From NCBI RefSeq assembly GCF_001027285.1, contig NZ_CP011509.1, positions 856,501-920,500 on the forward strand: 64,000 nt of DNA, read 5' to 3'. How positions within the stretch are numbered: the first letter of the stretch is position 1; every line of letters starts with the position of its first letter. The translations under genes and the position numbers were made by a program. This DNA is from Archangium gephyra (GTDB lineage Bacteria > Myxococcota > Myxococcia > Myxococcales > Myxococcaceae). Positions 1-64,000 of this stretch are shown here, one piece after another. Below the pieces are notes generated by a model. That model was not told the origin of the DNA and searched no databases. It saw nothing but the letters and a program-made list of their open reading frames with translations.

Positions 1-1283
1 TTGTGCAGCGCCGCCCGAAGCTGGCGCACCACCTCGCGTGGCACCCGCGCTGCGGGCTGGCCCTTGGCGGCCTCGTTCACCACCAACCCCGTCACCACCT
101 GCCGGTTCCCCGGACGCATCACCCGCGTCTTGTCCGGGTGCACCCGGAAGCCCTCCGCCTCCAGCACCTTCTCCACCCGGGCGATCAGCACCGCCACCGG
201 TGCCTCCGTCTTCCCCCGGCTCCTCCTCCAGGAGAACGTCATGTCGTCCGCGTAGCGCGTGTACGTGAAGCCCAGCCGCCTCGACAGCGCCGACAGCCGC
301 TTGTCCAGGCGCAGGCACAGCGCGTTCGTAATCCCCGGAGACGTCGGCGCTCCCTGCGGCAGCGCGCGAGGCCCCTTCGCCACGTACAGCGTCTTGCCGC
401 GGAACTGCACCACCTCGCGCGGTGCCTCGGTGGCCATCAGCGCGAGCAACGTCGCCGTGCTCTCCGCGAGCCCGCCCTTGCGCAACAGGCCCTTCACCCG
501 CTGCCACGTCACCGAGGGGAAGAAGTCCTTGATGTCCATCTTCACCACCACGTCCGCGGCCTTGTGCGCCAGCGCGTTGGTGACGATGGAGCGTCCCGCC
601 ACGAAGCCGTGCGCCGCGCCGTGCACCGGCAGCCGCTCGACGACGTTGGCGAGCACCCAGCGCTGCGCCTCCTTCAGCTCCTTCTTCGGCGAGGTGATGG
701 TCCGCTTCCCACCGTCGCGCTTGGGAATCTCCCAGCTGCGGTAGTGCGTCCCCGTGTCCACCTCGCGGTGGTAGGAGAACCAGCGCAGCCGCGACACGCT
801 CAGCCCCAGCGCCTTCGCGAGCGTCTGCGCCGACTCCAGCTCCGGCAGCCCGTTGGACTTCGCCCGCTCCTCGCGGTCCTTCAGGTCGAACTTGTCCGGG
901 CCGCCCGCCTCCTCCCAGTGCACCCCCGCGCCCAGGTGGTTGATGTGCGCGGTGCGCCACGCCTCCCACGCCAGACGCTTCAGCGCGCGGCGCTCGGCGG
1001 CCTCGGCCTTCTTCTTCTCCTTCCAGGCGTTCTTCTCTTTTTCGGAGAGTCCGCTCGGATCCTCGTGCTCGGGTGCGAGCCCCTTGGCCTTGAGCTCGGC
1101 CTCGACCCACGCCTCCTGGCCGCCGGCCTCCTCAATCGCCTTCCAGCGGGCGAGCCGGGCCTGCTCCTCGCGCTGGGAGACTTCGCGCTGGGCCACGACG
1201 TTGGCCGGGGCGGCGGCGGGAGCGGGGGAGGGCACGACCACGGGGGCCGCGGCGGGGACGAACGTCTCGAGCTTCGCGGTCAT
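1..1283 (-). CDS. Retron reverse transcriptase (C-terminus beyond window edge)
   Basis: Reads leftwards from ATG at 1283 with no stop before base 1; 427 codons are visible. The catalytic YADD box is at residues 344-347 (bases 243-254). Upstream of it are the palm motifs DIKDFFPS and LPQGAPTSP, and downstream the VTGLVVN segment, all typical of retron reverse transcriptases. The first ~150 residues are Ala/Pro-rich and then charged, as in the long Mx162-type enzymes of about 485 residues, so perhaps 60 residues are missing here. The enzyme primes from the 2'-OH of a guanosine in its own RNA to make branched msDNA. The msr-msd locus lies immediately upstream on the same strand at 1334-1613. The family assignment is seen in the sequence; the Mx162/Sa163 affinity is inferred from length and layout. 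Confidence 0.93.
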   Translation of the reverse strand, partial: MTAKLETFVPAAAPVVVPSPAPAAAPANVVAQREVSQREEQARLARWKAIEEAGGQEAWVEAELKAKGLAPEHEDPSGLSEKEKNAWKEKKKAEAAERRALKRLAWEAWRTAHINHLGAGVHWEEAGGPDKFDLKDREERAKSNGLPELESAQTLAKALGLSVSRLRWFSYHREVDTGTHYRSWEIPKRDGGKRTITSPKKELKEAQRWVLANVVERLPVHGAAHGFVAGRSIVTNALAHKAADVVVKMDIKDFFPSVTWQRVKGLLRKGGLAESTATLLALMATEAPREVVQFRGKTLYVAKGPRALPQGAPTSPGITNALCLRLDKRLSALSRRLGFTYTRYADDMTFSWRRSRGKTEAPVAVLIARVEKVLEAEGFRVHPDKTRVMRPGNRQVVTGLVVNEAAKGQPAARVPREVVRQLRAALH

Positions 1284-1333
1284 CACAGCACCTCGTTGAT
1301 GCGAGGAGGCGTCAGGGGGGGACGGACGGGACG

Positions 1334-1359
1334 GCGCGAGCGGTCGAGAGAGGCCTGGA
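1334..1359 (-). repeat. Retron inverted repeat a2
   Basis: Downstream arm of the retron's flanking inverted repeat, pairing with 1588-1613. It lies 50 bases before the reverse transcriptase start codon. Confidence 0.85.
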
Positions 1360-1396
1360 ACCACCACCTGCTCACCTGGGGCACGGTAGCCTCACC

Positions 1397-1497
1397 GGCT
1401 CTCCCCGGTAGAGGGGTCTAGGCCTCTTGGGGAAACAGCGGTTGCGTTGTTGGCTCCGCTCCCCGAGAGGCCTAGACCCCTCTACCGGGAGAGAGCC
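1397..1497 (-). repeat. msd long hairpin
   Basis: Nearly perfect inverted repeat with arms 1397-1433 and 1460-1497 and a 26-base loop. It folds into the long duplex of the msDNA. There is no T-run after it and it sits inside the a1/a2 repeats, so it is the msd stem rather than a terminator. Confidence 0.85.
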
Positions 1498-1587
1498 AAG
1501 AACAGGCTACCTTGCGGAGAGTGTCCTGCGTTGCATCCAGAGCGGCGCAGCGCCGCTCCCGCGCTCGAGGCGCGAAGGCTGATGCTT

Positions 1588-1613
1588 TCCGGACCTCTCT
1601 CGACCACTCGCGC
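1588..1613 (-). repeat. Retron inverted repeat a1
   Basis: Upstream arm of the retron's flanking inverted repeat. It is complementary to 1334-1359 at 23 of 26 positions. Pairing of a1 with a2 in the transcript is what primes reverse transcription in known retrons. Confidence 0.85.
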
Positions 1614-1727
1614 TACCTGGCGCGTTTGCCGTGCGTCGTCGCGTCCACCCCTCCCGGCCGCGTGGGTCGCGGCCAGATGACAGCCGGGATTTCTACACCA
1701 TCCCATCGGCCGAGTCGATGAACGGCG

Positions 1728-2459
1728 TCATTCATTCCAGGGACGCAGGGGGGTGAGGAGGCCGGCCCGGGCGAGGCGCTCGGAGACGTCGCGGGCCAGC
1801 GCCACGTGGGCGGGGTTGGAGGCGGTGAGGCGCTCGGGGGTGAGGATGACGAGCGTGCCCTTGTCCTCCACGGGCTCGGTGTGGACGGGGGCGGGGAGGG
1901 GCGGCAGCGGGCCGCGGCGGTGGGAGAAGTACGTGAGCCAGCCGATGAAGGTGTCGCCCGGCGTTGATTCTGGCCACACCTCATCGTGAAGCTCATGGGA
2001 GGTGGCGACGCCCCACTCGGGTTCGAAGGCCACGGCCATGGCTCGGAGTATGCGGGCGAGGACGGGGGCTTGGAGCATGCGCTCCTCGGCGGGGCCTTCC
2101 GCGGGTGGGTCGAAGAGGCACAAATTGGAGAGCGAGTCGGATGCGTCACCGCAGAGCAGGGAGAGGCTGCTTGCCGCTTCGTGGGTGACCCCGTTCCATC
2201 CTCTCAGCGAAAAGCCGTCCGTGGCGAAGCGTCCTTCTTTCTGTTCTTGCTGGTGGAAGAGCTTCGTGAGACTCGCCTCATCGGTTTCGAAGCGGTGCTT
2301 CAGCGCCTGCTCGAGGGTTCTGCCCTTTTTGAACCAACTGATGAGGCTCGGGTCACATGCGGCGAGCAGGCTGAAGAAGGCTTCCGCCCGATGCGCGCAC
2401 TCCTCGGCCGTCTCTCGCCGTGCCAGCCAGTACGCTCCAACGTAATACGTTTCTTTCAT
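1728..2459 (-). CDS. Imm52-family immunity protein
   Basis: A 243-residue cytoplasmic protein starting MKETYYVGAYW and carrying the conserved GWNGVTHEA and WGVATSHELHDE segments that I recognise as Imm52. Imm52 proteins neutralise Tox-REase-5 nuclease toxins, and exactly such a toxin lies upstream. The ATG at 2459 overlaps the toxin stop by 4 bases (ATGA), so the two are translationally coupled. No signal peptide is visible, as expected for an antidote to a nuclease entering the cytoplasm. The retron a1 repeat begins 114 bases after the stop codon. Confidence 0.85.
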   Translation of the reverse strand: MKETYYVGAYWLARRETAEECAHRAEAFFSLLAACDPSLISWFKKGRTLEQALKHRFETDEASLTKLFHQQEQKEGRFATDGFSLRGWNGVTHEAASSLSLLCGDASDSLSNLCLFDPPAEGPAEERMLQAPVLARILRAMAVAFEPEWGVATSHELHDEVWPESTPGDTFIGWLTYFSHRRGPLPPLPAPVHTEPVEDKGTLVILTPERLTASNPAHVALARDVSERLARAGLLTPLRPWNE

Positions 2460-3556
2460 GGGAGGACCTCGATCCTCTTGTCGAGGCGATTGGCTTTGAG
2501 CAGCTTTCGCATGAGAGCCGAGACATCCTGCTCGGCGAAATGCCACCGGATGGGAGTGCTTCCTGCTGCTTTGAGCTGTCTCTTGGCCTGCTCGAGCATC
2601 TCATCAAGGCCTTCGAACCATGGCTTGCCCTGCATCTTCTCCAGAAGCGCCTTGTAGCCGGGACCTTTGACCTCCAGGAGCACGCCGTCCTTGAAGCCAT
2701 CGAAGTCCACGAAGTCCTTGGGGCCCGGGCCGGTGCGGACACGGTAGACCCAGCCCTCTGGGGCGCCCGTCATCTCGTACTGGAAGCGCCTGGCCTCATC
2801 GCTCATGCTCTCGGCCTTCTGAGTCCACTGGCCGGGTCCCGCAGGGGGCGGAGGCCAGGTCGGGGTGCTTCCGCCTGCATTGCCGCCCTGTGCCATGAGG
2901 ACGATGGAGACCGGTGTGGCTCCGGCTCCGACCACTGCTGTCACGGCTCCGGCAGGGACCGCCACCTCGTGCACCGCCAACGTGCCCCTGGCCGATAGGG
3001 TGAGCACCGGCAGCTTCGTGGCCGAGGCCAGTCTCGGTCCCACCGTGGCAGCACCTCCCTGGAGTGTCATCAGGTGCGTGGTCAGCCGTGATGCCTCGCG
3101 AATCTGGTCCTCCAGGTTCATCGCTCCATAGCGGGCGAAGTACTCGGCGTACAACTCCCCTTGCTGGAGCGTGGGCTGACCCAGCCAGGAGATGGGCGTG
3201 CCGGTGAGCGCCACGGCGCAGTAGCCATCCGGCCGGGCCACCACCAGGGGACGGAAGCGCGCGGTGCGGGCGAGCAACTCGGCGTAGGGCAGGGGGGTGG
3301 CGGATGCCTCGCGGAGCAGTCGCGCCAGGGTGGTGCGGGGCGCGAAGGTCCTCAGGTTGGCGGGGCCGTCCACGAGCCCACGCCAGAGGGCCTGGGCCTT
3401 CTCTGGGGTGAGCGATTGGCCCGGAGCCAGATGGACGGATTGCGGAAGTCCGCTGTGCCGCAGGAGCACCTGGAAGTCATCCGGCTCGGCGGCGAGCGCA
3501 CTGGAGGCCAGCAGCAGCACGGTGGCCAGGAGCGCGGCGAGTATCGGAAACCTCAT
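2456..3556 (-). CDS. Secreted Tox-REase-5 domain toxin
   Basis: A 366-residue protein. The ATG at 3556 is preferred over a much longer in-frame extension because it begins a clear type I signal peptide (MRFPILAALL to SALA-A, ~23 residues). A hydrophobic Gly/Ala/Val stretch lies near residues 185-205 and a Pro-rich linker near 220-235. The C-terminal ~130 residues form a restriction-endonuclease-fold toxin domain: FQYEMTGAPEGW, then acidic residues near 284-290 and the E-V-K triad at 295-297 followed by GPGY. This fits Tox-REase-5, a DNA-cleaving polymorphic toxin. The Imm52 gene immediately downstream supports the call. How it is delivered is unknown; there is no lipobox and no obvious T6SS or Rhs region. 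Confidence 0.82.
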   Translation of the reverse strand: MRFPILAALLATVLLLASSALAAEPDDFQVLLRHSGLPQSVHLAPGQSLTPEKAQALWRGLVDGPANLRTFAPRTTLARLLREASATPLPYAELLARTARFRPLVVARPDGYCAVALTGTPISWLGQPTLQQGELYAEYFARYGAMNLEDQIREASRLTTHLMTLQGGAATVGPRLASATKLPVLTLSARGTLAVHEVAVPAGAVTAVVGAGATPVSIVLMAQGGNAGGSTPTWPPPPAGPGQWTQKAESMSDEARRFQYEMTGAPEGWVYRVRTGPGPKDFVDFDGFKDGVLLEVKGPGYKALLEKMQGKPWFEGLDEMLEQAKRQLKAAGSTPIRWHFAEQDVSALMRKLLKANRLDKRIEVLP

Positions 3557-3673
3557 GGGCTCACGCTGACACGTGCCGCATGTGACAACCACACGCTGGC
3601 TGTGTGGCTGAACGGTGTCATTCCCGCCAGGGCCGCGGTTGGGCGGAGGTGGGGGTGGAGGTAGAAGGCGCCC

Positions 3674-5452
3674 ATGAGCAAATGGGGACAGGCGACGTTC
3701 TTCCGGACCAGCAACCTCGATGCACTCGAGCGTGCCATCCGCGACCTCTGCCTGGCAGAGGGACTCGTGGCGGCGCCCTACGTGCGACGCAAGCGCGAGA
3801 CCTGGGACCGGATGCAATACGGGACGGGGGCGACCTCCGACCGGTGGGCTCTGGCGATTGGGGTCGGCCAGGGCGGCTGGACCGCCGTCAAGACCGCGCC
3901 GCTCGAATTGCTCGCGGAGCCAGGGCCTTCGGGTGAGCATCGGCTCGGCATTCTCGCACGCGTCCTCCAGTGTGAGGCCCTGCACGTGTCGCTCTATGAG
4001 GGCATTGCGATGGCGATCGTGCAGGCCGCGCCGACGGGAGAGGTCGTGCTGTCGGGTTACACGATGGACGGTCCGAGCTTCCACGGTGTCGAAATCGCCG
4101 AGGAGCATCTCAGACCCAGAATCCGATACGTCGACGTGCCGCCCTCCGTCCACGAGGCGCTCGAGCGCTCCCTCTCCGATGGCTTCGATGAGCTGCTCGA
4201 CCGGCTCGGCAACCCGGAATGGGTCGATGTCCCAGGCGCGCTGATCAAGGGCGAAGAGGTGCCGTCCGCACGTGTGTCGTCGTTCGTGCGTCCCGAACTC
4301 GACACGATGCCGCCACTGGGAGTGACGTTCGCGGTGGAGGAGCATCCGCTCGGCACACGGTACGTGCTCGACGGTGGAGTGTGGGTGGATGACAGCACCC
4401 TCGATGCGGCCAATGCGGAGGTGGGGGCTGCGTTCGTGCGCAAGGTGGCGCGCTGGCTCGACATGCCGGTCACGCTCGAACCCGGTGTGCCTCGCTCCGT
4501 ATTTTGCGTGCGCGCGGCGCCGAGTGAGAGCGTGCGGCGTGTCGGCGTCGAGACGGAGGTGCTGTCCATCGGGTCCCGTGAGGGCGCCGAGCTCCTCCTC
4601 CACTCCGCACGAGGCGTCGGCATCGCCGAACTCGCGGAGCGCAGCCCGTACCAGCGGCGGCGCCTCGTCGATGTCCTCGCGCGTGCGCTCGTCGGTGTTC
4701 GTGTGAACGCCGACACGGCATACCGTGGCTTCAAGCGCGTCGTCACGGAGCCGACGCCGCAAGCCTTTGGTGCATTCGCGGACGAGCGCCTCGTCACGGC
4801 ATGGTGGCGGCGAGGCAGGTCGGCCATCTTGATCGAGGGCCGGGAACTCTTCGAGCTACCGGGGCTCTGCACGGCCATGGCTGGCATGCCGGGGCGGGTC
4901 GCCCTCGCGCTCGTCACGCCGAGCTTTGTCAACGGGAACTCCCAAGGGTATGGGCATGACGATGCCGTGGTCATCGTCGTCATCGACGTCAACACGGGCG
5001 AGGTGCAGGAGGTGCTTCGTAGCGGCGCGGGCCTGACGTTCGGGTTCACGCACCTGTGCTTCGCGGGTGACGTGCTCGGTGTCCGGGCCGAGCGCGATAG
5101 AACGCCAGTCATCGTGACGCTCGACCGTGGCAAATGGGAGGAGCATCCAGGCGACTTCCCACAGTGGATGCGCGAGGCGCTCCGAGCCCCGCCCACGGTC
5201 GATGACCTCTACTCGTCGTATGAGGTGCCGATCCTATGGGCCGGGCCGCATGCGGTCGTGGTCGGGCGCACGTACGAGAGAGCGTCGCTGGCCGTGCTCG
5301 ACCTGCATACGAAGCAGCGGCGCCCCCTGTTCGACTCGGAGGGCCTCGAGCCGCTCGCGTGCTCCGAGAGCGGCTCGCGGTGCCTCGCGAGAGGCGGTGC
5401 GCGGGGACTCTTCGCCGGGAGCGCTACACCGCCCCGCCCACCGAGTCGATGA
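3674..5452 (+). CDS. Hypothetical protein, 592 residues
   Basis: A soluble protein I do not recognise, with no signal peptide, membrane segment or catalytic motif that I can name. The ATG at 3674 has a strong ribosome site (GGAGGT at about 3656-3661). The second half contains strand-rich segments such as GYGHDDAVVIVVIDVNTGEV and AVVVGRTYERASLAVLDLHT, which look like propeller blades, but this is only an impression. The last ~25 residues become Arg/Pro/Ala-rich, and the gene overlaps the convergent SWIM gene by 29 bases, so the natural C-terminus may be slightly altered. It lies between the Tox-REase-5/Imm52 pair and the SWIM/HEAT pair but on the opposite strand to both. Confidence 0.7.
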   Translation: MSKWGQATFFRTSNLDALERAIRDLCLAEGLVAAPYVRRKRETWDRMQYGTGATSDRWALAIGVGQGGWTAVKTAPLELLAEPGPSGEHRLGILARVLQCEALHVSLYEGIAMAIVQAAPTGEVVLSGYTMDGPSFHGVEIAEEHLRPRIRYVDVPPSVHEALERSLSDGFDELLDRLGNPEWVDVPGALIKGEEVPSARVSSFVRPELDTMPPLGVTFAVEEHPLGTRYVLDGGVWVDDSTLDAANAEVGAAFVRKVARWLDMPVTLEPGVPRSVFCVRAAPSESVRRVGVETEVLSIGSREGAELLLHSARGVGIAELAERSPYQRRRLVDVLARALVGVRVNADTAYRGFKRVVTEPTPQAFGAFADERLVTAWWRRGRSAILIEGRELFELPGLCTAMAGMPGRVALALVTPSFVNGNSQGYGHDDAVVIVVIDVNTGEVQEVLRSGAGLTFGFTHLCFAGDVLGVRAERDRTPVIVTLDRGKWEEHPGDFPQWMREALRAPPTVDDLYSSYEVPILWAGPHAVVVGRTYERASLAVLDLHTKQRRPLFDSEGLEPLACSESGSRCLARGGARGLFAGSATPPRPPSR

Positions 5453-7268
5453 AGCCCTCGGCGGCCAGTGACTCGAGGCGCGCGAAGTAGGCCGTGCGGG
5501 CCTCGCCGTCCGTGTCGAACCACAGCCGCTGGTGGCGCTGCTCGCCCAGGCGCGGGCCCCACTCCACCGACACCAGCTTGCCGTCCAGGGACACCCGGTA
5601 CACCTGCTCCAGGCCCGCCTCGTCGCGCCGCACGTACGAGCGCGTCTCCGCCCGGATTTGCGCCCGTCCCTTCGGCGTCTGCCGCAGTGCCTCCTCCTGC
5701 GCCCGCTGCCGCGCGTACGCCAGCCGCAGCGCGATCATGTGCTCGCACGGGCCCTCGCGCATTCCCGAGCGCCGGTAGGGCGGACAGCCGCAGCTCGCCT
5801 CGCGCACCCGGCCCTCCAAATCCAACATGAACCCGGGGAAGAAGCTGCGCACCGCCTCGCGGTCCACCACCTCGCCGCTCAGCCGCGTGCCCACGCCCAC
5901 CACCTCGTGCACCTTGGTGAGCTTCACCTCGCCCGCGCCCGGGCCGCCGTCGCCCAGCAGCCGGTGCGCCCGCTCCTCGCGCTCGTTGCCGTAGCGGATG
6001 ACGGCCTCGTCCACTGGCGTCGAGAGCAGCTCGCGCGGCCGGTACGTCCCCTTGGCGATGTCATACAGCACGCGCCCCCGCAGGCACTCGAGCTGCAACG
6101 CCCCGCGCACCGCGTCCTTCGGCGAGTCCGTCCCCGAGGCGAGCGCCTCGAAGCTCAGCGGGCCCTCCTTGCGCAGCCGGTTGCGCAGCTTCTCCGCGAG
6201 CCCGTCCGGCACCTCACGCGGCATGAGCGCATCGAAGGCCGCCGCGCTGGACCAGCCGCTCTCCGTCCACCCGGTGAGCGCGAGCGTCAGCGTCGCCGGG
6301 CCGAGCTCCATCACCCAGAACACCGGCAGGCCGGGCCCGAGCATCTGCACGCGCACGCCCTGCGCATGGGGCAACAGCCTCGCGAGGGCCGCGAGCCGCT
6401 GCCGCCCGAAGGTGCGCACCACCGCGGGCGCGCTGCCCTGGTACTTGGGCCCGTGGCACTCCAGCACCAGCTCCCACGGCTCCAGCACGAGCCTCGGCTG
6501 CATGCCGGGGACGAGCTCGAAGCGCAGGGCGCGCGGGGCCTTCTTCGCCTTCCGGGTGCGCAGCGCGAAGAGCAGGTTGTACAAATCAATCGGCGCCAGC
6601 GTGCAGGTGCTCGCCGGGAGCGTGGCGGCGGACTGCACCTGGAGGAAGCCGCGCAACCACGCATGCGGCACCTCCACGTTGCGTGGGGCGCGGGACTGGG
6701 CGCCACGCACGGGCAGCGCCACGTGGGCCTCCAGCGACACCGGCACGTAGGTGCGCAGCCGGTCCACCTTGGCCAGCAGATCCGCCGGCACGTCCAGGAA
6801 GGTGGAGCCGTGCGCGGCCTCTCGGCCCTCGAAGAGCGAGTTGTCGAAGGACAGGCGCGCATAGGCGCTCTCGTCGCGGGAGAACACCTCCAGCGACACC
6901 TGGTCCGGGTCCACGGTGAGGACAGGGTCCAGCACCGCGTCGGCCTTCTGCTCGCCCTCCAGCGACTGCTCCAGGAAGGCCTTCTGCGCCTCCCAGATTT
7001 GAGCCGTGGCGCGCTTGCCCTGCTTCATCAGGTACGCGAGGTACGCGGTGCGGTCCTTGCCCCGGTAGCGCAAGTCGCTGGCGAGGATGCCGAGCGTGGC
7101 GGCGAGCGCATCGCGGAAGAGCGCGGGCTCGCGCACCCGGCCGCGCACGCCCACGGTGCCGCGGGAGCCCTCCAGGGCCAGCTGGACGTGCGAGGCATTG
7201 GCGCCAGCGTCCACGTCACTCGTGGTGGCGTAGCGCAGCTCGACGGCGTGGTGGGTGGCGGTGCTCAC
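5424..7268 (-). CDS. SWIM zinc-finger protein
   Basis: A 614-residue protein. A GTG start at 7268 overlaps the stop of the upstream WD40-HEAT gene by 4 bases (GTGA), so the two are translationally coupled. Near the C-terminus is a SWIM zinc-binding motif, C-G-C at 493-495 and C-E-H at 508-510, within a segment beginning GRVREASCGC. SWIM domains bind DNA or protein and often accompany AAA, von Willebrand and HEAT proteins in multi-gene systems such as the E. coli yeh cluster (yehQ). The N-terminal ~450 residues resemble no domain I can name. The coupling implies it works in a complex with the giant HEAT protein. Confidence 0.8.
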   Translation of the reverse strand: MSTATHHAVELRYATTSDVDAGANASHVQLALEGSRGTVGVRGRVREPALFRDALAATLGILASDLRYRGKDRTAYLAYLMKQGKRATAQIWEAQKAFLEQSLEGEQKADAVLDPVLTVDPDQVSLEVFSRDESAYARLSFDNSLFEGREAAHGSTFLDVPADLLAKVDRLRTYVPVSLEAHVALPVRGAQSRAPRNVEVPHAWLRGFLQVQSAATLPASTCTLAPIDLYNLLFALRTRKAKKAPRALRFELVPGMQPRLVLEPWELVLECHGPKYQGSAPAVVRTFGRQRLAALARLLPHAQGVRVQMLGPGLPVFWVMELGPATLTLALTGWTESGWSSAAAFDALMPREVPDGLAEKLRNRLRKEGPLSFEALASGTDSPKDAVRGALQLECLRGRVLYDIAKGTYRPRELLSTPVDEAVIRYGNEREERAHRLLGDGGPGAGEVKLTKVHEVVGVGTRLSGEVVDREAVRSFFPGFMLDLEGRVREASCGCPPYRRSGMREGPCEHMIALRLAYARQRAQEEALRQTPKGRAQIRAETRSYVRRDEAGLEQVYRVSLDGKLVSVEWGPRLGEQRHQRLWFDTDGEARTAYFARLESLAAEGFIDSVGGAV

Positions 7269-10200
7269 GACGGGCTCCCTTCCTTCTGGTCCTTCCGGGC
7301 GCGCTCGGCGGCGCGGAGTGCACGTTTGTGGGCGCGGTAGGCGGCCTTCCGCAGCTCCACGGATTGCGACTTGTCGAAGGCCTGGCCGCGCAGCACTTCC
7401 GCGGCCTCGGTGCCACCCAGGCGGCCCAGTGCGGACCAGCCATCCTGCCGCACCTGCTCGTCCTTGTGGGTGGCCAGCGGGCGCAGCGGCTCCAGCTCCT
7501 TGCCGGCCAGCACCGAGGGCAGGGCCATGCGGCGCGCCTCGGAGGTGGCGAGCTGCTTCGGGCTGCGCACCGTTCCACCCGCGGGGCCGGTGGCCACGGG
7601 GTCGAACGGTTGCACCGCGAGCGCCCACTCGGCGGCGCGCTCGGGGGCGATGCGGGCCAGGGCGGAGGTGGCGGCCTCACGCACCTCGGCGTCCGGGTCG
7701 GACAGCGCGGCACGCAGGGCCTCGGGGGCCGTGTTCAGCCGGCCCAGTGCCCGGGCTGCTTCCAGGCGCACCCCGGCCGGGGCCTTCGCCTCGCCTCCCT
7801 GGAGGATGTCCTTGCCCGCCTTGGCCAGCTCGCTCACGCCCAGGCACGAGCCCGCCCACAGCAGCCGCTCCCAGGCGGTCTCCAGGGGCTCGCGCTTGGG
7901 CGCGGGCATGGAGGCCCATTCGGAGGCGGTGCGGCGCTCGGCGGTGGCGATGGCGCGGCCCAGCAGGGCCCGGTCGTCCGCGGACCAGGCCCGCGAGGTG
8001 TCCTGCTCACCGGTGCGCGCGCCCACCAGCCACGCGGCCTCCTCGCGAGCGGAGGGCTTCTCGTGGCCGAGCAGCATCGCCAGGGCTCCCGCGGGCAGCG
8101 ACGCGCGCCGCACGAGTCCCCGGCGCAACCGCTGGCGCAGCTCCTCCTTGTCCAGCATGGCCAGACGCGGGAGCAGCTGCATGGGGTCCGCCTCGGTGGC
8201 GAGGTAGCTGGCGGCGGGCTCGGAGATGTCCTCCTGCTCGCTGGCCACGGCGAGGAACTCCACCCGGATGCGCTCCTTGGGGAACAGGGCGTCGAGCGCC
8301 TTGCGGGCCGCGGCGCGCAGGTCGTCATCCCAGTCGTCCAGCGCCTTGGCCAGGGTGAGCTCCGCGGCGGTGTCCCCGAGCTTGCCCAACTCCTGGGCGG
8401 CGGTGAGGCGCACCGTGTTGTCGACGTTGTCGTCGGCCAGCAGCGTCTCCAGCCGGGAGCGCGCCCGCTCGCCGCCGATGAAACGCAGGCCCCGGACACC
8501 GGCCTGCTGCAACCCGGTGGAGCGGCCCTCGAGCGCCGCGAGCTCCACCTTCTCCTCGACGCGGCGGCGCTCCTCACCCTCGGGCAGCTTCGGGGCGAGC
8601 CGGCCCAGGCCCTCGAGGGCCGCGGCCACCATGCTCTCCTCCACGGGGGCCTCGGGCGTGCCACCGGCGGCCACCTGCTCCAGCTCGGACAGGGCGCGCG
8701 CGTCTCCCAGCGAGCCCAGGGCCAGCAGGGCCCGCTCGCGGTCTCCCTCCTCACCCGCGCGCACGTACAGCAGCAGGGGGCGCAGGGCGCTGACGCGGCC
8801 CCGGGAGGCCACGCCCTCGGCGGCGGGCAGCATCAGCTCGCGAGCACCGCCGCGCAGCACCTCCTCCAGCGGCTCCACCTTCGCGCCCTTGTGGATGACG
8901 CGCGAGGCGTAGCGGGCCACCGACTCCATGCGCACCGTCACGTCCCGATCCGCGAAGAGGCCGGCGAGCAGCTCGTCCTGGCCCACGTCGTCGCCCTGCT
9001 CCAGCTCGAGGGCGGCGGCCTTGCGCACACTCGGGTCCGCGCTGCGCACGGCCGCGCGGAGGAAGCGCATCGCCAGGGCCATGTCGCGCTTGCGCTCGCC
9101 CTTCTCGTCCTTCTGGGGCGGGGTGGCCACCTCCATGGCGGCGCCCACGCAGGCGTAGCGTACGGTGGCGGCCTCGTCGTCGAGCTGCCGCGCCAGGGCG
9201 TCCACGGCCTCGGGCCGGTGGGTATTGCCCAGGGCCTTCACGAGGGCGAAGCGCTCATTCTGCTCCGGCGTGGCACGCAGCCGGGCCGCCAGGGCTCCCA
9301 CCGCGGCGGCCGAGCCGAGCCGGGCCAGGGCCTCCTGGGCGCGCTTCACCGCCGGGGCGTTCTCCGAGCGCAGGAAGGCGGCGAGCACCTCCACGGCGCG
9401 GTCATCCTGGCGCCAGGCGAGCAGCTCCGCGGCACGCAGGCGCAGGTCCTCGTGCTCGCTGCCGGCGGCGCGGCCGAGCGCCTCGGTGACACGCGAGTCA
9501 TTGGCACCGGCGAGCCGCTCGATGACACCCACGCGCAGGTCCGCGTGCTCGCTGCCGAGCGCGGCCAGCAGGGGCTCCAGGCTGCCCGGAGGGCTGAGGC
9601 GCTCCAGCAGCTCGAAGGCGTACTTGCGCACGTCGGACAGGGGCGAGTTGAGCGCGGCGGTGAGGCGGCCCTTGGCGGACTCTCCGCGTGCGGCGAGCTC
9701 GTCCAGCGCGGCACGGGCCACGTCCGCGGAGAGCGAGGCCAGGGCGAGCGCCAGCGGCTCATCGGAGCCGGCGGGGTACAGCTCCTTGAGGCCAGTGAGG
9801 GCCGCCTTGCGCACGAGTTGATGCGGATCCTCGAGGGCGCGCAGCAGGGCGGCCACGGCGGCGGGGGTGCCGGCATGGCCCTCCTGGGTGAGCTTCACCA
9901 CGCGGTCCACGGCGTCGCGGCGCACGCGGTGGCCCTCGTCGTCCCCGGAGGACACCTGGCGCAGCAGGCCCACGTAGGCGCCGAAGGCGAGCCGGCGCAG
10001 GTGCTGCTTCTCGGCGGAGACGAGCGCCTCGGGCGAGGGCTCGGCGGTGGTGGCCTTGCCGGTGCCGGTGGTGAAGAGGCGGCGCAGCCAGTTGCGCGCG
10101 GGCTTCTCCTCCACGGGCCGGGCCTGGGCCTGGGGCGACGTCTCGGGCTTCCACGGCGCCTCGAGCGAGCGCGGGCGGGCCACCTTCGCGGCCTCGCGGA

Positions 10201-13200
10201 AGTAGTCGAGCGGCTTGTGGCGCAGCTGGAGCACCTGGGCGGCGGCGTAGCGCTGCTCGGGCACGTCGCTGGCGAGCGCCTCGGCGAGCCCCACCATGCT
10301 CCGGGCGCGCTCGGCCTCGGTGGGCCAGTCCTTCATGTCGCCGGCCTTCTCGGGGCGGGGCGGCTGGAGCACCTCGACGAGGTGGGCGTGGGAGGCGTCC
10401 GTCTCCGTGCGCAATTCCAGGGCGCGGGCGGCGGCGTAGCGCACCTCGGGCCGGCCGCTGGAGAGGGCGCTGGTGAGCAGGTCGGGCGGCTCGCCCCGGC
10501 GCGAGGCGCGCAAATCCCGCGCGAGGACGATGGCGAAGACGGTCTCCTGCACCTCGCGGGAACGGTCTTCCAGGCCGTGCAGCAGGCCGCTGTCGCCGTC
10601 GGGCCCGAGCGCCGCGAAGGAGAGGATGGCGCCGATGCGGATGGGCTGGTGCTCGTGGCGCAGGTTGCCGGTGAGGACGGGCAGGGCGCGGATGTCGCCG
10701 AGGCGGGACAGGCCATCCGCGGCCCACGAGCGCACGGCGACGTCCGCGTGCCCGAGCGCGTCGAGCAGGTAGCCCTCGTCGCCACGGCGGCTGGCGGTGG
10801 CGAGCCCGCGGGCGCCCTGCTCGCGCACCTCGCTGGCGTCATCCTTGAGGAGCGTGGTGGCGAAGAAGGACAGCAGGCGGCGCGAGCCGAGGGTGGCCAG
10901 GGCGCTCGCGGCGCGGTGGCGCAGCGGGGCGAGGAAGGCCGGGGGGTAGATGCGCTGGAGCTCCTTGTCGGTGAGGAGGTTGCGCATCGGCTCGATGATG
11001 TCCTCGGCGCCGCGGGCGGCGAGCAGCTCGGCCGCGCGCACCTTGAGGGGCAGCTCACCGGAGCCGAGGCCCGCGAGCAGGGGGCCGTTCTCGTTCTTGA
11101 TGAGCTTGTCGAGCGCCTCGATGGCGGCGAGGTAGACCTGCGGCTCCTCGGCGAGCAGCAGCTTGAGGAGGGGCGAGCGCACGGCCTCGGCGGGGGCCTG
11201 GGCGGCGTTCTTCGCGGCCAGGGCGCGCAGCGAGGCGTGGGCGGTGTCGAAGGCGGCGAGGTGTGGCTCCGCCTGCTCCTTGCCCACGTGCTTCACCCAG
11301 GCCTCGTAGGCGGCCTGGGCCACGCTGGCGTCGCGGTCGCCCACGACCTTCTTCAGCCGCTCGAGGGCCCAACCCTCCTTGATGCGGGCGGCGAGCTCGT
11401 CCACGGCGCGGCGGCGCAGGTCGGGGAAGCGGCCGGCGAGCGCGCGCTCCAGGGCCTCCTGGGGATTCTTCTCGTTCCAGGCCCAGAGGGTGCGGAAGGC
11501 CTCGTCGCGCACCTTGGCGGACTCGTCCTCGAGCGCATCGCCGAGCAGGTGCACGGCGGCCTCGGAGCGCTTGCCGGAGAGCTTCACGAGCCGGTCGAGG
11601 CCCCGGACGCGCACGTCCTCGAAGGAGGAGCGGAGGGCGGCCTCGGCGGTGGAGAGGGGCGCCTCGGTGTCGAGCGTCACCACGGCGTCGAGGGCGGTGG
11701 CGCGCACGTCGGCGTTCTCGTCGTCCAGCATCCACACGAGGCGCTCGCGGCCGCGGGCGTCCTGGAGGGCGCGGAGGGCCTCGGCGGCCTGACGGCGGAT
11801 GGCGGCGTCGGGCTCGCGGGAGAGCTGGAGCAGCGCACCGAGCGCCCGGGCATCCCCGAGCTGCGCGAGGCCGCGAGCGCCACGCACGGCGGTGTCGGGA
11901 GTACGGCAGGCCATGGCGGCGAGCAGCGGCTCCAGGCTGGCCTCGGCGAGGGGCTCCCCGGCCTTGCCGGTACCGGGCAGGGCGGCGCGGGCGGCACGGG
12001 CCTCTTCGTCGGTGGGACGGGGCTTGCGGGCGAGGCGGCGCGCGACGTCCAGGGCGGCGCGGGCGAAGTCCTCGTCCTTCTCCTCCAGCACGTGGGCGAG
12101 CGGGCGGCGCTCCAGCACGCGCACGGTGAAGGCCACGCGGCGCACGTCGGCGTCCGAGTCATCGAGGGCACGGGCCACCAGGGGCTGCAACTGGGACGAG
12201 CCCAGCCAGCCGGCCCCGGCGGCGCGGATGAGCACCTCGGCGCGCAGGTGGGAGGTGCCGCGCTCGAAGGCCGTCTTCAGGGGCTCGGTGCTGTCCTGGG
12301 GGAACACCTGCACCAGCGCGTCCAGCGCTGTGGTGGAGACGGAGGCATCCGAGTCCGTCAGCTTGCTGGAGATGAGGCCCGGCACCAGCGGCGAGGTGCC
12401 ACCGAGCGTGGCCAGCCGGCGCAGTCCGGCGATACGGGTGTCCGGGTAGCGCGAGTCGAGCGCGGCGCGCGGGGCGGCGAGCGGGGACTCCTTCTCCAGG
12501 GCGGCGAGCGACTCCAGCGCGGCGGCGCGGACCGCCGGGTGCTCGTCGTCGAGACGCTCGCGGAGCTTCACCCGGGCGCCGGTGCGGCCGAGCCGGCCGA
12601 GCTCCTCGGCGGCGAGCTTGCGCACCTCGTGCTCGCGATCCGAGGAGAGCATGGCGAGGACGAAGTCGAGCGCCTCGGGCTCCTCGAGGGCGGCGGCCTC
12701 GCGGACGGAGGCCTCGCGCTTGGGACGGTTGCCCTTGCGCGACTCCTCGAGCAGGTCGAAGCCGTGGGAGAAGGAGACGGTGTCGTTGGTGGGCTTGCCC
12801 TCGGTGTCCAGCTCGAAGCGGCGCACCGTGCGGTCCTCGCCACCGGCGTAGACGAAGCCGAGCTGCACCTTGGCCTGCCGCGCGCTGACGGGCGGAGCGA
12901 AGGCCAGCGCGTACACGGGCTTGCTGCCACAGTCGAGCGTGCGCGGCTTGCGGCGCTCGTCCAGGCGCCATGCCTTCACCTTGCCATCATCGCCGGAGGA
13001 GAAGATGCGGTCGGAAGCCTCCTCGCCGCGCTCGGCGGGGGGCGTGGGCGGGAAGAGGAGGGCGAGCACGGCGCCGGTATGGCCGGAGTCCTTGTCGCCA
13101 CGGACCTCGTGCTCGACGGCGCCGACGAGGTACCAGATGCGCAGCTTGCCATCATCTCCGGCGGAGACGAGGCGCCCATCGCGCGGGGTGAAGGCGAGGG

Positions 13201-13741
13201 CGCGCACGGCACCCTCGTGGCCCGGCATGTCGCGGCGGGCGCCGTTGGCGAGCGTGAAGGAGCGCACCACGGAGTCATCACCACCGCACGCGGCGTAGGT
13301 GCCGGAGGGGTCCACGGCGACGGCGCGCAGGGGCAGGGGCGAGGCCTGCCACTCATGAACGCGCTTGCCCTTGGCGAGCTCCCAGGCGCGGAGGAAACCA
13401 TCCAGGCCCACGGTGAAGGCGCGCGAGCCATCGGAGCTGAGGGCGACGGCGGTGCAGGGGCCGCGGTGGGCTTCCTTCAGCTCGCGCTGCACGGAGCCAT
13501 CGCCGAGCGCGCCGATGCGCACGGAGCCATCCGCGCAGGCGGCGATCCAGCTCTCGCCGGCATGGGCGAGCCCGAGGACGGCGGCGGGCAGGTCCACGGA
13601 CCAGGCCACCTTGTTGGTGGAGGGCTCGTAGGCGGTGAGGCGGCTGTTGGCGGCGGCACGGGAACCGCCGACGAGCAACAGGCGCGGGGTGGCCGCGAGC
13701 GCGCGGACCTTCTCGTAGTGGCCGATGGACAGTGAAGCCAT
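7265..13741 (-). CDS. Giant WD40-HEAT repeat protein
   Basis: A 2,158-residue protein starting at ATG 13741. Residues ~1-330 form a WD40 propeller with blades such as AVALSSDGSRAFTVGLDGF, ALAFTPRDGRLVSAGDDGK and DRIFSSGDDGKVKAWRL. From ~350 to the end there are dozens of HEAT/PBS-lyase-type helical repeats (pattern D-x-x-x-x-V-R-x-A-A-x-x-A-L-x-x-L). A Pro-rich spacer near 1190-1240 (WKPETSPQAQARPVEEKPA) divides the solenoid in two. No enzymatic domain, signal peptide or membrane segment is visible, so the protein is probably a large cytoplasmic scaffold or sensor. Its stop overlaps the SWIM gene start. I do not recognise a characterised homologue. Confidence 0.85.
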   Translation of the reverse strand: MASLSIGHYEKVRALAATPRLLLVGGSRAAANSRLTAYEPSTNKVAWSVDLPAAVLGLAHAGESWIAACADGSVRIGALGDGSVQRELKEAHRGPCTAVALSSDGSRAFTVGLDGFLRAWELAKGKRVHEWQASPLPLRAVAVDPSGTYAACGGDDSVVRSFTLANGARRDMPGHEGAVRALAFTPRDGRLVSAGDDGKLRIWYLVGAVEHEVRGDKDSGHTGAVLALLFPPTPPAERGEEASDRIFSSGDDGKVKAWRLDERRKPRTLDCGSKPVYALAFAPPVSARQAKVQLGFVYAGGEDRTVRRFELDTEGKPTNDTVSFSHGFDLLEESRKGNRPKREASVREAAALEEPEALDFVLAMLSSDREHEVRKLAAEELGRLGRTGARVKLRERLDDEHPAVRAAALESLAALEKESPLAAPRAALDSRYPDTRIAGLRRLATLGGTSPLVPGLISSKLTDSDASVSTTALDALVQVFPQDSTEPLKTAFERGTSHLRAEVLIRAAGAGWLGSSQLQPLVARALDDSDADVRRVAFTVRVLERRPLAHVLEEKDEDFARAALDVARRLARKPRPTDEEARAARAALPGTGKAGEPLAEASLEPLLAAMACRTPDTAVRGARGLAQLGDARALGALLQLSREPDAAIRRQAAEALRALQDARGRERLVWMLDDENADVRATALDAVVTLDTEAPLSTAEAALRSSFEDVRVRGLDRLVKLSGKRSEAAVHLLGDALEDESAKVRDEAFRTLWAWNEKNPQEALERALAGRFPDLRRRAVDELAARIKEGWALERLKKVVGDRDASVAQAAYEAWVKHVGKEQAEPHLAAFDTAHASLRALAAKNAAQAPAEAVRSPLLKLLLAEEPQVYLAAIEALDKLIKNENGPLLAGLGSGELPLKVRAAELLAARGAEDIIEPMRNLLTDKELQRIYPPAFLAPLRHRAASALATLGSRRLLSFFATTLLKDDASEVREQGARGLATASRRGDEGYLLDALGHADVAVRSWAADGLSRLGDIRALPVLTGNLRHEHQPIRIGAILSFAALGPDGDSGLLHGLEDRSREVQETVFAIVLARDLRASRRGEPPDLLTSALSSGRPEVRYAAARALELRTETDASHAHLVEVLQPPRPEKAGDMKDWPTEAERARSMVGLAEALASDVPEQRYAAAQVLQLRHKPLDYFREAAKVARPRSLEAPWKPETSPQAQARPVEEKPARNWLRRLFTTGTGKATTAEPSPEALVSAEKQHLRRLAFGAYVGLLRQVSSGDDEGHRVRRDAVDRVVKLTQEGHAGTPAAVAALLRALEDPHQLVRKAALTGLKELYPAGSDEPLALALASLSADVARAALDELAARGESAKGRLTAALNSPLSDVRKYAFELLERLSPPGSLEPLLAALGSEHADLRVGVIERLAGANDSRVTEALGRAAGSEHEDLRLRAAELLAWRQDDRAVEVLAAFLRSENAPAVKRAQEALARLGSAAAVGALAARLRATPEQNERFALVKALGNTHRPEAVDALARQLDDEAATVRYACVGAAMEVATPPQKDEKGERKRDMALAMRFLRAAVRSADPSVRKAAALELEQGDDVGQDELLAGLFADRDVTVRMESVARYASRVIHKGAKVEPLEEVLRGGARELMLPAAEGVASRGRVSALRPLLLYVRAGEEGDRERALLALGSLGDARALSELEQVAAGGTPEAPVEESMVAAALEGLGRLAPKLPEGEERRRVEEKVELAALEGRSTGLQQAGVRGLRFIGGERARSRLETLLADDNVDNTVRLTAAQELGKLGDTAAELTLAKALDDWDDDLRAAARKALDALFPKERIRVEFLAVASEQEDISEPAASYLATEADPMQLLPRLAMLDKEELRQRLRRGLVRRASLPAGALAMLLGHEKPSAREEAAWLVGARTGEQDTSRAWSADDRALLGRAIATAERRTASEWASMPAPKREPLETAWERLLWAGSCLGVSELAKAGKDILQGGEAKAPAGVRLEAARALGRLNTAPEALRAALSDPDAEVREAATSALARIAPERAAEWALAVQPFDPVATGPAGGTVRSPKQLATSEARRMALPSVLAGKELEPLRPLATHKDEQVRQDGWSALGRLGGTEAAEVLRGQAFDKSQSVELRKAAYRAHKRALRAAERARKDQKEGSPS

Positions 13742-13782
13742 ACGTCGGAATCCTCCGGACGGAGGGGTTTAGCACAGGAGAA

Positions 13783-13828
13783 GCCATCTACTTCCGCCGT
13801 CCTTCAGGTTTCCACGCCTGTGCGGCAA
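13783..13828 (+). repeat. Duplicated leader of cassette 1
   Basis: A 46-base block directly before the first lipoprotein gene, identical to 17299-17344 before the second. The third cassette keeps a diverged version near 23095-23128. It shows that the duplication unit included the leader, which probably carries the ribosome site or promoter. Confidence 0.85.
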
Positions 13829-13829
13829 C

Positions 13830-15086
13830 GTGTCCCGGGTGCGACTCACGGCCGGGTGGCTGCATCGGTTGAGCGGGCTGGCGCTCCTGCTGTTTCTCAC
13901 GGGATGTGCCGCGCAGTCCCCGACGAGGGCCCCGCGGTGGTACGGGCAGCGCACCGCTGGGAGCATGCCGGGGACGGCGGGCGCCGGGGCAGGTGCCGTC
14001 GAGGTTGACTTCGAGGCCGCCACGCCTCAACGGGTGGAGGCACTGCGCCGCGGCGGTGTCCAGCTGCCCGGAGTCTCCGAGCGGACCGCCGACCCACGCA
14101 CGCATCGGGACTTCGTCGAACTGCGAGTCATGGCCGTGGGCTTCGGGCTGACCGAGGGCGGCTATCTCCTCTACTGCGAGGGGTTGCCGCTGCCGGTGCT
14201 CGTCCCGGAGTCCCAGGTGGACCTGGGAGTGACGAGCGCCGAGCCGCTCGGCGCTTTCATCTACCCGGACCGGGACAGCGCCCTGGCGGACCTGGAAGCC
14301 AGGGGCACGGAGGCAGGACACCCGAGGTATGCGTGGTACCGGGGAGCGGGGGGCACGCTCGTCGTGCCCACGTTTTTCTCACCGGCCAGCACTCCGCGCA
14401 TCGCCCGGACGATGCTCGAGGTGCGCGAGCACCTGGTGCAGACGACGCAGCGTGAGCTGAAGGTGCTGCTGTTGACGCTGACGGGCACGAAGGTGCTGCA
14501 GGGCGTCTTCTCCCGAGTGCTGAGGGTGGGGACGGAGCCGGAGCCCCGACCCCTGCCCCGGCAGGAGGGAGTGGGTGGCAGAGCCCCTGCATCGCAACCC
14601 CCCGCGCCACAAGTCGCTCCATCTGCTCCAGAGCCCGTTCCCACCCCAGCAACGCCCGCTCCGGTACCGAGTGCACCCGCGCCATCGCCAGGGCTGGTCC
14701 AGGCGCTCTCGGGCGGCAACCCGACGCCACGCGTAGGCCCTGCCCCTCGCCTGCCTCAAGATGTCGCGGCCAGACCGAAAGTGCCCCGGGTACTACCGCC
14801 GGACCGGCCCATCAGCTCCAGTCATTCCCAGAATGCGCAACTCCAGGCGGACATCCAGTACCTGCAGGACCTGGGTGCCACCAACATCCGGGTGAACCAG
14901 CAGCAGATCACGGTGCGCAATGGTCAGCGAGTGGGAGCCAATCGACCGGATCTGCAGTTCGACTATAACGGTCGCCGCTACCATGTGGAGTACGACACAC
15001 CCATGTCGGGCCGCGGCCCTGGCCACCAGTCGCGCATCACCTCCAACGACCCGGACGCGGAAACCATCCTCTTGATCGTGCCCTGA
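13830..15086 (+). CDS. SitA-like lipoprotein toxin, cassette 1
   Basis: A 418-residue lipoprotein. It has a signal peptide with lipobox LTGC (Cys26), a conserved N-terminal region to ~230, a Pro/Ala-rich linker (~240-330) and a C-terminal domain of about 80 residues. That domain contains LGATNIRVNQQQ, then NRPDLQF, a VEYDTP strand 13 residues later, and a conserved HQSRITSND segment. The D...E spacing resembles PD-(D/E)XK nuclease cores, although no lysine follows in the usual place. Lipid anchor, conserved front, variable linker and toxin-like tail, followed by a small partner gene, match SitA toxins transferred between myxobacteria by outer-membrane exchange; this role is inferred. The start is GTG 13830 or, more consistent across the paralogues, GTG 13839. 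Confidence 0.75.
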   Translation: MSRVRLTAGWLHRLSGLALLLFLTGCAAQSPTRAPRWYGQRTAGSMPGTAGAGAGAVEVDFEAATPQRVEALRRGGVQLPGVSERTADPRTHRDFVELRVMAVGFGLTEGGYLLYCEGLPLPVLVPESQVDLGVTSAEPLGAFIYPDRDSALADLEARGTEAGHPRYAWYRGAGGTLVVPTFFSPASTPRIARTMLEVREHLVQTTQRELKVLLLTLTGTKVLQGVFSRVLRVGTEPEPRPLPRQEGVGGRAPASQPPAPQVAPSAPEPVPTPATPAPVPSAPAPSPGLVQALSGGNPTPRVGPAPRLPQDVAARPKVPRVLPPDRPISSSHSQNAQLQADIQYLQDLGATNIRVNQQQITVRNGQRVGANRPDLQFDYNGRRYHVEYDTPMSGRGPGHQSRITSNDPDAETILLIVP

Positions 15087-15103
15087 CGGGCAATGCGCAG
15101 CCG

Positions 15104-15832
15104 ATGACCGACAACATGAAGGGCCTGCTGCTCGATGACCGCTGGGCGCCCATCACCTCGGAAATGGGATTTCTGGAGACCGGTGCGGAGCATGCTGCCC
15201 ATGCCTTCGCTGCATGGCAGGCGGGGTTGATGGCGCCCCGTGGCATCGCCGTGGACGTGCGCCCTGTTCCGGGCTCCCTGGAACAGGCTCTCTCCTCCCT
15301 GCTGCCCCTGACCAGTCCAGAGGCGCGGCGGGACCTCTTCATTCCGACACGAAGCTCCTGGACGGCGTACGTCGAAAACGGGTGGGGCGGGACCGATGCC
15401 GGGAGTGTCATGGCCAGCATGGCTCGGAGGCTGGGCTGCCGGGGCATGCGAGTGGTCGCGGTGCCCCACACCTTGCGCGGCGACAAGGGCCGCTATGGGG
15501 CCGTGATGTTCGAGCTGTACGGACCCCAGCAGACGCACTGGCTCAACTACCTGCGCACCCTTTACGTCTCCAACGATGGAGGCAAATGGGTCTTCGGCCA
15601 ATCCGGTGAGCCTTTGCCGTTCGAGGAGCTGGAGCGCTACCAGGCGCGCAAGGTGCGAGACCGCTTCACCTTCGAGATGCTCGAGGAGTACCTGCGCCAC
15701 CTGGGGCTGTCTCCCTTCCAGGAGGACTTCTACCTGCCCCAGGGCGCTCCCGCCTGGCTCGTGGAGAAGACGGGAACCTTCATCCCCGCCCAGAAGGAAT
15801 ACACCCTCGCCCAGGCTCAAGAGGATTTCTGA
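15104..15832 (+). CDS. Probable immunity protein, cassette 1
   Basis: A 242-residue soluble protein beginning 17 bases after the lipoprotein stop, hence co-transcribed. I do not recognise the family. Three paralogues in this window share DRWAP(I/V)TS near the N-terminus, FIPTR at about residue 80, LGCRGMRV, a WLNYLRTLY core, ERYQARKVRDRFT, and GLSPFQEDFYLP near the C-terminus. It has no signal peptide, as expected for an antidote that meets an imported nuclease in the cytoplasm. Position and one-to-one pairing with the lipoprotein genes suggest a SitI-like immunity role. Differences among the three are concentrated in the first ~70 residues and near residues 110-135, where specificity might lie. 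Confidence 0.65.
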   Translation: MTDNMKGLLLDDRWAPITSEMGFLETGAEHAAHAFAAWQAGLMAPRGIAVDVRPVPGSLEQALSSLLPLTSPEARRDLFIPTRSSWTAYVENGWGGTDAGSVMASMARRLGCRGMRVVAVPHTLRGDKGRYGAVMFELYGPQQTHWLNYLRTLYVSNDGGKWVFGQSGEPLPFEELERYQARKVRDRFTFEMLEEYLRHLGLSPFQEDFYLPQGAPAWLVEKTGTFIPAQKEYTLAQAQEDF

Positions 15833-15935
15833 CGACTGGTTTGCGGCCTGCTGCGGCGTCCGGCCATCGGGGGCCGGAGCGTCGCGCGCATGAAGGCGGT
15901 GGTTCGAGAACTCGCCGCCTGGACTACCGGCTCCT

Positions 15936-17264
15936 TCAGAAGCCCTGGATTGTCTTCAAGTCCTTCGTGAACCAGAGCGCCCTTGCTTCCACGTCATTGA
16001 GGAATGCGCGAACGTGCTCTCCGGGTTCGGAAGGGAGCAGGACGGCGATGTGGGTCGTTTCCTTCTTTGGAAGTTGGCGTCGATAGTCGAGTAGTTGACC
16101 CACCGCGAGGCGGATGTCGGCGATCGCGGTCGAACTCTTCACCTCGATGAGCAGATCACGCCCAGTCTGGTGATTGCGAACGAGGGCATCGAAGCGGCAG
16201 CTTTGGAGGCGGCCCTCTTCCACTGTGAGATTCTTCTCTTTACAAACATTGAGGAGGCGATTCGTCATCCGGTTGTGAAGCTGCCTGTGTTTCGTTCGCA
16301 GCGCGTCCGAAACCACCTTGATGTCCTCCTCGTTCTTGATGGGCAAGCTCTCACTGCGAGGGACGGCGGGTGTGAAAAGCTTTTCTTCAGCCTCGAAAAG
16401 CTCCTGTTCCGTCGAGTCAGGGACGTAGCCGAACATCTCCGTGCCGGTGACGTCGAGAACGAAGGCGTCTGGAACCCCCGGCTTCCCCACGAGAGCCACG
16501 AGCCCGTCGAATTGCCTGGGAAGCGTCGCATGAAGTCGCCCGAGAACCACCAAGCGGTCAATGACTTCGGGCAAGCTATTGATTATTGGAGAACGCGCCT
16601 GTGGATCAAGGCAGGCGATGACCGGGGTGAGAAGATTGGCGGCGGGGAGCGGGCCGCCCTTCTCTCGCGGAATATCGGGCAGTGTAGCGATACGCTCGTA
16701 GATTTGGCGCCGGTCGGCGTCCGAGGCAAGCCGACGAGCGTGGGCGAATATCTCCTGGACTGCACCCTTGTGTGTCTCCATCCATTTCTTCGAGGTATTG
16801 CGGTAAGCGGGGTAGATGCTCACGAACCCGATCCGCTTTCCAGCCGCATGCCGGACGGCTTTCGGTATGCCCGCCTCAGCAAGTGAGACCACGAGGTTTT
16901 CGAAACTCCTCGATTTGAGACTCTTCCCGAACAACGTCTCGAGGGCAGGCACTACGAGCGAACCCGTTGTTTCCGCAACACCGAAGAACCTCGTCTCGTT
17001 CTTCGCGCGGTTGCACCACGTGAGTTGGCAGAGTGCGTGGAGCTTCAATGCACTCATCGTCGAGACTTCGTCGTAACAGGCTTGTACGAACCGTGCAGTG
17101 TCATGATGACGCTGGTACCAATAGCGCCGGAATTGGTTCTTCAGATGCGGTGCCTTCGCCATGTGCCCCCCATTCAGAGAAAAGAGGACCCATGTTACCA
17201 CTGCACGCCAATCCACCTGCTCCTCAAAACTCTCGTAGAGGGGAGACAAACGCGTGAGTGACAT
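15936..17264 (-). CDS. PD-(D/E)XK nuclease-like protein
   Basis: A 442-residue soluble protein; ATG 17264 is chosen because the 13-residue extension would run into the duplicated leader of cassette 2. The C-terminal ~90 residues carry a restriction-endonuclease-like core: D359 in RFDALVRN, E374-V-K376 in LLIEVKSS, and the downstream Q390 and Y394 of QLLDYRR, typical of DUF3883/Mrr-like nuclease tails. The first ~330 residues are helical and unfamiliar (residues such as WVLFSLNGGHMAK). Its base composition is visibly more AT-rich than its neighbours, suggesting separate acquisition. It sits convergently between toxin cassettes 1 and 2. A defence or DNA-processing role is plausible but inferred. 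Confidence 0.75.
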   Translation of the reverse strand: MSLTRLSPLYESFEEQVDWRAVVTWVLFSLNGGHMAKAPHLKNQFRRYWYQRHHDTARFVQACYDEVSTMSALKLHALCQLTWCNRAKNETRFFGVAETTGSLVVPALETLFGKSLKSRSFENLVVSLAEAGIPKAVRHAAGKRIGFVSIYPAYRNTSKKWMETHKGAVQEIFAHARRLASDADRRQIYERIATLPDIPREKGGPLPAANLLTPVIACLDPQARSPIINSLPEVIDRLVVLGRLHATLPRQFDGLVALVGKPGVPDAFVLDVTGTEMFGYVPDSTEQELFEAEEKLFTPAVPRSESLPIKNEEDIKVVSDALRTKHRQLHNRMTNRLLNVCKEKNLTVEEGRLQSCRFDALVRNHQTGRDLLIEVKSSTAIADIRLAVGQLLDYRRQLPKKETTHIAVLLPSEPGEHVRAFLNDVEARALWFTKDLKTIQGF

Positions 17265-17298
17265 CGTGTGAGCACCCCGTCCCCTGGCGACCTCCGCG

Positions 17299-17344
17299 GC
17301 CATCTACTTCCGCCGTCCTTCAGGTTTCCACGCCTGTGCGGCAA
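17299..17344 (+). repeat. Duplicated leader of cassette 2
   Basis: Identical to 13783-13828. It lies between the divergent nuclease-like gene start at 17264 and the second lipoprotein start. Confidence 0.85.
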
Positions 17345-17345
17345 G

Positions 17346-18590
17346 GTGTCCCGGGTGCGACTCACGGCCGGGTGGCTGCATCGGTTGAGCGGGCTGGCGC
17401 TCCTGCTGTTTCTCACAGGCTGCGCCGCGCAGTCCCCGACGAGGGCCCCTCGGTGGTACGGGCAGCACACCGCTGGGAGCATGCCGGGGACGGCGGGTGC
17501 CGTCGAGGTTGACTTCGAGGCCGCCACGCCTCAACGCGCGGAGGTGCTGCGCCGTGGCGGCGTCCAACTGCCCCGGGTCTCCGAGCGGACCGCCGACCCA
17601 CGCACGCATCGGGACTTCGTCGAGCGGCGAGTCACGGCCGTGGGCTTCGGGCTGACCGAGGGCGGTTATCTCCTCTACTGCGAAGGGTTGCCGCTGCCGG
17701 TGCTCGTCCCGGAGTCCCAGGTGGACCTGGGAGTGACGAGCTCCGAGCCGCTCGGCGCCTTCCTCTACCCGGACCGGGACAGCGCCCTGGCGGAACTGGA
17801 GGCCAGGGGCACGGAGACAGGACACCGGAGGTATGCGTGGTACCGGGGAGTGGGGGGCGCGCTCATCGTGCCCACGCTCTTCTCACCGGCCACTACCCCA
17901 CGCATCGCCCGGACGATGCTCGAGGTGCGCGAGCACCTGGCGCGGACGACGCAGCGCGAGCTGAAGGTGCTGTTGTTGACGCTGACGGGTACGAAGGTGC
18001 TGCAAGGCGTCTTCTCCCGTGTGCTGAGGGTGGGCACGGAGCCGGAGCCCCGGCCACGGCCCCGGCAGGAGGGAGTGGGTGGCAGGGCCCCTGCATCGCA
18101 ACCCCCCGCGCCACAGGCCGGTCCACCCACTTCGGAACCTCTCCCCGCTCCAGCGGCACCCGCTCCGGTACCGAGTGCACCCGCGCCATCGCCGGGGCTG
18201 GTCCAGGCGCTCTCGGGCGGCAATCCAACGCCACGCGTGGCCCCTGCCCCACGTCTGCCTCAGGATGCGGCAGTCAAGCCCACGGTACCCGGGGTCAAGC
18301 CGCTCCAGCGGCCTGTTGGCTCCAGTTCCACCCAGAATGCGCAGGTGCAGGCGGACATCCAGTACCTACGGCAGATGGGCGCCACGAACATCCGGGTGAA
18401 TCAACAGCAGCTCACGTACAACAACGGCCAGCGCGTCGGAGTGAATCGGCCAGACCTGCAGTTCGACTATCGAGGCCGCCACTACCACGTGGAGTACGAT
18501 ACACCCATGTCGGGCCGTGGCCCTCGTCACCAGTCGCGCATCACCTCCAACGATCAGGACGCGACGGTCATCCTCCTGGTCGTTCCCTGA
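17346..18590 (+). CDS. SitA-like lipoprotein toxin, cassette 2
   Basis: A 414-residue paralogue of the cassette 1 lipoprotein, with the same LTGC lipobox, N-terminal region, Pro-rich linker and NRPDLQF/VEYDTP tail. A further 26 codons are open upstream but are not conserved, so GTG 17346 (or GTG 17355, the position shared with the third copy) is preferred. Relative to cassette 1, changes in the tail cluster around YNNGQRVGVNRP and YRGRHYHVEY. A 306-base segment (17667-17972) is identical to the third copy. The gene is followed after 17 bases by its immunity partner. Toxin activity and lipid-based transfer are inferred from architecture. Confidence 0.75.
   Translation: MSRVRLTAGWLHRLSGLALLLFLTGCAAQSPTRAPRWYGQHTAGSMPGTAGAVEVDFEAATPQRAEVLRRGGVQLPRVSERTADPRTHRDFVERRVTAVGFGLTEGGYLLYCEGLPLPVLVPESQVDLGVTSSEPLGAFLYPDRDSALAELEARGTETGHRRYAWYRGVGGALIVPTLFSPATTPRIARTMLEVREHLARTTQRELKVLLLTLTGTKVLQGVFSRVLRVGTEPEPRPRPRQEGVGGRAPASQPPAPQAGPPTSEPLPAPAAPAPVPSAPAPSPGLVQALSGGNPTPRVAPAPRLPQDAAVKPTVPGVKPLQRPVGSSSTQNAQVQADIQYLRQMGATNIRVNQQQLTYNNGQRVGVNRPDLQFDYRGRHYHVEYDTPMSGRGPRHQSRITSNDQDATVILLVVP
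17667..17972 (+). repeat. 306-base perfect repeat, copy A
   Basis: Identical base for base to 23470-23775 in the third lipoprotein gene, whereas the linker and 5' regions of the two genes have diverged. This suggests recent gene conversion or a recent duplication followed by diversification of the ends. Confidence 0.9.
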
Positions 18591-18607
18591 ATGAAGAGGC
18601 TCCGTGG

Positions 18608-19336
18608 ATGAGCGAAGAGTCGAGCAAACTGCTCCTGCAGGACCGCTGGGCGCCTGTCACTTCGGATATGGGCTTTCTGGAAGCAGATGCGGAGCGCGCT
18701 GCCCGTGCCTTCTCGTCATGGCAGGGCGGGCTGTTCGCGACAGATGGTGTCACCGTGGATGCACGCCCGGTGATGGGCTCCCTGGAGCAGGTTCTCTCCT
18801 CCCTGCTGCCCCTGTCCGATGGGGAGAAGCAGCGGCACCTCTTCATTCCGACACGCAGTGCCTGGACGGCCTATTTCGACAACGGCTATCGGGGAACCGA
18901 TGCCGTGAGCGCCATGTCCTATCTGGCCCAGGTATTGGGCTGCCGTGGCATGCGTGTGGGCGTGGTCCCCCATTCCCTCCAAAAGGACAAGGGGCGTTAC
19001 GGCGTCGTCGCGCTGGAGGTGTACGGCCCACGGCAGACGGAGTGGCTCAACTATCTGCGTACCCTCTATGCCATGAACGATGGGGGCCGCTGGGTCTTCG
19101 GCCAGACCGGTGAACCTTTCTCCTTCGAGAAGCTGGAGCGCTACCAGGCGCGCAAGGTGAGGGACCGCTTCACCTTCGACATGCTCGAAGAGTACCTGCG
19201 CCACCTGGGGCTCTCCCCCTTCCAGGAAGACTTCTACCTGCCCCAGGGCGCTCCCGCCTGGCTCGTGGAGAAGAGGGGAAATCTCTTCTCCGCCCCGCGG
19301 GAGTACACCCTCGCCCAGGCTCGCGAGGACTTCTGA
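18608..19336 (+). CDS. Probable immunity protein, cassette 2
   Basis: A 242-residue paralogue of the protein at 15104-15832 with the same length and landmarks (DRWAPVTSDMGFLEA, FIPTRSAWTAY, WLNYLRTLY, GLSPFQEDFYLP). It is the most divergent of the three in the middle, with MRVGVVPHSLQKDKGRYGVV where the other two have MRVVAVPHTLRGDKGRYGAV. This parallels the toxin in cassette 2, whose tail also differs most. Start ATG 18608. It ends 3 bases before the convergent secreted-protein gene. Confidence 0.65.
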   Translation: MSEESSKLLLQDRWAPVTSDMGFLEADAERAARAFSSWQGGLFATDGVTVDARPVMGSLEQVLSSLLPLSDGEKQRHLFIPTRSAWTAYFDNGYRGTDAVSAMSYLAQVLGCRGMRVGVVPHSLQKDKGRYGVVALEVYGPRQTEWLNYLRTLYAMNDGGRWVFGQTGEPFSFEKLERYQARKVRDRFTFDMLEEYLRHLGLSPFQEDFYLPQGAPAWLVEKRGNLFSAPREYTLAQAREDF

Positions 19337-19339
19337 CTT

Positions 19340-20242
19340 TCACGGTGAAGGGCTGTCCGGTACCCGCACGCCCAGGGCCTCGCGAAGCAGCCGGGTCGCG
19401 GCTCCGGTGTCCCAGGGGGAACTCATGTGGGGTACGCGCTCGGGGTCCGGGCTGTAGACGAGCTGCAGGTTGTCCGCCCGGGTGGCGTCGAGCCGCTGAC
19501 ATCGGATCGTGAGTCCCTCTGCGTTTCGGGTGACCTCGAGTAAGGGCGAGGCCGCGCCCGGCTTCGGGACCTTCCAGCGGGTCTCCCGGGCGTGGGTGCG
19601 GACGCGGATGCTCTCGGGCTTCACGCCGCCTCGGGCACGGATGCGGACGATGATCTCCCCGATGGGACCGGCCCAGAGTCCGCCCGTTTCGAGGATGTAC
19701 CAGACGCGCCGGCCGTCGATGATCTTCTCGCCCGTGTGTGCGCTCCGGCCGGAGTAGGGGTTGGCCACCACCCCGTAGCGCACGCGGATTCTCGTGTCTC
19801 CTCGGGCGAAGCGGGGGGTGAAGACGTGCCACGTCTCGGGCCAGGTCTTGGTGCGGCCCGCGTACGAGGATGAGCGCTCGAGCTCCCGGGCCTCGTGGGG
19901 GACGGCCCGGCCCTCCACCCAGACGGAGAAGCCCTCCAGGGGATCATGGGAGGCGTACTCCTCGGGGATATCCAGGCGCACGCCACTGCCCGGGAAACCC
20001 ACCTGCAGTTCCCTGGGTGGGCCCGGGTTGGCCATGGTGAAGGTGGCATCGACGAGGGCGTAGTCATCATGAAGCTCGATGATGACCTCCTCGTGCTTCA
20101 TGGAGATGCCCTGGGCGGCCTTGGCGTCCAGGGGGCGCGGCTCGGACAGGCCGGCGAGCGGATCCGGCGCGATGTCGGCGAGAACGGGGGTGGGGAAGGC
20201 CAGCAGGGCGAGCAGGAGGGGCCAGCCGATGAGCGGGCGCAT
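19340..20242 (-). CDS. Secreted protein of unknown function
   Basis: A 300-residue protein with a type I signal peptide (PLLLALLAFPTPVLA). The mature part starts DIAPDPLAGLSEPRP and then shows an immunoglobulin-like strand pattern (ISMKHEEVIIELHDDYALVD, FTMANPGPPRELQVGFP). This recalls periplasmic DUF4424-like proteins, though I am not certain of the family. It follows the HEAT-like gene by 10 bases and is probably in the same operon. The stop nearly touches the convergent immunity gene of cassette 2. Confidence 0.65.
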   Translation of the reverse strand: MRPLIGWPLLLALLAFPTPVLADIAPDPLAGLSEPRPLDAKAAQGISMKHEEVIIELHDDYALVDATFTMANPGPPRELQVGFPGSGVRLDIPEEYASHDPLEGFSVWVEGRAVPHEARELERSSSYAGRTKTWPETWHVFTPRFARGDTRIRVRYGVVANPYSGRSAHTGEKIIDGRRVWYILETGGLWAGPIGEIIVRIRARGGVKPESIRVRTHARETRWKVPKPGAASPLLEVTRNAEGLTIRCQRLDATRADNLQLVYSPDPERVPHMSSPWDTGAATRLLREALGVRVPDSPSP

Positions 20243-20252
20243 CGCGGGCCCC

Positions 20253-22979
20253 CTACGCCAATCCTCCGAGCTCCACGCCAGGGTGAGCCGCGCGCAGCCT
20301 CACCAGCGAGGCCAGGCAGCTCTGCCACTCGCCCTTGGCCAGCGAGCCGGTGAACTCACCGAGCACCGGCGCCACCACACGGGCGAAGCTCTCGTCTTCC
20401 AATCCCAGATCCCTCACCAGCTCAATCACCCGGCGCTTGGCTTCGCTGGCGGACACCCTGCGGACCACATTGCCCTCGCGGCCTTCCTTGGATCGCCCCG
20501 GCGGCAGGCCGAAGAGCATGCGGCGCAGGAAGGTGCGCAGCGCCTCCACATTGGCGAAGCGCTCGGTGGCGCCCACCGGAGACTCCGTGGCGCCCGAGGG
20601 CTTCCACCCCTCCGGCAGGTGCAGCGGGCGGTGCTTCTCCCAGAGCAAGCGGATGGCGAAGAGGCCCACCTCACGGTCGGCGCTCTCCATGAGCCACGCG
20701 AGCCGCTCGGGCCCGCCCAGGCGCGCGTAGTGGCGGCGGATGAGCTCCACGGCCACCTCGCGGGTGGAGCGCTTGGTGCTCTCGGTGAGGGTGAAGACCT
20801 TCACCGCGTCCAACTCCTCGGGAGTCAGGGTGCGGCGCTTGTCGGCGCCCTCCTCGCCCGCCTCGAGCAGGGCGTCATAGGCGAGGTTGCGCACTTCCTT
20901 GGCGTTGGCCTCGGCGAGCTCGTACACGCGGGTGTGCCAGCCCCAGGCGCGCAGCTCCACGCGCGTCACGGCGAGCGCGAAGTGCCGCACGTCATCGCGA
21001 GCGTCGAAGAGCGCGGGCCACAGCCGCTCGGGGGTGTACGCGTTGCGAGGCGCCTTGGGCTTGAGCTGGTAGGACTTGGACTCGGGCTGCTCGGGGCCGA
21101 TGACGGGGTGGTGGCAGCGCAGGTACGTCTGGGCGAACGTCCGCACGGGCGCGGGCTGCTTCGCGCCGAGCGCCAGCTCGAAGAGGCGCTCCAGGCCCGC
21201 GGTGGCCTCGCCGGACTCGCTGAAGTCGCCGGGGGCCACGTTCTCCAGCAGGTAGCGGTGGGCGAACTCGTGCAGCGTGGGGTCCGCGCGCCGGGCGAGC
21301 GCCAGCAGCCACGCGATGCCCACGTCCCGCGGCGCGAAGAGCTTGCGGTTGCCGAGCAGCTTGATCGCCACCTCGCGGTACTTCGCGTTGAAGACGAGCC
21401 CCTTCACGCGCTCCACGTCCAGGCCGGGCAGCGCGTCCGCCTCGGTGAGCCAGTCGGAGACGGTGTCGCCGAAGTTCGGGTGGATGGCGCGGTCGAGCAG
21501 CCAGTCGGCGCCGATGTCCGCGGGCTTGAAGGCCTTGAGGGACTCGAGGGCCAGCTCCTCCACGTCGCTGCCATAGGACTCCAGGCGCGAGTCATCGAGC
21601 AGGGCCTTCCAGAAGGACGCGGGCAGCTCGCCCTTGCCGTACTTGGACTTGAGGTACTTCGAGGCCCACTCCACCTGCTCCTCGTCGCCGAAGAGCATGT
21701 CGAAGAGGAACTTCTGGGTGAGCTCGGCGCGGTCGAAGCTCTGCTCCAGGGCCTTGGCGGCGAACTTCGCGGTCTGCTTGTGGACGAGCAGCCGGCCGAG
21801 GAAGTCCGGGCCGAGCTCGCGCGGGTTGCGCTTCTCCAGCACGGCGGCGGCGAAGGCCTTCACGTCGGTGTGCTCGCCCTCGAGCAGCCCGGCGAGACGC
21901 TCGGGGGCGAGGTCCTGGGCGTGGGCGCGGGCGTACTCGATGGCGTAGGTGCGCGCCTTGTTGCTCTCGGAGACGAGCAGGGCGAGCACGGCCTCGTGGA
22001 GCCCGAGTCCGCGCAGCTTGCCCTGGTGGAACTCGGGGGAGCCCTGAAGGGTCTCCACGAGGAAGTCATGGGCGCTGGCGAGCGGGCGGCGGGCGAGCCG
22101 GTCCAGCCAGGCGGGGGTGATGTTGTCGCGCAGGGTGTCGGGGAAGTCCTTGCGCAGCCCCTGGATGGCGAAGCGGGCGGCGGGGTCCGACTGGCAGGTG
22201 TCGAGCAACCGCATGAGCGCATCGGGCGAGCGCTTCCACGCCTCGGTGAAGGCGCGCTTCTTCACCATGTCGCTGGGGGGCTCGATGGGGAAGGAGTCGG
22301 CGGAGTAGTTGCCGTTCTCGTGGGCCCAGATGTGGTGGGAGACCCAGCACGAGCGCCAGGCGGTATCGGGCCCGTAGTGGCGCAACACCTCGATGGCGAA
22401 CTGGGGGTAGAGCTCGGGGACGGCGAGGCCGAGCTGGCGCAGGTAGCGCCAGGCGCGGCGCTGGAGGTAGGTGAGGGTGCCGCGGGAGACGTCGCGGGAG
22501 CGGTAGGACTCGGAGCGCTCGGTGTCGAAGCGCCAGGCGAGGACGCCGAACATCTCGGCGTCGTGGCGGGCCTCGGCGAGCTTGTAGATGCGCTTGAGGC
22601 CGCCCCAGAGGCCGTAGCGGAGGTCGGCCTTGCGGGCGAGCGCGAAGAGGACGGCGCGGGAGGCGCTGGTGTTGCGCTCGTAGAGGGAGACGAGCAGGTC
22701 CGCGAGGGCGAAGCGGGCGGGGAGGGGGACGTCCTTCTGGGCGAGGTAGCGCTGCCAGGCCTCGCGGGCGCCGGTGTGGCGGGCCTCGGCGTTGCGGCGG
22801 GCCTGGGACTGGCGCAGGAGGCTGAGGAGCCCGTCGAAGGAGAGGGCGCCCTGGGGGAGGCTGTCGGGCACCTTGTCGGGCTGCTCGAGGAAGGCCAGCA
22901 CGGCCTCCGCGAGGTCGGGCGCCTCGGCCCGTGACAACCGCTCCAGATCTGCTGCCGTCAGCTCGTCGCTCGTGGCCAT
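20253..22979 (-). CDS. Large helical-repeat protein (HEAT-like)
   Basis: A 908-residue protein from ATG 22979. It is almost entirely helical with loose HEAT-like repeats (for example RTYAIEYARAHAQDLAPERL, VREVAIKLLGN-type turns, DDVRHFALAVTRVELRAW). No catalytic motif, signal peptide or membrane segment is visible. It is probably a scaffold related in style to the WD40-HEAT protein at 7265-13741. Both lie on the minus strand and are separated by cassettes 1 and 2, so they may once have been neighbours in one functional cluster. Function unknown. Confidence 0.75.
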   Translation of the reverse strand: MATSDELTAADLERLSRAEAPDLAEAVLAFLEQPDKVPDSLPQGALSFDGLLSLLRQSQARRNAEARHTGAREAWQRYLAQKDVPLPARFALADLLVSLYERNTSASRAVLFALARKADLRYGLWGGLKRIYKLAEARHDAEMFGVLAWRFDTERSESYRSRDVSRGTLTYLQRRAWRYLRQLGLAVPELYPQFAIEVLRHYGPDTAWRSCWVSHHIWAHENGNYSADSFPIEPPSDMVKKRAFTEAWKRSPDALMRLLDTCQSDPAARFAIQGLRKDFPDTLRDNITPAWLDRLARRPLASAHDFLVETLQGSPEFHQGKLRGLGLHEAVLALLVSESNKARTYAIEYARAHAQDLAPERLAGLLEGEHTDVKAFAAAVLEKRNPRELGPDFLGRLLVHKQTAKFAAKALEQSFDRAELTQKFLFDMLFGDEEQVEWASKYLKSKYGKGELPASFWKALLDDSRLESYGSDVEELALESLKAFKPADIGADWLLDRAIHPNFGDTVSDWLTEADALPGLDVERVKGLVFNAKYREVAIKLLGNRKLFAPRDVGIAWLLALARRADPTLHEFAHRYLLENVAPGDFSESGEATAGLERLFELALGAKQPAPVRTFAQTYLRCHHPVIGPEQPESKSYQLKPKAPRNAYTPERLWPALFDARDDVRHFALAVTRVELRAWGWHTRVYELAEANAKEVRNLAYDALLEAGEEGADKRRTLTPEELDAVKVFTLTESTKRSTREVAVELIRRHYARLGGPERLAWLMESADREVGLFAIRLLWEKHRPLHLPEGWKPSGATESPVGATERFANVEALRTFLRRMLFGLPPGRSKEGREGNVVRRVSASEAKRRVIELVRDLGLEDESFARVVAPVLGEFTGSLAKGEWQSCLASLVRLRAAHPGVELGGLA

Positions 22980-23136
22980 CGGGCGGACGGGTTTAGCACA
23001 ACCGGGCGGCCGGGCGGCGAGGGGGAAGCAAGAGGACGCGACATGGGGCCATCTGCCGTGAGCCCTCTGGACATGGAGGGACGTTTGGACTTCTCTTGTC
23101 CTTCAGGTTTGCACGCTTGTCCGGCATCGTGACCTG

Positions 23137-24393
23137 GTGCGATTCACCACCGGGTGGCTCCATCGGCTGAGCAGGCTGGCGCTCCTGTTGTGGCTCACGG
23201 GATGCGCCGCGCAGTCCACCGTGAGGGCCCCGCGGTGGTACGGGCAGAGCGGTCCCGTCTCCGCTGGGGGCTTGCCGGGTACGGCACGCGCCGGGTCTCG
23301 GACCGTCGAGATTGACTTCGAGGCCGCCACGCCCCAACGGGCGGAGGAACTGCGCCGCAGCGGCGTCCAACTGCCTCGTGTCTCCGAGCGGACCGCCGAC
23401 CCACGCACGCATCGGGACTTCGTCGAGTGGCGAGTCACGGCCGTGGGCTTCGGGCTGACCGAGGGCGGCTATCTCCTCTACTGCGAAGGGTTGCCGCTGC
23501 CGGTGCTCGTCCCGGAGTCCCAGGTGGACCTGGGAGTGACGAGCTCCGAGCCGCTCGGCGCCTTCCTCTACCCGGACCGGGACAGCGCCCTGGCGGAACT
23601 GGAGGCCAGGGGCACGGAGACAGGACACCGGAGGTATGCGTGGTACCGGGGAGTGGGGGGCGCGCTCATCGTGCCCACGCTCTTCTCACCGGCCACTACC
23701 CCACGCATCGCCCGGACGATGCTCGAGGTGCGCGAGCACCTGGCGCGGACGACGCAGCGCGAGCTGAAGGTGCTGCTGTTGACGCTGACAGGCACGAAGG
23801 TGCTGCAGGGCGTCTTCTCCCGTGTGCTGAGGGTGGGCGCGGAGCCGGAACCCCGTCCGCTGCCCCGGAAGGAGCCACTCGGCAGCCAGACTCCAGCATC
23901 GCGTCCGTCCGCGCCACAATCCGCTCCAACCGTCCTTGAACCTGTCCCCGCCCCAGCGGCGCCCGTTCCGGTGCCGGGTTCAGCCGCTCCATCACCGGGG
24001 TTGGTCCAAGCGCTTTCGGGTGGCAATCCGACGCCACGCGTGGCCCCTGGCCCACGTCTGTCTCGAGATGTCGCGGTCGCGCCAACACCGCCTCGGGAAA
24101 TGGTGACGAACCGGCCTATCAGTTCCAGCCCTACCCAGAATGCCCAGGTCCAGGCGGATATCCGATATCTGCGGACCATGGGTGCCACGAACATCCGGGT
24201 GAATCAGCAACAACTCAAGTTGGGCAATCGCCCGCGTGTGGGAACCAATCGACCGGACCTGCAATTCGACTATAACGGCCGCCGCTACCAGGTGGAGTAC
24301 GACACGCCCGCATCGGGCCGAGGTCCCAGTCACCAATCGCGCATCACCTCCAACGACCCGGATGCGGAGATCATCCTCCTGATCGTGCCCTGA
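23137..24393 (+). CDS. SitA-like lipoprotein toxin, cassette 3
   Basis: A 418-residue third paralogue with lipobox LTGC, the conserved N-terminal region, a diverged Pro-rich linker and the NRPDLQF/VEYDTP tail. The GTG homologous to the first start of copies 1 and 2 is out of frame here because one base is missing, so GTG 23137 is the only shared start; this supports the shorter start in all three genes. Bases 23470-23775 are identical to copy 2. The tail differs from the others at LKLGNRPRVGTNRP and YQVEYDTPAS. The immunity gene follows after 17 bases. Toxin function is inferred. Confidence 0.75.
   Translation: MRFTTGWLHRLSRLALLLWLTGCAAQSTVRAPRWYGQSGPVSAGGLPGTARAGSRTVEIDFEAATPQRAEELRRSGVQLPRVSERTADPRTHRDFVEWRVTAVGFGLTEGGYLLYCEGLPLPVLVPESQVDLGVTSSEPLGAFLYPDRDSALAELEARGTETGHRRYAWYRGVGGALIVPTLFSPATTPRIARTMLEVREHLARTTQRELKVLLLTLTGTKVLQGVFSRVLRVGAEPEPRPLPRKEPLGSQTPASRPSAPQSAPTVLEPVPAPAAPVPVPGSAAPSPGLVQALSGGNPTPRVAPGPRLSRDVAVAPTPPREMVTNRPISSSPTQNAQVQADIRYLRTMGATNIRVNQQQLKLGNRPRVGTNRPDLQFDYNGRRYQVEYDTPASGRGPSHQSRITSNDPDAEIILLIVP
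23470..23775 (+). repeat. 306-base perfect repeat, copy B
   Basis: Identical to 17667-17972. The bases just outside it differ (first mismatch on the left at 23469), so the identity tract is sharply bounded, as expected for gene conversion. Confidence 0.9.
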
Positions 24394-24410
24394 CGAGCGA
24401 GGTTCACCGG

Positions 24411-25139
24411 ATGAGCGAGAACATGAAGGGCCTGCTCTTGGAGGACCGCTGGGCGCCCGTCACTTCGGAGCTGGGATTTCTGGAGACCGATGCGGAGCGC
24501 GCTGCCCGCGCATTCGCGGCGTGGCAGGGCGGGTTGCTGGCGCCCCGAGGCATCGCCGTGGGTGTATCTCCCATTTCAGGTACCTTGGAGCAGACCCTTT
24601 CCACCCTGCTGCCCCTGAACAATGCGGAGAGGCGCCGGCACCTCTTCATCCCAACGCGCAGTCCCTGGATGGCATACATCGACAATGGATGGCAGGGGAC
24701 CGATGCCGCGAGCGCCATGTCCTATATGGCTGAGACGCTGGGCTGCCGAGGCATGCGTGTGGTCGCGGTGCCCCACACCTTGCGCGGCGACAAGGGCCGT
24801 TATGGGGCCGTGATGTTCGAGCTGTACGGGCCCCAGCCAACGCACTGGCTCAACTACCTGCGCACTCTCTATGTCTCCAACGATGGAGGCCGCTGGGTGT
24901 TTGGCCAGTCCGGTGAGCCCTTTCCCTTCGAGAAGCTGGAGCGCTACCAGGCGCGCAAGGTGCGGGACCGCTTCACCCTGGACATGATGGAGGAGTACCT
25001 GCACCACCTGGGGCTGTCCCCGTTTCAGGAGGACTTCTACCTGCCCCCGGGCGCTCCCGCGTGGCTCGTGGAGAAGACAGGGCCCGTCGTCTCCGCGCAG
25101 AAGGACTATACCCTTGCTCAGGTTCGTGAGGATTTCTGA
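24411..25139 (+). CDS. Probable immunity protein, cassette 3
   Basis: A 242-residue paralogue of the immunity proteins at 15104 and 18608. It shares with cassette 1 the block from LGCRGMRVVAVPHTLRG through WLNYLRTLYVSNDGG almost unchanged, while its N-terminal third differs. Start ATG 24411. No signal peptide is visible. It ends the toxin/immunity island; the next gene begins about 100 bases later. Confidence 0.65.
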   Translation: MSENMKGLLLEDRWAPVTSELGFLETDAERAARAFAAWQGGLLAPRGIAVGVSPISGTLEQTLSTLLPLNNAERRRHLFIPTRSPWMAYIDNGWQGTDAASAMSYMAETLGCRGMRVVAVPHTLRGDKGRYGAVMFELYGPQPTHWLNYLRTLYVSNDGGRWVFGQSGEPFPFEKLERYQARKVRDRFTLDMMEEYLHHLGLSPFQEDFYLPPGAPAWLVEKTGPVVSAQKDYTLAQVREDF

Positions 25140-25236
25140 CTCCTGGGTCTCGGTAATCGGCCTTTTGCCTTGCGCCGCACTGAAATGCGCTACACCTGCG
25201 CTCTGCCGTGGTTTCCGCACGTGCTAGCGTCCGGGC

Positions 25237-25695
25237 ATGAGTTCGACCCGAATCAGCCGCCGTGTGAACGCGCCCCGTGCAAGCGTCTATCGCGCGCTCC
25301 TCGATGCGCGCTCGGTTGCTGCGTGGAGGGTGCCGCCCGGCATGACCAGCCATGTGCATGTGTTCGAGCCCCGCGAAGGTGGCTCGATCCGCATCTCACT
25401 CACGTACGACGCGCCCACCGGGACCGGCAAGACGACCGCGCACACCGACACGTACCACGGCCGCTTCGTGAAGCTCGTGCCGGACGAGCAGGTGGTCGAA
25501 GTGGTCGAGTTCGAGACGGCAGAGCCCGCGCTGCGCGGCGAGATGACGATCACGCTCTCGCTCGCCGATGCGGACGGTGGCACCGAGGTGCTCGCCGTAC
25601 ATGATGGAGTACCGAGCGGCGTATCGCCCGCCGACAACGAGACGGGCTGGCGGTTGTCCCTCGCGAGACTCGCGGCGCTTGTGGAGGCGAGCTGA
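25237..25695 (+). CDS. SRPBCC (AHSA1-like) domain protein
   Basis: A 152-residue cytoplasmic protein of the START-like SRPBCC fold. The pattern RRVNAPRASVYRALLDAR-S-VAAWRVPPGM followed by a GGSIRISLTY strand and the C-terminal NETGWRLSLARLAALVE helix is typical of Aha1-like/polyketide-cyclase-type proteins. Such proteins bind small hydrophobic ligands or act as stress-related accessory proteins; the ligand cannot be inferred. The gene stands alone. Confidence 0.85.
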   Translation: MSSTRISRRVNAPRASVYRALLDARSVAAWRVPPGMTSHVHVFEPREGGSIRISLTYDAPTGTGKTTAHTDTYHGRFVKLVPDEQVVEVVEFETAEPALRGEMTITLSLADADGGTEVLAVHDGVPSGVSPADNETGWRLSLARLAALVEAS

Positions 25696-25844
25696 TCCAC
25701 ACGCGACCTGGCTCGTGAGCCGGGGCTCGTCATGCGGAGTGATGCGGCGCGTTTCAGTTTGAAGCCGATGCCTGGAGTCCAGCGGCTGGACGGGCGACGG
25801 ACTGTGCCTGGAGGTGTAGAAGCGGGGCGAGAGGAGGCACTCGC

Positions 25845-26654
25845 ATGACGGACGCGAAGCGCGGCAAGGACGGGAGGCTGGGACCGTATCGGCTTGGCAG
25901 GCGGCACGGGAGCAAGGGCTCGGAGGAGGAGCTGGGCCGGCTCTACGAGGCGCACAACGTCCAGACGGACAAGCCGGCGCTGGTGCTGGTTCCGGGCCCG
26001 GGCGAGTGCGGGGAGCCGGAGGAGGAGTGGTCGGTGCGCGTCACGGCCCGGGACCGGCCGCCCTACGTGGCGCTGGAAGTGGAACAGGCGCCGGCCTCGG
26101 GAGGGCTGGCGGGACTGGCGGGGCTCTTCGAGGTGCTCACCCGCATGATGGAGCGGATGGAGTGGAGCGACGAAGCACGCCGTCACCTGATGCACCCGCC
26201 AGAGGGGCGGCTGAAGCGGTGGGCCGCGGGTGCACGCCGGGTGATGGAGAAGGGGTTGGATTACAGCATCGAACTGCTCATCGTGGCCCTGGTGCTGGTG
26301 ATGATCGCGGCACACGTGCGGGCCTACTTCGAGAGCCAGCGGGGCGAGCAGCACGAGACGGGTGGGAGCGCCGTGCAGGTGGTGGAGGAGGGGCGCGCGC
26401 CCACGCTGGTGGACATGGGGGACGAAAGCCCGGCGGGCATCACCTATCCCCTGCCGGCGAAGCCTTTCAGCGATCAGGCGAAGGCGCCATGCAGGCCCAA
26501 CAAGTCCGAGGTGGAACTCAGCGGTGGCTGCTGGTTGGAACTCGCCAAGCGTCCGCCCTGTGGAGAAGATTTCGCCGAGTACCAGGGCAAGTGCTACGTG
26601 CCGGTGTCGGCGCGCTCGCGCAAGCCGCGTGAGCCACAGTCCATCCAACCGTGA
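25845..26654 (+). CDS. Single-pass membrane protein with kinase-like N-terminus
   Basis: A 269-residue protein. Residues 11-50 (LGPYRLGRRHGSKG, then GRLYEAHNVQTDKPALVLVP) look like the glycine-loop start of a Ser/Thr kinase, but the loop is broken and the rest of a kinase is absent, so it is inactive at best. One membrane segment spans ~141-161 (IELLIVALVLVMIAAHV). The outside part is Cys- and Pro-containing (residues CRPNKSEVELSGGCWLEL, GEDFAEYQGKCYVP). Myxobacteria carry many such kinase-associated membrane proteins, but I cannot assign a function. Start ATG 25845 is preceded by GAGAGGAGG. Confidence 0.65.
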   Translation: MTDAKRGKDGRLGPYRLGRRHGSKGSEEELGRLYEAHNVQTDKPALVLVPGPGECGEPEEEWSVRVTARDRPPYVALEVEQAPASGGLAGLAGLFEVLTRMMERMEWSDEARRHLMHPPEGRLKRWAAGARRVMEKGLDYSIELLIVALVLVMIAAHVRAYFESQRGEQHETGGSAVQVVEEGRAPTLVDMGDESPAGITYPLPAKPFSDQAKAPCRPNKSEVELSGGCWLELAKRPPCGEDFAEYQGKCYVPVSARSRKPREPQSIQP

Positions 26655-26800
26655 GCCACTGTGATCCTCCTTATCCAGGAGGGAAGAGCCGTCTTGCGAT
26701 TCAGCTCACCCTGAACGTTCCAGCTCAGTATCTCATTGATGCTGAGCCAGTGAACTACCCGGCGGAGGAACTGGCCGAAGAAGTCACAGCGCTACGCTGA
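26651..26800 (+). CDS. Possible small protein, 49 residues
   Basis: A short frame with GTG start overlapping the upstream stop by 4 bases (GTGA), which permits coupled translation. The predicted peptide contains LAIQLTLNVPAQYLIDAEP and ends EELAEEVTALR. Its low-bias, protein-like composition stands out from the random Arg/Pro/Ala shadows typical of this GC-rich DNA. It could be a genuine small partner of the membrane protein or the tail of a decayed gene. Confidence 0.4.
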   Translation: MSHCDPPYPGGKSRLAIQLTLNVPAQYLIDAEPVNYPAEELAEEVTALR

Positions 26801-27017
26801 TGCTGATTGCCGGGCGGAGCGGATGGCTCGCACTCTCTCACACGGCGGGAAAAGCATTCTCATGCATGCAATAGCAGACGCCCGTGGAGTCCATGCGCGA
26901 CACTGCTGTCTGCCTGGAAACCTTCACGCTCACTCCGTCCTGGCGGGCAGGAGGCAGTAGGAACAGGGAGCACTACATCCCTCCTCATCGCGCGCTGCGA
27001 TCCTCAAGGAGGCCGAT

Positions 27018-28223
27018 GTGGATGCTCCTGGCCAGTCGGAATGTGTCTCCCGCTTGCGGTTGCTCGTCGGGGTGCATGAGGGCGGGTTCAACGGCATCGA
27101 CACCTACTCGGAGCAGGTCGCGGCCAGCGCCGTCGCCGCCGGGCACGAGGTGACGCTGGCGGCCACGGCGTCGGCGGCCTCCCGTCTCCGCATGGGCCTC
27201 GGGCAGGCCGGGGTCCGCATCCTGGAGCTCGACATCGCGCCTCCCGGCCAGATTGCCCGTCTGGCGGCGCGCTTCTGGCCCCGGCTCGAGCGGCGCCGGC
27301 TCGAGCACGGGCTGGCCTCGGCACTCGCCCGCACCGGACAGCGCTTCGACGTGGTCCACCTCAACCGCCCGGGTCTGGCTCCGGCCATCCGTCCCTTCAC
27401 CCGCAGGCTCGTCTCGGCCGCCTGGTTCTACCCTCACGAGCCGGTGCTTCGCGCCGTGGAGACCTGGCGGCATACCCGGGGCGGCAACCTCCTGCGGCGG
27501 ATGGTGATGACCCTCAAGTCGTTCTCCCACTACCTCGGCGACGTGGAGGGGTACCGCGCCTCGGACTGCGTCGTGGCTCCGACGCCTTCACTGTCCGCCC
27601 AGCTCCGCTCCCAGGGCATCCAGGCCATGCTCTGTCCTCCGCCCGTCCAGGTGGAGCGCCCTCAGCTGTCTCCGGCACACGAGGGGCGCGCGGCGGACCT
27701 CAAGCGGCTGCTCATCTGCAGCGGGGACCTGTCCCACCCGAGGAAGAACCTCCTCCTCGCCCTGGAGTCCCTGCGCTACCTCGCGCCGCGCGGCTGGCGG
27801 CTCCAGTTGGAAGTGATTGGGAAGAATCCGGAGCGGCTCCAGGCGCTGGCTCGCACCCTGCCGGAGGGCATCGACGTGCGCTTCACCGGACCGCTCCCGG
27901 CCGCGCAGGTCCAGGCGCATATGCGCTCGGCGGATGTCTTCCTCTTCCCCAGCCTCTACGAGGAGTGGGGCTACGCCGCCGTGGAGGCGCTCCTGTGCGG
28001 CACGCCCGTGGCCACCTTCCCCGTCTATCCCTTCCCCTTCATGCTCGAGGGCGGGTTGGGAGCGATCGCCGGAGACCTGTCCGCGCGAAGCCTCGCCGAG
28101 GCCGTGGAGCAGGCCTTCCAACTGGACGACAGGCCCCGGCTCGCCCGGGCCGCCGCGGAACGGTTCGGTGGCTCCGTGGTGGCGCGCAAGCTGACGGAGA
28201 TCTGGACCTCGCCTCGGGCGTGA
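27018..28223 (+). CDS. Glycosyltransferase family 4
   Basis: A 401-residue GT-B fold glycosyltransferase. The GTG start at 27018 has AAGGAGG five bases upstream. The N-terminal GGFNGIDTYSEQVA loop, the LICSGDLSHPRKNLLLALES strand after the linker, and the donor-site motif EEWGYAAVEALLCGTPVATF (E-x7-E type) define GT4. It transfers a sugar from a nucleotide donor to an unknown acceptor, probably in surface polysaccharide or glycolipid synthesis. No membrane segment is visible, and no polysaccharide genes are adjacent. Confidence 0.88.
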   Translation: MDAPGQSECVSRLRLLVGVHEGGFNGIDTYSEQVAASAVAAGHEVTLAATASAASRLRMGLGQAGVRILELDIAPPGQIARLAARFWPRLERRRLEHGLASALARTGQRFDVVHLNRPGLAPAIRPFTRRLVSAAWFYPHEPVLRAVETWRHTRGGNLLRRMVMTLKSFSHYLGDVEGYRASDCVVAPTPSLSAQLRSQGIQAMLCPPPVQVERPQLSPAHEGRAADLKRLLICSGDLSHPRKNLLLALESLRYLAPRGWRLQLEVIGKNPERLQALARTLPEGIDVRFTGPLPAAQVQAHMRSADVFLFPSLYEEWGYAAVEALLCGTPVATFPVYPFPFMLEGGLGAIAGDLSARSLAEAVEQAFQLDDRPRLARAAAERFGGSVVARKLTEIWTSPRA

Positions 28224-28241
28224 GGAGGCGCACTCCCCGAG

Positions 28242-28799
28242 TCATCGCTCCCAGAGTATGGCGAGCTTCAACGGGAGCACCGCGAAGGGCTCGGCATGCA
28301 CGGTGGTCTCGCCGCTCCAGTGGCCCTGCCGGCTCCAGCGCCGCCGCTCCAGGCGGTAGACCTCCAGCGACCGTTGGAGTGGATCCACGAACCACAGATG
28401 GCCCACGCCTTCACGGGCATAGGCCTTCATCTTCTTCTCCCGGTCCAGCACCTCCGTGGACGGCGAGAGCACCTCGCACACCCAGTCGGGGGCCAGGGTG
28501 AAGGCCGCCGTGTGCGGCATCTGGGGCATGCGTTCCCGGCGCCAGCCCGCCAGGTCCGGCACCAGGGCGTCGTCCCCCAGGTGCAGCTCGGGCTTATCCA
28601 GGATGACCCAGCCTCCGGGCCCTCCCTCGCCCAGGTCGAAAGGCCTGCCCAGCCACATTCCGAGTCGAGTCGCGGCCCGGACTTGGGGCAAGGCCAGGTG
28701 GTGGCTCACATACAACTCGCCATCGACGAGCTCCCCCACGCAGTGGGGGGGGACGGTCTCCAGGCCTTCGTAGGTGGCCTTGCGCCTCGACCCGCTCAT
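28242..28799 (-). CDS. Uma2-family (DUF820) nuclease-like protein
   Basis: A 185-residue protein of the Uma2/DUF820 family, a PD-(D/E)XK fold expanded in cyanobacteria and myxobacteria. Diagnostic segments are GELVDGELYV, D...LVPDLAGWRRER (catalytic Asp), DWVCEVLSPST (catalytic Glu), and KMKAYAREGVGHLWFVDP. A paralogue lies at 37264-37839. The real function of the family is unsettled. It is convergent with the glycosyltransferase gene. Confidence 0.9.
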   Translation of the reverse strand: MSGSRRKATYEGLETVPPHCVGELVDGELYVSHHLALPQVRAATRLGMWLGRPFDLGEGGPGGWVILDKPELHLGDDALVPDLAGWRRERMPQMPHTAAFTLAPDWVCEVLSPSTEVLDREKKMKAYAREGVGHLWFVDPLQRSLEVYRLERRRWSRQGHWSGETTVHAEPFAVLPLKLAILWER

Positions 28800-28986
28800 G
28801 CCCGGAGCAGGGGAGTCGAAGGGGCTTCTTCAAGCGGCGTCCATGGACTGTCGAGCGAGCCGTGACCCATGCCTACAGTCTAGAGGTGACCTCTGAAGTT
28901 GGCAAGGTGAACACAACATCCGAGGTGATGTCCGGCGGACCCGTGAAGGGATCGGGCGGGGAGGCCATCGCTTTCCAGCCTCGGGG

Positions 28987-29739
28987 TTAGCGGGAGGCCT
29001 GGGCCTTGGCGGGCACGAGGTTGGAGTAGCGCGCGGTGATGCGCAGGTGCTTGCGGTAGAAGAGGAAGCCGCCCTCGGCGTCCACGTGGAGGGTGTCGAG
29101 CACCTGGCCCACGCCGGGCTGGGCGCGGAAGTCCATGCGCACGTCCACCCGGTCCGCCATGTCCGGCAGCTCCGTGGGGCTGTAGACGAGGCGCACCAGC
29201 TGGCCCGAGTTGGGGTCCACCAGCGCCTCGCCCTTGTGGACATAGGGGGCCCGGGTGTCATCGGCGCGGGGCTCGAAGCGCAGGCGCAGCCGGTGGGGCT
29301 CGCGAGGATCCGGGCTCGCCAGCGAGAAGCGGTGCTGGGCCAGGTGCGAGGCGGCGAAGGGCAGGTTCACCGAGTTGAACGCCGTGCGCACCTCGCCCTT
29401 GCGCTGGCGCTCCTCCAGGTCCTTGCGCAACGCCTCGGTGGCGTCCTGGCCGTCCTTGCTCGCCTGGAGCACCTCGCGGTGGTGCTGGCCGTCCTTCACC
29501 GTGACGCGGTCCACCCGCTCCTGGGTGTGCTTCACGTTGCCGTCCCCGTCGAGCTCCTCCACCCGCAGGGTGATGGTCACCTGCTCCACCTTGCCCGCGA
29601 GCAGCTCCTCCATGCCCCACGTCGTCTCACCCAGGCGCCGGGCGAGCACCTCGGCCTCCACGGTGGGGGTGGGTCCTCCCTGGGCCTCCACGGAGAAGGA
29701 CGAGAGCAGCAGACCCACCAGGGTGAGCGCGCGACACAT
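28987..29739 (-). CDS. Secreted protein of unknown function
   Basis: A 250-residue protein from ATG 29739. The ATG is chosen because it starts a signal peptide (MCRALTLVGLLLSSFSVEAQG) and has GGAG just upstream; a 44-codon extension lacks these features. The mature part is strand-rich with a charged middle (residues KDLEERQRKGEVR). Segments such as KGEALVDPNSGQLVRLVYSP and DMADRVDVRMDFRAQPG suggest a periplasmic or outer-membrane-associated beta protein. I do not recognise the family. Confidence 0.7.
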   Translation of the reverse strand: MCRALTLVGLLLSSFSVEAQGGPTPTVEAEVLARRLGETTWGMEELLAGKVEQVTITLRVEELDGDGNVKHTQERVDRVTVKDGQHHREVLQASKDGQDATEALRKDLEERQRKGEVRTAFNSVNLPFAASHLAQHRFSLASPDPREPHRLRLRFEPRADDTRAPYVHKGEALVDPNSGQLVRLVYSPTELPDMADRVDVRMDFRAQPGVGQVLDTLHVDAEGGFLFYRKHLRITARYSNLVPAKAQASR

Positions 29740-29884
29740 GCAGGGCTCCTGGATGACCCCGCCCGGAGCGGCGGGGGGCGTGGAAGATGCACCACGCCGC
29801 GCCCTGGCGGAAGTGAGGAATCCACGAAAGTTGTCCCGCTTCTCGCGGAACCAACTGCCGAGGATTCTCACCGGCCGGGAAGCC

Positions 29885-31033
29885 TCACCCGTCCATGGGC
29901 GGCGAGGCGTTGACCGGCTCGGGCGGATGGGTGGGCGGCAGGCGCTGCTCCTGCTCCCCGGTGGGCCGCTGGCGCTTCTCGAAGGGCTCCAGCCGCACCG
30001 GGCGTCCCGTCTCCGCGGACTCGTAGAGCGCGCGGATGATGCGCACGTCGGCCAGTCCCTCCCAGCCGCTGGGCTCCACCTCGCGGCCGTGGAGGATGCA
30101 GTCGCTGAAGTAGGAGATTTCCGGGCCGATCTGGTCGCGCGCGGGCAGGGTGCGCTTCTTCTTGCCCTTCGTCTCCAGCTCCAGGGTCATCTTCCCCTTG
30201 TAGTCATAGGCGTTCTCCAGGCGGAGGCTGCCCTTGGTGCCCACGAGCTGGTAGGTGCCCGTGGCGGCGGTGCCGAAGCTCACGTTGAAGGAGGCCAGCC
30301 GGTCGTCCGGGAAGCGCAGCACCGCGGACACGGCCTCCTCCGTCTCGGCGAAGCGCGCGTCCTTGCCCCGGGCCTTGAAGGCGAACACCTCCTCGGGCTC
30401 GGCGCGGAAGAGGTAGCGCGCGGCGTTGACGCAGTAGACGCCGATGTCCCAGAGCACCCCGCCGCCCTTGTCCGCCTCCACGCGGATGTTGGGGGCGTCA
30501 ATCTGGAAGCTGAAGGAGGAGCTGAAGAGGCGCGGCTCGCCAATCCTGCCCTTGCGCACCGCCTCCATGGCCGCGAGGTTGGTGGACTCGAAGTGCAGCC
30601 GGTAGGCCGTCATCAGCTTCACGTCGCTGTCCTCGGCGGCGCGAATCATGTCCAGGCACTGTGGCTCGTCGAGCGCCAGGGGCTTCTCGCACAGCACATG
30701 GGCGCCGGCCCGGGCCGCGCGCACCGCGTACTCGGCGTGCAGGGAGTTGGGCAGGGCGATATAGACGGCGTCCACCTCGGGCAGGGCGAGGCACTCCTCG
30801 AACTGCTCATAGCCGTAGACGGGGACGCCGTGGCGCTTGCCCAGCACGCGGTGCTTCTTGGGGTCACCGGAGACGAGCGCCACCAGCTGGGAGTTCTTCT
30901 TCGCGTTCTTGAAGGCGGGGAGGATGGCGTCCTGGGCGAAGTGTCCGAGCCCGACCACCACGTAGCCCACCTTGCGCGCCTTCTGGCGCGTGCGCCGCGT
31001 GCCCTGCTCCCCTGCCTGCTTGCGAGACGGCAT
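29885..31033 (-). CDS. Gfo/Idh/MocA family oxidoreductase
   Basis: A 382-residue NAD(P)-dependent sugar dehydrogenase-type enzyme. The Rossmann motif GYVVVGLGHFAQDAILPAF lies near residue 25, the conserved EKPLA at ~125, and the C-terminal domain motif GGGVLWDIGVYCVNAARYLF at ~200-220. The first ~20 residues are Arg/Lys-rich (KQAGEQGTRRTRQKARK) and may be a flexible tail. The C-terminal ~35 residues are Pro-rich and unusual for the family. Its substrate is unknown; relatives include glucose-fructose oxidoreductase-like enzymes. It is divergent from the histidine kinase at 31291. Confidence 0.9.
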   Translation of the reverse strand: MPSRKQAGEQGTRRTRQKARKVGYVVVGLGHFAQDAILPAFKNAKKNSQLVALVSGDPKKHRVLGKRHGVPVYGYEQFEECLALPEVDAVYIALPNSLHAEYAVRAARAGAHVLCEKPLALDEPQCLDMIRAAEDSDVKLMTAYRLHFESTNLAAMEAVRKGRIGEPRLFSSSFSFQIDAPNIRVEADKGGGVLWDIGVYCVNAARYLFRAEPEEVFAFKARGKDARFAETEEAVSAVLRFPDDRLASFNVSFGTAATGTYQLVGTKGSLRLENAYDYKGKMTLELETKGKKKRTLPARDQIGPEISYFSDCILHGREVEPSGWEGLADVRIIRALYESAETGRPVRLEPFEKRQRPTGEQEQRLPPTHPPEPVNASPPMDG

Positions 31034-31290
31034 GTCCGCTTCCTCCTGGAATCTGTCGGCGGGGCAAGCTCGGCATGGTGGGGTGAGGCGACAACCCACC
31101 CGGGGGCGAGCCGGGGCGGCGTGTCGGAGGGAGGACGGGACGAGGGGGGCAGCCAACCTGGCATGTCTGTTACAGTGTGGGCAACCTGCGCGCCGGAACT
31201 CGGGGGAGGGGCGCGCGTCGGGTGGGCGCACGGGTGGCGGGAGGGGGTTGGCTCCTGACGTCAGGACGCAGGCCACAGCTTGGAGGAGGT

Positions 31291-32670
31291 ATGCGGTCAC
31301 CCGAGAAGGGGCAGGAGCCCGGGACGGCAGCGGGCCGGATACGGGCGCGTTTGGACTGGTTGGTGCTCGGACTGGTGGTCGTCGCCCACGTGATGGCGGT
31401 GGTGTCCATCTGGGGCCAGTGGGAGCGCATCGGCATCATCACGGCCATGTTCGTGGGGGTGGCCTGCATCAACTTCGTCATCGCGCGGCGGTTTCCGGCC
31501 GAGCGGGCGAAGACGGCCGAGGCCCTGCGGATGACGTTCAACCTGCTCGTCTCCATGCCCATCTATGGCCACTTCACCGGCTGGGCGTTGCCGGTGTGGA
31601 TCCACCTGCCGCTCAACAGCCTCTGGGTGGGGGGGTTCATCGACACGCCGTCGCGGTTGCGCCTGCTGGTGTTGCTCTCGGCGGTGGTGGGCTTCGCGCT
31701 GTTCGACGGGTGTCCGCCGGTCCTGCCGCTCACCTTCTTCGTGCTGTCCGTGGCGCTCGCGGGCATCGCGGAGGCGCGCATCCACCTCAACCAGCTGACG
31801 ATGAAGGACCTGGAGGAGCGCAACCAGGAGCTGGCCAAGGCGCTGGCGGAGTTGGATCTGGCGCACCGGCGGGCCCGGGAGCAGGAGCGGCTGAGCAGCC
31901 TGGGCATGCTGGCCGCGGGCATCGCGCACGAGATCAACAACCCGATGAGCTACGTGAAGAGCAACATCCACACGCTCCATCTGGAGATGAAGGACCAGAA
32001 GGAGCTGCCCGGGCCGTTGCGCGAGTACGTGACGGAGGTGTTGCCGCAGACGCTGGATGGCATCAAGCGGGTGTGCTCCATCGTGGCGGACCTGAGGCGC
32101 TTCGCGCGAGGGGACCCCGAGGCGCTCATCGAGTACGACCTCAACGAGGAGGTGCGGGCGGCGCTGCGCATCACCCGGAGCCGGGTGTTGCCGGAGTGCG
32201 ACGTGGTCATCGAGCTGGGGGAGCTGCTGCCGATGCTCGGGCACCCGCGGCAGATTTCCCAGGTGGTGGTGAACCTGCTGCTCAACGCGGCGCAGGCGAT
32301 GAAGGGGCGGGGCACGGTGTACGTGTCCACGCGGCCGGACGGCGAGGACGACGTGGTGTTGACGGTGAGGGACACGGGGGTGGGGATGGCGCCGGAGGTG
32401 GTGGCCAACCTCTTCCAGCCCTTCTTCACGACGAGGCCGGCGGGAGAGGGGACGGGGCTGGGGCTGGCGGTGGTGCACGGCATCATCACGGCGCACGGCG
32501 GGCGCATCCGGGTGGAGAGCCAGCCGGGGGAGGGGAGCACCTTCACGGTGCGGCTGCCCCGGGTGCCGCCGATGAAGTTCATCGCCGCGCAGGAGGTGCC
32601 CGAGCAGCCGGGCGCCTCGACGATTCAGGTGTTCCAGGGGCCGCTCGCGCGCGGACAGCGGGAGGGCTAG
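31291..32670 (+). CDS. Membrane sensor histidine kinase
   Basis: A 459-residue kinase; ATG 31291 is preceded by GGAGGAGGT. Several membrane helices cover ~22-160, then a coiled coil (KDLEERNQELAKALAELDLA). The H-box GIAHEINNPMSYV has phosphorylatable His213; the N-box NLLLNAAQAM, G1 DTGVGMAPE and G2 GTGLGLAVVHG are intact. No sensory PAS or periplasmic loop is evident, so sensing is likely through the membrane helices. No response regulator is adjacent, which makes this an orphan kinase, common in myxobacteria. Confidence 0.9.
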   Translation: MRSPEKGQEPGTAAGRIRARLDWLVLGLVVVAHVMAVVSIWGQWERIGIITAMFVGVACINFVIARRFPAERAKTAEALRMTFNLLVSMPIYGHFTGWALPVWIHLPLNSLWVGGFIDTPSRLRLLVLLSAVVGFALFDGCPPVLPLTFFVLSVALAGIAEARIHLNQLTMKDLEERNQELAKALAELDLAHRRAREQERLSSLGMLAAGIAHEINNPMSYVKSNIHTLHLEMKDQKELPGPLREYVTEVLPQTLDGIKRVCSIVADLRRFARGDPEALIEYDLNEEVRAALRITRSRVLPECDVVIELGELLPMLGHPRQISQVVVNLLLNAAQAMKGRGTVYVSTRPDGEDDVVLTVRDTGVGMAPEVVANLFQPFFTTRPAGEGTGLGLAVVHGIITAHGGRIRVESQPGEGSTFTVRLPRVPPMKFIAAQEVPEQPGASTIQVFQGPLARGQREG

Positions 32671-33128
32671 GTGGGGAAGCCGGCCGCGTCCTCCGGAGAG
32701 GTGTAACGGGGAGGAGGGGCCGGGATGGGGCGGTGCTTCCAGCGGCGCGCGGCGGCCACGCCCCAGCCGGTGACGAGGAGGCCCTCGGCGACGGCGTCCA
32801 GCAGGTACACGGGCGAGATGCGCTGGGGCGAGTAGACGACGTCCACGGCGGCGAGCGAGGCGGCGCTGCCGGCGGCCAGGGACATGAGCTCGGGGTGGAC
32901 GCGGCGGCGCAGGCCGGCGGCGAGCAGGGTGCCGCCGACGACGGCGATGAGCGCGCCCACGGTCTTCACCAACCAGCCCTCGAGCTTGGGGCCCGTGATG
33001 GCCTCGAAGCTGCGCAGGTGGACGATGGGCCACAGGCCCGTGGCGAGATAGAAGACGCCCTGGGTGACGGCCAGTCCCGAGGCCAGGGGCCCGGTGTGCT
33101 CGGACTCGAGTTGCTCGACTGCCTCCAT
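32667..33128 (-). CDS. Small membrane protein
   Basis: A 153-residue protein; the ATG at 33128 has GGAGGAG just upstream. There are about four hydrophobic helices (GLAVTQGVFYLATGLWPIV, LVKTVGALIAVVGGTLLAAG, LAAGSAASLAAVDVVY, YLLDAVAEGLLVTGWGVAAA). It resembles uncharacterised small integral membrane proteins of proteobacteria; no function can be assigned. Its stop overlaps that of the convergent histidine kinase by 4 bases. Confidence 0.75.
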   Translation of the reverse strand: MEAVEQLESEHTGPLASGLAVTQGVFYLATGLWPIVHLRSFEAITGPKLEGWLVKTVGALIAVVGGTLLAAGLRRRVHPELMSLAAGSAASLAAVDVVYSPQRISPVYLLDAVAEGLLVTGWGVAAARRWKHRPIPAPPPRYTSPEDAAGFPT

Positions 33129-33231
33129 GTGCTCCTCCGGTGCTCTGAAGGAGGAAGATGGGGATGGCCTGGGATGGACGCTCGCCCGTCCGCTGTGCAT
33201 CCAGGAAAGTGAGCCTTGCTCCGTCACTCCT

Positions 33232-33264
33232 CCCTCGCCCTCCGGGAGAGGGTCGGGGTGAGGG
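33232..33264. repeat. REP-like element, left copy
   Basis: A 33-base element rich in CCCTC/GAGGG. Its reverse complement occurs at 33362-33394 with one mismatch, so the two copies form a head-to-head pair separated by 97 bases. Each copy also folds on itself. This is the typical structure of intergenic REP/BIME or MITE-type elements. Confidence 0.8.
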
Positions 33265-33361
33265 TAGCTGTCTCCGTTCTCCTGACCCGTGGGCCGGAGG
33301 GGCGCCGTGTTGGCTCCGTGATTCGGCACGGCTCCGGGATGCAACCCGAGTGTCTCCGATA

Positions 33362-33394
33362 CCCTCACCCCGTCCCTCTCCCGGAGGGCGAGGG
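33362..33394. repeat. REP-like element, right copy
   Basis: Inverted partner of 33232-33264 (32 of 33 positions complementary). It lies 31 bases beyond the end of the five-gene operon at 33426-37129 and could stop or stabilise that transcript. Confidence 0.8.
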
Positions 33395-33425
33395 GAAATG
33401 GGGACGGTGAGAGAGGAACGGGGGC

Positions 33426-34148
33426 TCAGGAGGGAAGAAACGCCTCCACCGTGCGCAGGGCGGCCTCGAGGCTCGCGAGCCCCTCGCGCCGCACGGTGTC
33501 CACCGCCTCCCGGGCCCAGGCGACCACCTCGCGCCGTTCCTCCTCGGACATGCCATGGAACCTCGCGTCCCCCGAGCGGATGTCCTCGGCCACGTGCGCC
33601 GCCACGCCCAGGCTCCGCCCGACCTCCACCGCCCGTCCGGCCCGCGCTGTGCCCTCCCACAGCACCCGCAGGTAGAGCGCCCATTGCTGTCCGGCGATGC
33701 CCTCGGCCACCTGTTGGAAGCGCGGCGCCGTCCACGCCGCCGTGCGCACCTCGAGCACCTGCAGGCCCGCCGCCGTCACCATGTCCCCCGCGGCCTCGGC
33801 CAGCACCGGGGCCGGGAGCTCCGAGCGGGCCAGCGTGGTGAAGCACAGCGACTGCAAGGCGAATTGCACCCCGGGCCCCACCCGCTGGGGCTCCTCCAGG
33901 TACGAGCACTCGCCATCCGCCAGGTCATCCGCGAGGTTCGCCGCGCAGGAGCACAAGAAGAGCCCCGCCGCGCGCCGCAGCAGCACCTCGCGTCCGAGCC
34001 CCACCTCGGCCCCCACCGCGTACAGCAGCGCCAGGGGCCCGGGCCGGCCCGCTTCCATCGCCGCGAGCACCTGCCGCTCGGCCTCTTCCGGGAGGCCCTG
34101 CCGGCGCAGCGCGCGCAGGGCCTCCTGGAAGACGGCGCCCGCGCTCAT
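33426..34148 (-). CDS. Isoprenyl-diphosphate-synthase-like protein
   Basis: A 240-residue protein related to trans-isoprenyl diphosphate synthases but shorter than the ~300-350 residues usual for the family. The first aspartate-rich motif is present as LADDLADGE. In place of the second there is only AEDIRSGDARF, so catalysis is doubtful or altered. Size and degeneracy recall ComQ-type prenyl-modification proteins more than housekeeping synthases. It is the last gene of the five-gene unit and its ATG overlaps the histidine kinase stop (ATGA). A link between prenyl chemistry and the kinase is an inference. Confidence 0.7.
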   Translation of the reverse strand: MSAGAVFQEALRALRRQGLPEEAERQVLAAMEAGRPGPLALLYAVGAEVGLGREVLLRRAAGLFLCSCAANLADDLADGECSYLEEPQRVGPGVQFALQSLCFTTLARSELPAPVLAEAAGDMVTAAGLQVLEVRTAAWTAPRFQQVAEGIAGQQWALYLRVLWEGTARAGRAVEVGRSLGVAAHVAEDIRSGDARFHGMSEEERREVVAWAREAVDTVRREGLASLEAALRTVEAFLPS

Positions 34149-35497
34149 CTCAATTCCCGCGGGAGCAGGATGCGCAGCTGTGCCCCTCCGGTGGGCCGGT
34201 TGTGGCGCTCCAGCGTGCCGCCGCTCGCGCGGATGAGACACTCGGAGGTGTACAGGCCCAGCCCCGTGCCGTTCGGCTTGGTGGTGGACAACCCCTCGAT
34301 GGGGGCCTTCAGCTTCTCCGCGGGGAAGCCCGGCCCGTCATCGGCGATGAGCAGCTCCAGCCGCCCGCTGTACGGCTCGGAGCGCGCGAGGATGTCCACC
34401 TGCGCGGCGCCCTGCTGGCCATTGCCCTCGCACGCGTTGAGCACGAGGTTCTCCACCACCCGCCGCAGCGTGGTGGCGCCCCCGCGCAGCAGCGCGTGCG
34501 TGGCCTGGTCCTCCACCTTCACCTGGATGTCCACGTCCGGGAAGCGCCAGCCGAGGCTCGTGCGCACCGACTCCAGCACCGGCACCAGGTGCACGTTCTC
34601 CGGCTCGTGGCTCACCGAGCGCCGCCCCTTCTGGCGGATCTCGATGACCATCTCCCGGATGCGCGCCAGCCCCTCGTTGACCTCGCGCACCAGCTCCTCG
34701 AACTCGGCGCGCGGCAGGGCATTGCGCTGCACGCCCATGACCGAGAGCATGTCCGCCGCGGCGCTCACGCTCATCAACGTGTTGTTGATGTCGTGGTTGT
34801 AGCCAAGAATCTGCACCAGGGCCTGGGACAGACGGCCCACGTCGCGCTCCTGCTGCTCCAGCATCTGCGCCTGCACGGCGGCGCGCAGTTGCTCCGCCTC
34901 GGCGCGGGCCAGGTCGTGCCGCAGGGCGAAGCTGCCCGTGTACAGCTCGAGCATGATGGCCAGCGGCCCCATGACGGCGAAGAGGGCCCCGTGCTCCTCG
35001 CTGCGCGACAGCAGCGCCGCCAGCCCCAGCGCCACCGCCGAGCCCAGCGCGAGGAAGGGCTGCGTGGGCGCCACGCGGTGGAGGCGGCCGTGGTAGCCGG
35101 TGGTGAAGAGCAGCACCGCTCCGAACACCACGGCCCCCGGCATCTTCGCCAGGGCCATCAGCGCGGCCAGGTAGAACTGCAGGGCGGCCGTGCCCACCAC
35201 CAGGTACAGCCAGCCCCACCACTCCAGGCGCTGGCGGCCCCGGTGCAGCAGCGCGAAGACGATACCCAGCACCAGGCTCGGTGCCAGGCACGCCAGCGCC
35301 TCGAGGAAGGGCAGGTCGAAGAAACTCTTGGCGCCCGGAGCCCACACCGCGAGCGCCAGCACCGCCGGGATGACCAGGGCGGAGCTCAGCCACGCCTGCA
35401 ACGACGCGGCGGCCAGCACCTCCTGGGGGTCCTGCGAGCGCACCCAGCGCTTGAAGGAGTCGTGGACGAGCTGACGCCAGCGGGGCAGAGGGCTCAT
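34145..35497 (-). CDS. Membrane histidine kinase
   Basis: A 450-residue kinase with about six hydrophobic helices between ~30 and 190 and a coiled coil (~195-225). The H-box is of the HDxNN type (LGYNHDINNTLMS, His235); the N-box NLVLNACEGNG, G1 DDGPGFPAEK and G2 GTGLGLYTSE are intact. It overlaps its upstream neighbour (35494-35886) and its downstream neighbour (33426-34148) by 4 bases each. The only receiver in the operon lacks its phospho-acceptor, so the true partner is elsewhere or signalling does not use phosphotransfer to that receiver. Confidence 0.9.
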   Translation of the reverse strand: MSPLPRWRQLVHDSFKRWVRSQDPQEVLAAASLQAWLSSALVIPAVLALAVWAPGAKSFFDLPFLEALACLAPSLVLGIVFALLHRGRQRLEWWGWLYLVVGTAALQFYLAALMALAKMPGAVVFGAVLLFTTGYHGRLHRVAPTQPFLALGSAVALGLAALLSRSEEHGALFAVMGPLAIMLELYTGSFALRHDLARAEAEQLRAAVQAQMLEQQERDVGRLSQALVQILGYNHDINNTLMSVSAAADMLSVMGVQRNALPRAEFEELVREVNEGLARIREMVIEIRQKGRRSVSHEPENVHLVPVLESVRTSLGWRFPDVDIQVKVEDQATHALLRGGATTLRRVVENLVLNACEGNGQQGAAQVDILARSEPYSGRLELLIADDGPGFPAEKLKAPIEGLSTTKPNGTGLGLYTSECLIRASGGTLERHNRPTGGAQLRILLPRELR

Positions 35498-35886
35498 AAG
35501 GTCGCGGTCAGATAGAAGCCCGCCGCCTTGTTGATGGCGTTGGCTTCCCGGCCCACCTGTTCCACGCGGCGCTTGAGCTCATTGAAGATGTCCGGGTTGC
35601 CCCGGTGCACCACCTTCACCTCCACCGTGCCACCGGCCAGCACCTGGTGGATGGCCTCGAGGATGGGCATCACCTCGGGGCTGATCTCCAACGCGCCGTC
35701 GGGACCTTCCACGGCGCCGAGCTCTTGGATGCGCATCAAGTACTCGCTGAGCGAGGAAGCGACGTTCAATCCCACCACACGGGGCCCACGGATGTCGTTG
35801 TAGCTCATTGCGGCCTTGCCTCCGCCGGTCCAGGGGACCGGACTGTTGTCTGTTTGATTCGGGGGGTCGTGGGGGGGACTGTTCAT
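35494..35886 (-). CDS. Small operon protein of unknown function
   Basis: A 130-residue protein if started at ATG 35886, which overlaps the receiver stop by 4 bases as at every other junction in this operon; an internal ATG at 35808 would give 104 residues. The first ~26 residues are Pro/Asn-rich and probably unstructured. The rest contains NVASSLSEYLMRIQELGAVE, a central PILEAIHQVLAGGTVEVKVVHRG and a final helix (ELKRRVEQVGREANAINKAA). I do not recognise the family. Its place between receiver and kinase suggests an adaptor or sensor role. Confidence 0.7.
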   Translation of the reverse strand: MNSPPHDPPNQTDNSPVPWTGGGKAAMSYNDIRGPRVVGLNVASSLSEYLMRIQELGAVEGPDGALEISPEVMPILEAIHQVLAGGTVEVKVVHRGNPDIFNELKRRVEQVGREANAINKAAGFYLTATL

Positions 35887-36251
35887 GGGCGCGGGTGGCT
35901 CGGGCCGGGGGTGGACAGCAGGGCCTCCAGCTCGCGGCGGCCGAAGGGCTTGGCCTGGAACCATTGGAGACCGGGCTGCTCGATGAAGTCGGGAGGGCAG
36001 TGCGTGCCGGAGATGAGGACGCGGCGCGCGTGGGGCACGTGGGCCTCGGCCCAGCGCAGGAAGCCGGTGCCCGTCTCGCCCGCGTCCAGGTGCTGGGCGG
36101 CGAGGATGATGTCCACGGCCGGCTCCGTCTCGAGGGCGGCGCGGGCCTGGGCGGTGGAGGTGGGCCGGAGCACCTCGTGGCCGAGCACCCGCAGGGTGCG
36201 CTCCAGTCCCCGGGACACCCGGGCATCACAGTCCAGCACCAGCACCTTCAT
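35883..36251 (-). CDS. Pseudo-receiver domain protein
   Basis: A 122-residue stand-alone REC domain. The acidic pair (VLDCDA), the Ser of VLISG and the Lys of AKPFG are present. The strand that should end in the phospho-acceptor Asp reads VDIILAAQHLDAGE, placing Ala52 at the acceptor position. It therefore probably cannot be phosphorylated in the usual way and may act as a constitutive or ligand-gated interaction domain. It overlaps its neighbours on both sides by 4 bases. Confidence 0.82.
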   Translation of the reverse strand: MKVLVLDCDARVSRGLERTLRVLGHEVLRPTSTAQARAALETEPAVDIILAAQHLDAGETGTGFLRWAEAHVPHARRVLISGTHCPPDFIEQPGLQWFQAKPFGRRELEALLSTPGPSHPRP

Positions 36252-37129
36252 GGGGTGGCCTCCTGGCGGGAGGCAGGGGCGTGGAACCAGTCGTGTGGAG
36301 GCGCGAGGTAGAGGCCGCCGCTCACGGCCAGGGCGTAGCGGAGCAGGGCGTCCGGCGTCTGGCCGCCCACGCCCAGCAGCGCGTCCAGCGAGCGCTGGTA
36401 GTAGTCCGGATCCGCGGAAGCGGAGACGAAGGCCAGGCCCTCCTCGCCGCCGTGGCGGAAGGGGAAGCCGCGGCGGATGAGGAGCTGATTCTCCCCGGCA
36501 CCGGAGGCGCGAGCGCGGTGGATGTGGGCCTCGGCGGGCGCGTCCGTGACGAGCTCTCCGTCGCGGGTGCGGCCCACCACGCGCTCCTGGGCCTGGGGCT
36601 TGAGGCGGCCGAAGCGCTCCAGGTCCTTCTGGAAGCGCAGGTAGAGCAGCCAGGAAGCGCCGGCCAGGGCCCCCGAGGGCACGAGCGCGGCGCGACGCAC
36701 CTGCTCGCGGGTGGGGCGCAGCAGACCGTCGCGGAAGCCGAAGGCGTCACGGCCCTCGCCGATGCGGCCGCCGAGCACCTCCTCCTCGAGCGACAGCACC
36801 GCCTTGGAGTGGGCGAGCACCCGGCGCAGGGCCCACAGCAGCAGCTCGCGGCCCTCGGCGCTCACCTGGACGAGCACGTGGGACTGGGTGGAGGGGAAGC
36901 GCGCGGTGGGGCCCTGGCGGGGCAGCAGCGCGGAGGGAGCGGGAGCGCCGGGGAGCAGTGTGGGCTGCAGGCCGAGCACCGTGTGCAGGCCCTCGGTGGC
37001 GCTCAGCTCGGCGTAGAGGGTGGACAGCACGTCCCGCAGCTGGGAGAGCGCCACGTTGCGGCTGAGCCGGAGAACGGCGACGGCACTGAACGCTCCAGGC
37101 GAATGAAAGAGCCCTTCCTGTGGCCGCAT
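36248..37129 (-). CDS. DyP-type heme peroxidase
   Basis: A 293-residue dye-decolorising peroxidase. The family signature GFRDG (catalytic Asp of G-x-x-D-G) lies near residue 130. The HIHRARASG segment carries the proximal heme His, and LLIRRGFPF the distal Arg region, followed by GEEGLAFVSASADP. There is no Tat or Sec signal, so it is cytoplasmic or an encapsulin cargo type. ATG 37129 is chosen over a GTG 24 bases upstream. It is the first gene of a five-gene operon (36248 down to 33426), which ties peroxide or heme chemistry to the following signalling genes. Confidence 0.85.
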   Translation of the reverse strand: MRPQEGLFHSPGAFSAVAVLRLSRNVALSQLRDVLSTLYAELSATEGLHTVLGLQPTLLPGAPAPSALLPRQGPTARFPSTQSHVLVQVSAEGRELLLWALRRVLAHSKAVLSLEEEVLGGRIGEGRDAFGFRDGLLRPTREQVRRAALVPSGALAGASWLLYLRFQKDLERFGRLKPQAQERVVGRTRDGELVTDAPAEAHIHRARASGAGENQLLIRRGFPFRHGGEEGLAFVSASADPDYYQRSLDALLGVGGQTPDALLRYALAVSGGLYLAPPHDWFHAPASRQEATP

Positions 37130-37263
37130 CGCTCTGTCCCCCCACCCTCGCACCGATGTTCCGGCACGGAAGGTTGCGTGTGCACGGCGGTTTCACGGCC
37201 GCCGTGCATGGACAAGCAGAACCCATGGGGTCGCATGATGTCAAAGGGGGTACGGAAAGAATG

Positions 37264-37839
37264 TCATTTCCGTGGCGTCTCATTGCCCCAGAGGAGGGCC
37301 AGCTGCAACTCGAGTGCTTCGAAGGGCTCGGCGCGAACCCGGACCGGGCCCGAGTGAGGCGTCATCGGGACGTAGTGGGTTTCCTCTAGCCGGAACACTT
37401 CCAACGTGCGGGCAATCGGGTCCACCAGCCACACGTGCCGCACGCCCTCGCGTGCGTACACCGGCAGCTTCGCCTTGCGGTCCAGGTTTCGTGTGGAGGG
37501 GGAGAGCACCTCGCAGAGCCAGTCAGGAGCCAGCGTGGCGGCCGCTGTGCGTGGAACCTCTGGCATTCGTTCGTGCCGCCAACCCGCGATGTCTGGAACC
37601 AGCACGTCCTCGCTCAGGTGCAGCTCGGGTTCCATCAACAGGTGCCAGCCTCCAGGCCCGCCCCGTCCCTTGCCGAATGGGCCCATCAACTCGAAGAAAA
37701 GCTCTCCGGCAGCGAACGCGTGCGGAAGGGCGGGCCGGGGGCTGGCATACAACACCCCATCGATGAGCTCCCCGACGACGTGCGCCGGGAGCGCCTCCAG
37801 GTCCGCGTAGCTCGCCTTGCGCTGTCGGCTGCCGCCCAT
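37264..37839 (-). CDS. Uma2-family nuclease-like protein, second copy
   Basis: A 191-residue paralogue of the protein at 28242-28799 with the same landmarks: GELIDGVLYA, LVPDIAGWRHER, DWLCEVLSPST and YAREGVRHVWLVDPI. Start ATG 37839 gives an N-terminus (MGGSRQRKASY) matching the other copy (MSGSRRKATY); a 24-residue extension is open but not conserved. The two copies lie ~9 kb apart in unrelated surroundings. Confidence 0.88.
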   Translation of the reverse strand: MGGSRQRKASYADLEALPAHVVGELIDGVLYASPRPALPHAFAAGELFFELMGPFGKGRGGPGGWHLLMEPELHLSEDVLVPDIAGWRHERMPEVPRTAAATLAPDWLCEVLSPSTRNLDRKAKLPVYAREGVRHVWLVDPIARTLEVFRLEETHYVPMTPHSGPVRVRAEPFEALELQLALLWGNETPRK

Positions 37840-38091
37840 GTCCGGAGCATGGGCAGCCAGAGGGCGCTCTTCAAGAGGAGTCCAGGGGAAGCCGCTCGAT
37901 TCAGGATCCATGCACCCACTCTATACCTTACGTCGGAAGTAGGGTAGGCCCAAAGCTCCGGACAGGTCATCCTCATGTCCGGGAGCCGAGCCTCTACCCG
38001 TCGTCCGCCCCGTCGCGGGGCAACCGTGCGGACGTGCCTGGCTGCCGGGCCTGGAAGCACCGCCCATCTTCCGACCGGAGGAGGCGCGTCC

Positions 38092-38994
38092 ATGGCGAAT
38101 CCCAGGCAGGTGAGCGAGCACGAGGCGCAAGGCGAGGTGGAGCGGGTCCTCCATGAGATGCGGCAGACGCTGCGGGTGACGGGGCTGGACGTGACGGTGC
38201 GCACGTGGGCGGGCTTCGAGCGCTTCCTGGTGGCGATGTGGGAGGCGATGGGGCCGAACACGGAGACGCGTGCCTTCGAGGCGGCGGCGGACGAGGTGCG
38301 GGCGCAGGCGGTGGAGGCCGCCGAGCGTCTGGGTCGGCTGGGCGCGTGGGAGGCGGCGGTGCTGGGAGACAGCCAGCGCTACCACGTGCGAGGGGCGCTG
38401 GAGCTGTACCACTACCTCAACCCGAAGATGCTGGTGTTCACCTCGGCGGTGAAGCTGGCCCTGCAGGACGAGCACGTGGGGGCGCTGCAGCCGCTAGGGA
38501 GCGCGGAGCGGGTGGAGCGGGGGGCTCCGGCGCGGATGATGGCGATGGAGGCCGTGGACGAGCGGCCGGACGACGCGCGGCTGCGGGGACTCTTCAAGGA
38601 CATCCAGGAGACGGTGGGACCGCCCGCGTTGCCGGGAGAGTTCCGGGGGCTGGCGCTGTGGCCCGGGTACCTGGAAGCCGCGTGGGAGCGGCTGAAGCCG
38701 AGGATGAGGACGGAGGAGTGGGCCCGCGCCTGTGACACGCTGCTGGAGACGTCGAGGCGGCTGGCGAGGCGTCTTCCCTACGAGGTGGCGCTGTCGAAGG
38801 AGCGGCTGGAGGTGCTGCGCGAGGACGCGGAGCTCATCCAGCGGGTGACGGTGCAGAGCGAGTGGCGGCTGCCGGTGCTGGTGCTCGGGATGGCGACGCT
38901 GGTGGGCGACGTGGGAGACCTCGAGCGGCGGTTGCCCTTCCCGGCGGAGGCGCGCCTGGTGCCGGACTTCGTGGTGGCGGAGGAGCTGCGATGA
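38092..38994 (+). CDS. DehI-like halocarboxylic acid dehalogenase family protein
   Basis: A 300-residue all-helical protein built of two similar halves, as in DehI 2-haloacid dehalogenases. These enzymes hydrolyse the C-halogen bond by direct water attack. Recognisable parts are residues VRTWAGFERFLVAMWEAM, ALELYHYLNPKMLV and LPGEFRGLALWPGYLEAAW. ATG 38092 has GGAGGAGG upstream. The stop overlaps the next gene (ATGA), which encodes a haloalkane-dehalogenase-like hydrolase, so the pair probably acts on one substrate. I recognise the family but cannot confirm the catalytic Asp. Confidence 0.78.
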   Translation: MANPRQVSEHEAQGEVERVLHEMRQTLRVTGLDVTVRTWAGFERFLVAMWEAMGPNTETRAFEAAADEVRAQAVEAAERLGRLGAWEAAVLGDSQRYHVRGALELYHYLNPKMLVFTSAVKLALQDEHVGALQPLGSAERVERGAPARMMAMEAVDERPDDARLRGLFKDIQETVGPPALPGEFRGLALWPGYLEAAWERLKPRMRTEEWARACDTLLETSRRLARRLPYEVALSKERLEVLREDAELIQRVTVQSEWRLPVLVLGMATLVGDVGDLERRLPFPAEARLVPDFVVAEELR

Positions 38995-39863
38995 ACTGGC
39001 GCGAGTACCAGGCGGGACAGCGGGTGGTGGAGCTGGGCCACCGTTTCATCAGCTACGTGGACGAGGGGCGGGGCGCTCCGCTGGTGCTGCTGCATGGGAT
39101 TCCCACATGGGGCTTCCTGTGGAGCGGGCTGCTGCCGGCGCTGTCCATGACGCACCGGGTGCTGATTCCGGACCTGCTGGGGTACGGGTACTCGGACAGG
39201 CGCGAGGGCTTCGACCGGTCCATCGCGCGGCAGGCCGAGGCGCTGGATGCGTGGATGGACCGGCTGGGCGTGCGGGACGCGGTGGTGGTGGGGCACGACA
39301 TCGGCGGAGGCATCGCGCAGCACCTGGCCATCCGCTTCCCGCGGCGCGTGTCACGGCTGTGCCTGATGAACAGCATCTGCTTCGACTCGTGGCCCATCGA
39401 GATGATGGTGCAGCTGGGACACCCGGGGGTGGTGCGGCGGCTGTCGGCGCAGGCGCTGCAGCGGATGTTGAAGCTGGCGCTGAAGCGGACGGGCTTCGCG
39501 ACGGCTCCGCCGGACGGAGTGTTGGACGGGCTGCTGGCGCCCTACGCGACGGAGGTGGGGAAGACGTCCCTGGTGCGCGACGCGGCGGCGCTGGACACCA
39601 ACCAGACGCAGGAGTTGGTGCCGAGGCTGCCGCACCTGGGCGTGCCCACGCGAATCATCTGGGGCGTGGAGGACACCTTCCAGCCGGTGAAGTGGGGCGA
39701 GCGGCTGGCGTGGGCGATTCCGGGCGCGAAGCTCGTGCGGGTGGAGCATGCCCGGCACTTCGTCATGTGGGACGATCCGCACGCGGTGATGACGGCGCTC
39801 TACGCGTTCCTCGGGGTGGAGGAGCGGCCCCAACTGGAGGGCCTTCAGGGTTCATCGATCTGA
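38991..39863 (+). CDS. Alpha/beta hydrolase, haloalkane-dehalogenase-like
   Basis: A 290-residue hydrolase. The oxyanion segment is LLHGIPTWGFLW, and the nucleophile elbow GHDIGGG carries Asp103, not Ser, as in haloalkane dehalogenases and epoxide hydrolases. An acid in WGVEDTFQP and the catalytic His in VEHARHFVMW complete the triad. It is coupled to the DehI-like gene by a 4-base overlap, and its 3' end overlaps the convergent gene by 19 bases. Trp next to the nucleophile, typical of true haloalkane dehalogenases (HDW), is replaced by Ile, so an epoxide or ester substrate is also possible. Confidence 0.82.
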   Translation: MNWREYQAGQRVVELGHRFISYVDEGRGAPLVLLHGIPTWGFLWSGLLPALSMTHRVLIPDLLGYGYSDRREGFDRSIARQAEALDAWMDRLGVRDAVVVGHDIGGGIAQHLAIRFPRRVSRLCLMNSICFDSWPIEMMVQLGHPGVVRRLSAQALQRMLKLALKRTGFATAPPDGVLDGLLAPYATEVGKTSLVRDAAALDTNQTQELVPRLPHLGVPTRIIWGVEDTFQPVKWGERLAWAIPGAKLVRVEHARHFVMWDDPHAVMTALYAFLGVEERPQLEGLQGSSI

Positions 39864-42706
39864 GCGAAGCTGGCCGCATCCAGCCAATGGAGCTTGCCGC
39901 AGCCTTCGGGGACGAGGGGGAGGTGGAGCGTCTTTCCCTCGCGTCGCACCGTGATGCGCACGTCCTGGCTGATGCCGCTGAGCATCTCGAACAGGTGCTT
40001 GTGGTCGCGAAGGGGCTTGCCCCCCACGGCGATGATCCAATCGCCAATCACGAACTCCCGGCAGGAAATCCCGAGGCAGCGGGTCACGATGGCGCCGCCC
40101 GTGGCCTGCCCGCCACGCCAGCCGCTCAGCCCGGCCAGGGCCAGCGCGAGATTGGACCGGACCTTCCGGGTATTCGAGTGGTCCTCACCGAGGCTCTGCT
40201 CGGCGATGGCGAGTGCCCGGCGCAGATACCCCGCCGCGCCCACGCCATCACCTCCCTGGGCCAGGACCGTACCGATGTTGTTCAGCACGAAGAGGAGGTC
40301 CGGGTGGTTGCGGCCGCGGAACTTCTCATGGAGGGCGAGGGCCCGCTGCTGCAGGGCCAGGCCTCGCGCGCGCTCCCCCTGGTCCACCAGCAGACCGGCC
40401 AGGTTGGCCAGCAGATAGGGGACCTGGGGATTCTCGGGTCCGAGCGCTTTCTCGGAGATGGAGATCGCCCGCTCGTAATGGGCCAGGGCTTCCTCGCGAT
40501 GGCCTTGTCTGTAATGCATCAGCCCGAGGTTGTTCAGCGCGATGGCGACATCGGGATGCGCCCGTCCAAGCGCCCTCTCGGCGAGGAGCAACGCTTGTTG
40601 GAAATGCGCCTGGGCTTCCGGGTACTGGCCCTGCTCGTCGAGCACGTGGCCGAGGTTGTTGAGGATGACGCCGCGGGTATTGGGGTTGCCCCCGCCCGGT
40701 GCCTTGTCGGCGATGGCGAGTGCCCGCCGGTGATACGCCAGGGCCGCTTCCAACTCGCCCTGGGCGCTGAGTGCCGTGCCGAGGTTGTTCAGGGGGCGGA
40801 TGGCCTCGAGGTGCTCCGGGCCGTAGGTCTTCTCGACGAGCTCGAGCCCTTGTTGGAAGGCGGTGCGGGCCGCCGTGTAGTCGCCCTGGGCCATGAGCAC
40901 GTGGCCCACGCTGCTCAGGTAGGTGACGAGCGCCGGGTGGTTCTCTCCGAGCCGCCTGCGCATGAGGGCGAGCGCCTGCCACTGATGCTCCAAGGCTCCC
41001 GCGAGGTCTCCCTGCTCCATGAGGGCATTGCCGATCAGCGATAGGCTCGTGACCTCCTGCGGGCTCCCGCTGCCTCGCACCCGCGCCAGGGCCTGCCGGC
41101 TGTAGCGCAGCGAGCGCTCGAGGTCCGGCAGGTAGAGGTAGGCCCTCGCGAGCACCAGCTCGAGCGACTCCACGTTGCGCTCCTGCTCCAGCACGTGCTC
41201 GGCGGATTTCTCGAAGAAGCGCGCCGCCAGGGCGTACTGCTCCTGCTCATGGAAGTGCAGCCCCAGCGCGAACTGGATGAGCTGGAAGGGCTCGGTGGCG
41301 CGCAGGGCGGGGAGATCCAGGTGCCCCAGGCTGGGCAGCTCCAGGGCGCGTTTGCTGCTGCGGCGGAAGCTGCGCTCCGCGCTGTACAGCGTTGCCCGGG
41401 GTTGCACCGTGTAGGGAGTGGAGGCCGGGCCGTTGAAGGCCTTGCCCCAGAGGATGACGTTCGCGCCGAGGGCCTGGGCCACGCGCTCGGCCCGCTCGTG
41501 GGTGTCCAGCGTGCAGCTCAGGCGGTGGAGCTCCAACGAGCCCTCGGGCACCTCGAGGTCCACCTCCTTCGGGTTGCGCAGCTCCTCCTCCTGGAAGCGC
41601 TCGAGGGCCTGGGCCACCTGCTCCGACACGGTCCGCGAGAAGTCCGGCTGCTGGGGCGAGGAGCCCTGGAAGCCGGCCACCAGCAGGTGCGTGGCCCCGG
41701 GATTCTTGAAGGGGCTCGGGCCGAGGTCCTCGCCGCACAGGCCCTCGGCCCCGGACCAGGGGCTCCAGGCGAGCACGCCGGCTCCCGCCGCCAGGGCGAG
41801 CACCGCCAGCCCCGCGGCCACGGGGGCCTTCCGGGGTGGACGTGGCAGCTCGAGCCCCTGCTCCAGGAAGTCCGCGAGGACGATCGCCGCCGTGCGCGAG
41901 GCGTACTCGTGGAAGTGGTCGTCCTTGAGCTCATCGCCGAAGTCGGAGATGCCCCGGATGACCAGCCAGGGGATGCCGTTGCGCTCGCAGGCCGCCATGA
42001 GGCCGGCCGCCTCCATCTCGCCCACCTCGGTCCTGCCGTCCAGCGAGCGGATCTCCAACAACTTGCCCGGGTCGCGCAGCAGCTTCTCGCCACTGGCGAT
42101 CGTCGCCGCCTTCACGGTCATCCGCGAGGCGACGTGCTCGCTGAAGAGCTTCTCGCGTCCCTCGGACGGCCGGGGGACGCTCCAGCCGCGCGCCTGGAAG
42201 CGCGTGTCGAGGCGCTGCGCCTCCGGCCGGTAGTGCACCACGTTCTGGTGCATGCCATGAGACGTCGTCCGGATCTCCGGGCGTGGCTCCGTGCGGCTGC
42301 CGCCCTCGGGGGTGCGCACGAGGGCGGCGGACTCGTAGGCCACCACGCGCTCGGAGAGGACGACTTCACCGATGCGGACCTTGCCGCGGATTCCCGCCGC
42401 GATGCCCACGAGCAGCACGGCCCGGGGGGCGTAGCGGGAGATGACCTCCTGCACCGCGGCGGCGGAGTTGTTGTTGCCCGCCCTGCCGATGCACGTGAGC
42501 AGCACCTCGTGGTCACGCCCCGCGAGCGTGGAGTGGACCGGGCCCCGGTAGGAGATGGTGCCTGTCTCATCCGTCTCGCGTGCGGCCGCTACCTCGGAGA
42601 GGCCCAGCGCCTGACGGACGGCGTAGAGCTCGGGAGGGATGACCGTCAGGATGGCGATGTCGACGGGAGGGCGGGCGAACCGTCGGAGGAGTCGAGGCCA
42701 GGCCAT
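39845..42706 (-). CDS. Nucleoside phosphorylase-TPR-PDZ fusion protein
   Basis: A 953-residue multidomain protein. Residues ~15-285 are a nucleoside phosphorylase/MTA-SAH nucleosidase-type domain (AILTVIPPELYAV, LLVGIAAGIRGKVRIGEVV, VGEMEAAGLMAAC, IRGISDFGDE). A single membrane helix follows at ~295-312 (AAGLAVLALAAGAGVLA). A ~140-residue region comes next, then about eight TPRs (~455-870; repeats such as NNLGLMHYRQGHREEALAHY) and a PDZ-like end (EFVIGDWIIAVGGKPLRDH). Fusion of this enzyme domain to TPRs is known from NLR-like and conflict-system proteins; membrane anchoring plus PDZ is unusual. The role is unknown. It could sense or deplete nucleosides in response to partner binding. Confidence 0.85.
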   Translation of the reverse strand: MAWPRLLRRFARPPVDIAILTVIPPELYAVRQALGLSEVAAARETDETGTISYRGPVHSTLAGRDHEVLLTCIGRAGNNNSAAAVQEVISRYAPRAVLLVGIAAGIRGKVRIGEVVLSERVVAYESAALVRTPEGGSRTEPRPEIRTTSHGMHQNVVHYRPEAQRLDTRFQARGWSVPRPSEGREKLFSEHVASRMTVKAATIASGEKLLRDPGKLLEIRSLDGRTEVGEMEAAGLMAACERNGIPWLVIRGISDFGDELKDDHFHEYASRTAAIVLADFLEQGLELPRPPRKAPVAAGLAVLALAAGAGVLAWSPWSGAEGLCGEDLGPSPFKNPGATHLLVAGFQGSSPQQPDFSRTVSEQVAQALERFQEEELRNPKEVDLEVPEGSLELHRLSCTLDTHERAERVAQALGANVILWGKAFNGPASTPYTVQPRATLYSAERSFRRSSKRALELPSLGHLDLPALRATEPFQLIQFALGLHFHEQEQYALAARFFEKSAEHVLEQERNVESLELVLARAYLYLPDLERSLRYSRQALARVRGSGSPQEVTSLSLIGNALMEQGDLAGALEHQWQALALMRRRLGENHPALVTYLSSVGHVLMAQGDYTAARTAFQQGLELVEKTYGPEHLEAIRPLNNLGTALSAQGELEAALAYHRRALAIADKAPGGGNPNTRGVILNNLGHVLDEQGQYPEAQAHFQQALLLAERALGRAHPDVAIALNNLGLMHYRQGHREEALAHYERAISISEKALGPENPQVPYLLANLAGLLVDQGERARGLALQQRALALHEKFRGRNHPDLLFVLNNIGTVLAQGGDGVGAAGYLRRALAIAEQSLGEDHSNTRKVRSNLALALAGLSGWRGGQATGGAIVTRCLGISCREFVIGDWIIAVGGKPLRDHKHLFEMLSGISQDVRITVRREGKTLHLPLVPEGCGKLHWLDAASFAQIDEP

Positions 42707-42754
42707 GGAGTGGTTCCACTGTAGCGCGCCTGGCTGACCGCACCGAGGGGGCGC

Positions 42755-43150
42755 TCAGAAACCGCCGGCGACGTTGATCTCCGTGCCGTCGCGAGCCACC
42801 ACCTTCAGCGTGCTGAAGCCCCACACACCGCTGGTCCGCACGCCCTTCACATGGAGCGTACCGTCCTGCGTGCTGCCGGAGAGCCCGATCTCCATGATGG
42901 CGACGCCGTCATAGCCCTTCGACTGCATCTTCCCCGAGAAGAAGAAGTTGGCGCTCACGGGGGCACCGAGCGCCTTGTTCACCCGGGCGTTGCGGGTGGC
43001 GCGTGCGACGGCGTCTTCATACGGGCTCTCGCTGCGCATGTAGAGGAACGCGAGGAGCCCGCTGCCACCACACAGCAAGGGCACTCCCACCAGGGCCACG
43101 AGCCCCCACTTCATCCAACCTGGGGTCCCACTCTCTTCATGGGCGGCCAT
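42755..43150 (-). CDS. Coa1-like membrane protein
   Basis: A 131-residue protein with one N-terminal membrane helix (WGLVALVGVPLLCGGSGLLAF) followed by a Tim21/Coa1-type domain: SPYEDAVARATRNARVNKALG, then small strands GYDGVAIMEIGLSGSTQDG and a final GVWGFSTLKVV. In mitochondria Coa1 helps cytochrome oxidase assembly; bacterial members are uncharacterised. ATG 43150 is preferred to the 9-codon extension. Confidence 0.75.
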   Translation of the reverse strand: MAAHEESGTPGWMKWGLVALVGVPLLCGGSGLLAFLYMRSESPYEDAVARATRNARVNKALGAPVSANFFFSGKMQSKGYDGVAIMEIGLSGSTQDGTLHVKGVRTSGVWGFSTLKVVARDGTEINVAGGF

Positions 43151-43286
43151 GGGCGCGCCTCTTCTCCTCGTCACCATGTCCGCAGTGTAGCCGGACCCAC
43201 GCGTTGACAGGGGGGTGAACCCTTCATGAAGATGGCTCGATGGGCGCTGCGTGTGGGGCTGTCGAATGTCCGCGGGCCGAGGGGGG

Positions 43287-43885
43287 ATGATGAAGACGGG
43301 GAGTACAGGAAGGCCTCGGGCCCGGGTTTTTCAGCGCGTGGCGCGTTACTGCGTGCTGCTCGGGGCGCTCTCGGGACTGGCGGGCTGCAAGAAGCCGAAG
43401 ACCGGCGAGAACCCAGGCGGGCAGACCGGACAGGCCGCTGAAACAACTCCTCCCAGCCTCGAGCCCATCTCGCTCGAAATCAACGGCTTCAACTACACCG
43501 ATCTGTACATCGACAACTTCTCGGTGAACGGCAATAGCGGTGGAAACCTCTACGTCAGTTCGCCGACCTCGGGAGGTGGGGGAGCACGTGTTGCGCGAGC
43601 TGGTTTCGGAACATGACAGTGCCTATGCGGTTGGAGATCACGTGGACACGTGACCGGAAGCGCTGGTGCACGAAGGAGGTGCACACCACCGGTCCAACAC
43701 CCGCCAATCCCCACCATCTGGCGGTTCATTTCTTCCCTGATGGGCACATCGAGGCCGCGCTCTCGGAAGACCTGCCGGAACCGAAGCTCCGGCTGGAACG
43801 CGCCAGTCCGACCGAGCGCAAGAAGTCGGGTAACACCGTGTCAGACGAGCAAGTCGCCAGGTGCCAGGATGCCTACCCCTACTGA
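43287..43885 (+). pseudogene. Frameshifted DUF3304 lipoprotein (probable Tle1 immunity)
   Basis: The reading frame is broken. The 5' part, from ATG 43287, encodes a lipoprotein signal (GALSGLAGC) and the DUF3304 start (ISLEINGFNYTDLYIDNFSV, then GGNLYVSS). The continuation (CCASWFRN, RLEITWTRDRKRW, HHLAVHFFPDGH) lies in another frame. Adding one G to the run at 43578-43582 joins them without a stop. As it stands, the first frame stops at 43614-43616 and overlaps an ATG at 43613, so two coupled fragments are possible. DUF3304 lipoproteins accompany DUF2235 phospholipase effectors as immunity proteins, and that effector follows directly. The break is either a real mutation or a homopolymer sequencing error. 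Confidence 0.8.
43578..43582 (+). other. Frameshift site, G5 run
   Basis: Five G residues where six would keep the DUF3304 lipoprotein in frame. A slippery homopolymer: it could be a sequencing error, a mutation or a phase-variable site. Confidence 0.7.
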
Positions 43886-45713
43886 CCAGAAGATGCAGGT
43901 GCTGTCGAGTCTGGGCAAGTCCGCCTCGCTCTCGGATGTGCGCACCGACTTGACCACGCCAGTGCCCGCCCCGAGGAGCACTGTCACCCAAGCTCCGCCC
44001 ACTCCGGAGGGACTTCATGTGTCCTTCTTCTTCGACGGCACGGGCAACAATCTGGAAGCGGATTTCGCTACCGGAGAGCACAGCAACGTGGCGCGGCTGT
44101 ACCGGTTGCACCACGAGAACGACTCTCGGGGAGTCATCCGCTACTACATCCCGGGTATCGGTACGTATTTCAAGGACATCGGCGACCCTGGCGACGAGCT
44201 GCGGGGAAACGTTGCTGGCGGTAAGGGGGAAGCTCGCCTCCAGTGGGCGATGAAGCGGCTGGACGAGTGCATCTCGCGGAGCAATGGCCGGAAGCTCCAC
44301 CTGGCCTTGTTCGGATTCTCACGTGGTGCCGCGTTGGCGCGCGCCTTCGCCGTGCGTATCGCCCAGCGCTGCCTGCGGACGAACGATGACAGCTGGCTCA
44401 TCTCGCTCGGCCAGCGTGCGTACCCCATCCGCCTGTACTTCATGGGTCTGTTCGACACCGTGGCCTCGGTCGGTATGCCGTTGAGCATGAACAACGTGCT
44501 GTCCGTCGTGGCTGGCCTGGGGATGTCTCGCTTCGAGATGATGGACCGCAGCCATTCCGATCTCATCCACCTCGCTTTTGGCAACGGGCCGGGCGCGGAT
44601 CCGGCACCGGGGTGGATCGATGGCCATATGGCCTGGGCGAATGAGCTCCGCATCCCCGACATGGTGGAGGATTGTCTCCACATGGTGGCCGCTCATGAAG
44701 TCCGCAATTCCTTCCCGGTGGATAGCCTCCTCCAGGGCTTGCGCTACGCCCCCAATTGTCGCGAGATGCTCTACCCCGGAGTCCACTCGAATGTGGGAGG
44801 TGGCTATCGCCCAGGTGAAGGGGCGCGAAGCCGGACGAATGGCGCGCTCCTGAGCATGATTCCCCTGCGGACGATGCGTCATGAGGCGCTCCGGGCCGGA
44901 GTACCCCTGCGGACGGATAGCTCCAACAACGCGGAGTTCGCGGAGGACTCCGGCAGCAAGGATGCCTTCGAGCTGCTTTGCCAGCGGTTCTCCGGCTACA
45001 TGAGCGCCGTCGCTTCAGGCCGCCAGCCATTGGGCTCCCTGGTGCTGTCCCACATGGAGCTGTATTACCAGTGGCGCTTCCACAGGATCGCCCGCGACAA
45101 GAAAGACAGAAAGGCCGGTCGCCCGACGAAGGATGAAGCCCTGCTCCGAGAGTTCCAGGGAGTGTGGAAGAAAGAGAAGGCCATCCTGGCGAAGCAGACG
45201 GAGGAACGGAGGCGCAAGTTCGCCGTCGATGTCGCCCACGTTAGTAGGCTCAAGATGTCGCATGGTGCGGCGAACAAGCAGACGGCCATCCAGAACGCGA
45301 TGGCGGACCAGGCCCTCTCCGGGGACATGTACTTCTCCATGAAGGCTCGCCTGGACACGATGCCGAGCTCGGATGGCTCGTTCCTGGACACCCTGGAGCT
45401 GTACGACGACCAACTCATGGCCGACGTCCAGGCCATCCAGAATTGGGCGAAGAGATATGGGAGGCAGAAGCTGCGGCCGCATTACCTGGGGATGCTCAAG
45501 GCGTTCGAGGCCGAGCAGCGCGGACTGGGTTTGCGCGACCAGGGTATCATCCAGTTCTTCGATACCTACGTTCACGACTCCCTGGCTGCATTCGCCATGG
45601 ACGCGACCCTGCCTTCGGATCCTCGCGTCATCTACATCGGCGCCGACAACAAGCTGCCGTACGCCATGAACAAGCTGCCGGGCCGGGGGCTCCTGGCCTC
45701 CGCGCTGGGCTGA
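43869..45713 (+). CDS. DUF2235 (Tle1-type) phospholipase effector
   Basis: A 614-residue alpha/beta-hydrolase effector from ATG 43869, overlapping the preceding lipoprotein gene by 17 bases. It has VSFFFDGTGNNLEADF near residue 51, nucleophile elbow GFSRG (Ser151), acid in GLFDTVASVG (Asp196), and the conserved His of AAHEVRNSFP (His276) and of YPGVHSNVGGGY. These define DUF2235, which includes T6SS Tle1 phospholipases that attack membrane phospholipids of rival cells. The last ~200 residues are helical and charged and may mediate delivery. There is no signal peptide, fitting T6SS export. No VgrG or PAAR gene is in the window. A short-chain dehydrogenase follows after 5 bases. Confidence 0.88.
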   Translation: MPTPTDQKMQVLSSLGKSASLSDVRTDLTTPVPAPRSTVTQAPPTPEGLHVSFFFDGTGNNLEADFATGEHSNVARLYRLHHENDSRGVIRYYIPGIGTYFKDIGDPGDELRGNVAGGKGEARLQWAMKRLDECISRSNGRKLHLALFGFSRGAALARAFAVRIAQRCLRTNDDSWLISLGQRAYPIRLYFMGLFDTVASVGMPLSMNNVLSVVAGLGMSRFEMMDRSHSDLIHLAFGNGPGADPAPGWIDGHMAWANELRIPDMVEDCLHMVAAHEVRNSFPVDSLLQGLRYAPNCREMLYPGVHSNVGGGYRPGEGARSRTNGALLSMIPLRTMRHEALRAGVPLRTDSSNNAEFAEDSGSKDAFELLCQRFSGYMSAVASGRQPLGSLVLSHMELYYQWRFHRIARDKKDRKAGRPTKDEALLREFQGVWKKEKAILAKQTEERRRKFAVDVAHVSRLKMSHGAANKQTAIQNAMADQALSGDMYFSMKARLDTMPSSDGSFLDTLELYDDQLMADVQAIQNWAKRYGRQKLRPHYLGMLKAFEAEQRGLGLRDQGIIQFFDTYVHDSLAAFAMDATLPSDPRVIYIGADNKLPYAMNKLPGRGLLASALG

Positions 45714-45718
45714 AAGAG

Positions 45719-46558
45719 ATGCGCCTTCCCGAGCGTCCCCGAGCGGTCATCACCGGAGCGGGCAGTGGCCTGGGCCGGGCGCTGTGTCTGGCATTGGCGC
45801 CGCGGCGGGCGCGCATCGTGGTGTCGGACCTGAACGAGGCGGCGGCACGGGAGACGGCACGGCAGGTGGAGCAGCACGGTGGCGAGGCCCACGTGGTGCT
45901 CTGCGATGTGACGAAGCCCGAGCAGGTGGACGCACTGGCGAGGGAAACCCAGGCGGCGTTCGGCGGGGTGGACCTGGTGGTGAACAACGCCGGCATACTG
46001 AGCGCGGGCGAGGTGGGGACGCTGCCGCTGGCGGACTGGAAGCGCGTGCTGGACGTGAACCTGTGGGGCGTCATCCACGGGTGCCACTCCTTCGTGCCGC
46101 TGCTGCGCGCGCAGGGGACGGGGCACATCCTGAACATCGCCTCGGCGGCGGGACTGCTCTCCTCGCCCTACCTGGCGGCGTACAACGTGTCGAAGGCCGG
46201 GGTGGTGGCGCTCTCGGAGACACTGCTGGCCGAGGTGAAATCCGTGGGCCTCGGGGTGACGGTGGCCTGCCCGACGTTCTTCCGGACGAACATCGCCGCC
46301 TCGGCCCAGATTTCCGAGGCCGGGGACGGCCAGCGGCTGAAGGCCCTGGCCTCCATGATGGTGGACAAGGCCTCGGTGTCGGCGGAGCAGGTGGCGCACG
46401 CGTGTCTTCGCGCCGTCGAGCAGGACCGGCTCTACGTGTTGCCGATGGCGGATGGCCGGTGGGCCTGGCGGCTGAAGCGCCTCTCTCCCGGGCTGTTCGC
46501 GCGAGGGACACTCCGGCTGCGCGAGCTCATCCTCGCGCGACTGGAGAAGGAGCCGTGA
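45719..46558 (+). CDS. Short-chain dehydrogenase/reductase
   Basis: A 279-residue classical SDR. It has cofactor motif TGAGSGLG near the N-terminus, VNNAGI, catalytic Ser region NIASAAG and the YNVSK active-site motif, followed by PTFFRTNI. The C-terminal ~40 residues (AWRLKRLSPGLFARGTLRL) are longer and more basic than usual, as in SDRs acting on lipids. It begins 5 bases after the DUF2235 effector stop and may be co-transcribed by read-through; a functional link is not implied. Confidence 0.9.
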   Translation: MRLPERPRAVITGAGSGLGRALCLALAPRRARIVVSDLNEAAARETARQVEQHGGEAHVVLCDVTKPEQVDALARETQAAFGGVDLVVNNAGILSAGEVGTLPLADWKRVLDVNLWGVIHGCHSFVPLLRAQGTGHILNIASAAGLLSSPYLAAYNVSKAGVVALSETLLAEVKSVGLGVTVACPTFFRTNIAASAQISEAGDGQRLKALASMMVDKASVSAEQVAHACLRAVEQDRLYVLPMADGRWAWRLKRLSPGLFARGTLRLRELILARLEKEP

Positions 46559-46567
46559 GGCCCCGGC

Positions 46568-47281
46568 TCACTCGTCCCCGTCGCTCCCCTCGGGCTCCGC
46601 GCCCTCCGAGGGCTCCGAGTCTCCAATGGGCATCTGGAGGGCCCGCGCCTTCTTCGCGCGCTTGCGGCTGAGCTCGACGCCCACGGCCTCGAGTCCCAGC
46701 CAGTTGGCCACGGCGAGCACGGAGCCATGGCCGCAGAAGGGGTCCACGATGGTGCGCGTGGGCGTGTTCTCCAGCACGTACCGGCAGGCGACGAGGCACG
46801 CCTGCACGCCCATGCCTCGGGTCCAGGTGACTTCGCCGGCCTGGGGGAGCACATCGGCGGTGGACTTCGAGAGGTCCGCGCGGAGTCCTCGCGAGAAGCA
46901 CAGCATGTGCGAGTACGCCGGCCGCCCGAAGGTGGTGCTGCCGGGCGGGGTGCGGCAGACGACCTTGTGCCAGAGCAGCGAGTGCCCCAGTTGCTCGGCG
47001 GCCTTCTGCACGAGGTATCCCTTGTCGACCCAGGTCCCGTCCTTCTTGATGTCGGTCTGGTAGAAGATGGTGACGCCGTCGTCGGGGCAGCGCGAGAGCA
47101 CGAGCGACGCGGTGCGGACGAACCACTCCTTCCACTCGGCGAGCGACAGGGAAGGGAACTCGGACACATCGGGCATCGAGGTGATGAGCGAGCACCCGGC
47201 GAGCACACCCTGGGCCTCCAACCACGCCAGGGCATCCGCGCAGTGAACCGTCCTCTTTCCTTGTGAAGGTGCCTGCTCCAC
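46568..47281 (-). CDS. DNA/RNA methylase-like protein
   Basis: A 237-residue protein from GTG 47281 (GGGAG just upstream). The C-terminal SAM-binding motif DPFCGHGSVLAVANWLGL and the following AVGVELSRKR are those of amino-methyltransferases. The N-terminal part starts like them (CADALAWL), but where a TSPPY/DPPY catalytic tetrad is expected the sequence reads TSMPDVSE. The middle segment WVDKGYLVQKAAEQLGHSLL and HKVVCRTPPGST also fits. The altered tetrad suggests a different substrate or loss of base methylation. It begins 17 bases after the upstream dehydrogenase stop. Confidence 0.72.
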   Translation of the reverse strand: MEQAPSQGKRTVHCADALAWLEAQGVLAGCSLITSMPDVSEFPSLSLAEWKEWFVRTASLVLSRCPDDGVTIFYQTDIKKDGTWVDKGYLVQKAAEQLGHSLLWHKVVCRTPPGSTTFGRPAYSHMLCFSRGLRADLSKSTADVLPQAGEVTWTRGMGVQACLVACRYVLENTPTRTIVDPFCGHGSVLAVANWLGLEAVGVELSRKRAKKARALQMPIGDSEPSEGAEPEGSDGDE

Positions 47282-47298
47282 GTGGTGGCTCCCGGAGC

Positions 47299-48060
47299 TC
47301 AGCGGCGCTTGATGTTGAAGGGGCCGAAGCCCTGGTCGGCGGGCATGACCTCGACGACGTTGATGTTCACGCGGGCGGGGCGGGTGACGGTCCAGAGCAC
47401 GATGTCGGCGATGTCTCCCGGGGTGAGGGCCTCCATGCCCTCGTAGGTCTTGCTGGCGCGCTGGGCATCGCCCTTGAAGCGCACGAGCGAGAAGTCGGTC
47501 TCGACCATGCCGGGTTGGATGTCGGTGACGCGCACGCGGGTGCCGACGAGGTCGGCCTTCATGTTCTGGGAGAACTGGTGCACGAAGGCCTTGGTGGCGC
47601 CGTAGACGTTGCCACCGGGGTAGGGGTAGCTGGCGGCCACCGAGCCGAGGTTCACCACGTGCCCGCGGTTGCGCTTCACCATGCCAGGCAGCAGGGCACG
47701 CGTCACGTAGACGAGGCCCTTGCAGTTGGTGTCGATCATCGTCTCCCAGTCGTCGAGCGACGCCTCGTGGGCGGGCTCGAGGCCGAGGCCGAGGCCGGCG
47801 TTGTTGACGAGGACGTCCACGTCGGAGAACCCGGCGGGCAGCGAGGAGAGCGAGGTCTCGACCTCGCGGCGCGAGCGGACGTCGAGGACGAGGGGGTGGG
47901 CGGGGTTGGGGAGCTTCGCCGCGAGGGCCTCGAGCCGGTCGCCGCGGCGGCCCGCGAGCACGAGCCGTGCGCCCGCTTGAGAGAGGGCGAGCGCGCAGGC
48001 CTCGCCGATTCCCGCGCTGGCGCCGGTGACGAGGGCCGTCCATCCTTGAAGGGTTTGCAT
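47299..48060 (-). CDS. Short-chain dehydrogenase, YdfG-like
   Basis: A 253-residue SDR with TGASAGIG cofactor motif, VNNAGLGLG, NLGSVAASYPYPGG and YGATK active-site motif, then the QPGMVETDFSLVRF loop and PGDIADIVLWTVTRP. This pattern is typical of NADP-dependent 3-hydroxy-acid/serine dehydrogenases of the YdfG type. It heads a likely two-gene unit with the methylase-like gene. The substrate in this organism is unknown. Confidence 0.9.
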   Translation of the reverse strand: MQTLQGWTALVTGASAGIGEACALALSQAGARLVLAGRRGDRLEALAAKLPNPAHPLVLDVRSRREVETSLSSLPAGFSDVDVLVNNAGLGLGLEPAHEASLDDWETMIDTNCKGLVYVTRALLPGMVKRNRGHVVNLGSVAASYPYPGGNVYGATKAFVHQFSQNMKADLVGTRVRVTDIQPGMVETDFSLVRFKGDAQRASKTYEGMEALTPGDIADIVLWTVTRPARVNINVVEVMPADQGFGPFNIKRR

Positions 48061-48126
48061 GGGGCGCGGATTCTAATGAGCCTCCTGAGGAGTGCACGCC
48101 TTCGCTCGCTGATAGGATGGGCTCCC

Positions 48127-49452
48127 ATGACGCCGCCTCGTGGGCTCAATGCGCTGCACTTGCACCAGGGCCACCCGGACTTCCTGGACCTGCCGTGGCA
48201 CCTGCCCCTGGAGGAGTGGCGCCCGGAGCTGTGCTCCCGCCTCGTCGAGGTCCCCCGAGGCCTCTCCCGGCACACGGTCGTCTTCGTCAGCTACGGCGCG
48301 CACATCTACGCGCTCAAGGAACTGCCCGTGTCCGTGGGGCAGCGCGAATACGACGTGCTGCGCGGGCTCGAGGAGCGCCACCTGCCGGCGGTGACGGTGG
48401 TGGGACTCGCCCGGGTGCGCGCCCTGGGCGAGCCCGGTGACGAAGTCGCCGTCCTCCTCACGCAATACCTGCCCTCGTCGCTGCCCTACCGCGTGCTCTT
48501 CATGAACAAGGGCCTGGCGCGCTACCGCGAGCGCCTGCTGGACTCCATGGCCAGCCTGCTCGTGCGGCTGCACCTCGGCGGCTTCTTCTGGGGCGACTGC
48601 TCCCTCTCCAACGTCCTCTTCCGCCGCGACGCGGGCGAGCTCCAGGCCTACGCGGTGGACGCGGAGACCTCGGAGCTGCATCCCAAGCTCTCCGACGGCC
48701 AGCGCGAGCTGGATCTGCTCATCATGGAGGAGAACATCACCGGCGGGCTCGCGGACCTGGCGGCCATGGTGGAGCTGCCCGCGACGCTCGACGTCTATGA
48801 GACGGCTCCGAGCATCCGCCAGCGCTACGAGCGGCTGTGGGCGGAGATCAACAAGGAGCTCACCATCACCCCGGGCGAGAGCTACCGCATCCACGAGCGG
48901 ATTCGCGCGCTCAACGAGCTGGGCTTCTCGGTGGGCGAGGTGGACCTGGTGGCCAGCGGCGATGGCAGTCAGCTGCGGATGCGGACCATCGTGACGGACC
49001 GCGAGTACCACCGCCACCAGCTCCACAACCTGACGGGGCTGGTGGCCGAGGAGCGGCAGGCGGCGCTGCTGCTCAACGAGGTGCGCGAGCTGAAGGCCAC
49101 GCTCACCCGCGAGGTGAACCGGAGCGTGCCCCTGAGCGTGGCGGCGTTCCGCTGGTTGGACGAGCGCTTCCGGCCCACGTTGAGCAAGTTGGAGCGGGAG
49201 CTCGGGCCGGCGGCGGACGAGGCCGAGCTCTACTGCCAGGTGCTGGAGCACAAGTGGTTCCTGTCCGAGCAGGCGAAGCGGGACGTGGGCCTGGAGGTGG
49301 CGGTGAAGGGGTACGTGGCGCTGCGCCGCGAGCAGCCCGCCCTGGCGCTCCTGCGCTCCGCGAGTGCTCCGTTGCCCGGGGTGGAGGCCCGCGCCGAGCC
49401 GCCCCCGGCCGCCACTCCGGAGGCGCCCCCGGCCCCTGTGGCACGGGGCTGA
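48127..49452 (+). CDS. DUF4032 domain protein (kinase-like fold)
   Basis: A 441-residue cytoplasmic protein. The N-terminal ~230 residues resemble lipopolysaccharide-kinase-type folds: YALKELPV (Lys), then MASLLVRLHLGGFFWGDCSLSNVLF, with WGDCSLSN in the place of the HxDxxxxN loop, and AVDAETSEL in the place of the metal-binding DFG. The following part (NRSVPLSVAAFRWLDERFRP and LEHKWFLSEQA) matches the conserved DUF4032 C-terminus. The protein is widespread in actinobacteria and myxobacteria but has no established function. The last ~35 residues are Pro/Ala-rich. Confidence 0.8.
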   Translation: MTPPRGLNALHLHQGHPDFLDLPWHLPLEEWRPELCSRLVEVPRGLSRHTVVFVSYGAHIYALKELPVSVGQREYDVLRGLEERHLPAVTVVGLARVRALGEPGDEVAVLLTQYLPSSLPYRVLFMNKGLARYRERLLDSMASLLVRLHLGGFFWGDCSLSNVLFRRDAGELQAYAVDAETSELHPKLSDGQRELDLLIMEENITGGLADLAAMVELPATLDVYETAPSIRQRYERLWAEINKELTITPGESYRIHERIRALNELGFSVGEVDLVASGDGSQLRMRTIVTDREYHRHQLHNLTGLVAEERQAALLLNEVRELKATLTREVNRSVPLSVAAFRWLDERFRPTLSKLERELGPAADEAELYCQVLEHKWFLSEQAKRDVGLEVAVKGYVALRREQPALALLRSASAPLPGVEARAEPPPAATPEAPPAPVARG

Positions 49453-49572
49453 GCTCGCCGCGCTCCCCTCGGGAATCCGAGTGGGGTTCGCGGAAAACCC
49501 AGACAGCTGCCGCCGGACGCCCCGCCATTTCGCGGGGTTGTGGATGGTCCGGGGCCTGCAAGGTGGCGCGGC

Positions 49573-50046
49573 ATGCGCCCTTCCTTCTCGCTGCTTCGTC
49601 GACTGAGCCGTCTCTCCATCGGGGGGGCGGTGCTGGGACTCCTCGTGAGCTGTGGTGCCGCCGATCCCGAGAGCTTCGAGCGCTTGAAGTGGGAGTACGG
49701 TGGCGGGCCCTGCACGGAGGAGATGGACTGCAGCGGCTGGGATGAGGTGCTGGCGGATGGCACCTTCCGCGTGGACCGGTTCGGCGATCCGGGCGGGGCG
49801 GTGCGCGAGACCGTCCTGCCCGCGGAGGAACTGCGGCGGGTCCGCGAGGCCGCCACCCGGGCCGAGTTGCTCGGGGTGCTGTGGCGCGGGGAGGCTCCCT
49901 GCGGCAGGGTCACCGACTCGAGCAGCGTCCTCACGCTGGAGCTGGAGGGCCCGAGCTTCCGCGCGCAGCTCGCCGGGTGTGATGAGCCGGGGGTGGACGA
50001 GCTGCGCACGCTGCTCAAGCGCCTGCGCGACACCTACGCGCCTTGA
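49573..50046 (+). CDS. Small lipoprotein
   Basis: A 157-residue lipoprotein with lipobox LVSCGA. The mature domain contains EYGGGPCTEEMDCSGWDEV and two further Cys positions, suggesting disulfides, and ends with DELRTLLKRLRDTYAP. I do not recognise a family; similar small lipoproteins are common in myxobacteria. Start ATG 49573. Confidence 0.72.
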   Translation: MRPSFSLLRRLSRLSIGGAVLGLLVSCGAADPESFERLKWEYGGGPCTEEMDCSGWDEVLADGTFRVDRFGDPGGAVRETVLPAEELRRVREAATRAELLGVLWRGEAPCGRVTDSSSVLTLELEGPSFRAQLAGCDEPGVDELRTLLKRLRDTYAP

Positions 50047-50060
50047 GGCCTGGAAACACA

Positions 50061-50094
50061 GCGGGGCGCGGCCCCCGAAGGCACCGCGCCCCGC
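50061..50094. terminator. Hairpin between convergent genes
   Basis: Perfect 11-base stem (50061-50071 with 50084-50094) and 12-base loop, all GC. It lies between the ends of the lipoprotein gene and the isoamylase gene. No T-run follows on either strand, so it may act as a bidirectional stop only weakly or with help. Confidence 0.55.
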
Positions 50095-50114
50095 GCAACC
50101 ACCTCGTCAGCGGA

Positions 50115-52499
<2,385 letters not shown>

Positions 52500-52690
52500 G
52501 GAATGACTCCCTAGCGCGGAGGGGGGGAAAGGCCGAGGTGGCGGGCCCGCGCCTACCCGTCTGTCCTACCTTCCAGCACCTTCCTCTCCTGGGAGTCAAT
52601 CCGGGGTGGTCCCGACTCACCCCGGCTCCCGCGTTCTGCCCGGTGGTGAGCACGGACAAGAAGCGGGAGCCGCAACCATGCCGCGCCGTG

Positions 52691-55459
52691 TCAGGGCGCG
52701 CGGGCCACGGAGGCGGCCGGGGCGAGCACCTCCACCTGGAAGCCCGCGGCCTCCAGCTGGGGCCTGAGCGAGGCGGCATCTCCGGTGATGACCACCACCT
52801 CGCGGCCCAGGGAGAGCTGTTGCACCAGGGCCTGCAGGGAGGCGGGCGTCACCGCGGCGAGGTGCTCGGGGTACTTCTCCCAATAGCTCAGCGAGCGTCC
52901 CATCCGGGTGAGGTCCATGAGGTGGGTGGCCACGGAGGCGTTGGTGCGGAAGCGCAGGTCATAGTCCCGGGCCACCTGCCAGCGGGCACGCTCCACCACA
53001 CTCGCCGGGAGCGGGGTGTCCTCGAGGGAGCCCAGCTCGGCGAGGAGCTGCTCCAACGCGCCGGCCGCCGTCTTCGCGTCCACCGCGGTGTGGAGGCGCA
53101 GGGCCGTGGCCAGGGGCCGCTCGTCGCGCTGCGCCTGGATGCCATAGGTGAGGCCCAGCCGCTCACGCAGTTGGTGCCGCAGACGCTCCTGCAGCAGCTC
53201 GGTGAGCACGTCCGCGGTGGCCACCTGCCCGGCGTCGAGCAGGGGCCAGCGCAGGCCGATGCGCATGTCCGCCTGCGAGGCACCGGGCCGGTCCATCAGC
53301 ACCACGCTCCGGGCCGTGGGCAGCGGCGGCTCCCGGGGGGGCGCCGCCTTCGAGACGCCCTTGCCTCCGCGCCAGCCCCCCAGGATGGACTCGGCCAGGC
53401 TCTGGGCCTCCGCGGCGGGGGGCAGATCTCCCACGAGGTACAGCGTCATGTTGCCGGGGCGCAGCTCGGTGTCGATCCACTGGGAGAGCTGCTCCGGAGT
53501 CAGGGCCCTGGCCTGCTCGACCGTGGGCGCGTTCCCGTAGGGATGGCCGGAGAACAGCTTCGCCTCGAGGACGCGCCGCGCCCGCTGGTCCGTCCGCTGG
53601 GACGCACGCTCCAGCCCGCGCAGGTACCCCTCCTGGGACCTCCACCAGACCTGGGCGTCCACGTCCGAGTCCCGCAGCCACTGCCGCAGGTCATCCAGCA
53701 CCTGCGGCAGGTTGCCCGAGGCGGCGGTGGCGCTCACCCGCGCCTGGTGATCCAGCACGTTCCGGTAGGTGCGGGCCCCTACCTTCGCCGCGTGCAGGTG
53801 CGAGCTGTCCATCGAGGCCCAGGAGGCGTGCAGGGCCACCTCGGGCAGCAAGGGGGTGTGGAGGCCCGGGAGGTGCAGCACCAGGTGGGCCTCCACCATG
53901 GGCATGCTGCCACGCCGCAGCACCACCACCTCCAGGCCATTGGAGAGAGAGAAGACGCCCGCCTCGCCGAGTCCAGGAGGCCTCGCCACCCGGCGGACGT
54001 CATGCGTGCCCTCCGGCAGCGGCACGTCCCACCGGCCGAAGTCCTCGGCGCCCGGGAGGCGGCTGAAGCCCTGGCCCACCACGGTGCGTCCCGCGCCTGG
54101 GGCCTCCGGTACCACCAGCATCATCCGGACACGCTCGCGCTGGAAGTGGTCCCAGAGGTACTTGGAGAAGCTGCTCTCGGCGAGGCCCAGGTTCAGCTGC
54201 TGCTGCCAGCCTCCCACGTAGTCCGGTTGGCCGGTGGCGCGCAGGTAGCGGGCCATGTCCGAGGTGGGCAGCTGCTCCAGCTCCAGGAAGGCCTCGGTGA
54301 AGAGCGCGTTGCGTGCGGAGGGAAGGCTCCAGGTGCGCCCGTTCCCCGAGGAGCGCCCATCCAGGATTCGCTCCGCCACCCGCTGGGCGTCCTCCTGCTT
54401 CGTCAGCTCCACCATGGCCACCAGCAGCGCCATGCCGTCCATCACCTGGGGAAAGACGGCGAAGCGCACGACGCCATCCTCCTGGGCGAGGTACGAGGAC
54501 AGGGAGGCGCGCATCAGGGAGGCGGTGGCGTGCAGCTGGGGAATCTGGCCCGAGTGGAGGCCGGGCATGGGCCACATCATCCACAGCCGGGGATGCTCCA
54601 CGGGGCCGCGCTTGACGAGCATGCGCTGGTTGCCGGGCAGCTTCAGCTCCCCGGGCATGGGCGGCGGGGTGCGCTGGACGGGGGGCGTCTGCGCGGTGGC
54701 GCCGTTGCCGGTGAGGGAGGAGAAGCGGTCCGCCACCTCGTACTTCACGTCCGCCGAGGACAGGGGGCCGGACACCACCACCACGGCGTGCGCGGGCGTG
54801 TAGTGCTGCTTCACGAAGGCGCGCACGTCCTCCAGGGTGAGACGCAGCACGGACTCCGGGGTGCCTCCCACGGTGCGGCCGTAGGGGTGGCCGGGCAGCA
54901 GCTCCGTGAGCGCCCACGCGTACTGGGCGCCCTCGGGGCTCGTCTCCTGGCGCTCGCGCAGCTCCGCCACCACCACGTCGCGCTCCACCCGGAAGTCCTC
55001 CTCGGTGAGCCCGGCCAGCGGCTCTCGCATCCGCTGCGCCTCCAGCGCCGCCAGCCGCGCGAACTGCTCCGGCGGGGCGGTGAACCAGTAGTCCGTCGAG
55101 TCATGGGTGGTGAAGGCGTTGAACTGGGCTCCCGAGGCCAGCAGCCGGCTCCACACCCGGGGCGACTGGGCTCCCCCATGGCGGGCGAGGAAGGTGAGGT
55201 GCTCGGCCAGGTGCGCCAGGCCCTCCTTGCCCGAGGGCTCGTCCGTGGCGCCCACGCGGTAGGAGACGTTCATCGTCACCCGGGGCGCCTGCGCGTCCTC
55301 GTGCACCACCAGCCGCATGCCGCTCGGGTAGGGCTGATAGGCGACGCGGTAGGCGATGGGCTTGGCCAGCGGCTTGTCGGACATCGTCATCGCCGTCATC
55401 TCCGCGCACCCCAGGGTGGCCAGCAGCGGCAGCGCGGCGGCGAGCAGTCGTGGACTCAT
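52691..55459 (-). CDS. M16-family zinc protease lipoprotein
   Basis: A 922-residue double-domain pitrilysin-type protease. The ATG at 55459 starts a lipoprotein signal (LPLLATLGC). The inverted zinc motif HLAEH (His83, Glu86, His87) is intact, with the downstream ligand expected in FRVERDVVVAELRERQ. The second half repeats the M16 fold (residues SVVLMDRPGASQADMRIGLR, then RERLGLTYGIQAQRD) without the zinc motif, as in bacterial M16 pairs fused into one chain. It probably degrades peptides at the outer membrane or periplasm. Confidence 0.9.
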   Translation of the reverse strand: MSPRLLAAALPLLATLGCAEMTAMTMSDKPLAKPIAYRVAYQPYPSGMRLVVHEDAQAPRVTMNVSYRVGATDEPSGKEGLAHLAEHLTFLARHGGAQSPRVWSRLLASGAQFNAFTTHDSTDYWFTAPPEQFARLAALEAQRMREPLAGLTEEDFRVERDVVVAELRERQETSPEGAQYAWALTELLPGHPYGRTVGGTPESVLRLTLEDVRAFVKQHYTPAHAVVVVSGPLSSADVKYEVADRFSSLTGNGATAQTPPVQRTPPPMPGELKLPGNQRMLVKRGPVEHPRLWMMWPMPGLHSGQIPQLHATASLMRASLSSYLAQEDGVVRFAVFPQVMDGMALLVAMVELTKQEDAQRVAERILDGRSSGNGRTWSLPSARNALFTEAFLELEQLPTSDMARYLRATGQPDYVGGWQQQLNLGLAESSFSKYLWDHFQRERVRMMLVVPEAPGAGRTVVGQGFSRLPGAEDFGRWDVPLPEGTHDVRRVARPPGLGEAGVFSLSNGLEVVVLRRGSMPMVEAHLVLHLPGLHTPLLPEVALHASWASMDSSHLHAAKVGARTYRNVLDHQARVSATAASGNLPQVLDDLRQWLRDSDVDAQVWWRSQEGYLRGLERASQRTDQRARRVLEAKLFSGHPYGNAPTVEQARALTPEQLSQWIDTELRPGNMTLYLVGDLPPAAEAQSLAESILGGWRGGKGVSKAAPPREPPLPTARSVVLMDRPGASQADMRIGLRWPLLDAGQVATADVLTELLQERLRHQLRERLGLTYGIQAQRDERPLATALRLHTAVDAKTAAGALEQLLAELGSLEDTPLPASVVERARWQVARDYDLRFRTNASVATHLMDLTRMGRSLSYWEKYPEHLAAVTPASLQALVQQLSLGREVVVITGDAASLRPQLEAAGFQVEVLAPAASVARAP

Positions 55460-55728
55460 TCGGCTTCTCCGGGCTCCCGGCGGGGCCCCTCGGCCCCGGA
55501 CGCGGCTGTGCACACGGGGGCCGGTGCCCTCGGAATCCGTCCTCCCCCCGGCCCGCAGCCTAACGCACCATGTCGCACGGTGTCAGGAGACGTGGGACCC
55601 GGGGTTTCCCGCCCCCGATAAGACAGGCTACAGTCGTGTCGGAGAGTTGGCGTAGCATCCGCGCCCTTTCGCTGTCCTTCACCGCGGCCCCCCCACCGCG
55701 GGTCACCCCCTTTGACGGAGAGCCTCCC

Positions 55729-56514
55729 ATGCCCACTGTTGCTTCCAGCGATCAGACGCCCATCCACTACCGCGTCGTCGGAGACGGCCCGCGCAACGTG
55801 CTGTTCGTGCACGGGTGGATGATGTCGGGTGCGGTGTTCAACGAGCTCGTGGAGCTGCTGGACACCACGGGGCTGCGGCTGGTGATTCCGGACCTGCGGG
55901 GCTCGGGTGGCTCCGGGTCGCCCGCGGGCGGCTACACGCTCGAGCAGCACGCGCGGGACGTGCTGGCCGTGGCGGACCACGCGGGCCTCAAGCGCTTCAC
56001 GGTGGTGGGCCACAGCATGGGCGGCCAGCTGGCCCAGTGGGTGGCGGCGCAGGAGCCCTCGCGCGTGGAGGGCCTGGTGCTGCTCAACACGGTGCCCGCC
56101 TCGGGCATGCAGCTGCCTCCGGACGCCGTGGGGCTGTTCCGCACCTCGGCCAACGACAAGGAGAAGCAGAAGATCATCCTCGGCCTGGCGTGCAAGCAGC
56201 TGTCGCCGGAGGCGCTGGAGCGGCTGCTGACGGTCGCCGGCGCGGTGGCCAGGGGCTCCATCGAGGGCAGCTTCGATGCGTGGACGGGTGGTGGCTTCGA
56301 GGCGAAGCTGGCCTCCATCACCGCGCCCACGCTGGTGGTGGCCACGGATGATCCCTTCCTGCCGCCGGCCTTCCTGCGCGAGAAGGTGGTGGGCCTCATC
56401 CGCAACGCGCGCCTGGCGTACCTGCCCGGGCCGGGGCACTACCCGCAGGTGGAGCGGCCCGCCGAGACGGCCGCGCTGCTCACGTCCTTCCTGACCGGCC
56501 AGGGCCGCGCCTAG
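55729..56514 (+). CDS. Alpha/beta hydrolase
   Basis: A 261-residue hydrolase. Oxyanion region VLFVHGWMMSG, nucleophile elbow GHSMGGQ (Ser96), acid in VVATDDPFLP and catalytic His in GPGHYPQVERP are all present. The substrate is unknown; it resembles carboxylesterases and lactonases. Start ATG 55729 is preceded by GGAGAG. It forms an operon with the small protein 12 bases downstream. Confidence 0.88.
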   Translation: MPTVASSDQTPIHYRVVGDGPRNVLFVHGWMMSGAVFNELVELLDTTGLRLVIPDLRGSGGSGSPAGGYTLEQHARDVLAVADHAGLKRFTVVGHSMGGQLAQWVAAQEPSRVEGLVLLNTVPASGMQLPPDAVGLFRTSANDKEKQKIILGLACKQLSPEALERLLTVAGAVARGSIEGSFDAWTGGGFEAKLASITAPTLVVATDDPFLPPAFLREKVVGLIRNARLAYLPGPGHYPQVERPAETAALLTSFLTGQGRA

Positions 56515-56526
56515 GAGGCTCCTCCC

Positions 56527-56943
56527 ATGGCTTGGAAGATAGCCTTCGACTACGACGAGCAGCACGACGTCGTGACGGCGACGTTCGAGGACTGCATCCT
56601 CAACAACGCGCTGGACGTGGCGCGCTGGCGCACCGAGGTGGAGGGCCACCTGTCGAAGTACCCCGCGAAGGTGGACCTGCTCATCAACCTGGATGGGCTG
56701 GTGGTGAAGTACACGGCGGGCCGCGTCTTCGGGCGCGAGCGCTCCGAGGTGCTCTCGCGCTACACCCGGCGCTCCTTCCGCTTCGGCGGCGACGAGATGA
56801 CGAAGATGTTCGTCAGCACCAGCGGCGTCATCAACGGCGCGGCGGTGAACGTCTACCGCTCGCGCGACGAGGCCCTGCGGGCCCTGCTGACGGACCGGGC
56901 CTCGGGTGGGGTGGCGCCGTTATCCGGCAAGAAGGCCATTTGA
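56527..56943 (+). CDS. Small STAS/SpoIIAA-like protein
   Basis: A 138-residue soluble protein with an alternating strand-helix pattern (WKIAFDYDEQHDVVTATFED, VDLLINLDGLVVKYTAG, FRFGGDEMTKMFVSTSG) that resembles SpoIIAA-like/STAS folds, though I cannot confirm this from sequence alone. It follows the hydrolase by 12 bases with GGAGG between. Function unknown. Confidence 0.68.
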   Translation: MAWKIAFDYDEQHDVVTATFEDCILNNALDVARWRTEVEGHLSKYPAKVDLLINLDGLVVKYTAGRVFGRERSEVLSRYTRRSFRFGGDEMTKMFVSTSGVINGAAVNVYRSRDEALRALLTDRASGGVAPLSGKKAI

Positions 56944-56959
56944 GCCCTCCTCCCGTGCG

Positions 56960-57667
56960 TCACACCCCGGCGAACCACTCGTAGCCGCGATCCTCCCAGT
57001 AGCCCCCCGTGGGGGCTGGGAGGAAGTTCACCGCGGAGAGGTACTTCACCATCTTGTAGCCGAGCTTCACCCCCGAGTAGAGGCGCAGCGGCGCGCCGTG
57101 CTCGGGGGGCAGCAACTCGCCATTCATCCCGTAGGCGAGGATCGTCTGCGGGTGGAAGGCGCTCGGCCCGTCCCAGGAGGAGAAGTAGTCCGCGTCGAAG
57201 GAGCGGAACTCCACGAAGCGGGCCTGGGGGTCCGCGCCCACGCGCTTCGCGAGCTCGCTCACCCGCACCCCGTGCCACGAGGCCACCGCGCTCCAGCCCT
57301 CCACGCAATGGTGGCGGATGCGGTAGTCCGTGCGCGGCATCATCCGCAGGTCATCCAGCGAGAGCACGCCCGGCCGCGCCACCAGCCCTCCCACCTGGAG
57401 CGCCCAGCCGGCCGGCGCCAGCGGCACCCGCTCCGAGACGAAGTACTGCGGGAAGGCCCCGGGCCGGGTGAGGGCCTCCGCGGGCTCCTCGGGCGCGAGC
57501 CGCTCCGGGTCGAAGAGCGCCGACTGGAAGCGCTGGTTGAAGCGCTCCATGGCCCCGAGGAAGCCCTGGCGGGGCCGGTTGCTGTCACAGGCGCCCAGGG
57601 TCACCGCCGCCGTGCCGAGCAGCCACGCGCGCCGGGTGAGCAACCGTCCGCTTCGTGTGTCACTCAT
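56960..57667 (-). CDS. MsrP-like molybdopterin oxidoreductase
   Basis: A 235-residue catalytic subunit of the sulfite-oxidase/MsrP (YedY) fold. The N-terminus has a twin-arginine-type signal with a lipobox (RRAWLLGTAAVTLGAC). The molybdenum-ligand Cys121 lies in HHCVEGWS. The segments TILAYGMNGELLPPEHGAPLRL and LGYKMVKYL are diagnostic of the family. It is expected to reduce oxidised substrates such as methionine sulfoxide in the periplasm. It overlaps the upstream cytochrome gene by 8 bases. Confidence 0.88.
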   Translation of the reverse strand: MSDTRSGRLLTRRAWLLGTAAVTLGACDSNRPRQGFLGAMERFNQRFQSALFDPERLAPEEPAEALTRPGAFPQYFVSERVPLAPAGWALQVGGLVARPGVLSLDDLRMMPRTDYRIRHHCVEGWSAVASWHGVRVSELAKRVGADPQARFVEFRSFDADYFSSWDGPSAFHPQTILAYGMNGELLPPEHGAPLRLYSGVKLGYKMVKYLSAVNFLPAPTGGYWEDRGYEWFAGV

Positions 57668-58309
57668 GGCGCCGGCCTCCCGTCACCATCTCGCCCAGCG
57701 TGCGTGGGTGGAGCGCCACCATCACCACGTGCCCCACGGTGAAGAGCGCCAGCAGCGCGAGCACCCCGAGGTGCACCAGGCGCGCTGGATCGTAGCCGCC
57801 GAAGAGGGACGTGAGCGCGCGCAGCTGCACGGGCTTGTAGAGGACGAGCCCGGAGAGCACCTCGACAATGGCCAGCACCAGCACGCCCGTGTACGCGAAG
57901 CGCTGCAGGCCGTTGTAGGGCTCCTGCCGGGGGGCCTCCTTGCGCAGCCGGAGGTAGTACGCGGCCGTGTGCAGCGCATCGCGCGCGTCGCGGCGGGGAA
58001 GGAAGAGGCGGCGCCGCCACTCACCGCTGCCCACCAGCCAGGCCCCGTAGCAGAGGCCATTGAGGACGAAGAACCAGCCGAAGGCGAAGTGCCAGTGCCG
58101 CCCCCCGCGAGCCACCCGCCCAGCCGGGCCCACTCGGGAGGCGGTGTGCCCTGGAAGTGGTACACGCCATAGGGCGCGCCCTGAGGGCCCATCATGGGGT
58201 AGGCGACGAGAATCTGCAGACCGCTCAGGGCCAGGATGGCGAGCAGCGGCACGTTGGCCCAGTGCGCGAGGCGGACGGGCCCGGGCTGCGGACGTCGGGC
58301 ATGGGGCAT
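57660..58309 (-). pseudogene. Frameshifted cytochrome b561-type membrane subunit
   Basis: The electron-donor subunit for the molybdoenzyme downstream, but broken by a one-base shift. From ATG 58309 the first frame gives LAHWANVPLLAILALSGLQI and PPEWARLGGWLAGG. The rest (RHWHFAFGWFFVLNG, NGLQRFAYTGVLVLAIVEVL, LVHLGVLALLALFTVGHVV) lies in another frame. Adding one C to the C6 run at 58101-58106 restores a continuous protein of about 216 residues with four membrane helices and heme His residues. The unrepaired first frame would give a 195-residue aberrant chain. Confidence 0.78.
58101..58106 (-). other. Frameshift site, C6/G6 run
   Basis: Six C residues on the plus strand where seven would restore the cytochrome b561 frame. 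This is the second homopolymer-linked frameshift in the window, after 43578-43582. Confidence 0.7.
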
Positions 58310-58466
58310 GGTGTGTTTCCCCCCGGGGAGTGGCGGGCACGGAGCGGAGCATGCGCGCCACTTCCACGCAGGAGCCCTCCGGGGCAGGCGCACGGTTCCG
58401 GACGCCAGGGCCCGTGACTCCGTCTCGCAACCGACACCGCGCGCGACCCTACTTGAGGCGGCGGGA

Positions 58467-58919
58467 ATGAAACAAGTGACCGCCAAAATAGGATATGGGG
58501 TTGACTTGACGTCGCTGGTAGATAGGGTTGTGGCCACCATGCCAGGTCATGTGCCTCCCGAGGTCCGCAAACGATTGGCCGAACCCCTTCGGAACACCCT
58601 CCGCACCGTGAGGCAGTTGGTGGAGCTCTCCCAGGCGGACATGGCCCAGCGCATCGGCATGCCCGAGCAGGCCTATGGCCGGTTCGAGCGCGAGAGCTCG
58701 AGCATCGTGCCGAGTGCCTCGACGTTGCGGCGGATGTACCGGGTGCTGGAGAGCTCCGTGGATGAGCTGCTCGGCCCGGAGGGGGGAGAGGCCTCGGAGC
58801 CGGTGGCGAAGCCGTCCTCGGGCGGGAGCCGCTCCCGGCAGCCCGCGTCCCGGCGCTCGCGCTCCCACTCGCGCACGGGGCGGACCCGGCGTCTGGCGCT
58901 CCGGGTGGACGTGGAGTGA
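58467..58919 (+). CDS. XRE-type helix-turn-helix regulator
   Basis: A 150-residue regulator. Residues ~45-100 form an XRE DNA-binding domain (LRTVRQLVELSQADMAQRIG, then YGRFERESS and a VPSASTLRRMYRVL helix). The last ~45 residues are Ser/Arg-rich (RSRQPASRRSRSHSRTGRTR), strongly basic and probably a DNA- or RNA-binding tail. Start ATG 58467. It is divergent from the cytochrome/molybdoenzyme pair and could regulate it; this is an inference. Confidence 0.8.
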   Translation: MKQVTAKIGYGVDLTSLVDRVVATMPGHVPPEVRKRLAEPLRNTLRTVRQLVELSQADMAQRIGMPEQAYGRFERESSSIVPSASTLRRMYRVLESSVDELLGPEGGEASEPVAKPSSGGSRSRQPASRRSRSHSRTGRTRRLALRVDVE

Positions 58920-58920
58920 G

Positions 58921-59337
58921 ATGGGCCGCATGAGCCAGCCGCTCCCGGCACGGCGTTTCCTCTACTGTCTCCTCCAGGGAGAGGCCTTCTCTCCCTCGCT
59001 CGCCCAGGCGCGCACGGGGCTGTTGTTGGTGGATGCGAACGAGCCCGGCGAGGTGGCTCCCTCGGGGCGCTACGAGGGCAGGGCCCTGCCGTACGGGAGC
59101 GCCATGCTGGTGCTGCTCGACGAGGACCTGGAGCCGGGTGTCTCCGCCCTGGAGCCCCTGCGGAGGTTGAAGGCGCGGCTGCCGGAGCTGCGGAGCCTGG
59201 GGGCCACCGGCGTCTCGCTCTACCTGGTCGTCGCCTACGAGCGGCAGTGCGACTTCGTGCTCGCCCCCGAGGAGCTGGCGGAGCTCGCCGCGCTCGGACT
59301 TCCGCTGGCGGTGTCCTGCCACCCCGCGGCGACGTGA
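58921..59337 (+). CDS. Hypothetical protein, 138 residues
   Basis: It begins one base after the stop of the XRE regulator, so it is co-transcribed with it; ATG 58930 is an alternative start. The sequence (RFLYCLLQGEAFSPSLAQAR, GVSLYLVVAYERQCDFVLAP and a final GLPLAVSCHP) suggests a small alpha/beta fold. No known family is recognised. Confidence 0.65.
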   Translation: MGRMSQPLPARRFLYCLLQGEAFSPSLAQARTGLLLVDANEPGEVAPSGRYEGRALPYGSAMLVLLDEDLEPGVSALEPLRRLKARLPELRSLGATGVSLYLVVAYERQCDFVLAPEELAELAALGLPLAVSCHPAAT

Positions 59338-59341
59338 GTCC

Positions 59342-61123
59342 TCACCAGGTCGCGCCCAGCTCCAGCATCACCAGGTGCTTCTGGTAGTTCCCATTCGTGT
59401 AGTCGTAGCGGTGGCACACGTAATCCGGCGCCACGCACGTCCCCGCGGGGTCCGCCAGCCGCGTGTCCACGTTGGAGGTATTCACCAGCAGCTCGTACCG
59501 CGCGGAGAGTTGGAGGTGGTTCGACAGCCGGGCGCTCACCGACGGGCCGAGGACGAAGCGGGCGTCCTCGCGCCGGCGGCGTCCCCACTCCTCCACGCTT
59601 CCGTCCGTGGCGAGGACTCGCAGGTAGCTGTCGCTCAGGTAGTCACGCCACTCGGCCTCGGCGTGCAGGCTCGCGTCGAGGTGCTCGCTCAGCACCCAGC
59701 GCGCGGAGGCACCCACCGCGTGCCCGGTCCACGCGTAGGGGATGACGTACTCCCGCGTCGTGTCTCCGGACACCGCCTGCTCCAGCGTCCCGATGCGGTC
59801 CTCCCGGTAGCGGTACCACGCCGTGAGCCCGAGAGTCCTTAGACGGAGCTCCTGGGACAGCGTCGCATCCAGGCGCTGTCCGGTGAGGTAGCTGAACTCG
59901 CTGACGAGCCCGGCCTTGTGCGCGAAGGCCACGTCGAGCCGGCTGCTCGTCCACTCGCTCTCGTCCAACGCGAGCCACGCCGAGCCGCTCACGGAGCCCT
60001 GCAGCCCGCGGAAGGCCGACAGGCCGGTGAAGAACAGCTCTCCCCAGGACGACGCACCCAGACGCATGCGGCGCGCCACGTCCCACTCCAGCGCCACGGC
60101 CGCGCGGTGGAGCTGAAGCGAGTAGTCCCGCGCGGAGGACAGCGTGTACGCCCGCTGCGTCCCACCGTAGGAGAGCTCGGTGAACAGCGTGTCCGACAGC
60201 CGCCAGCGCCCCGCGAGTCCGAGCCCGGCCTCCGCGAAAGCGCTCGCGGTGCCGGTCGAGACGTCGCGCGCCGCCACACCCACCTGGAGCACGTTGCTGT
60301 CGAAGCCCAGGCCCCCGCCCGCCGACGCCCGGAGCCCCTGTCCCTGGGCGCGCAACCCGAAGGCGAGCCGGTCGAGGTAGTCGCGTGCCGTCTGGCGGTC
60401 CCGGGGCTCCAGCTCCAGCGCGAGCGCCGAGGTGATGTCCTCGCGTGCTGTCTCGCGCTCCCCCAGCCGCCAGGCCGAGGCCCCCGCCATGAGCAGTGCC
60501 CGCCCGGAGGCCGGGTTTCCCTTCGCGGCCTGGAGGAAGAAGGCGCGGGCCTCCTCGAAGCGCCCCGCGTCGAAGGACACGAGGCCCTGCCGGTACGCCT
60601 CCGCGGCCTCGTCCTCGGCGAGCCCCCGCGCACGGGCGATGAAGGCGAGCAGCTCCTCCACCAGCACGGCCTCCCGCTCGGAGGCGCCTGGCCCGGCTCG
60701 CTCCGCCCACTGTGCGGCGCGCTCGGGCGAGCCCGCGTCCAGCGCGGCGAAGCCGGCGTTCACCCAGGCGAGGCGTGCGAGCGACTCATCCGCAGTGGCC
60801 TCGAGGAAGGCCTGCTCGGCCTCGGCGAAGCGCTCCAGGGCGTAGAGACAGGCAGCCCGGTTGAAACTCCACCCGGCACGCTCGGGCGCGTCCGTTGCCC
60901 TGCCCGCGGCGTCGAGGGCCTCCAGCGCCTCGGCGGGCCTCCCGGCACGAAAACGCGCCAGCCCCACCAGGTAGAGCGCGGCCCCCTCTTGCGGCGGCTG
61001 CGCGGCCTGGAGCGCCAGCTGCTCCGCCTCCGTGTATTGGCCCTCGGAGAACGCCTGCCGCGCCTCGGCGAGCGGTTCCGCCGCGGCCAGCAGCGTCACG
61101 AGGGTGAGCACCGGAAGAGTCAT
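59342..61123 (-). CDS. TPR and outer-membrane beta-barrel protein
   Basis: A 593-residue envelope protein. It has a short signal peptide (MTLPVLTLVTLLAAAEPLAE), then five to six TPR-like repeats to ~260 (PAEALEALDAAGRATD, FAEAEQAFLEATADESLARL). A ~330-residue C-terminal barrel with alternating amphipathic strands follows and ends in an aromatic residue (VMLELGATW). This TPR-plus-barrel layout resembles DUF560/Slam-type surface lipoprotein assembly proteins, though homology cannot be shown here. It is the last gene of the ECF sigma operon, 15 bases after the Pro-rich gene, so its expression is probably sigma-dependent. Confidence 0.8.
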   Translation of the reverse strand: MTLPVLTLVTLLAAAEPLAEARQAFSEGQYTEAEQLALQAAQPPQEGAALYLVGLARFRAGRPAEALEALDAAGRATDAPERAGWSFNRAACLYALERFAEAEQAFLEATADESLARLAWVNAGFAALDAGSPERAAQWAERAGPGASEREAVLVEELLAFIARARGLAEDEAAEAYRQGLVSFDAGRFEEARAFFLQAAKGNPASGRALLMAGASAWRLGERETAREDITSALALELEPRDRQTARDYLDRLAFGLRAQGQGLRASAGGGLGFDSNVLQVGVAARDVSTGTASAFAEAGLGLAGRWRLSDTLFTELSYGGTQRAYTLSSARDYSLQLHRAAVALEWDVARRMRLGASSWGELFFTGLSAFRGLQGSVSGSAWLALDESEWTSSRLDVAFAHKAGLVSEFSYLTGQRLDATLSQELRLRTLGLTAWYRYREDRIGTLEQAVSGDTTREYVIPYAWTGHAVGASARWVLSEHLDASLHAEAEWRDYLSDSYLRVLATDGSVEEWGRRRREDARFVLGPSVSARLSNHLQLSARYELLVNTSNVDTRLADPAGTCVAPDYVCHRYDYTNGNYQKHLVMLELGATW

Positions 61124-61138
61124 TCCGGTGCAGAGATA

Positions 61139-61660
61139 TCACCGTGTCGGCGAGGGCGGCGGCTGCTGCGTGGAGGGAGGGGGCCGGGCGCCATCGGTCC
61201 TCGGAGAATGAGGCCTCGCGCGCCCGTCATCGCCTGGACGCGGCGGCCCCGAGCGGCCCGGACCCGCGGGCGGTCCACGCGTTTCCTGGCCATCGCGAGG
61301 CCCCCGGGTCTCCTGGCCATCGCGAGGCCCCCGGGGCTCCTGCCCGTGCGGCGGCCGGGCCGTGTCGCCCCGAGGCGGCGGCGCGGTGCGCTCCACGCGC
61401 ATCCGGCCGAGCACGGTGTCCACCTGCTCGCCTGGGGCGATGACGTCCACCGTGTGGGAGCTGCGCACGTGGGCGCGCGACTCGGGAGGGGGCGGTGCCG
61501 GGGTGGCCGGCCGCGTGGAGGGCGGAGGTACCTCCGGCGCACGTGCCGCTCCGGTGTCCACGGGTGGGGGGGCCGCCTGCGCCTGTGCGCGCGCACCCCC
61601 GGCGGCGAGCAGCATGAGCGCCGCGAGGAGCGCGGGAAGCTGAGAGCAGATCCTGTTCAT
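61139..61660 (-). CDS. Secreted Pro/Gly/Arg-rich protein
   Basis: A 173-residue secreted protein with a signal peptide (LLAALMLLAAGGARAQA). A central folded patch (HVRSSHTVDVIAPGEQVDT, LGRMRVERT) is flanked by low-complexity Pro-rich ends. The C-terminal half contains tandem copies of GQETRGPRD. It overlaps the anti-sigma gene by 4 bases (ATGA) and lies in the same operon. It may be a periplasmic component of the envelope response controlled by the sigma factor. Confidence 0.75.
   Translation of the reverse strand: MNRICSQLPALLAALMLLAAGGARAQAQAAPPPVDTGAARAPEVPPPSTRPATPAPPPPESRAHVRSSHTVDVIAPGEQVDTVLGRMRVERTAPPPRGDTARPPHGQEPRGPRDGQETRGPRDGQETRGPPAGPGRSGPPRPGDDGRARPHSPRTDGARPPPSTQQPPPSPTR
61284..61337 (-). 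repeat. Tandem repeat, 27 bases x 2
   Basis: Two 27-base units (61284-61310 and 61311-61337) differing at one position, followed by a degenerate third start. In frame, they add nine residues (GQETRGPRD type) per copy, so the number can vary without breaking the gene. Confidence 0.85.
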
Positions 61661-62256
61661 CCCTCTGTCACCTCGAGCACCACGTCGTGCTCGATTCGCT
61701 GGTCACCGGTGCGCGCCTCGGCCGTCACGAGGTAACGGCCCGGCTTCTGCCCACGCACCGCGATGGGGATGACGTTGCTCCCCGCGTTCAAGGCCTGCGT
61801 CCACCGGAAGGAGCGCAGCTCGAGCTCCTGGCCATCCGCCCAGAACGACAGGCCCTCGGGCAGGCTCACCTGGAAGTCCGCCTGCTCCACGGCCACGTCC
61901 GCCGTGAAGTCCAATTTGATGACCGCCACCTTGCTGACCGGAACCTGGGTGCCAGGCGTCTCGAGCGGGCGCGAGGCCTCGGCGAGCACCGCCGGAGGCA
62001 CGGGCGGCTGCTGCACCGCGCTCATCAGGAGGAAGGCGGCCACACCCGCCGCCGCGCCCATCGCCGGCCACAGCCACGGCGCTCGCCGCCGGAAGAGCCA
62101 GCGCACACGGTCCCACCCCGGAGCGGGCTCGGGAGGACCCGCCGCCACCAGCCGGCGGTGGAGCGAGGCCTGGAAGCCGAGCTCGGCGGGATCCTCCCGC
62201 AGCGCGCCCAGCCGCTCCCGCAGCGCGCGATCCTCGATGTCTTCGGGCTCAGTCAT
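61657..62256 (-). CDS. Membrane anti-sigma factor-like protein
   Basis: A 199-residue single-pass membrane protein. Its N-terminal ~65 residues are cytoplasmic (ALRERLGALREDPAELGFQA), a membrane helix covers ~68-86 (PWLWPAMGAAAGVAAFLLMS), and the C-terminal part is periplasmic with an immunoglobulin-like strand pattern (AVEQADFQVSLPEGLSFWAD). It overlaps the ECF sigma gene by 4 bases (ATGA). Size, topology and position mark it as the membrane anti-sigma factor; the zinc-binding HxxxCxxC motif of ZAS proteins is absent. Confidence 0.78.
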   Translation of the reverse strand: MTEPEDIEDRALRERLGALREDPAELGFQASLHRRLVAAGPPEPAPGWDRVRWLFRRRAPWLWPAMGAAAGVAAFLLMSAVQQPPVPPAVLAEASRPLETPGTQVPVSKVAVIKLDFTADVAVEQADFQVSLPEGLSFWADGQELELRSFRWTQALNAGSNVIPIAVRGQKPGRYLVTAEARTGDQRIEHDVVLEVTEG

Positions 62257-62894
62257 TTCCCACTCCTACGTCCTTGGGACGAAACGCCGCCGTCGGATGT
62301 TCCCGCTCCACCTGTACTCTCCGAGGCATCTGGCGCCTGCCCGCCCGCCAGGAGGGTGCGTAGCAAGGCCCGGCCCCGGGAGAGACGCGATTTGATGGTC
62401 CCCATGGGCACTGCCTCGATGGCGGCGACCTCCTCATAGGAGTGTCCTTCCACATCGAAGAGTACCACCGCCGTGCGGAACTCCGGGGGAAGCGCCCGCA
62501 GGGCCCGCCACAACCGTTGACGTTCCTCCTCTTGGACGAGCCCCTCGTCGGCGGGAGCGGCGCCCGAGGGGGCCTGGACGTGGTCCGCCTCGAGGGGCTC
62601 CTCCAGGGAGCGCTCGCGGCCCGCGCGGCTGCGCGTGGCGTCGAAGAAGGCGTTGCGCACCACGGAGTAGAGCCATGTCTTGAAGGCGGACTGGAAGCGG
62701 TACGAGCGCAGGCTCTTGTACACCTTCACCAGGGCCTCCTGCGCCAGGTCATCCACGTCCGCGTCCGAGGACGCGAAGGCCCGCGCGAAGCGGCGCACCT
62801 GGGGCAGGTGGGACGAGACGAGGAGCTCGAAGGCGCGGACGTTGCCGTCCTGGGCCTCGGCGATCAATGCGCGCAGCTCATCGTTTTCACTCAC
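62253..62894 (-). CDS. ECF RNA polymerase sigma factor
   Basis: A 213-residue sigma-70 family factor of the ECF group. Region 2 is seen in FELLVSSHLPQVRRFARAFA, DVDDLAQEALVKVYKSL and FKTWLYSVVRNAFFDATRSR. Region 4 is seen in ALRALPPEFRTAVVLFDVEG, YEEVAAIEAVPMGTIKSRLS. It heads a four-gene operon with anti-sigma, Pro-rich protein and TPR/barrel protein. A candidate ECF promoter in the divergent intergenic region faces the lipoprotein at 63020. Confidence 0.92.
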   Translation of the reverse strand: MSENDELRALIAEAQDGNVRAFELLVSSHLPQVRRFARAFASSDADVDDLAQEALVKVYKSLRSYRFQSAFKTWLYSVVRNAFFDATRSRAGRERSLEEPLEADHVQAPSGAAPADEGLVQEEERQRLWRALRALPPEFRTAVVLFDVEGHSYEEVAAIEAVPMGTIKSRLSRGRALLRTLLAGGQAPDASESTGGAGTSDGGVSSQGRRSGK

Positions 62895-62952
62895 GGCGCC
62901 CAGTGTAGCTGCCCGCGTGGGCCGTTCCGCAAGCCGCCGGGAAATGAGGCCG

Positions 62953-62978
62953 GGAACACGAAAAATACCCTTTTCGTC
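62953..62978 (+). promoter_or_regulatory. Candidate ECF promoter
   Basis: GGAAC at 62953-62957 and CGTC at 62975-62978 with a 17-base spacer, the classic ECF/sigma-E pattern. It lies about 40 bases before the lipoprotein start at 63020 and directly opposite the ECF sigma gene. No equally good match faces the sigma gene itself. Confidence 0.6.
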
Positions 62979-63019
62979 CTACGGGTGCGGTTGCGGTGGT
63001 GAAACACAAGGGAGCACGA

Positions 63020-64000
63020 ATGAATCACAAGATGAGGGGCGGTCTGTGGCTCGCGGGTGCACTCGTCGCGGGCGCGATGGCGAGTGGTTGCGGCGCGTCG
63101 GCGACGACGGAGGACGCCACGACGATGGTGTCCCAGGCCGTGGAAGCTTCCGCGGACTCGACCGATGCGGTGGAAGTCTCGAGTCTGATGCGCGGGCTGC
63201 ACGCGGTCCGCTCGGACGCGGTGGAGGGCTTCCACTGTGACGCGAGCCCGGACATCACGAACGTGGAGGTCTGTGGCAAGAGCCTGCCGGCCACGGTCCA
63301 CCTCGAGTGGACGGAGTGCGCGGCGCCCATGCGGCCCGGCGGTGGCGGACACGGTGGTGGGCGCGGTGACGGCAGCCGTCCTCCGCCTCCGGGGGAAGGC
63401 ACTGGAATCGGGGCGCTCTCTGCCCGGGGAGCTCCCCCCGCGGAGGGCACCCGGCCCGAGGGGCGTGGCCGGCCGCACGGCGGTCCCTCCAGCGGCACGG
63501 TGGACATCACGTACACGTACTCGGCGCCGCCGAACTGTGATGGTGCCATCACGCAGAACCAGTCGGTGACGTTCTCCATCTCGCGCACGGATGGCGAGGG
63601 GGCTGTCTCGAAGGTGGAGGGCACCAGCGCCTCGAGCGCGGAGCTCATCGGCGACGAGCCGCCGCGGAAGAAGAGCACGGAGTCGGACGTGACGCGCACG
63701 CTCACCGACGCCACGGGCGCGGTGGTGCGCTCGGTGCACCTCAAGGGCGCCACGAACGTCGAGTTCTCCAGTGACACGCCCCCGGTCCGCACGCTCAACG
63801 GCTTCTACACGGAGGAGTTCCTCGACGGGACGACGGGCGCGGTGACGCTCGACAGCATCGTGCGGCCTCCGCGGAACGTGTGCCCGTGGCCGACCTCCGG
63901 CACCTTGTCGCGGACCAGCAGTGACGGGCAGACGCACGTGCTCGTCTTCGGGCCGGACTGCGGAACCGCGACGCTCGATGGCACCGCCGTGGAGATGCCC
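63020..64000 (+). CDS. Lipoprotein, 3' end beyond window
   Basis: Open from ATG 63020 to the window edge (327 codons, no stop). It has a lipoprotein signal (LAGALVAGAMASGC). The mature part contains a Gly/His-rich insert (RPGGGGHGGGRGDG), then strand-rich segments such as VDITYTYSAPPNCDGAI, VTRTLTDATGAVVRSVHL and NGFYTEEFLDGTTGAV. Paired Cys residues suggest disulfides. I recognise no family. The candidate ECF promoter upstream suggests it belongs to the envelope-stress regulon of the neighbouring sigma factor. Confidence 0.75.
   Translation, partial: MNHKMRGGLWLAGALVAGAMASGCGASATTEDATTMVSQAVEASADSTDAVEVSSLMRGLHAVRSDAVEGFHCDASPDITNVEVCGKSLPATVHLEWTECAAPMRPGGGGHGGGRGDGSRPPPPGEGTGIGALSARGAPPAEGTRPEGRGRPHGGPSSGTVDITYTYSAPPNCDGAITQNQSVTFSISRTDGEGAVSKVEGTSASSAELIGDEPPRKKSTESDVTRTLTDATGAVVRSVHLKGATNVEFSSDTPPVRTLNGFYTEEFLDGTTGAVTLDSIVRPPRNVCPWPTSGTLSRTSSDGQTHVLVFGPDCGTATLDGTAVEMP

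Follow-up and report, generated by a model that had tools for sequence, protein, structure and literature searches.

A conserved myxobacterial gene module joins an isoprenyl-synthase-fold protein and a membrane histidine kinase in Archangium gephyra

ComQ, the synthase-fold member of the Bacillus ComQXPA system, has an intact first aspartate-rich motif and a pseudo second motif that retains the second aspartate only (PMC5331326). In tryptophan prenyltransferases resembling trans-isoprenyl diphosphate synthases, a glutamine is positioned just upstream of the second motif (PMC13290415). A 2014 census detected no ComQXPA outside Firmicutes (PMC4008528). Prenyl diphosphates can also be methylated at C6. 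The C6-FPP-MT/BezA family of methyltransferases has a catalytic glutamate and a catalytic Phe-Trp pair (PMC12929941). Pairs of a methyltransferase and a terpene synthase are the known logic of homoterpene formation (PMC12929941, PMC12723460).

We focused on positions 33426-37129, minus strand, of a 64,000-nucleotide stretch of the Archangium gephyra genome, hereafter the window. Five co-directional genes were confirmed. A preliminary description reported an ATGA overlap at every junction. This is correct for three of the four (36248-36251, 35494-35497 and 34145-34148); the overlap at 35883-35886 is probably unused. Fixed stoichiometry, which the same description drew from the overlaps, does not follow. 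Rather, the overlaps suggest translational coupling. By themselves, 4-nt overlaps are ordinary in the window, accounting for 7 of 30 co-directional neighbour pairs in our own gene calls. Their conservation across loci is not chance. Thus, with relatives' genes called by a home-made codon-usage script that may have misplaced some start sites, the overlap was kept between genes 3 and 4 in 36/45 loci, between genes 4 and 5 in 43/44, and between gene 5 and a downstream methyltransferase gene in 31/38. A sigma-70 promoter and terminator scan found nothing resembling a promoter; its one hairpin, on the minus strand within gene 5, is weak.

The conserved core of the module is genes 3-4-5, encoding P0003, P0004 and P0005. 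Among 195 Myxococcota genomes, P0003 occurs in 46, in single copy, and all 46 are within the 50 having P0005 (Fisher p 2e-40, which ignores phylogeny and is hence overstated). This co-occurrence, with order and overlaps kept across genera, led us to reject chance clustering. The five genes are real but the five-gene set, previously taken as the unit, is not the conserved system. Nor is the order unique to this strain, as the preliminary description had allowed, since genes 3-4-5 are found in other myxobacteria. One distant form, L085, has receiver, small protein, kinase and enzyme in the same order as the window. Locus L086 is another distant form. In both, the receiver retains its aspartate and the kinase its histidine. 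A wider search, of 395 genomes from the phylum of the L016 genome, returned that genome and one marginal partial match. No earlier description of the operon or module was found in the open-access papers searched.

Gene 5 (33426..34148, minus strand; 240 aa) has no Pfam family, and PF00348 was not detected. Its AF2 model (pLDDT 94.3) superimposes on 4wk5 with Z 24.5 and rmsd 2.5 over 232/240 residues. Hence, we are confident that the modelled protein has a trans-isoprenyl synthase fold. The sequence profile match to canonical synthases is weak (E 0.015), so homology to these enzymes rests on the structure model. To read its motifs, we aligned it by profile to canonical synthases that this genome also encodes. 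The first aspartate-rich motif, D74-D75-L-A-D78 (33915..33929, minus strand), is intact in every locus having the kinase gene. At the pseudo second motif, E188-D189-I-R-S192 (33573..33587, minus strand), EDIRS replaces DDxxD and the second aspartate alone is invariant. The IPP-binding motifs GK(x)RP, RRG and KT are lost. These features bear out the earlier view of a degenerate, ComQ-like isoprenyl diphosphate synthase. Given the degenerate second motif, gene 5 could encode a binding protein and not an enzyme.

Gene 3 was previously listed as a protein of 130 residues. Most likely, it encodes 104 aa (35494..35808, minus strand). The conserved start is ATG 35808, preceded by GGAGG at 35823-35819, a probable ribosome-binding site (35819..35823, minus strand). 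Only 2/7 Archangium-type loci have an open frame through the additional 26 codons that reach back to 35886. It follows that a gap of 74 nt separates genes 2 and 3. Residues G31, H54, G59, G60 and L78 are invariant, and conservation is concentrated mid-protein with no C-terminal core. Gene 3 was placed in no known family; we looked for a Pfam family, a PDB-sequence match and a fold match (the structure model has moderate confidence, pLDDT 77) and found none. Comparison with gene 5 was also negative. The 46 P0003 sequences have no conserved tryptophan or cysteine, and none has a tryptophan near the C terminus. Hence, gene 3 was rejected as a ComX-like peptide. The proposal that the ComQ-like protein modifies a partner peptide is thus unsupported for modification of the ComX type.

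Gene 4 (34145..35497, minus strand; 450 aa) is the membrane kinase with an HDxNN box that was described before. Briefly, about six helices are predicted in its N-terminal membrane part, the H-box reads HDINN, HATPase_c is matched with E 3.6e-16 (Pfam) and HisKA scores under the Pfam cut-off. This genome's copy has complete N and G boxes plus the predicted phospho-acceptor, His235 (codon 34793..34795, minus strand, from alignment across loci). The residue is Gln, Glu or Asn in 13/48 loci, which argues against obligatory phospho-signalling. On the P0005 tree, we infer that the histidine was lost about three times. All losses are confined to loci with the methyltransferase, where the first aspartate-rich motif of gene 5 is retained.

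In most relatives, the gene after gene 5, with a 4-nt overlap, encodes a methyltransferase of the C6-GPP/FPP family. It matches C6-FPP-MT (9tb4) with E 7.5e-75 and BezA with E 1.3e-69. Equivalents of catalytic Glu165 and Phe243-Trp244 are invariant. The size-gate position is Phe, compared with Trp210 in BezA and Ile205 in C6-FPP-MT, and the His194 position is Cys. The enzyme is fused to P0005 in two genomes (L073 and L082). No ortholog was found in any of six Archangium genomes, two of which gave weak generic matches only; relocation elsewhere in these genomes was searched for and not found. The methyltransferase is also absent from loci L085 and L086. Archangium has, on this reading of the genomes, lost the methyltransferase.

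The DyP peroxidase and pseudo-receiver are peripheral, lineage-specific extras of the module. Gene 1 (36248..37129, minus strand; 293 aa), assigned from Pfam and alignment with relatives and 5de0, was correctly called a DyP heme peroxidase. Its start, ATG 37129, is backed by N-terminal conservation in relatives. The DyP C-terminal domain is matched with E 1.1e-22 and, in the alignment with 5de0, GxxDG, the proximal histidine and the distal arginine are kept. Gene 2 (P0002; 35883..36251, minus strand; 122 aa) has a receiver domain scoring under the cut-off. As noted before, it lacks the acceptor; the aspartate is alanine in 7/7 Archangium-type copies, with the lysine and serine retained. It is linked to the L085 and L086 receivers by position alone and they are not mutual best matches. 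Orthology is not supported, as other receivers in those genomes match better.

Our preferred interpretation, held tentatively and at slightly short of even chances, is that an enzyme processing prenyl diphosphates is served by a sensor/control pair of its own. We infer catalysis, substrate and sensing from the fold, motifs, co-inheritance, fusion and losses documented above. In this view, three co-inherited proteins make up a module of myxobacteria, and the locus would be its Archangium version. Gene 5 would bind, and probably ionise, an allylic substrate, either GPP or FPP, without IPP condensation. It may then rearrange or hydrolyse the prenyl diphosphate, or transfer the prenyl group. Gene 4, with gene 3 as a small soluble partner, would form a dedicated sensor/control pair for gene 5, most simply responding to a lipophilic product or to prenyl-diphosphate supply. 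Most Myxococcaceae would have gained the C6-prenyl-diphosphate methyltransferase, sometimes fused to gene 5; hence, gene 5 in these relatives probably acts on a methylated prenyl diphosphate, C11 or C16. Because kinase chemistry was repeatedly lost and the enzyme motif kept, the lasting output in those lineages would be a molecule and not phosphotransfer. In Archangium, the methyltransferase would have been lost, with the kinase intact and the peroxidase apparently so. The pseudo-receiver should be unable to take phosphate on aspartate and is perhaps an adaptor or brake. In sum, given the methyltransferase of most relatives, the probable role of the module is to produce or sense a modified isoprenoid.

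The same observations can be arranged differently. In a homoterpene cluster, P0005 would be a synthase-like terpene cyclase or diphosphate lyase acting on C6-methylated GPP or FPP to yield a volatile or pigment. The kinase-like protein and P0003 would be local regulators or a membrane scaffold, with no signalling system. The C6-methyltransferase partner and its fusion with P0005 fit this well, as do the precedent of methyltransferase-terpene synthase pairs (PMC12929941, PMC12723460) and loss of the acceptor histidine while the aspartate motif is retained. However, the Archangium, L085 and L086 loci have no methyltransferase, yet keep the kinase and P0003. These are not the parts expected to persist longest in a purely biosynthetic cluster, and we regard this explanation as rather unlikely, with something over one chance in four. 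It is less probable still that P0005 is a non-catalytic sensor, binding prenyl diphosphate and signalling occupancy via P0003 to the kinase to report isoprenoid supply. Strict coupling of P0005 to kinase and P0003, the degenerate second motif and the lost IPP site are all consistent with this. Against it, the first aspartate motif, which is the metal/diphosphate site, is fully retained and the methyltransferase fusion better fits catalytic handover. We consider equally improbable a Gram-negative isoprenoid signalling system that is separate from ComQXPA: gene 5 would supply a prenyl signal, the kinase would perceive it and the small protein would be acceptor or carrier. Such a signal would often be C6-methylated, and made or attached by the synthase-fold enzyme.

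A true ComQXPA-type pheromone system, in which gene 5 prenylates gene 3 and gene 4 senses the processed and exported product, is very unlikely. The four-part architecture of synthase-fold enzyme, small protein, membrane kinase and receiver does match, the genes overlap and the aspartate motifs are those of ComQ (PMC5331326). Conversely, gene 3 has no conserved Trp or Cys and is conserved mid-protein, not in a C-terminal core. Further, histidine replaces the glutamine that Trp prenyltransferases have before the second motif (PMC13290415), that motif starts with Glu, not Asn or Gly, and the receiver has no DNA-binding domain. We give least credence, next to none, to a redox-sensing unit centred on the peroxidase. 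An apparently active-type DyP heads the Archangium operon and L073 has a full-motif DyP inside its cluster, but no more than 13 of about 50 loci have a DyP gene adjoining the module, and heme and catalytic residues are lost in L056, L060, L061, L080 and L081. The earlier suggestion of a redox- or lipid-sensing signalling unit thus survives in part. For a redox role DyP is the only pointer, and most relatives have a degenerate DyP or none. A lipid-linked unit is plausible given the association of gene 5 with a membrane kinase and a small protein.

Myxobacteria are the textbook social bacteria, and their developmental and volatile signals include several of undefined chemistry. With its prenyl-diphosphate enzyme, C6-prenyl methyltransferase and sensor kinase, this conserved module, present in single copy, is a specific candidate for isoprenoid signalling that could be deleted in Myxococcus, which is genetically tractable. 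In the literature searched, C6-methylated prenyl diphosphates have been described in Streptomyces natural-product pathways; the module would put them in a regulatory setting. It also offers a case of a kinase repeatedly losing its phospho-acceptor while its enzyme partner is retained.

How does the locus compare with known systems? Gene 1 shares with DyP-type peroxidases the C-terminal domain and its motif residues but has a short N-terminal half, and no encapsulin gene was recognised beside it. Gene 5 resembles canonical FPP and GGPP synthases in whole-protein fold and first aspartate-rich motif, and differs in having lost the second motif and IPP-binding motifs. The relatives' methyltransferase belongs with BezA and C6-FPP-MT by sequence and catalytic residues. 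However, the partner of C6-FPP-MT is a terpene synthase (kantenol/marxdiol homoterpenes, Streptomyces), whereas here the methyltransferase is paired with a small synthase-fold protein from a different family, plus kinase and P0003; the window itself has no methyltransferase. As in Bacillus ComQXPA, a synthase-fold gene with an intact first motif and a second-aspartate-only pseudo second motif lies beside genes for a small protein, a multi-pass membrane kinase and sometimes a receiver, and genes overlap in both systems. Unlike ComQ, whose pseudo motif opens with Asn or Gly, gene 5 has Glu188 in nearly all loci. Likewise, His185 occupies the upstream glutamine position in nearly all loci, with Gln in L085 only. 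ComX has a tryptophan in its last 5-10 residues and gene 3 has no such substrate site. The ComQXPA kinase is HisKA_3 and gene 4 is HisKA-like; the ComQXPA regulator has a DNA-binding domain whereas the module has a receiver alone, of about 120 aa, as in L085 and L086. Finally, the module is found in Myxococcota and has a methyltransferase partner. With the ComX-type tryptophan absent, we place the module outside ComQXPA and regard it as an analogue.

The genome is a single contig of 12.5 Mb, with the window at 856501-920500. Five genes run from 37129 to 33426 on the minus strand. In order, they encode a DyP-type peroxidase, a pseudo-receiver (P0002), an orphan small protein (P0003), a membrane histidine kinase (P0004) and a protein with an isoprenyl diphosphate synthase fold (P0005). 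The preliminary description placed an ATGA overlap at every junction. This holds for junctions 1/2, 3/4 and 4/5. At junction 2/3, ATGA is present at 35883-35886, but the family start of gene 3 is the ATG at 35808, behind GGAGG. Only two of the seven Archangium-type loci have no stop in the 26 codons between 35886 and 35808. Hence, gene 3 follows a gap of 74 nt and encodes 104 amino acids, not the 130 residues first proposed. By our own gene calls, 4-base overlaps are frequent in the window (7 of 30 co-directional neighbours). Consequently, those of the module count only through their conservation.

We called genes around P0005 in the 50 Myxococcota genomes that encode it; judged by P0005, the nearest relatives of the window's genome are named Archangium. 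The order P0003, kinase, P0005, which we term the module, is the same almost everywhere. P0003 was found in 46 of 195 genomes, never in more than one copy, and each of these 46 also encodes P0005. Of the remaining four P0005 genomes, two belong to a single genus in which both P0003 and the kinase have been lost; in the third, P0003 carries an internal deletion, and in the fourth the locus lies at a contig end. Genes 3 and 4 overlap in 36 of 45 loci, genes 4 and 5 in 43 of 44. One locus (L016) has P0003, P0005 and a methyltransferase but no kinase. DyP adjoins the module at 13 loci; only the seven Archangium-type loci have the pseudo-receiver beside it. Locus L013 is myxobacterial and has Myxococcus-like neighbours. 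The public record that contains it bears the title Comamonas sp. KCTC 72670 and is probably mislabelled.

The surroundings were also inspected. At 38092-39863 (plus strand), divergent from the module, a DehI-type dehalogenase-like gene (PF10778) overlaps an alpha/beta-hydrolase gene by 4 nt. This pair adjoins the module in many relatives (loci L009-L012, L051, L052, L056 and L068-L079). The region 39845-42706 (minus strand) encodes an unusual domain combination, in which numerous TPR repeats and a weakly scoring PDZ match follow a nucleoside-phosphorylase-like domain. The plus strand at 31363-32670 codes for another membrane histidine kinase. It converges on the module, with a 153-aa gene (32667-33128) in between, and its HisKA and HATPase domains score normally, unlike those of gene 4. 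Three diverged direct copies of ~0.9 kb (14500-15424, 18004-18928 and 23807-24731; 76-84% identical) contain short ORFs sharing GVNRPDLQFDYNGRRYHVEYDT-like ends. They match no Pfam family and may be repeated cassettes belonging to a polymorphic system.

No Pfam model scored above chance for any of 34 P0005 family members. The AlphaFold2 model of P0005 is confident (pLDDT 94.3) and aligns full-length with trans-isoprenyl diphosphate synthases (4wk5, Z 24.5, rmsd 2.5, 232 residues; Foldseek E 1e-5). Aligned by profile with the canonical synthases of this genome, P0005 scored weakly (E 0.015), but the motifs fell in consistent positions. Of the two Asp-rich motifs, the first, DDxxD, is preserved (D74, D75, D78) and the second reads E188-D189-I-R-S. 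D189 and R196 do not vary across the family, its most distant members included. The GK(x)RP, RRG and KT motifs, which serve IPP binding and elongation, are absent. Reasoning from mechanism, P0005 would bind an allylic diphosphate and ionise it, but would not condense it with IPP.

Gene 4 encodes a multi-pass kinase with no obvious extracytoplasmic domain. In the window, acceptor His235 is present and the N and G boxes are complete. Elsewhere, Gln, Glu or Asn replaces the His (13 of 48 loci), and some of these kinases have also lost N- or G-box residues. This equates to three losses on the P0005 tree, all in methyltransferase-bearing lineages. P0005 keeps DDxxD in every such locus, and lacks it only in L080 and L081, where the kinase and P0003 are lost too. 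Hence, P0005 chemistry does not require phosphotransfer, yet P0005 travels with the kinase and P0003. L080 and L081, of one genus, form a decay series in which DyP is also degenerate; the methyltransferase is still there, beside an FAD monooxygenase.

Five P0003 residues are invariant (G31, H54, G59, G60 and L78), and neither Trp nor Cys is conserved; the P0003 model, of moderate confidence, gave no fold match. The pseudo-receiver has lost the acceptor Asp in all seven copies. The GxxDG motif, proximal His and distal Arg of DyP are all retained in Archangium and locus L073, and lost in five other loci.

In 38 loci, a methyltransferase gene directly follows P0005, with a 4-nt overlap in 31. The profile matches a C6-FPP methyltransferase (9tb4, E 7.5e-75) and BezA, a C6-GPP methyltransferase (7fbh, E 1.3e-69); the family that comes next scores far lower. 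C6-FPP-MT has a catalytic Glu165 and a Phe243-Trp244 pair (PMC12929941), and the equivalents are invariant in the relatives' enzymes. These carry Tyr at the position of BezA Tyr47, Cys in place of His194, and Phe at the size gate (Trp210 in BezA, Ile205 in C6-FPP-MT). The methyltransferase is a member of this known family. In two genomes (L073, L082) it is fused to P0005 as one protein of 522-523 residues. It is absent from all six genomes of the genus Archangium. Its pattern on the P0005 tree requires two changes, for which the best explanation is a single gain and a single loss, the latter in the Archangium clade.

Two distant genomes, G146 (locus L085) and G138 (L086), encode a receiver, a P0003-like protein, a membrane kinase and a P0005-like protein, with no methyltransferase at either locus. 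Gene order in L085 is that of the window. In both, the receiver Asp and the kinase His are still present, which suggests that the ancestral module was a working two-component module plus a synthase-fold protein. Identity of the window's pseudo-receiver with this receiver is not supported; other receivers of those genomes match it better. The best-supported account joins both trends. The starting point would be an ancient enzyme acting on prenyl diphosphates and equipped with a dedicated sensor pair. In Myxococcaceae, C6-methylation would have extended the module, and kinase chemistry may decay in lineages whose output seems to be the molecule itself. Archangium lost the methyltransferase and retains the sensing side, with the pseudo-receiver a possible brake. 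Our analysis shows the fold, the motifs, the co-inheritance, the fusion and the losses; the substrate, the product and whatever the kinase senses are what we infer here.

Our search of open-access papers found no description of this combination. The layout works like that of ComQXPA, but by its membership tests the module falls outside that system. Like P0005, ComQ has an intact first motif, and of the second motif it retains just the second Asp (PMC5331326). However, ComQ needs Asn or Gly as the first residue of the second motif (PMC5331326), whereas P0005 has Glu. Similarly, trans-IDS-like Trp prenyltransferases have Gln before the second motif (PMC13290415), where P0005 has His.
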